Source: a virus. From it: DNA of 20,546 nt. A program made the translations under genes and the position numbers. Positions within the stretch are counted from its first letter, which is position 1. Every line of letters begins with the position of its first letter. Under the pieces are notes generated by a model, which worked only from the letters and a program-made list of their open reading frames with translations, was not told the origin of the DNA and did not search any database. This document shows positions 1 to 20,546 of this stretch, one piece after another. The stretch is taken from the IMG/VR virus record IMGVR_UViG_3300034198_014802, positions 1 to 20,546 of that record, one strand, 5' to 3'.

Positions 1-546
1 ATCGTTACTATCGCTGCTCTACTGACAGCAACAACTTTGGCTAGCGCAGCAAGCGTGACTATTGAAGGTCAAAATCAACAAGGCAACCATGGTGCTCGTG
101 ATAGCACAAATTACGCACTCAGCGTAAAAGAGTCAATCACCGGCAATCTTGCAGTTGACGCCGGCTTTACTGCATACCAACAAGAAACTACTAAAGCACT
201 AAGCAACCGTATTGAAGCCGGTGTTACTGGCACAGTACCAGTTGGACCAGTTAATCTTTATACTCGTGCTGCTGTAGGCGAGAAGTTTACTAATGGTGCT
301 GATTTTGGTTACTATAGTGTTGAGCCGGGTGTTATTTACAACTTTACTGACAAACTAAGTGGTAAAGTTGGTTATCGTTTTCGCAATGGATTTGGCGAAA
401 ACGGTAATTTAGATACCACTCGTACTGCTCGTGTTGGTGCTAGTTATGCATTGACCAAACAAGACGCTGTAGGTGTTCGTTATGACCAAGTTCGTGGTGA
501 TAGCTTCAACCATAGCTTTAACTTTGCATATACTCGGTCATTCTGA
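1..546 (+). CDS. Outer-membrane beta-barrel protein, 5' end missing
   Basis: The reading frame is open from the first base, so the gene begins upstream of the window. The first visible residues (IVTIAALLTATTLASA) are the hydrophobic part and cleavage region of a Sec signal peptide, with likely cleavage after ASA. A TTG at 37 lies inside this signal peptide and is not a believable start. The mature part (about 165 residues) alternates polar and aromatic residues in short strands separated by Gly/Asn/Asp turns, has almost no Cys, and ends in Tyr-Thr-Arg-Ser-Phe. The terminal Phe matches the usual BAM-recognition signal of Gram-negative outer-membrane proteins. It probably forms a small barrel of the OmpX/OmpW/porin-like class; the exact family is not recognised. 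GC content is visibly higher than in the rest of the window, suggesting a bacterial origin or a junction with host-like DNA. Terminator follows at 567-589. Confidence 0.8.
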   Translation: MVTIAALLTATTLASAASVTIEGQNQQGNHGARDSTNYALSVKESITGNLAVDAGFTAYQQETTKALSNRIEAGVTGTVPVGPVNLYTRAAVGEKFTNGADFGYYSVEPGVIYNFTDKLSGKVGYRFRNGFGENGNLDTTRTARVGASYALTKQDAVGVRYDQVRGDSFNHSFNFAYTRSF

Positions 547-566
547 TCAGAGGCAAGTTAAAATAG

Positions 567-589
567 AAAGGGCCTCGGGGCCCTTTTTT
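567..589 (+). terminator. Rho-independent terminator, probably bidirectional
   Basis: An 8-bp perfect stem, AAAGGGCC (567-574) pairing with GGCCCTTT (579-586), encloses the tetraloop TCGG and runs into six T residues (584-589). The A-rich left flank gives the opposite strand a T-rich tail too, so it can end both the outer-membrane protein transcript and the minus-strand gene at 644-2053. It is the only strong intrinsic terminator I see in the window. Confidence 0.88.
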
Positions 590-656
590 ATTGTCTATCG
601 GGACAAAAATTAATAGTATTATCAAATTTTAGTTTAGGAATATTTACATTAATATT
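588..656 (-). pseudogene. Possible displaced C-terminal tail of the 644-2053 gene
   Basis: Downstream of, and overlapping, the stop of the 644-2053 gene, another minus-strand frame is open for 22 codons from just after a TAA at 657-659. It encodes NINVNIPKLKFDN followed by TINFCPDRQ, and ends at a TAA (588-590) at the edge of the terminator stem. It has no start codon. The composition reads like protein and the stop lies where a gene end is expected. A single-base indel in the A/T run near 645-658 would fuse this tail to the upstream frame. This could be a natural truncation, a sequencing error or chance in AT-rich DNA. Confidence 0.3.
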
Positions 657-2053
657 TTATAACTTTTCCAATCTTTTTCATGCCAATAAGGAATTCTACT
701 TAGAGAATTTATATCGGTTGGTGAAAATTCACTGGCTGACCCGTAGTATAATATATTATCTTGAAACCCACAGATTGATCTTCCTGTGAAACGTAGTTTA
801 ATATTTTCGTCAAAATTTCTTATTTTAATTAAAAATCTGTTTTCGGCACAAATTCGATATTTTACGCTTGTATAACACACCGTGGGAACATGATTAAACA
901 CATCACTCATATTAAAAAATGTTTTTTTGCTTGGTTTTAACCATTCTAAATTAAAATTAGATAGATAATCTATGGGTATAAATTTAAATTTTAGTTTTTT
1001 TATTCTATTCCAAGATTCTTTCCAATTAACAAATTTGCTTAGATATTCTTCCCAATCACCTTGTAGATTTGTAATATAGTATTGATAATCATATGGTAAA
1101 TTATTAGGCAAATCATTTTCTCTATTTTTATCAAAGAAATCTAAATAATTTTCACCATCCCACTGGGATATAAGTTTTTTCATAAAAATTAATACCAATG
1201 GATTAATATCTGTGAAAATAATTTCAGTATTCTCATTATACCCCAATATTTCTAAATTTTTTATCCAATTTAATCCGGTGCCTACAGATACATATTGTTC
1301 TACTGGGCCATCAAATTCAATAAAAGTATTAATGCCATCTGAATTAAATGGACACACAAAATTATTAATAAAAAACTGATTATAAAATAGATATGAAGAT
1401 TCACTAATAAAAACTGGATCATACTCATAGTAAAAATATTTTTTATTATTACGCAATTCTTCACCTAAATCAATGATCAATTTATTATTAATTAATCCTT
1501 GGCTTATAATGTTCCATCCGTGCATTTTTTCTGAGTATAATTTAGTCGTGCTGCCTGGTGTAATATATTTAGGAATATAGTCGGAACCCATAAATTCTTT
1601 ACTTTTAATTGGTTCTATTTGAGAGTGTGATATTTTTTCGTTATCTCCTAAAAAAGGGCAGTTTAATTCTTTATATTGTTCTAAATTTACAATATAAAAT
1701 TGATGATGTAATTCATAGTATTTTTCGTTCCTATCCAATATATGACCTGCAATGAAAAAGTTATCCCGACATTTTTTAATAATTTCTGGGATCAATCTGT
1801 CCGAAAGCTTCATTGAAGTTCCGGCAGCAATGACCACCGCATGGGTATAAAAATTTTCATCGACTCCGTGTTTAATTAACTCATATTCATTATCACCTAT
1901 GATAATATCGAATTGGTTTTTAACGAACCTGCTTAACATATAATCAGATAAATTTTTTGAAATTTCAATTGCGGCGTTACTTTGATAGCTATCAAACATA
2001 GTATGTACACAGATTAATATCTTGTTTTTCTTATTATAAATAAATTTTTGCAT
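644..2053 (-). CDS. Large unrecognised protein with methyltransferase-like C-terminal half
   Basis: This 469-residue protein belongs to no family I can name. The N-terminal half begins with a beta strand (KILICVHTMFD, about residues 11-21), has a second one at THAVVIAAGTSM (70-81), and then a conspicuous GHILDR...YYELHHQFY stretch (103-120), suggesting an alpha/beta nucleotide- or sugar-binding fold. Around 255-263, VSVGTGLNW followed by IIFTDINP (278-285) resembles motif I and the acidic loop of class I SAM methyltransferases. The C-terminus is rich in Trp, Tyr and Phe. The start ATG has an AGGA eleven bases upstream on its strand (2065-2068). It is divergent from the hydroxylase gene at 2087 and faces the terminator at 567-589. 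It may once have been longer (see 588-656). Methyltransferase function is an inference. Confidence 0.6.
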   Translation of the reverse strand: MQKFIYNKKNKILICVHTMFDSYQSNAAIEISKNLSDYMLSRFVKNQFDIIIGDNEYELIKHGVDENFYTHAVVIAAGTSMKLSDRLIPEIIKKCRDNFFIAGHILDRNEKYYELHHQFYIVNLEQYKELNCPFLGDNEKISHSQIEPIKSKEFMGSDYIPKYITPGSTTKLYSEKMHGWNIISQGLINNKLIIDLGEELRNNKKYFYYEYDPVFISESSYLFYNQFFINNFVCPFNSDGINTFIEFDGPVEQYVSVGTGLNWIKNLEILGYNENTEIIFTDINPLVLIFMKKLISQWDGENYLDFFDKNRENDLPNNLPYDYQYYITNLQGDWEEYLSKFVNWKESWNRIKKLKFKFIPIDYLSNFNLEWLKPSKKTFFNMSDVFNHVPTVCYTSVKYRICAENRFLIKIRNFDENIKLRFTGRSICGFQDNILYYGSASEFSPTDINSLSRIPYWHEKDWKSYKILM

Positions 2054-2058
2054 AAATA
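2051..2058 (+). promoter_or_regulatory. T4-late-like promoter box (CATAAATA)
   Basis: CATAAATA differs by one base from the T4 late-promoter octamer TATAAATA. By the T4 rule transcription would begin near 2064, giving a leader of roughly 23 bases before the ATG at 2087. Such AT-rich octamers also occur by chance in DNA of this composition, and this one overlaps the start codon of the divergent gene. Confidence 0.35.
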
Positions 2059-2085
2059 TTATATATCCTATATATATTATATATC
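2056..2085. repeat. 12-bp direct repeat in a divergent intergenic region
   Basis: ATATTATATATC occurs at 2056-2067 and again at 2074-2085, an 18-bp spacing, in the gap between two divergently transcribed genes. It may be an operator-like site or the result of slippage in AT-rich DNA. Confidence 0.5.
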
Positions 2086-2086
2086 A

Positions 2087-2743
2087 ATGAACAAAACCAA
2101 AGAATATTTTGTTTCGACTGCTAAACATATTAAAATAAATTTTAATTTTAATTTCGAAACTATAGCGCAGGAAGCAAAAAGATTAAAAAAATTATATCAT
2201 ATACATAGAGAGGGCTGCTATGATCACAAAGGATGGAAATCTTTAGTCCTACACGGGCTGGGGGAGTCACATACTGATCATTGGAAAAGTTATGGATATG
2301 ATTCTTCGTTTGATGCATATAAGGATATGAAATGGACTTCTATTGCTGATCAATGCCCCAATACCATGGATTTTTTACTAAATTATTTCCCCTGCGAGCA
2401 TTTTGGAAGGGTTAGATTTATGCTTGTAGAAGCAGGGGGGCACATAGGAGAACATTGTGATTCACGTGTTCCATTATTGGATAACACTAATATAAGTTTA
2501 ATTAATCCTGAAAACTGTATTTGGCAATGGGGCGACGGTGATTCGTTATTCATGCATCCTGGACAAGCATATATCATGAATATACACTATCCGCATTCAG
2601 TTTATAATAAAAGTGACGAAGACAGATATCACTTGATTGTACACAGATTAGATTGCACTCCAAAATGGAAAGAATTATTTGATGAGGCATGTCAAGAGCA
2701 AAATGTTACAGGTAAATATCATGAGTACGAAGTATTGGTGTAA
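2087..2743 (+). CDS. 2OG-Fe(II) oxygenase, Asp/Asn beta-hydroxylase-like
   Basis: The likely start is the ATG at 2087 (MNKTKEYF), giving 218 residues; an upstream in-frame TTG at 2048 overlaps the divergent gene and encodes only AT-derived residues. The C-terminal half carries the double-stranded beta-helix signature: HxD at H123-C-D125 (GGHIGEHCDSR), the distal iron ligand H170 in YPHSVYN, and R180 in DRYHLIVH as the expected 2-oxoglutarate anchor. This pattern is that of aspartyl/asparaginyl beta-hydroxylase-type enzymes, which hydroxylate Asp or Asn side chains using O2 and 2-oxoglutarate. It is the first gene of a three-gene plus-strand unit and sits 49 bp before a structural-protein gene. 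The substrate is unknown; the neighbouring structural protein is a candidate. Confidence 0.75.
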   Translation: MNKTKEYFVSTAKHIKINFNFNFETIAQEAKRLKKLYHIHREGCYDHKGWKSLVLHGLGESHTDHWKSYGYDSSFDAYKDMKWTSIADQCPNTMDFLLNYFPCEHFGRVRFMLVEAGGHIGEHCDSRVPLLDNTNISLINPENCIWQWGDGDSLFMHPGQAYIMNIHYPHSVYNKSDEDRYHLIVHRLDCTPKWKELFDEACQEQNVTGKYHEYEVLV

Positions 2744-2762
2744 AAATAAATTAATTCAGAAA

Positions 2763-2770
2763 GATAAATA
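2763..2770 (+). promoter_or_regulatory. T4-late-like promoter box (GATAAATA)
   Basis: GATAAATA lies 22 bases before the start codon at 2793. A T4-type start near 2776 would give a short leader of about 17 bases that still contains the AAGGAA ribosome-binding site at 2780-2785. This arrangement, before a structural gene, fits late expression. Confidence 0.55.
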
Positions 2771-2779
2771 AAGTAAATT

Positions 2780-2785
2780 AAGGAA
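2780..2785 (+). promoter_or_regulatory. Ribosome-binding site for the structural protein
   Basis: AAGGAA is placed seven bases before the ATG at 2793. It is one of the clearest Shine-Dalgarno sequences in the window, fitting strong expression of a virion component. Confidence 0.7.
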
Positions 2786-2792
2786 TATTAAA

Positions 2793-3341
2793 ATGGATAC
2801 AACGAGTCAAGTTAATCAACTACTTAATACTGACACTGTTACAATAGACGGTGTTAACGTACAGTCATATGCTAATAAAATTGCTAGATTTGCGTGTATA
2901 GGCGGCGAAAATAAACCCAGAATCGAGATGCACGCGATTAGAGGTACTTTTGAAAATCCTCAACCGTTAGAACCGGGAGACTTTGGAGTTTCTTTAGAGT
3001 ACACAACATTTTTAGAAGAGAACGGTGAAGATATTAGTAAAAGTTTAGCTGCATTTGTAGTACAAGTAGATCCTGATGCTAACACACAAGACATTGCTCC
3101 GGCTAGTGGATTGTGGATAACAGTTAACTCCGGTGAAGGTTTGGGTGATTATAAAGATAATTATAGAGTATGGCATTATAATAAAAATGGTGCATTTGAA
3201 ACAAAAATACTACAGTGTGCTGTTCAGAACAATTCATCGATAGAATCAATAGAACCAAAGAACGGAATGATAATTTATAATGAAGATTCTCACAAATTTC
3301 AAGGTTATGCTAATGGCACTTGGGTAGATTTACATCAGTAA
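2793..3341 (+). CDS. Phage structural (tail/fibre-like) protein
   Basis: This 182-residue protein is mostly beta-type sequence with no catalytic motif. Its C-terminal part, residues 158-180, has the GMIIYNEDSHKFQGY...GTWVDL pattern that recurs at the ends of phage tail-fibre and baseplate-associated proteins (a generic 'G-x-x-x-Y-N-x-x-x-x-K-F-x-G-Y-x-N-G-x-W' repeat). It has the best ribosome-binding site here and an upstream late-type promoter box, both as expected for a virion protein. It is flanked on both sides by Asp/Asn hydroxylase-like genes on the same strand, which makes it a plausible substrate. Its exact place in the virion cannot be told. It is the main evidence that the window is phage DNA. 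Confidence 0.65.
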   Translation: MDTTSQVNQLLNTDTVTIDGVNVQSYANKIARFACIGGENKPRIEMHAIRGTFENPQPLEPGDFGVSLEYTTFLEENGEDISKSLAAFVVQVDPDANTQDIAPASGLWITVNSGEGLGDYKDNYRVWHYNKNGAFETKILQCAVQNNSSIESIEPKNGMIIYNEDSHKFQGYANGTWVDLHQ

Positions 3342-3353
3342 AAATAAAATAAC

Positions 3354-3941
3354 ATGGAAAGAAAAACAATTACAAAAATACCAAATCTTATTGTTGATGT
3401 TGAAGCTGCACTTAGATTTTATAATAAATTAGAAACTGAGTTTCAAAATCAAAAATGGAAAGGATTGGGTGGATGTGCTTGTGAAAATCCTTGGGCAGAT
3501 GATAAGGGTTATGGGTGGGGGTTACAAACATTGTATGAAGATATTGATAGACCCTATCACGCTTATGAAAATAATGAGATAGGTAATTATAAACTATATA
3601 AAAAAACAGGATGTTGTATAGACTGGGGAGCAAAAGCTATCGATTTATTTCACACAGCGCATAGAAGTATTGTTGGAGTCGCTCCTCCCGGAACCTTAGT
3701 AACACCACACACTGATCAAGTTGACAAAATTAAAATACATATTCCTATAATAGCAGATAATACTCATTGGTGGGCAACTGATTATGGGTTTGACCATATG
3801 TATCCGGGCAATGCTTATATTTTAGATGTTAAACAAATGCACGGGACTATGAATTGTGGCCATGTTACCAGAGCACATGTTATAATTATATGTGATACCG
3901 ATCAGTTTGACACGATATATAATATCTCCGGTATACTTTAA
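3354..3941 (+). CDS. 2OG-Fe(II) oxygenase, Asp/Asn beta-hydroxylase-like
   Basis: This 195-residue protein carries HxD at H119-T-D121 within PPGTLVTPHTD, the paired KIKIHIPI strand, the PGNAYILD strand, the distal ligand H163 (KQMHGTMN), and R173 in VTRAHVIII as 2-oxoglutarate anchor. The spacing is that of the aspartyl/asparaginyl beta-hydroxylase cupin core. The N-terminal 100 residues (Cys-rich GGCACENPW, then a Trp/Tyr-rich part) are not recognised and may select the substrate. It starts 12 bp after the structural gene with no good Shine-Dalgarno, suggesting cotranscription. Its stop codon directly abuts the stop codon of the converging GNAT-like gene. Confidence 0.75.
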   Translation: MERKTITKIPNLIVDVEAALRFYNKLETEFQNQKWKGLGGCACENPWADDKGYGWGLQTLYEDIDRPYHAYENNEIGNYKLYKKTGCCIDWGAKAIDLFHTAHRSIVGVAPPGTLVTPHTDQVDKIKIHIPIIADNTHWWATDYGFDHMYPGNAYILDVKQMHGTMNCGHVTRAHVIIICDTDQFDTIYNISGIL

Positions 3942-4508
3942 TTACCACCGCGGGAATTTATTTAATTCCTCATAGAATCTATCTACATTTAGTTTCCAAA
4001 CAGTTTGAATGGTTCCCCTATATCTAAGTTCGGTTATTTTGGCAACCTGTCCAAATTTGGCTAAAGTAGGAAAATAAATAGTATGCACCAATCGTTGACT
4101 TCCTTTTTCTAAATTATTTGATGTTAAATATAGATTATTATCTTTACCTGCCCATTCGATGCAAGTAGGTAGTAAAAACTGGCCTGTAGCATGTTGGTGT
4201 GTTAGAATCTGATTTATTGTACGAAGAGATGGCGTAGGAATTTCATTAGTCAATATACAAGTTCTTGCTGCGATTCTAAAAGAATTTGGCCCCATTTCAG
4301 GAAAGGAATGAGCCGCTACCGATCCTACAGGTTTATTATTAAAAAACAATATCCATGTTTCGGATAACTTTTCGTTTTTAAAACAGTCTTTTAACCAATA
4401 TTTAGATGAATTATTTTCATATCCTTTACTCATTGCTTTACTATAGAACTCAGTTAGGTCCATAGAGTCATTAAATGGAACAATTTTATATAAAGAGTTG
4501 CTTTGCAC
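3942..4508 (-). CDS. GNAT-like N-acetyltransferase (tentative)
   Basis: The frame is open up to an ATG at 4598, but that start would overlap the upstream gene by over 100 bp with a sequence unlike a protein start. A GTG at 4508 (VQSNSLYKIVPF) overlaps by only 23 bp and gives 188 residues; I prefer it. Two strands around residues 52-69 (WILFFNNKPVGSVAAHSF) followed by a helix and later strands resemble the central hairpin of GNAT acyltransferases, which use acetyl-CoA. I do not see a clear Q/RxxGxG/A acetyl-CoA loop, so the assignment is weak. Downstream partner of the kinase-fold-like gene on the same strand. Confidence 0.45.
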   Translation of the reverse strand: MQSNSLYKIVPFNDSMDLTEFYSKAMSKGYENNSSKYWLKDCFKNEKLSETWILFFNNKPVGSVAAHSFPEMGPNSFRIAARTCILTNEIPTPSLRTINQILTHQHATGQFLLPTCIEWAGKDNNLYLTSNNLEKGSQRLVHTIYFPTLAKFGQVAKITELRYRGTIQTVWKLNVDRFYEELNKFPRW

Positions 4509-5175
4509 TATTAATAAAGTCTTGTGGATATTGGTCGGAAAAAGAATCAAAGCACAGTATTTGTAATTTATTCCAATCCGTGGGGGTATCGATATCAATT
4601 CCTAATTTTTGCATTTGAGGGAATAACTGTTGTCTACGGTTTTCGCTAATATGACTTAAATGATCTCTTACTGTAATTTTAGGTTCTACTTTTCTATAAG
4701 AGAAGAAATAATTTATACTCTTTAATTTGCCATCTACTATAAAGTAACTAGATGGGTGAAGACTGAATTTAAACAGTCCAATAGTCTTGTGCATTTCGAT
4801 AATATCCAACATTTGTTTTTTCCAATCAGGTAAAACTGTGTTATAATTTTCTTTAGAGCAGCCTGATAATTCCCAAAAATCAACATCTTGAATATCTAAA
4901 TATATTTTTTTATTATTATAATCCACTGTATAAATAGGAAGATATCTTCCATATCCACTATTATACACATAATTAAGCATATTAATCTCACGCTCCCATT
5001 TAGCATTCATTAATGCCGAGTCTACTACTTCATTCTGTCCCATATGATATTCACTATCATTACAATACCATTGAACAAACTTAGTTTTATTGTCATTGAT
5101 AAGACTCGTATAGATAAGGTTATTCCTACATAGACCTTGACCAGGTACATTATTATAGTAATATGAATAATTCAT
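4486..5175 (-). CDS. Kinase-fold-like protein, probably degenerate (paralogue of 12137-12820)
   Basis: This 229-residue protein aligns along most of its length with the product of 12137-12820. Shared features are an N-terminal NxxYT strand, a D-S-E turn (residues 40-42), an RE-containing helix (62-63), a K-K-I strand (89-91), W-K-x-x(x)-x-I-I helix (118-126), and a G-[LY]-[FY]-K-x-S-[LV]-x-P core (133-141) followed by DGKLKSINYFF (148-158). The last block resembles the catalytic loop and DFG region of protein-kinase/aminoglycoside-kinase folds (HxDxxxxN, then D-[FY]). Here the catalytic Asp is absent and the metal-binding Asp is Asn155, so it would be a pseudokinase or binding protein. The kinase resemblance is my inference. 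It diverges from the radical SAM gene at 5218. Confidence 0.45.
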   Translation of the reverse strand: MNYSYYYNNVPGQGLCRNNLIYTSLINDNKTKFVQWYCNDSEYHMGQNEVVDSALMNAKWEREINMLNYVYNSGYGRYLPIYTVDYNNKKIYLDIQDVDFWELSGCSKENYNTVLPDWKKQMLDIIEMHKTIGLFKFSLHPSSYFIVDGKLKSINYFFSYRKVEPKITVRDHLSHISENRRQQLFPQMQKLGIDIDTPTDWNKLQILCFDSFSDQYPQDFINSAKQLFI

Positions 5176-5180
5176 TGATA

Positions 5181-5188
5181 TATTTATA
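5181..5188 (-). promoter_or_regulatory. T4-late promoter octamer (TATAAATA), minus strand
   Basis: The plus-strand TATTTATA is the complement of an exact TATAAATA. Its 3' end is five bases from the ATG at 5175, so T4-type initiation would fall on the A of the start codon, giving a leaderless message. No Shine-Dalgarno is present before this gene. Confidence 0.5.
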
Positions 5189-5189
5189 T

Positions 5190-5197
5190 TATAAATA
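5190..5197 (+). promoter_or_regulatory. T4-late promoter octamer (TATAAATA), plus strand
   Basis: An exact TATAAATA lies 20 bases before the ATG at 5218. Expected initiation is near 5203, leaving a 15-base leader with only a weak purine tract (GAAGAAA). It is back to back with the minus-strand octamer at 5181-5188 and would drive the long plus-strand unit 5218-10128. Confidence 0.55.
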
Positions 5198-5217
5198 TAT
5201 GAAGAAATAATAATTAA

Positions 5218-6276
5218 ATGAAGATATTAAATCCAAATACTACATCACTGTGCGTACATTGTTACAAACATATTTCCGCTAGAACTATTATCGAAAATGG
5301 CAGTGTTTTTTTAGAAAAAACATGCCCTTTGCATGGTTTTCAAAAGTTTTTGGTAGAACCAAATGCCGATTTTTACACCGATTATATATATGGACAAAAT
5401 AATTTATATCACACCTTGGACGCTATTTGCCTAGATATTACAAATAGATGCAATTTACAATGTCCTCATTGTTATCAAATACCTAATAACCAAAGTAAAG
5501 ATCCTAGTATAAATTCAATTATAGCTGGAGTAGAACAATGGCCTGATCAAAAAGCAGTAGTTTTAATGGGAGCTGAACCTACAATACGCAATGATCTTCC
5601 TGAACTTATAGATAGATTAAATAAGATAGCAATTAGGCCGATAATGATATTATCTAATGGGGTAAGAATGTCAGATATCGAATATGCTAAACAATTCACT
5701 AAATTTAAGAACGTGTATTTTACTATTGGTTTAAATCATCCTGACTATCAGGGACCAACCGTACGCTATAAACAAGAGTGTGGCCTAGACAATTGTGTTA
5801 AATTAAATATACCGATTAAAAATATCAGTTATACACTTGATGGATTTGGCCAATTAGAGTATTGTTTACATGAAATACAAAAATTTAATAGTGAAAAAAA
5901 TTATTGTAAAATGTATCGAATAAGGGTAGGTACTGCGATCGGTAGAAGTCCTGAACAAGATAAAATGTTTATGAGCGAATTGGTCGAAAAAAGTCGTTAC
6001 ATAGCGAAACAGAATAATTGGAGTTTCATACCTAAACCTGAATCGGGTATTAGAGCGCATTATCCAGTAGAGATTGCTGGAGTGCGTGTAAAACTAATTC
6101 AATGGCCAGACGCCCAAACATTAGATTTAGATGAAATTCAAACTGAATCTTGGGCAGATATGTTGCCTGGAAAACCGATAAGTCCGTTAGTGCATCAAGT
6201 TTTATTAAGGGATAGATTAGTAAACAATAACCAACCGCTATTAGATACTGTGCCAAAAAAATATAGGTTACAATGA
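5218..6276 (+). CDS. Radical SAM enzyme with N-terminal zinc-ribbon, Tes/MJ0619-like
   Basis: This 352-residue protein opens with a rubredoxin/zinc-ribbon-like module: C12-V-H-C15, then GSVFLEKTCPLHG with C36 and H39. This is the N-terminal pattern I know from the radical SAM family that includes archaeal tetraether lipid synthase (Tes) and the MJ0619-type pterin C-methyltransferase. The radical SAM core follows: DITNRCNLQCPHC with the CxxxCxxC cluster ligands C78, C82 and C85, and GAEP (118-121) in place of GGEP. It lacks the long C-terminal extension of full Tes proteins. It generates the 5'-deoxyadenosyl radical, with the target unknown. Its stop overlaps the start of the next radical SAM gene (ATGA), so the two are translationally coupled. 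Confidence 0.8.
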   Translation: MKILNPNTTSLCVHCYKHISARTIIENGSVFLEKTCPLHGFQKFLVEPNADFYTDYIYGQNNLYHTLDAICLDITNRCNLQCPHCYQIPNNQSKDPSINSIIAGVEQWPDQKAVVLMGAEPTIRNDLPELIDRLNKIAIRPIMILSNGVRMSDIEYAKQFTKFKNVYFTIGLNHPDYQGPTVRYKQECGLDNCVKLNIPIKNISYTLDGFGQLEYCLHEIQKFNSEKNYCKMYRIRVGTAIGRSPEQDKMFMSELVEKSRYIAKQNNWSFIPKPESGIRAHYPVEIAGVRVKLIQWPDAQTLDLDEIQTESWADMLPGKPISPLVHQVLLRDRLVNNNQPLLDTVPKKYRLQ

Positions 6277-7736
6277 ATCACGGGTTACTATTCAGTTACA
6301 GGAAAGAGAGAGGTCATCGTGGAACCGGCGCACATCGTATCGCTACATTTTTACGCGAGCATAATTGGGATGTTGAAGTATTAGATTTTTGTTCTGAATT
6401 CACACTGGAAGAACTTAAAGAATTTGTTCGAAGCAGAGTTACAACTGATACTAAGTTCTTTGGCTTTAGTTCTTTTATCAATTGGTGGCCCAATGAGGCT
6501 AATCACTTTACGAAATATCTTAAAGAATCATACCCGAATATCGCAAAAATTCTAGGTGGGCACGGATGTTTGATTACTCCTGCAGAGAATATAGACTATT
6601 GGATTGACAGCTTCGGGGAAGTAGCTATGTTACAGTTATGTAAATATATATCTGGTAACTTAATCTTTCATACGGGATTAAACTTTGAATTAGAAAATGG
6701 AAAAAAAGTCATTAGAGCATTACATAATTTTCCTGCATGGAATCTCCCCACATATAGAAACAAACATGAAAAAAGAGATTTTTTAGAATCGTTTGAAACG
6801 CTTACTATTGAAACAAGTAGAGGTTGTAAATTTAAATGCGATTTTTGTAACTTTCCGATATTAGGAGTTAAAGAAGATTTGTCTCGTAGCTCTACGGATT
6901 TCGAAGAAGAGTTAAGGTTTAATTATAATGAATGGGGTATTAAGAATTATATCATAGCTGATGAAACATTCAATGATAGAACAGAAAAAATTGAAAAATA
7001 TTCGGCTGCTGTCGGACGATTAAACTTTAAACCATGGTTCATGGCATTCATGCGGGCAGACTTATTAATTAAACAACGAAGTTATTGGGACAAACTTGTA
7101 GAAATGGGCTTGGGTGGACATTTTTATGGAATTGAAACATTTAATCATGCAGCAGGAAAGATAATAGGTAAAGGAATGAATCCGTATATTTTAAAAGAAG
7201 GTCTAATAAATATTAGAAATTTTTTTGAGCCGCATGATATGTATAGAGGCACTATTAGTTTAATATGTGGTTTACCTAAAGAATCACCTGACACTTTTAT
7301 GGACGGTATTAACTGGTGTAAAAAAAATTGGCAAGGGCAAAGCGTTACATCATGGTACCTAGAGATACCTGAGTATAATTATAATTTACCTAATTTAAGT
7401 GAGTTTTCTAAGAACTTAGAAAAATATGGCCTTAGGAAAAAAAAAATAGACATGAAACCAAATTTTTTAAGTTTTTTTCCAGGACTTAATAATATTATTA
7501 TATGGGAACACGATAATATGAATCAACTACAAGCAATGGAAATATTAAAAAATGTTTATGATTCGATGCCTAATTATTTTAGTTGTACCGGATTTCATAC
7601 AATTACTGGATTTATAGAGTATAATACTAATAATATTGAAGATATAATTAACTATAATAAATATGACGATGACTCGGGAAATATAAATTTATTTATTCAA
7701 CGGTATAAATTAAAAAAATTAAATTGGAAAGCATGA
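6273..7736 (+). CDS. Cobalamin-binding-domain-type radical SAM enzyme (copy 1)
   Basis: The 487-residue protein has an N-terminal Rossmann-like domain (about residues 1-128) with the B12-binding-domain landmarks of B12-dependent radical SAM enzymes: GAHRIATFLREHNWDVEVLDF (19-39), KFFGFSSF (61-68), KILGGHG (92-98) and IDSFGE (111-116). The radical SAM core starts at about residue 178 with TSRGCKFKCDFC; cluster ligands are C185, C189 and C192. Enzymes of this class commonly methylate unactivated carbon or phosphorus, or act like the MiaB/BchE groups. It is closely similar to the product of 10677-12140, with equal length and identically placed cysteines. The start overlaps the upstream stop (ATGA) and its own stop overlaps the next start. 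Confidence 0.82.
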   Translation: MNHGLLFSYRKERGHRGTGAHRIATFLREHNWDVEVLDFCSEFTLEELKEFVRSRVTTDTKFFGFSSFINWWPNEANHFTKYLKESYPNIAKILGGHGCLITPAENIDYWIDSFGEVAMLQLCKYISGNLIFHTGLNFELENGKKVIRALHNFPAWNLPTYRNKHEKRDFLESFETLTIETSRGCKFKCDFCNFPILGVKEDLSRSSTDFEEELRFNYNEWGIKNYIIADETFNDRTEKIEKYSAAVGRLNFKPWFMAFMRADLLIKQRSYWDKLVEMGLGGHFYGIETFNHAAGKIIGKGMNPYILKEGLINIRNFFEPHDMYRGTISLICGLPKESPDTFMDGINWCKKNWQGQSVTSWYLEIPEYNYNLPNLSEFSKNLEKYGLRKKKIDMKPNFLSFFPGLNNIIIWEHDNMNQLQAMEILKNVYDSMPNYFSCTGFHTITGFIEYNTNNIEDIINYNKYDDDSGNINLFIQRYKLKKLNWKA

Positions 7737-8539
7737 TAAAAGGAATCAATAATCAAAAATATATAGATATGGAACCATATCTAGATATGGAAACATTTGA
7801 TAAAATTCAACCTGAAATATATAAGGGATTTGCATTGGCACGAATGTATGCTAAAGAAGGTACTTGGATGGAACCGGGTTTTACGTTTGAGGACATGAGT
7901 TATGTTCATAATTGGAAACCAATTTATCAAGCAATGCAAGATTTTTATCAGTTACCTGATGATAATCCAATTAAACAAACAGGAATGAGTATTCTTCCCA
8001 AAAATTTTAAAAATTTTCAGGAACGTAATATATTTACCCGTTATTTAAAAATGGCAATGGGAGCATACGATCCTTATATTTACTATTATTTGTGGGAAGA
8101 AGGTGATTGGGACGAGCGCCCCAGTGAGCGTCAACTTACTGAAGAAAGTAAATACTTTCCTAATCTTGTTAATTGGATTCTTAAAATGAAAGAAAATAAT
8201 ATATTTAAACACATAGGCAGAGTTATTTTCTTTCATTTAGAGCATGATGGTTTACCTTTTGAGCATAGAGATTTAGATGCCCGTAATGGATTAAATGTAG
8301 TAAAACCGCATCGTAATGAATTTATTCATGTACGACCTGATACTAGAAATCAATTATATATTTGGGATCCAAAAAAGAAAATGAAATATGGAATAAACAC
8401 TCGGGCTGCATGGTGGAACGATGTTGACTGGCATGGCGGAAACAAAGTAATGGCACAGACATATGGATTAAGAATAGACGGCAAGTTTACGGATGAATTT
8501 CGTAAAATATTAGGCGTTAATCATTTAACGTCGTATTAA
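7733..8539 (+). CDS. 2OG-Fe(II) oxygenase-type protein, 268 residues
   Basis: The best start is the ATG at 7733, which overlaps the previous stop as ATGA with GGAAA just upstream; a TTG at 7724 is in frame but less likely. The C-terminal half has HxD at H178-R-D180 (PFEHRDLD), a long insert containing HVRPDTRNQLYIWDP (199-213), the distal ligand H234 in DVDWHGGN, and R247 in TYGLRIDG as likely 2-oxoglutarate anchor. The roughly 150-residue N-terminal half is not recognised. It is the longest of the oxygenases here and immediately follows a B12-type radical SAM gene, so it may act on the same substrate. Hydroxylation is inferred from the motif. Confidence 0.68.
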   Translation: MIKGINNQKYIDMEPYLDMETFDKIQPEIYKGFALARMYAKEGTWMEPGFTFEDMSYVHNWKPIYQAMQDFYQLPDDNPIKQTGMSILPKNFKNFQERNIFTRYLKMAMGAYDPYIYYYLWEEGDWDERPSERQLTEESKYFPNLVNWILKMKENNIFKHIGRVIFFHLEHDGLPFEHRDLDARNGLNVVKPHRNEFIHVRPDTRNQLYIWDPKKKMKYGINTRAAWWNDVDWHGGNKVMAQTYGLRIDGKFTDEFRKILGVNHLTSY

Positions 8540-8540
8540 T

Positions 8541-9053
8541 ATGAAATATATTGGAAACTATAGAGATTGGATTAAACCTGAATTCATTGAATTCCTAGAC
8601 AACAATCAGGGTGAAACACATCCTAGAGTTGATCCTGCAGAATATGGTTCAGGCAACTCCATGGAAAAAATTCGTCAGTACGGATATGATATAGATAATA
8701 GTATTTTTTGGTACAGCTTTGAACGCAGAACATTACCATTCAATGTCATATTACCATTTGATTTGGGTGGCACAAATGATTGGTGGTTTGTTAAAATGAA
8801 ATGTGGAAACTTTATACCTTTTCATCGTGACCACGCACCTAAAAACGAATGTGAGGGCATGACTGCTAGAAGGTTTTGGATGCCATTACAAGACTATGTT
8901 GAAGGCCATGTGTTTATCATGGAAGATAAATTGTATACTGGATATAAAGCCGGTGATGTGTTTGAATATTTAGAAGACGGGGGCAGGCACGGAGCCTTTA
9001 ATATAAGTATGGGTATACCTAGATATACTTTTAATTTTCAATTTTATCTATAA
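8541..9053 (+). CDS. 2OG-Fe(II) oxygenase-type protein, tandem copy 1
   Basis: The 170-residue protein shows HxD at H95-R-D97 (FIPFHRDH), the strand-rich segment MPLQDYVEGHVFIMED, the YKAGDVFE turn, distal H150 (GGRHGAFN), and R161 in IPRYTFNF as 2-oxoglutarate anchor. It is clearly paralogous to the next gene (shared DWIKPE/EWITPE start, LQDYVxGHVF, YKAGD[VI]FE) and more distantly to the product of 10109-10675. It begins one base after the previous stop and ends where the next begins, so it is part of the 5218-10128 operon. Confidence 0.75.
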   Translation: MKYIGNYRDWIKPEFIEFLDNNQGETHPRVDPAEYGSGNSMEKIRQYGYDIDNSIFWYSFERRTLPFNVILPFDLGGTNDWWFVKMKCGNFIPFHRDHAPKNECEGMTARRFWMPLQDYVEGHVFIMEDKLYTGYKAGDVFEYLEDGGRHGAFNISMGIPRYTFNFQFYL

Positions 9054-9578
9054 ATGTTTAAATTTATTAAAAACGACAAAGAATGGATTACTCCTGAACT
9101 AATGAATCACTTGGCATCAACTGCCGGTGATAAAATTCCGGTATGGCAACCTAAAAGATGGGTTGGACACCCCTTATTGGATAAATTTAGAGAAGATGCA
9201 AGACCTTTCTTTGAGAAAGAAACCCCATACTTTCAGCAGTATAATAATAATAGTGTTGATATGAAAAACTTTCCTATTGTATTGCCTGAGCTGCCAAAGA
9301 AAAGAGCTAAATGTCAGTATTGGTTTATTAAATTATTGCCAGGACAGATGCAAACAATGCACATTGACCCGCACTTAGTTGATGTACAAAACTCGGTGAG
9401 ATATTCAATGTTTTTACAAGATTATGTTCCAGGACATGTATTTGTGTTTGACGATTTTCTTGCTGCTAATTATAAAGCAGGAGATATATTTGAATGGAGT
9501 GATCCTGAATGTGCCCATGCATGCGTTAACGTTAGTTACACTGTTAGATATACTTTACAGATAACATTACATGACTAA
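9054..9578 (+). CDS. 2OG-Fe(II) oxygenase-type protein, tandem copy 2
   Basis: The 174-residue paralogue of the preceding gene has HxD at H103-I-D105 (TMHIDPH), LQDYVPGHVFVFDD, YKAGDIFEW, distal H155 in CAHACVN and R165 in TVRYTLQ. The start ATG directly follows the previous stop codon (TAAATG), and the last eight bases overlap the SDR-like gene. Tandem duplication with divergence suggests that the two hydroxylate different positions or substrates. Confidence 0.75.
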   Translation: MFKFIKNDKEWITPELMNHLASTAGDKIPVWQPKRWVGHPLLDKFREDARPFFEKETPYFQQYNNNSVDMKNFPIVLPELPKKRAKCQYWFIKLLPGQMQTMHIDPHLVDVQNSVRYSMFLQDYVPGHVFVFDDFLAANYKAGDIFEWSDPECAHACVNVSYTVRYTLQITLHD

Positions 9579-10128
9579 GATTATTTGTACTGGCAATCCT
9601 GCACACGGTGGCATCGCAAAGAGTTTGCAAAAATATTACCCTGATACTAAGTTTATTAGTAAAAATTTGGGGTTTGATCTAACATCCGACTCGGATTATT
9701 TTAACTTCTTAGAGATTGCTAAAGAGTATGATGTGTTCATCAATCATTCACAGATTTACATGGGATTTCAGGAAAAAGCTCTAAATGACGTATACAATTT
9801 ATGGACTCGGGGCCATATAATAACTATTGGATCTGTGTTAGAGTTTGACGAATGGCGTAAATTAGATACGATCACTAGCAATGAGAAACTTTCTACACGA
9901 AACCGTAGTCTGATATTGTCTAGTGAAAATATAAAAACCACTCATTTAATAACAAGTGGTTTTCAGCGCTACGGTCTTGAATCAGATATTAAGATTGACC
10001 CAGATGATATAATCTATACTATCAGTTTTGTTCTTAACTCTACCTTAGACTTTCCGTTAATATATGTAGATAAAATAGATGATATCAGATTTAAAAAATG
10101 GAGAAATATTATAAACGAGTTGCCTTGA
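9571..10128 (+). CDS. Short-chain dehydrogenase-like (SDR) protein lacking the catalytic Tyr
   Basis: The 185-residue protein starts with a Rossmann strand and glycine-rich turn, IICTGNPAHGGIAKSL (4-19), comparable to the TGxxxGIG of SDR enzymes. It then has the conserved-looking YDVFINHS (53-60, cf. D-x-x-x-N-x-A), a helix ending LW (77-78), and HIITIGS (82-88), which carries the usual catalytic Ser position. The YxxxK motif should end at K106, but the residue at position 102 is Thr, not Tyr. It is also shorter than typical SDRs (about 230-250 residues). It may bind NAD(P) without classical dehydrogenase activity. The gene overlaps the preceding oxygenase by 8 bp and the convergent oxygenase gene by 20 bp. 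Confidence 0.55.
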   Translation: MTKIICTGNPAHGGIAKSLQKYYPDTKFISKNLGFDLTSDSDYFNFLEIAKEYDVFINHSQIYMGFQEKALNDVYNLWTRGHIITIGSVLEFDEWRKLDTITSNEKLSTRNRSLILSSENIKTTHLITSGFQRYGLESDIKIDPDDIIYTISFVLNSTLDFPLIYVDKIDDIRFKKWRNIINELP

Positions 10129-10675
10129 GATGGTACATATACTTAGGTTCTAATCCTACATTTGCTCCGCAGTGCCAATCATGGTAGCTATTCCATTCAA
10201 TTATTGTGCCGTGTTTCATATTGATAAAGTAGTCTTCTTGTCCGAGGTGTTCTTTGCCTAAGATAAAGATATGCCCAAGTTTACTGTCCCCCAAGAATAC
10301 ACTGAATCGTAATGCGTTTTCTTCTTCTTCGACATCATCTTCAACGTCCCAATGCCATGGGGCAGAATACCCCGGGTCAATTCTACTAAGCCAAGACCTA
10401 CGATACTTTACATTTAGATATTTACATAATGTTCTATCAATCTCTTCCTCAGAATAATGTTGTCCTGGATAGTAATTAATCCACTTAATAGCTGACCTTA
10501 GATAATTAGCTTTTTCCCATCTATTTAAAATTTTAGTGTAATCAGGAACTTCCATTCTCCAAATTGATGGATCTGTTGTAATAGGTATTCCTTCTAGATT
10601 CTTAACACTTTCTAACAACTCTCCCCAATCAATTGGAATATAAATATTTACAAATTTTGCATTTATTGGATTCAT
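10109..10675 (-). CDS. 2OG-Fe(II) oxygenase-type protein with Lys in place of the usual Arg
   Basis: The 188-residue protein has HxD at H108-W-D110 (SAPWHWD), an acidic loop DVEEEENA (114-121), the strand GHIFILG (134-140), and distal H168 in HDWHCGAN. Where the tandem oxygenases at 8541-9578 have IPRYTF or TVRYTL, this one has EPKYMY, so K178 sits at the 2-oxoglutarate-anchoring position. Lys is known there in some members of the superfamily. It lies one base after the stop of the B12-type radical SAM gene upstream on the minus strand, so it is its operon partner. Its 3' end overlaps the opposing SDR-like gene. Confidence 0.7.
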   Translation of the reverse strand: MNPINAKFVNIYIPIDWGELLESVKNLEGIPITTDPSIWRMEVPDYTKILNRWEKANYLRSAIKWINYYPGQHYSEEEIDRTLCKYLNVKYRRSWLSRIDPGYSAPWHWDVEDDVEEEENALRFSVFLGDSKLGHIFILGKEHLGQEDYFINMKHGTIIEWNSYHDWHCGANVGLEPKYMYHLKATRL

Positions 10676-10676
10676 A

Positions 10677-12140
10677 TTATCTTCCTAATTTCTTTTGTTT
10701 ATACCATTCGAGAAACGGCTGTCCTTCAACTACTAGTTCAGCCAAAATTTTTCTGCCTTCTGTGGCAGAATTGTCTCTCCACCACATTCGTTCTTCATAG
10801 TAGTACCATAACTTATGTGCTTCAAAAATGTCCATTGTATCATGTTTCCATACGACTTCAGACCGTGGAGTAACGCCATACTCTGGAAAAATTCCCTGTG
10901 AAGGATCCATATCGTATGACAAAGGCACGCCGGTTTCTATCGAACGCCTAATGGCTTCTTCTTTTGACATTTCTGTATATCCATATTTTTTAAAATCTGC
11001 TGCCATGCCGCTTGGAGGATTACAATATTCTTTTGTATAAATCGTAAGAGGTTGCATTGCTATTGCTTGATCTGTCCAGTTTTCTAAAAACCAATTCATG
11101 GTATTTTCTAATGACTCATGAGTTTCGTGTACTAATCCTATTATAATTCCTGTGGAACCAACATATCTATCCCCTACATTTTTTACGAAAAAATCTCTGA
11201 CATCTTTTAATCCTTGTTTTATTTTTTCAGGATTAGAACCCTTATGAATAGATTTTGACGATTCCGCATTAAAAGTCTCAATGCCGTAATAATGATTTAG
11301 GCAATTCATTCTTAACAACTCTTCTCTATCTCTGGGTCTGTTGATTAATAAGTCAGCTCGTATTAAAGCGCCAAATTTGGGTTTAAAATTTAATTTTTCA
11401 ACAACATCCGCAAATAAGGCCACCTTATCTACATTGTCGTTAAATGTAGAATCTATAATATTAAATTTAGTAATTCCCCATTTATCATACGCACTTCTAA
11501 GCTGATAATCAAAATCTTCCTGTGTTCGAGCAGTCTGTCCTTTAACTCCTAAAATAGGGTAACTACAAAAATCACATTTAAAAATGCATCCTCTAGAATT
11601 TTCTATAGCTACCCATTCATCGGGCTGTATATAATCTGATTCTTCATATTCAATTAAAATTTCATTACAGGGATATGCTGGATAGGAGTTTAATGCATCT
11701 ATTATTTTTTTTTTTGTAGAAAGGTTAAGGTCAAATTTAGGACGAGGGCCGTTTGAAAAAAGATATTTTAAAAGTACCTTTAAAGCCTCTTCTCCATATC
11801 CACTTATATAATAGTCTAAATAATCAGAATTATATGTAGGTTGTGCAGGCGCGCCTGCAATAAGGTAAATACTTGGCCATTTTGTTTTTATATGTTTGCA
11901 AAGTTCTTCCATTTCCGGTGTCCAACTAGCAAAACACTGACTAAATCCTATAAATTTAGTATTAGAAGTTACATTCAAGTTTACAAACTCTTTGAGTTCT
12001 TTCGCAGTCCACATGTGTGTAAAATCTAGTACTTCGGTTGCCCAACCTAGTTGTCTTAGAACTGTAGCAATTCTATAACATCCGGCATGCCTAGTATAGG
12101 CATGTCTTATTACAACATTAATAATAAGACAATGATTCAT
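10677..12140 (-). CDS. Cobalamin-binding-domain-type radical SAM enzyme (copy 2)
   Basis: The 487-residue paralogue of the 6273-7736 product has exactly the same length and the same cluster positions: C185, C189 and C192 in NSRGCIFKCDFC, followed by PILGVK in both. The N-terminal B12-type Rossmann domain is recognisable: RIATVLRQLGWATEVLDF (23-40), KFIGFSQCF (62-70), YLIAGAPA (92-99) and ISGYGEEAL (112-120). Shared core blocks include ADLLIN and YGIETFN. The C-terminal third differs most from copy 1, fitting a different substrate. Its start overlaps the upstream kinase-fold-like gene by ATGA, and its stop is one base from the downstream oxygenase gene. Carbon methylation is plausible but unproven. 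Confidence 0.82.
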   Translation of the reverse strand: MNHCLIINVVIRHAYTRHAGCYRIATVLRQLGWATEVLDFTHMWTAKELKEFVNLNVTSNTKFIGFSQCFASWTPEMEELCKHIKTKWPSIYLIAGAPAQPTYNSDYLDYYISGYGEEALKVLLKYLFSNGPRPKFDLNLSTKKKIIDALNSYPAYPCNEILIEYEESDYIQPDEWVAIENSRGCIFKCDFCSYPILGVKGQTARTQEDFDYQLRSAYDKWGITKFNIIDSTFNDNVDKVALFADVVEKLNFKPKFGALIRADLLINRPRDREELLRMNCLNHYYGIETFNAESSKSIHKGSNPEKIKQGLKDVRDFFVKNVGDRYVGSTGIIIGLVHETHESLENTMNWFLENWTDQAIAMQPLTIYTKEYCNPPSGMAADFKKYGYTEMSKEEAIRRSIETGVPLSYDMDPSQGIFPEYGVTPRSEVVWKHDTMDIFEAHKLWYYYEERMWWRDNSATEGRKILAELVVEGQPFLEWYKQKKLGR

Positions 12141-12820
12141 AGACCCTCTAACGCATTGTAAAATTTAGGAAGAGGGTCACTCGGCCATTTAATCCAAAAT
12201 TTCATAGAGTTTTTAAAATGGTCCGCCATTTTATAATAATCACCAATTTTAACTTCGGCGAATCTGTGTTGAGAATCAACTCCAATAATTGGTTCTATTA
12301 AATTTTTATGTATAATAGAATCATTTTTTTCGATTGTTGCATAATAATCTAACATTTTTAACTGTCCTGTTTTAGAATAAAAAAAACAATGTGGATATAC
12401 AGATGATTTATAATATCCTAATTCATATATATCTTTTATTATTTCGAATAAATCTTCTTTCCAATTTGGATATTCACTATCTATCGATCTACCGAATTCG
12501 TAAACTGGCCAGTTTAAGCTTTCTTTATTAAATTCTATTAGAATTTTTTTTTCAGATTCGTCAACGTCATATATGATCGGACACCATTTTTTTTCTTGAA
12601 AAAGAGTCAAATATTTTAATTCTCTATAAAAAAATGTTGTCATTAAATCATCGTTGCGATCAACACAACTGTCATTCATATATATTTCTGAATCAACTGT
12701 AAAATGCAAACAAAGTTTATTTTTTTCTAAATTTGTAGTTGGTGTATATAAAACATTTGTTGAACATGGATAGCCATTGGTTAATTTATATACGAATGTC
12801 CAATTATTATTGTCAATCAT
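12137..12820 (-). CDS. Kinase-fold-like protein, probably degenerate (paralogue of 4486-5175)
   Basis: This 227-residue protein resembles the 4486-5175 product along its length: TNVLYTP strand (21-27), DSE (43-45), YRE helix (65-67), EKKILIEF strand (90-97), NWKEDLFEIIKD helix (119-130), GYYKSSVYP (135-143) and GQLKMLDYY (152-160). Here the DFG-like site keeps its Asp (D158) but the catalytic-loop Asp is missing, as in the paralogue. Kinase-like ancestry is inferred from the pattern alone. A good ribosome-binding site, AAGGACT, lies about six bases upstream of the ATG. Its stop overlaps the start of the B12-type radical SAM gene (ATGA), so the two proteins are probably made together and may interact. 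Confidence 0.45.
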   Translation of the reverse strand: MIDNNNWTFVYKLTNGYPCSTNVLYTPTTNLEKNKLCLHFTVDSEIYMNDSCVDRNDDLMTTFFYRELKYLTLFQEKKWCPIIYDVDESEKKILIEFNKESLNWPVYEFGRSIDSEYPNWKEDLFEIIKDIYELGYYKSSVYPHCFFYSKTGQLKMLDYYATIEKNDSIIHKNLIEPIIGVDSQHRFAEVKIGDYYKMADHFKNSMKFWIKWPSDPLPKFYNALEGL

Positions 12821-12829
12821 TAATAGTCC

Positions 12830-13501
12830 TTATAATATTACGATATAAAAATTACTTGGTAAGCATTTTTTTAATTCTTCTAAATAATATTTATTTATAG
12901 TAAAAGTAACTGAATTTTCGGTTGGATAAAAATTTGATAATATTCCTTCCTTATTATACCTATTTAGTAAACTACTTATGGCATTATCAAATATAAATCT
13001 ATTTTCAAAAATATCATTTACTTTACTCAAAATTGATATTTTAATGGGATTTATGACATTATTAAGTAATAATAGTTTTCTTACCACTAATTGAATTCTA
13101 TCATGATATCCTACATTAATAGCAGTATGTCTTGGTCCTGCATTAAAATCGTACCAATAGCCGTCATTATTTAATTTATACAGTATTTCATCATCTAAGT
13201 TAATTATATAAGAAGAGTCTCCTTGTATATTAAGATGATATCTATCATCGATGTCTGCATGACTTTGATAGCAAACGCCGTATTTTAGATTAATTAATCT
13301 GGTCTCACCTATAGAATATGGTAGTGTTTTTAATATTTCGTCCCAAACAGTGTTTTTATATTCATCTTTTATTTTCCAAGGATCATAAAAAAAATTTCCT
13401 GTAGGGTTATTTATTGGTGTTTTAAATGCATCAAATGCAAATTCTTTTTTAGCCCTATATAACATGTCATTTGATATATAATGTTCAGTCCGATTCATCA
13501 T
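12830..13501 (-). CDS. 2OG-Fe(II) oxygenase, Asp/Asn beta-hydroxylase-like, with C-terminal extension
   Basis: The 223-residue protein has HxD at H81-A-D83 in CYQSHADIDDRYHL, distal H125 in GPRHTAINV, and R135 in YHDRIQLVV, the compact arrangement of Asp/Asn beta-hydroxylase-type cupins. After the cupin core (ending near residue 142) there is an extra 80-residue C-terminal region rich in Asn, Ile and Phe that is not recognised. It is the first gene of the minus-strand unit 13501-10109. Two adjacent ATG codons (13501 and 13498) precede it; the T4-late-like box at 13504-13511 would initiate at the second. No Shine-Dalgarno is visible. Confidence 0.72.
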   Translation of the reverse strand: MMNRTEHYISNDMLYRAKKEFAFDAFKTPINNPTGNFFYDPWKIKDEYKNTVWDEILKTLPYSIGETRLINLKYGVCYQSHADIDDRYHLNIQGDSSYIINLDDEILYKLNNDGYWYDFNAGPRHTAINVGYHDRIQLVVRKLLLLNNVINPIKISILSKVNDIFENRFIFDNAISSLLNRYNKEGILSNFYPTENSVTFTINKYYLEELKKCLPSNFYIVIL

Positions 13502-13503
13502 AA

Positions 13504-13511
13504 TATTTATG
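13504..13511 (-). promoter_or_regulatory. T4-late-like promoter box (CATAAATA), minus strand
   Basis: On the minus strand CATAAATA ends two bases before the ATG at 13501. T4-type spacing puts the first transcribed base at 13498, the A of the second in-frame ATG, giving a leaderless message for the hydroxylase gene. Confidence 0.45.
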
Positions 13512-13525
13512 TGAGATTATCATTT

Positions 13526-13533
13526 AATAAATA
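13526..13533 (+). promoter_or_regulatory. T4-late-like promoter box (AATAAATA), plus strand
   Basis: AATAAATA ends five bases before the ATG at 13539, so T4-type initiation falls exactly on the start codon. There is no Shine-Dalgarno. It diverges from the minus-strand box at 13504-13511. Confidence 0.45.
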
Positions 13534-13538
13534 AACTA

Positions 13539-14240
13539 ATGCAGATACCCTTTTCTTCTTCTTGGAAAAAAATAGCTATTAGTCTTAGTGGAGGAGCAGA
13601 CAGTGCTTTATTAGCTTATTTATTATGTCAACAAATAACTTCTCAAGAATTGCATATAATAAGTCATATACGGTGTTGGAAAACAAAACCATGGCAGCAA
13701 CAAAATAGTTTAGATGTATATAATTGGTTAAAAAATAGGTTTCCTAATATTATTTTTTATAGACACACTAATTTTATTCCACCTGAAATGGAATGGGGAG
13801 ATAAGGGTCCTACTATGATAGATGAATATGGAAAACAAGTTAGTGGGGATAATATAGAACTACGAGCATTTGCGGAGTACCTATGTGTATCTAATAATAT
13901 AGATAGCTATTATAATGCGGTTACCCGTAACCCAATAGGTACTGAATTTCACGGTATGCCTACACGAGATATTGAACCAACTGAAAATAATAAACACTTA
14001 GTAGAGATGAATCATATGGGAGTTGCTGCAATACATCCTTTTAGATTTACACAGAAAAATTATATTATTAAAGAATATTATAGATTAGGTATTGTCGATT
14101 TATTAGATATAACACGTAGTTGTGAAGGTACTTTTTCAAATATAACATACAAAAATTACAAACCAGGACAGTATGTTCCATTATGTAATAATTGTTTTTG
14201 GTGTAAAGAGCGAGAGTGGGCAATTAATGAATCAAAGTAA
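13539..14240 (+). CDS. PP-loop ATPase, QueC-like
   Basis: The 233-residue protein has the PP-loop SGGADS (17-22) near its N-terminus, the signature of N-type ATP pyrophosphatases that adenylate a carbonyl oxygen before amide or nitrile formation. The C-terminal end carries a four-Cys site, C195 (TRSCEG) and C216, C219, C222 (CNNCFWC), spaced like the zinc site of 7-cyano-7-deazaguanine synthase QueC. Length also fits QueC. QueD, QueE and GTP cyclohydrolase are not visible in the window, so preQ0 synthesis is not supported by context, and a different acid substrate is possible. The gene overlaps the following radical SAM gene by 14 bp, suggesting tight functional coupling. Confidence 0.7.
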   Translation: MQIPFSSSWKKIAISLSGGADSALLAYLLCQQITSQELHIISHIRCWKTKPWQQQNSLDVYNWLKNRFPNIIFYRHTNFIPPEMEWGDKGPTMIDEYGKQVSGDNIELRAFAEYLCVSNNIDSYYNAVTRNPIGTEFHGMPTRDIEPTENNKHLVEMNHMGVAAIHPFRFTQKNYIIKEYYRLGIVDLLDITRSCEGTFSNITYKNYKPGQYVPLCNNCFWCKEREWAINESK

Positions 14241-15489
14241 AACGTTTTGTATGCATCCTTTTACAGGATTAGCAACGCGAGAAGATGGGGCAATTAAAGT
14301 TTGCTGCCGAAGCCACTCAATAGGGTTCATCAATGAAGATTCATTAGAAGATGTTTGGAACAATGATTCGATGAAACGAATTCGTAATCAAGTATTGAAT
14401 AATCAGCGCCCTCCGGAATGTGAACCATGTTTTAGTTTAGAAGACCAAGGAGTAGAAAGTCTTCGTCAGCGTCATATTAGAGGTCTTATACCTGAAGCCA
14501 GAATAAATCTGTATCCAAATGCGCTTGAAAAGTTAAATGAAGATTATTCAATGCCGTTTGAGATTCCTACAATGGAGATAAAACTTAACAACTTGTGTAA
14601 TTTAAAATGCCGTATGTGTAACCCATTGGACAGTACTAACTGGACAGACTGGAATGTAGTCGTACCATTTTATGAAAAGGAAAATAACTTTTTAGTTCCT
14701 ACAATTCAGGGTTTAGTAGACAAACCCGGCAAGTACATAGGTGCATTTGATGATACAGACAATTGGTGGAATAGTTTTGAAAAGTTATTGCCGCATTTTA
14801 GACGAGTAGAGTTTGCAGGTGGTGAACCATTAATGGATCCACAACATTACAAAATTTTAGATATGCTTAAGCCATATGGCAAGAATATAGAAATTAAATA
14901 TGCTACTAATGGCACAACACTGGGCATTAGTCGAGGAAGAACTATACATGATTATTGGCCACATTTTAGATCAATTGCAGTTAACGTTAGTGTTGACGGC
15001 ATTCATGATGTTTATAATTACATACGAGGTAATGGCAATTTTAATCAACTTGAAGAAAATATTAAAGAAATAAAAAATATACAAAATGTCAGTAGAGTGG
15101 TAGGCGCATTTACGGCACAAGCTGGTAATATTCTACAAGCTGCGGAATGTATCGATTACTTTATTAACACAATGGGCATTGTGTTTTATAGTCATCGTGT
15201 TAGTTACCCTAACTGTTTATCAGCACAAGTACTGCCCGTTGACCTAAAGGCCATGGCTATTACAAATTTGCAAACAGTTAAGACACAGATTGACAACTGG
15301 GATCTAATTAAAAAGAATACATTGTTGAGAAAAGTGACACACCAGCAAATACAAGATAATATTAACTACTTGCAGGCCAAAGATCAAAGCAACTTGTGGC
15401 AAGATTTTTTAGATTTTAACTTTGCGTTGGATAATACACGTGGGCAAAATTTATTAAAAGTAATTCCAAAATTTAAACCATATGTTTAA
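14227..15489 (+). CDS. Radical SAM protein with N-terminal SPASM/twitch-like module (A type, copy 1)
   Basis: I place the start at the ATG at 14227 (MNQSKTFCMHPF), because the ATG at 14173 would add 18 residues entirely inside the preceding gene. The 420-residue protein begins with an auxiliary-cluster-like module, C8, C26-C27, C65 and C68 (FCMHPFTGL...VCC...CEPC), placed before rather than after the radical SAM core. The core follows with LNNLCNLKCRMC (C124, C128, C131) and FAGGEPL (197-202). Proteins of this build are annotated in aquatic phages as twitch-domain radical SAM proteins. SPASM/twitch enzymes usually modify peptides, although other substrates occur. Paralogous to the product of 17324-18736. 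It overlaps the next gene by 8 bp. Confidence 0.8.
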   Translation: MNQSKTFCMHPFTGLATREDGAIKVCCRSHSIGFINEDSLEDVWNNDSMKRIRNQVLNNQRPPECEPCFSLEDQGVESLRQRHIRGLIPEARINLYPNALEKLNEDYSMPFEIPTMEIKLNNLCNLKCRMCNPLDSTNWTDWNVVVPFYEKENNFLVPTIQGLVDKPGKYIGAFDDTDNWWNSFEKLLPHFRRVEFAGGEPLMDPQHYKILDMLKPYGKNIEIKYATNGTTLGISRGRTIHDYWPHFRSIAVNVSVDGIHDVYNYIRGNGNFNQLEENIKEIKNIQNVSRVVGAFTAQAGNILQAAECIDYFINTMGIVFYSHRVSYPNCLSAQVLPVDLKAMAITNLQTVKTQIDNWDLIKKNTLLRKVTHQQIQDNINYLQAKDQSNLWQDFLDFNFALDNTRGQNLLKVIPKFKPYV

Positions 15490-16369
15490 GATTACTGGAA
15501 GGTGGCCTCATCAACACACCATTAAAATTGAATGGAATCTAGGCAAACGCTGTAACTATGACTGTAGTTATTGTCCAACAAGTATACATGATAACTATAG
15601 TCCACATACTAATATAGAAATTCTTAAATTAACTGTAGACAGGTTAACAAAATTAGGTAAGCCTATACGTCTTAGTTTTACTGGTGGCGAACCGTGCGTA
15701 CATCCTAAGTTTCGAGAGTTAGTGAAATATTGTAAACAAGTTGGTATTATTTGGATAAGTGTAACAACTAACGGAACATTGCCGTATGAATTTTATTCAG
15801 CGTTAGAAGTAGATCAAATTGTTTTTAGTATACATTTAGAATTCGACTGGAAACTAGTTTTTGATACAGTAGAAAGTATTGCCAATTCGACGAATAAGAA
15901 AGTCATAGCGCAGATTATGGCACATGATGATTATATGGATGCGGCTAGAGAATTACGTACCAAATGTTTATTGACAAAAATCCCTAATACTGTTCGACGC
16001 ATACGTTGGACCGAAGGAGATCATGACTTATTCGATGATATGCGTTATAATATAAACGATTTGGTATGGCTTAAATCACAAGAAGCTACGGTAGAAGGAA
16101 ATTGCATCATGGACGACGAAACTATTATTCATGCTAATGATGTAATCAAACTACATTTTAACAAATATAAAGATTGGACGTGTAACGCTGGTATAGAAAG
16201 CCTAATGATAAATTGGGACGGAGATGTACACAGGGCGACTTGTAGAGTCGGAGGTAGTTTAGGCAATATTTACAAAGGCAACTTCATTGCGCCCAGTGAA
16301 CCAGTAATATGTGATCGTAATTTCTGTACTTGTGCAGCCGATATTCCTTTGACTAAATTTTCCACTTAG
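15482..16369 (+). CDS. Radical SAM protein with C-terminal Cys-rich (SPASM/twitch-like) tail (B type, copy 1)
   Basis: The 295-residue protein has its core cluster at C24, C28 and C31 (GKRCNYDCSYC) and TGGEP (67-71). The C-terminal part contains C234 (WTCNAGIESL), C254, then C277, C282 and C284 in a CxxxxCxC ending followed by about eleven residues. This looks like binding of at least one auxiliary FeS cluster. The same C-terminal design is seen in the 16353-17327 product, with which it is paralogous. It overlaps the preceding A-type gene by 8 bp and its last 17 bp overlap the convergent paralogue. Probably works with the A-type partner. Confidence 0.8.
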   Translation: MFKITGRWPHQHTIKIEWNLGKRCNYDCSYCPTSIHDNYSPHTNIEILKLTVDRLTKLGKPIRLSFTGGEPCVHPKFRELVKYCKQVGIIWISVTTNGTLPYEFYSALEVDQIVFSIHLEFDWKLVFDTVESIANSTNKKVIAQIMAHDDYMDAARELRTKCLLTKIPNTVRRIRWTEGDHDLFDDMRYNINDLVWLKSQEATVEGNCIMDDETIIHANDVIKLHFNKYKDWTCNAGIESLMINWDGDVHRATCRVGGSLGNIYKGNFIAPSEPVICDRNFCTCAADIPLTKFST

Positions 16370-17327
16370 TCATTAATATTTCGGGCTGGCACCAACATTT
16401 AGGTTTTTCACAAACTGTAGGAATCAATTTAGGGTTAAATTTATCTATAAATTTGGGATCATATATATTATAATAATCTTTTTCATCAAACGTTTTATTA
16501 TCGCATACTCCGGTTAATTTGCCGTCTGCTTTAATATTAAGATTTTCAATACCAATATTGCACATCCATCCTTCAAAATTATTTAAATCATTGACAGAAA
16601 AATAATTTCGTTCAACTTTCTCTTTTGAACCATCATCAAAGATTACTGTAGTTTTTCCTTTTAGTATATTTTCGTATTCATCTTTAATAAGTCTATGAAT
16701 AGGCGGCATACGTTTAACATGTTTTTTAAATATTTCTCGTTGTTCTTGGGTATATCTTGAAGGATTAATCTCCATAGCGTTTATGAACCATGAATTTTGA
16801 CTAGTAGCTTTCATTATATCCATAGCCGCAATTATTTCATCCCAGTAATTAGGATCCATCATTACAAGTGCGTTTAACGGAATATCTTTATCATATACTA
16901 TATCTAATACATTTATATAATGTTTGAGATCAGCCTCTGCATAATGGTAGCTAAATAAAATATTATCAAAAGCATCAGCATTTTCATCCCACCAGCGAAG
17001 TGTTCTACTCCCGTTAGAAGTCATAGTTATTTTTACATTGTATTCTAATTTCATAATCCTTGAAAATTTTACAATGTCTGGCCATAAGCTCGGCTCGCCA
17101 CCAAGTATATTTATTTCAAACTTGTCTCTGCCATTGCGTACATAAAAATCTAGTAAGTGTCTAAAATGTTTAACTAGCATATCAAAATCTTTTGGCCAGC
17201 GTACATCACCGCCGTTTGCATATGGGCCACAATATGAACATTTATAATTACAAAAATTTCCTGCCATGTATTCAATACGCAGACGCTTCTTGGGCTCCAT
17301 TGTTTCTATTTTAATTATTTTTTTCAT
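16353..17327 (-). CDS. Radical SAM protein with C-terminal Cys-rich (SPASM/twitch-like) tail (B type, copy 2)
   Basis: The 324-residue protein has core ligands C26, C30 and C33 (GNFCNYKCSYC), GGEP at 76-79, a WMCNIGIENLNI block matching WTCNAGIESLMI of copy 1, and an identical C-terminal Cys pattern: C306, C311 and C313 (CxxxxCxC), then eleven residues. It carries an insertion before the WMC block (PSRYTQEQREIF to FDDGSKEKV) relative to copy 1. Its ATG overlaps the TGA of the A-type gene upstream (ATGA), so A and B are coupled as in the mirrored pair at 14227-16369. Confidence 0.8.
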   Translation of the reverse strand: MKKIIKIETMEPKKRLRIEYMAGNFCNYKCSYCGPYANGGDVRWPKDFDMLVKHFRHLLDFYVRNGRDKFEINILGGEPSLWPDIVKFSRIMKLEYNVKITMTSNGSRTLRWWDENADAFDNILFSYHYAEADLKHYINVLDIVYDKDIPLNALVMMDPNYWDEIIAAMDIMKATSQNSWFINAMEINPSRYTQEQREIFKKHVKRMPPIHRLIKDEYENILKGKTTVIFDDGSKEKVERNYFSVNDLNNFEGWMCNIGIENLNIKADGKLTGVCDNKTFDEKDYYNIYDPKFIDKFNPKLIPTVCEKPKCWCQPEILMTKWKI

Positions 17328-18736
17328 ATTAGGTGACTTAGTTCCGGAAATGTAGTTTTAAAATTTGTATTACGAGTTTGGTCCATAATATTAATATATT
17401 CTTTAAAAGCAGGTAAAAGATGTGAGTGATCTTCACTATCCATAAAATTTAATATTGCTTGCCAACGTTTCCAACCATATGGATTATGATACCAAAAATT
17501 GTCATCCTGTCTATAATTATTCCATAGCCAAGTTTTAAACTCTGCATAAATTTCTCTTACTTCTTGTTTGTCGACCTCAGGTAATATTTTGATACTTAAA
17601 AATGTAGGGATATAAACAAAGTGCATATTAAATATTCCTCCACCTGCGTCCGATTCGTCCATAACCGTTGCTTTATTTATTTTTTTAAAATTCTTTTGGA
17701 TTTTCCATTTAGCAAATTCGGGTAATTTTTTCACATTTAAAATTTGAATGGCAGTAGCAATGCTTACTTCAATATTGTCCTGTGTGTTATCTAGTATATT
17801 AAGTTTTTCTTCTACGATATTCCACTCTGTTGGGTATCTAATGTAATAATTCCTGTCACCAAACATGTCCTGACTACATGCAAACTTTATTTTTTTGAAT
17901 TTTTTCCACAACTCAATTATGCTGTCATCTAATAATAACCCATTTGAATTATATCTAATTAAAATTTTATCGGCATGTCCTTGACGAATAATTTCCTCTA
18001 AGAACATTTTATGTTCTTTGATCATCAATGGTTCTCCGCCAGCAAAATATACTTGCTTTAAATTAGGAATCTGAGCATATATTTCCTTCCAAAATATTGG
18101 ATTCTCGTGCCAGTAATTATCAAATGACTCTTCATTCCAACTTAGTTGAGACTTGACACGGTCGTCTTTAAATATTGGAAATACTTTTTTGTAGTCTTGT
18201 ACCCATCTGCTGGAGTCATGAGGACTGCACATGATACATTTAATATTACAATTATGACCTAATCTAAGATCCAGATACATTAATTTTTCAGGAACGGCTC
18301 CGTCTGTTTTAGTTTGTGCAATTATTTTTTCAATGTCTAAGCCATCTTGTATCCAAGTACCGGTTTCCCACATTCTTTTACTGGCTACCCCGTTTGATTC
18401 TTCATCAAAACATTTAGTACAACTTCGAGGAATCCCCCCATTAAGCATCGTTGTTCTAACTGAGCGCATATAACTATTGTTCCAAGCCTGCATGGGAGTT
18501 TCTTTGCCGAAGTTAGCAGGTCGTCCGGTTTCGTTTTTTACTAGTCCAATTTCATGATCTGAACCAGCGCCACTGGAATTAGACCCACAGCATAAGCGCA
18601 TGTCGCCGTTGGGCCTAGTAGCAAAGTGAATCCATGGTAATATGCAAAATGTTGCACTTCCTGATATATCGGTTACCTTACGTTGCCACTTGCCCAATAA
18701 ATTATCTTTTGGTTGTAACCAATATAAATTATTCAT
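17324..18736 (-). CDS. Radical SAM protein with N-terminal SPASM/twitch-like module (A type, copy 2)
   Basis: The 470-residue protein has the N-terminal auxiliary module C31 (FCILPWIHFATRPNG), C49-C50, and C106, C109 (SCTKC), matching copy 1 at 14227-15489. Its radical SAM cluster is C163, C167 and C170 (LGHNCNIKCIMC), with FAGGEPL at 231-237. It is about 50 residues longer than copy 1, partly through an N-terminal extension (residues 1-28). A usable ribosome-binding site, AGGAA, lies upstream of the ATG at 18736. The start overlaps the stop of a 16-codon ORF (TAATG). Followed by its B-type partner through an ATGA overlap. Confidence 0.8.
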   Translation of the reverse strand: MNNLYWLQPKDNLLGKWQRKVTDISGSATFCILPWIHFATRPNGDMRLCCGSNSSGAGSDHEIGLVKNETGRPANFGKETPMQAWNNSYMRSVRTTMLNGGIPRSCTKCFDEESNGVASKRMWETGTWIQDGLDIEKIIAQTKTDGAVPEKLMYLDLRLGHNCNIKCIMCSPHDSSRWVQDYKKVFPIFKDDRVKSQLSWNEESFDNYWHENPIFWKEIYAQIPNLKQVYFAGGEPLMIKEHKMFLEEIIRQGHADKILIRYNSNGLLLDDSIIELWKKFKKIKFACSQDMFGDRNYYIRYPTEWNIVEEKLNILDNTQDNIEVSIATAIQILNVKKLPEFAKWKIQKNFKKINKATVMDESDAGGGIFNMHFVYIPTFLSIKILPEVDKQEVREIYAEFKTWLWNNYRQDDNFWYHNPYGWKRWQAILNFMDSEDHSHLLPAFKEYINIMDQTRNTNFKTTFPELSHLI

Positions 18737-18786
18737 TAGTTTGATTCCTGTGTTGAGACAATTCGTATTGGGAAAATTTGTGACAT
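18736..18786 (-). CDS. Possible 16-residue leader peptide before a radical SAM gene
   Basis: In the 58-bp gap between two radical SAM genes, an ATG at 18786 opens a 16-codon frame, MSQIFPIRIVSTQESN, whose TAA shares its last A with the next start codon (TAATG). The same TAATG coupling joins the genes at 19880. It has only A-rich sequence, no clear Shine-Dalgarno, upstream. It may be a translational coupler, a small peptide substrate or chance. Confidence 0.3.
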   Translation of the reverse strand: MSQIFPIRIVSTQESN

Positions 18787-18794
18787 TTTTTATA

Positions 18795-19880
18795 TTAATT
18801 CAATTTTACAATAGCTGATTGTTGATCTATAGATTTACTAAATTCATCTGCCTTGCCCCTACCGCATGTTCGTGTGCATGTAATAAATTTATCATGATTC
18901 CAATAATTATCCCAAATAGTATGATATTTCTCGCTACTTAAAATATCTTTGATGCTACGGTGTATAGCATTCATATTTTTTACGCCACCTAACTTATCCA
19001 TCATGGAATAATATTGGTTGACCATGGTCTGTCGTATCGAGGCCACAGCATCATTTTCAATGTATGTGTAAGGTATATGAGCTATCCAACAGCATGGCAT
19101 TACTGTTTTATATGCATCTATGTATATTTCTTTGGTGTGTAATACTTGACAATCGATTGTACTATTGACCATATAGTCATTGATATTATCTATTACTTTT
19201 TTATCAATGAATTTGATAGGAGTATCAGAAGCTGGCTCAATGATATGAATATTCTCACCCTTTTTATTGAGTACTTGTATTTTTGGTTCTAGTAAAAATC
19301 TAGAACTATTTTTAAAGGTGAATTGAGCAAATTTAAATTCTTTTGCCCTGCGCTGTGCTTCTTCTAATTGATGTTCATTGTGTTTGAAACGAATAAAGCA
19401 CCATTCAGCAATGCCACCTGCATTAATAAAAGCTTTGGCATTGCGTAATACTATTTCATAATTAGTTCCAATTCTGTATAAATTATGTGTATCTTCTAAA
19501 CCATCAATGGCAAATATTACTCGATGATTTTTGGGTAGAACTTTTGCCAACTTTTGCCACCACTCAATTTTTCTTGCGCCACCATTGGTGTGAAATCTTA
19601 TGTGGAGATTATTATTAATATTGACACTATAGTCAATCATGTCTAACACATCATCATTCATCATCGGATCGCCAAAATTGCCGCAAAAATAAAACCCGCG
19701 TAGTTGTCTCAAGACCTCTTCATTTAATATTTGTTTGAATTCTTCTAAAGTCCAATCAGATGTGGATAGTAAGGGGTTATCAGGTCCTCCTCTAATATTT
19801 CTATTACACATTGGGCAGCTAGCCTGACAATTATTAGAAATTTCTAAATGAATATCATTTAATTCGTTAAAATTAAACAT
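18795..19880 (-). CDS. Radical SAM protein with SPASM-like C-terminal region
   Basis: The 361-residue protein has its cluster at C18, C22 and C25 (ISNNCQASCPMC), then CGNFGDP (66-72) in place of the GGEP loop, as in other SPASM-type proteins acting on peptides or amino acids. The C-terminal half contains DCQVLHTKE, MPCCWIAH and a final CTRTCGRG, supplying five further Cys, enough for one or more auxiliary clusters. It is not close to the A or B types elsewhere in the window. The start shares a base with the stop of the methyltransferase gene (TAATG), with AGGA about eight bases upstream, so the two are translationally coupled. Substrate unknown. Confidence 0.78.
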   Translation of the reverse strand: MFNFNELNDIHLEISNNCQASCPMCNRNIRGGPDNPLLSTSDWTLEEFKQILNEEVLRQLRGFYFCGNFGDPMMNDDVLDMIDYSVNINNNLHIRFHTNGGARKIEWWQKLAKVLPKNHRVIFAIDGLEDTHNLYRIGTNYEIVLRNAKAFINAGGIAEWCFIRFKHNEHQLEEAQRRAKEFKFAQFTFKNSSRFLLEPKIQVLNKKGENIHIIEPASDTPIKFIDKKVIDNINDYMVNSTIDCQVLHTKEIYIDAYKTVMPCCWIAHIPYTYIENDAVASIRQTMVNQYYSMMDKLGGVKNMNAIHRSIKDILSSEKYHTIWDNYWNHDKFITCTRTCGRGKADEFSKSIDQQSAIVKLN

Positions 19881-20473
19881 TATTTGTATCCTATAATCAT
19901 ATATCTATTATACAATGGTAAGGATAATTCTTCTTTAAACAATACTTTTTTTAAGTTGGATTGATCTACAAATTCTTCTACAGTGTTAGCAACTCTGATG
20001 TGTTCTGAAATTTTATAGTTATTTGATTGTAAAACTAATAAACTATTATCGGATATTTTTTTAATCCAATCATTATACTCGTTTTGTGATATATGTTCAC
20101 AGCTTGTATTTATAACGACATTTGCGGTACTAGTGACATTAATCATATTAGCGGTGATTGCTTTAAACTTTCCCTTATTTAATTCTATGTTATTCATAAT
20201 ATTTGCTATAGGCTCACATTGTGGATCAACATCAATGCTTCTAATAGTATTAACGCTAAGTTTGCTTTGAAATAACATACTAGCTAGAACACCTACCCAT
20301 CCTCCATAAATATCTATATTAACTATAGTCGGTATTAAATTTTCTAGTGTTAATATTAACCATTCTTTTGATTTAATTTGACCTGACCAAAATGCGTCCA
20401 TAGTCCTCATGGGATCATTACTTTTGCGAATCGCCTGCATCCAATAGTGAAGGTGTTCGGTATCTATTTTCAT
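19880..20473 (-). CDS. Class I SAM-dependent methyltransferase-like protein
   Basis: The 197-residue protein has a Rossmann motif I, NIDIYGGWVGVLASML (52-67), an acidic strand end RSIDVDP (78-84), the NMINV region (109-113), and VVINTSCEHI (119-128) corresponding to motif IV. This is the order expected for a small class I methyltransferase. The terminal strands (SLPLYNRYMIIGYK) also fit. No nucleic-acid-methylating NPPY or DPPY motif is present, so a small-molecule, peptide or protein substrate is more likely than DNA. The ATG directly follows the stop of the partial gene at the window edge (TAAATG); the downstream radical SAM gene is coupled. Confidence 0.65.
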   Translation of the reverse strand: MKIDTEHLHYWMQAIRKSNDPMRTMDAFWSGQIKSKEWLILTLENLIPTIVNIDIYGGWVGVLASMLFQSKLSVNTIRSIDVDPQCEPIANIMNNIELNKGKFKAITANMINVTSTANVVINTSCEHISQNEYNDWIKKISDNSLLVLQSNNYKISEHIRVANTVEEFVDQSNLKKVLFKEELSLPLYNRYMIIGYK

Positions 20474-20546
20474 TTAAATACTTATCATTTCATTATAATA
20501 TGATAACCAAACATCGGCATAACCACAATTTTTATAATTTTCAAAC
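20474..20546 (-). CDS. C-terminal end of an unknown gene cut by the window edge
   Basis: A minus-strand frame is open from the right edge to a TAA at 20474-20476, directly before the methyltransferase ATG. It encodes 23 residues with a protein-like composition, including CGYADVWLSYYNEM. The tight join to the next gene fits the operon style of the region. Too short to identify. Confidence 0.5.
   Translation of the reverse strand, partial: FENYKNCGYADVWLSYYNEMISI

Follow-up and report, generated by a model that had tools for sequence, protein, structure and literature searches.

Two converging radical SAM operons of an aquatic viral gene island, probably assembled and exchanged gene by gene

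The window analysed here is a stretch of viral DNA of 20,546 nucleotides (positions 1 to 20,546 of record IMGVR_UViG_3300034198_014802). Its plus strand carries an operon headed by PP (13539-14240), a PP-loop ATPase-like gene, followed by A (14227-15489), an N-terminal-twitch radical SAM gene, and B (15482-16369), a radical SAM gene with a C-terminal auxiliary-cluster tail. A second operon on the minus strand runs toward the first and consists of MT (19880-20473), its first listed gene, conserved and methyltransferase-like by inspection only; C (18795-19880), a radical SAM gene conserved near A'; A' (17324-18736), another N-terminal-twitch radical SAM gene; and B' (16353-17327). A-B and A'-B' are thus the 3' halves of the longer operons PP-A-B and MT-C-A'-B'. 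The first-pass annotation had described two radical SAM gene pairs facing each other, each joined by a short overlap, and we confirmed the four open reading frames, all starting with ATG, with an overlap of 8 nt between A and B (15482-15489) and of 4 nt between A' and B' (17324-17327). PP overlaps A by 14 nt, and the 3' ends of B and B' overlap by 17 nt (16353-16369). Directly upstream of A', the minus strand retains a relic of another B' gene, consisting of its first 16 codons (MSQIFPIRIVSTQESN; 18739-18786). D (12830-13501, minus strand), dioxygenase-like by inspection (HxD...H...R pattern), is a conserved neighbour that diverges from PP. No Rfam or tRNA feature was found within the window. 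Purifying selection acts on the genes (dN/dS 0.04-0.14), and for A', whose dS is saturated, pN/pS was 0.09.

To place these proteins in families, we compared them with Pfam and NCBIfam models. A, B, B' and A' scored 37-53 bits against Pfam Radical_SAM (PF04055; cut-off 29.5) and carry the CX3CX2C motif; C also exceeded this cut-off (34.9 bits). A and A' matched nearly the whole of NF033640 (NCBIfam 'twitch domain-containing radical SAM protein') with 319.5 and 379 bits (cut-off 170). A SPASM/twitch-like auxiliary Fe-S module had been proposed to stand ahead of the core of A, and PF13186 indeed matched residues 8-68 at the N-terminus (14248-14430; 36.3 bits). Cys 8, 27, 65 and 68 of this module and the CX3CX2C core (Cys 124, 128 and 131) are invariant in 45 A-type sequences including A', although the Pfam search reported PF13186 in A only. 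The cysteine tail noted in the B-type genes was also borne out: CX4CXC lies at residues 277-284 of B (16310-16333, plus strand) and is invariant in 36 B-type sequences, and sequence and alignment place it at residues 306-313 of B' (16389-16412, minus strand). PF13186 did not match the C-terminal region of B or B' at E 0.001, despite a conserved cysteine set that includes CX4CXC. All four proteins are radical SAM enzymes with an additional Fe-S domain. B and B' each form a subfamily within one radical SAM family that lacks a name and is marked by an auxiliary cluster at the C-terminus. Relatives of B' at 83% identity occur in only three viral loci. As for the flanking genes, PP has an SGGADS motif and a Cys-rich C-terminus that are invariant in 14 homologues, and its score against QueC (PF06508) was 17.3 bits, under the cut-off of 22. 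MT reached the cut-off of no Pfam family, and D had no Pfam match.

We surveyed the layout in 145 non-redundant viral loci. After A, the next family member is B, encoded on the strand of A, in 116 of 121 loci, typically with an overlap of 8 nt, and PP lies directly 5' of A in most loci. B' follows A' in 74 of 133 loci with a typical overlap of 4 nt; beside many A' genes it is missing. A faces A' in 103 of 113 loci. When PP was used as a neutral bait, A and B were close together on one strand in 55 of the 57 loci having both, and A faced A' in 41 of 49. A and B are often separated by an inserted gene from a different family; most such genes have no Pfam match, and one, in locus L121, is a sulfotransferase. 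B precedes A on one strand in L281, and B' precedes A' in L289; because neighbours are kept there in the other order, adjacency outlives orientation. A B-type gene follows only 4 of 118 other phage N-terminal-twitch genes and 6 of 138 bacterial ones, so that A-B pairing is specific and is not a trait of the NF033640 family.

The carriers of the island are aquatic viruses, among them T4-like phages that have some 9-19 radical SAM genes apiece. Each of eleven large viral records has 7-19 radical SAM matches (PF04055), and the T4-type major capsid protein gp23 (PF07068) was found in 8 of the 11 large cassette-carrying records. The window is a fragment that carries no capsid gene or other structural core genes, and its T4-like assignment rests on its relatives. 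Searches with the gp14 neck and sheath Pfam models and with the neck and baseplate proteins of HTVC008M gave no match in any record and do not bear on whether the island lies, like the pelagimyophage host recognition cluster, between VrlC and the neck protein gene. T4-late-promoter-like boxes lie upstream of D (CATAAATA; 13504-13511, minus strand) and of PP (AATAAATA; 13526-13533, plus strand). The 100 nt upstream of D contain NATAAATA in 52 of 95 loci, compared with about 1% of random 100-mers, and the box upstream of PP was found in 12 of 86 loci. The count of TATAAATA over the whole window is at chance level, and in these records gp23 lacks a box of this kind. Late expression is suggested only by the putative promoter upstream of D.

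Conserved A-B pairing had been taken to suggest that the two enzymes work as a unit, and congruent trees had been named as support for inheritance as a cassette. Recruiting loci by similarity to A, B or A' could bias such a comparison, and we therefore recruited loci again with PP and MT as baits. Among these neutrally recruited loci (n=52), the coupling of alleles (rho) was 0.44 for A-A', 0.40 for B-MT and 0.14 for A-B, and bootstrap intervals of the differences exclude zero (0.11-0.51 and 0.08-0.43). The weak A-B coupling had first been seen in the full set, and the pattern held with PP and MT recruitment. The values are modest and vary with recruitment; in loci recruited with A', A-B (0.82) was as high as A-A' (0.84). 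The coupling of A and A' could partly reflect the lineage of the phage backbone. The close phages L015 and L029 differ by 7% in A and by 41% in B, and the reverse case was also found. These results suggest that A and B alleles are inherited largely independently, A tracking A' and B tracking MT. Adjacency of A and B is strongly conserved as the annotation had it, but the pair does not appear to be a unit of inheritance.

The relic upstream of A' illustrates how such exchange may proceed. A relative, L442, is 98.9% identical to the window over MT and C, and the sequence switches 3 nt before the start of A'. At the switch point L442 has an intact B' gene (L442:3572), whose first 16 codons are kept in the window with 48/48 nt identity before the sequences diverge. 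The 16-codon relic is, as read from the alignment, a direct trace of replacement at a gene boundary. The direction of the change, with the relic on the side of the window, is inferred from this one pair of contigs. Ends of near-identical blocks fell within 10 nt of a gene end in 44% of 16 events, on which the statistic rests, compared with 5% of random positions (p 1.6e-5).

We further examined how the two pairs came to mirror each other. A and A' align end to end (25% identity, E 3e-39), as do B and B' (24% identity, E 4e-13), whereas A and B share a 38-residue core patch (E 7e-05). The description of the second pair as a diverged version of the first is therefore true at the protein level. 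At the DNA level no inverted repeat was found, the longest inverted match being 29 nt at 72%. Approximately unbiased (AU) tests rejected A+A' (p 3.4e-6) and B+B' (p 0.0025) as exclusive clades. In the trees, A' nests with Bdellovibrionia chromosomal orthologues, A is placed elsewhere with closer relatives there, and B' groups weakly with B-type genes of other paralogous pairs; cellular relatives were gathered via A-type sequences only, so that B-type relatives far from A-type genes are under-sampled.

One reading of these trees is that an ancient A-B pair underwent duplication well before the time of these phages, its partners staying together for a time until later exchange blurred the phylogenies. 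That A-type and B-type genes stand side by side in two dissimilar subfamilies and in some additional paralogous pairs (L192, L116 and L167) fits this history, as do the swapped neighbours of L281 and L289 and the weak grouping of B' noted above. The scarcity of B-type neighbours beside other N-terminal-twitch genes would require an ancestral pair to have been lost many times, and the deep branches are poorly supported; we regard this origin as rather unlikely. Duplication of an A-B cassette in inverted orientation, as first suggested from the end-to-end homology of both members and the mirror-symmetric order, is highly improbable given the AU tests, the separate placement of A and A', the lack of an inverted DNA repeat and the many loci where A' has no B' beside it. 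The suggestion that the cassette had been acquired twice comes nearer, but acquisition seems to have gone gene by gene and not as a cassette.

We therefore favour, as the probable explanation, a modular tailoring island of two operons that converge and whose genes were assembled and exchanged singly, A and A' being co-inherited and B and B' exchangeable. The converging 3' halves of PP-A-B and MT-C-A'-B' form the four-gene array. A and A' would represent two subfamilies of N-terminal-twitch radical SAM enzymes that parted long ago, and four old gene lineages would have been brought together and then replaced singly, the breakpoints falling at gene ends. The facing order of A and A' nonetheless persists in roughly nine loci out of ten. 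Since the genes were presumably assembled and exchanged singly, the mirror image would not stem from an inverted copy of an A-B cassette. The sequence comparisons show that the layout is conserved, that the copies have separate ancestry, that alleles of A and B are weakly coupled while A with A' and B with MT are coupled more strongly, and that a replacement left 16 codons of another B' gene ahead of A'.

To consider what the enzymes might do, we compared AlphaFold2 models of A (pLDDT 94.9) and B (pLDDT 92.8) with solved structures. The nearest fold to B was BlsE (7vob; Z 18.4, rmsd 3.6 over 264 residues), and SkfB scored Z 17.1; the core of A was nearest to BlsE (13.5), SkfB (13.0) and anSME (12.8). 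BlsE, SkfB, CteB, SuiB and anSME combine, like B and A, a radical SAM core with an auxiliary-cluster domain, at an identity of only about 13-19% in the structural alignments, and A differs from them in that its auxiliary module stands before the core. The top matches span peptide-, nucleotide- and sugar-modifying enzymes, and function as read from fold class and co-inheritance would leave the substrate class unfixed. A virion protein and a surface glycan are the leading tailoring targets, about equally likely.

Modification of a structural protein of the phage, or of an encoded peptide, in the manner of RiPP or formylglycine-type maturases, is a serious possibility, though a somewhat doubtful one. 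For A and B alike, the nearest folds include SkfB, CteB, SuiB, anSME and EpeE, and the window also contains Asp/Asn-hydroxylase-type genes and B12-binding radical SAM genes, a combination familiar from peptide tailoring. Set against this, and beside a fold that fits several substrate classes, no precursor peptide gene was recognised among cassette ORFs of 50 aa or more, and no RRE leader-binding domain, protease or exporter was matched by Pfam among the window proteins tested. Only tentatively can the island be read as modifying surface glycans or nucleotide sugars of the host envelope or virion, as in the host-recognition islands of pelagimyophages. BlsE, the best fold for B and for the core of A, is a nucleotide-sugar decarboxylase (DesII, SpeY and AbmM are also listed), the L121 insertion between A and B is a sulfotransferase, and radical SAM gene cassettes are reported to differ among close relatives within the hypervariable pelagimyophage host recognition cluster (PMC7029224). 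However, Pfam detected no glycosyltransferase among the window proteins tested, and peptide maturases score nearly as high as BlsE. That B is a viperin-like nucleotide enzyme for antiviral or superinfection defence is very improbable, for although the PDB sequences closest to B are viperin-like (E 2e-7 over 93 residues), B and B' scored 56.9 and 41.4 bits against the prokaryotic viperin model NF038283 (cut-off 180), and viperins are not known to carry the C-terminal CX4CXC tail that B has.

Within the favoured modular island, A and A' may work together, either as a complex or in consecutive steps on one substrate, and B or B' may add an exchangeable step or specificity, B acting together with MT. 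The island would use C-H activation to tailor its product, whether peptide, protein or sugar. With some hesitation we propose a constant two-component A + A' machine, encoded on opposite strands, that takes plug-in B-type partners with a co-varying MT and, through whole-gene swaps at gene ends, might diversify virion or surface chemistry.

Islands with multiple radical SAM genes are already known from T4-like phages, while the present organisation and mode of change appear to be new. The T4-like marine genome TARA_ERS488813_N000010 is, like the island carriers, an aquatic phage rich in radical SAM genes (12 of them), and the portion of the report consulted gives gene counts alone, with nothing on how A and B pair, how genes are ordered or whether alleles are exchanged (PMC5332604). 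The pelagimyophage cluster resembles the present island as a variable radical SAM region of T4-like aquatic phages (PMC7029224). Campylobacter group II phages CP220, CPt10 and CP21, also T4-related, have 6-12 radical SAM-related proteins and exchangeable modules (PMC2853527, PMC4546147). CP21 encodes a distant B-type relative and no N-terminal-twitch gene in the stretch examined, and the Campylobacter phage modules are bounded by long repeats, whereas single gene ends bound the exchanges here. Vibrio phages K566 and K567 likewise have several N-terminal-twitch genes close together, but their identity is just about 26%, and no gene of the B type was recognised alongside. The name of the NF033640 family (N_Twi_rSAM) carries no function, and A and A' are two of its several phage subfamilies; pairing as in A-B and A'-B' is not general in the family.

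Many aquatic T4-like phages devote much of their genome to unexplained radical SAM and dioxygenase-like genes. The present analysis turns a vague abundance of such genes into a defined two-operon unit, conserved across loci, with candidate partners, A with A' and B with MT. The B' relic would be a molecular fossil of how these islands change, by the exchange of whole genes at their ends. The substrate, if found, would explain a widespread and uncharacterised chemistry in aquatic viruses.

In the window, a viral record of 20,546 bases from IMG/VR, four radical SAM genes, A (14227-15489, plus strand), B (15482-16369, plus), B' (16353-17327, minus) and A' (17324-18736, minus), were present exactly in the layout described by the first-pass annotation. 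Both A and A' scored above the 170-bit cut-off of the curated family NF033640 (319.5 bits for A, 379 for A'), and in each the twitch/SPASM auxiliary module lies ahead of the radical SAM core. The domain order is reversed in B and B', with the core first and then a C-terminal cysteine set terminating in CX4CXC, which was invariant across 36 B-type sequences. Full-length alignments gave 25% identity between A and A' and 24% between B and B', and purifying selection acts on each of the four genes. The pairs form the downstream halves of converging operons, PP-A-B and MT-C-A'-B', in which PP is PP-loop ATPase-like (13539-14240, plus), C is a further radical SAM gene (18795-19880, minus) and MT is methyltransferase-like by inspection (19880-20473, minus). 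The 3' ends of B and B' overlap by 17 nt.

To describe the conservation of this layout, each of the four proteins was searched against 2.9 million viral contigs; B' gave 14 loci, and for each of the other three proteins at least 80 were kept. Among 145 non-redundant loci, A had B after it on the same strand in 116 of the 121 cases (the overlap is typically 8 nt), and A' had B' after it in 74 of 133 (typically 4 nt). A and A' faced each other in 103 of 113 loci; in the remaining 10, A' lay on the far side of A, back to back. When loci were recruited with PP as a neutral bait, A and B were close on one strand in 55/57 and A and A' faced each other in 41/49. The A-B pairing noted previously is thus conserved. 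In some loci A and B were separated by an inserted gene from a different family, in most cases some 200-330 aa long. Such insertions were seen in many loci (L144, L092, L107 and others) as genes of about 268-330 aa, for which Pfam returned no family, and in L121 as a sulfotransferase gene. Eleven large cassette-carrying records had 7 to 19 radical SAM hits each. As gp23, the T4-type capsid gene, was present in 8 of them, T4-like aquatic phages make up at least a good share of the carriers.

Co-inheritance was measured as the correlation (rho) of protein distances between loci. In the full set, rho was 0.73 for A-A' and 0.63 for B-MT, and weak for A-B (0.27) and A'-B' (0.22). The two A allele groups corresponded to the A' allele groups without exception in 113 loci and showed no association with B allele groups. 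Since fetching loci by likeness to A, B or A' can bias rho, new loci were recruited with PP and MT as baits. In these (n=52), rho was 0.44 for A-A', 0.40 for B-MT and 0.14 for A-B, and bootstrap intervals of the differences excluded zero; the congruence expected of an inherited A-B cassette was not found. Because the coupled genes are interleaved along the chromosome (A, B, A', MT), physical linkage alone cannot account for this crosswise coupling. Functional coupling is the simplest reading, and a backbone history in common may produce part of the allele coupling.

The first-pass annotation had also proposed that the cassette was duplicated in inverted orientation or acquired twice. Trees that also included further phage paralogues, and bacterial relatives recovered from 84,980 species genomes, placed A and A' in two separate clades. 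A' clustered with Bdellovibrionia chromosome sequences and a few phage contigs, and A with sequences outside this group (99% support each); B and B' were also set apart. Constraining A with A' cost 84 log-likelihood units (AU p 3.4e-6), and B with B' 59 units (AU p 0.0025). As deep branches were weakly supported, an extremely old duplication of an A-B pair retains a slim chance. Inverted duplication of the A-B cassette was ruled out by the trees and AU tests, and on these phylogenies the arrangement is not a duplicated cassette. A B-type gene adjoined other N_Twi genes in just 4/118 viral and 6/138 bacterial cases. Because most of these genes have no B-type neighbour, the pairing characterizes these subfamilies and not the N_Twi family. 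Bdellovibrionia and related MAG contigs (L293, L294, L301, L282), one of them 936 kb, carried islands of N_Twi, B-type, C-type, MT-like and PP-like genes, and no gp23 was found in their genomes.

We further compared the window with a related locus, L442, which was 98.9% identical to it over MT and C (18739-20546). From a point 3 nt ahead of the A' start codon, the two sequences differ completely. The gene after C in L442 is an intact B', and in that locus A' is located between PP and D, a dioxygenase-like gene (12830-13501, minus, divergent from PP in the window). The window keeps the first 48 nt of the L442-type B' gene, MSQIFPIRIVSTQESN, just ahead of A'. In the simplest account, A' with its own B' would recently have displaced another B' here, leaving 16 codons. 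Of 16 usable ends of near-identical blocks from 228 loci, 44% fell no more than 10 nt from a gene end, vs 5% of random positions (p 1.6e-5). Two loci had the same neighbours in changed order, with B before A on one strand (L281) or B' before A' (L289). The L281 contig was binned in a Gammaproteobacteria MAG and is probably a mis-binned T4-like phage, because gp23 genes occur on three contigs of that MAG.

Structure models of B and A were confident (pLDDT 92.8 and 94.9), and their nearest folds were BlsE and SkfB, then MoaA, SuiB, CteB, anSME, viperin and DesII. The modelled fold fixes the enzyme class as radical SAM with an auxiliary cluster, and is neutral as to substrate class, since enzymes acting on peptides, nucleotides and sugars obtain similar scores. 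The window also carries two B12-binding radical SAM genes, Asp/Asn-hydroxylase genes (one exceeds the Pfam cut-off and one falls short of it) and other genes showing an HxD...H pattern by inspection. The island as a whole is thus equipped for C-H activation. In 52 of 95 loci, D was preceded at a distance of 10-19 nt by a NATAAATA box, vs about 1% of random stretches, a placement that is suggestive of late transcription.

The B12-binding genes (6273-7736 and 10677-12140, opposite strands) form a second facing pair, both of 487 aa and 36% identical; neighbouring loci usually hold only one. Seven HxD...H dioxygenase-like genes were recognized by inspection (2084-2743, 3354-3941, 7724-9578, 10109-10675, 12830-13501), of which only 2084-2743 passes the Asp_Arg_Hydrox cut-off. 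Between two hydroxylase-like genes lies a small gene (2793-3341) that matches DUF2793 weakly (17.5 bits, under the cut-off) and whose C-terminus looks tail-fibre-like by inspection; its product is a possible structural substrate. The paralogues E2 (4486-5175) and E (12137-12820), 27% identical and with no usable Pfam family, each recur next to radical SAM genes in many loci. Positions 1-546 hold an open frame, porin-like by inspection and truncated at the window edge; an outer membrane porin is annotated in pelagiphage HTVC008M as well.

The best reading of the island is as a modular tailoring pathway whose target would be a virion protein or surface glycan; A and A' would work jointly in it, and B or B', along with MT, would contribute exchangeable steps. 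Published T4-like genomes of marine origin carry 12 radical SAM genes (PMC5332604). Campylobacter group II phages have up to 12 in modules that are exchangeable (PMC2853527, PMC4546147), and close pelagimyophages differ by radical SAM cassettes in the host recognition cluster (PMC7029224). In the literature searched, whose coverage was incomplete, we found neither the A-B/A'-B' layout nor the coupling of A with A' and of B with MT, nor replacement at gene ends that leaves a relic. Multi-radical-SAM T4-like phages and exchangeable cassettes are thus known, and these three features are apparently new. Rather than a surprising duplication, the arrangement is a piece of phage island biology of greater interest than the first-pass annotation supposed.
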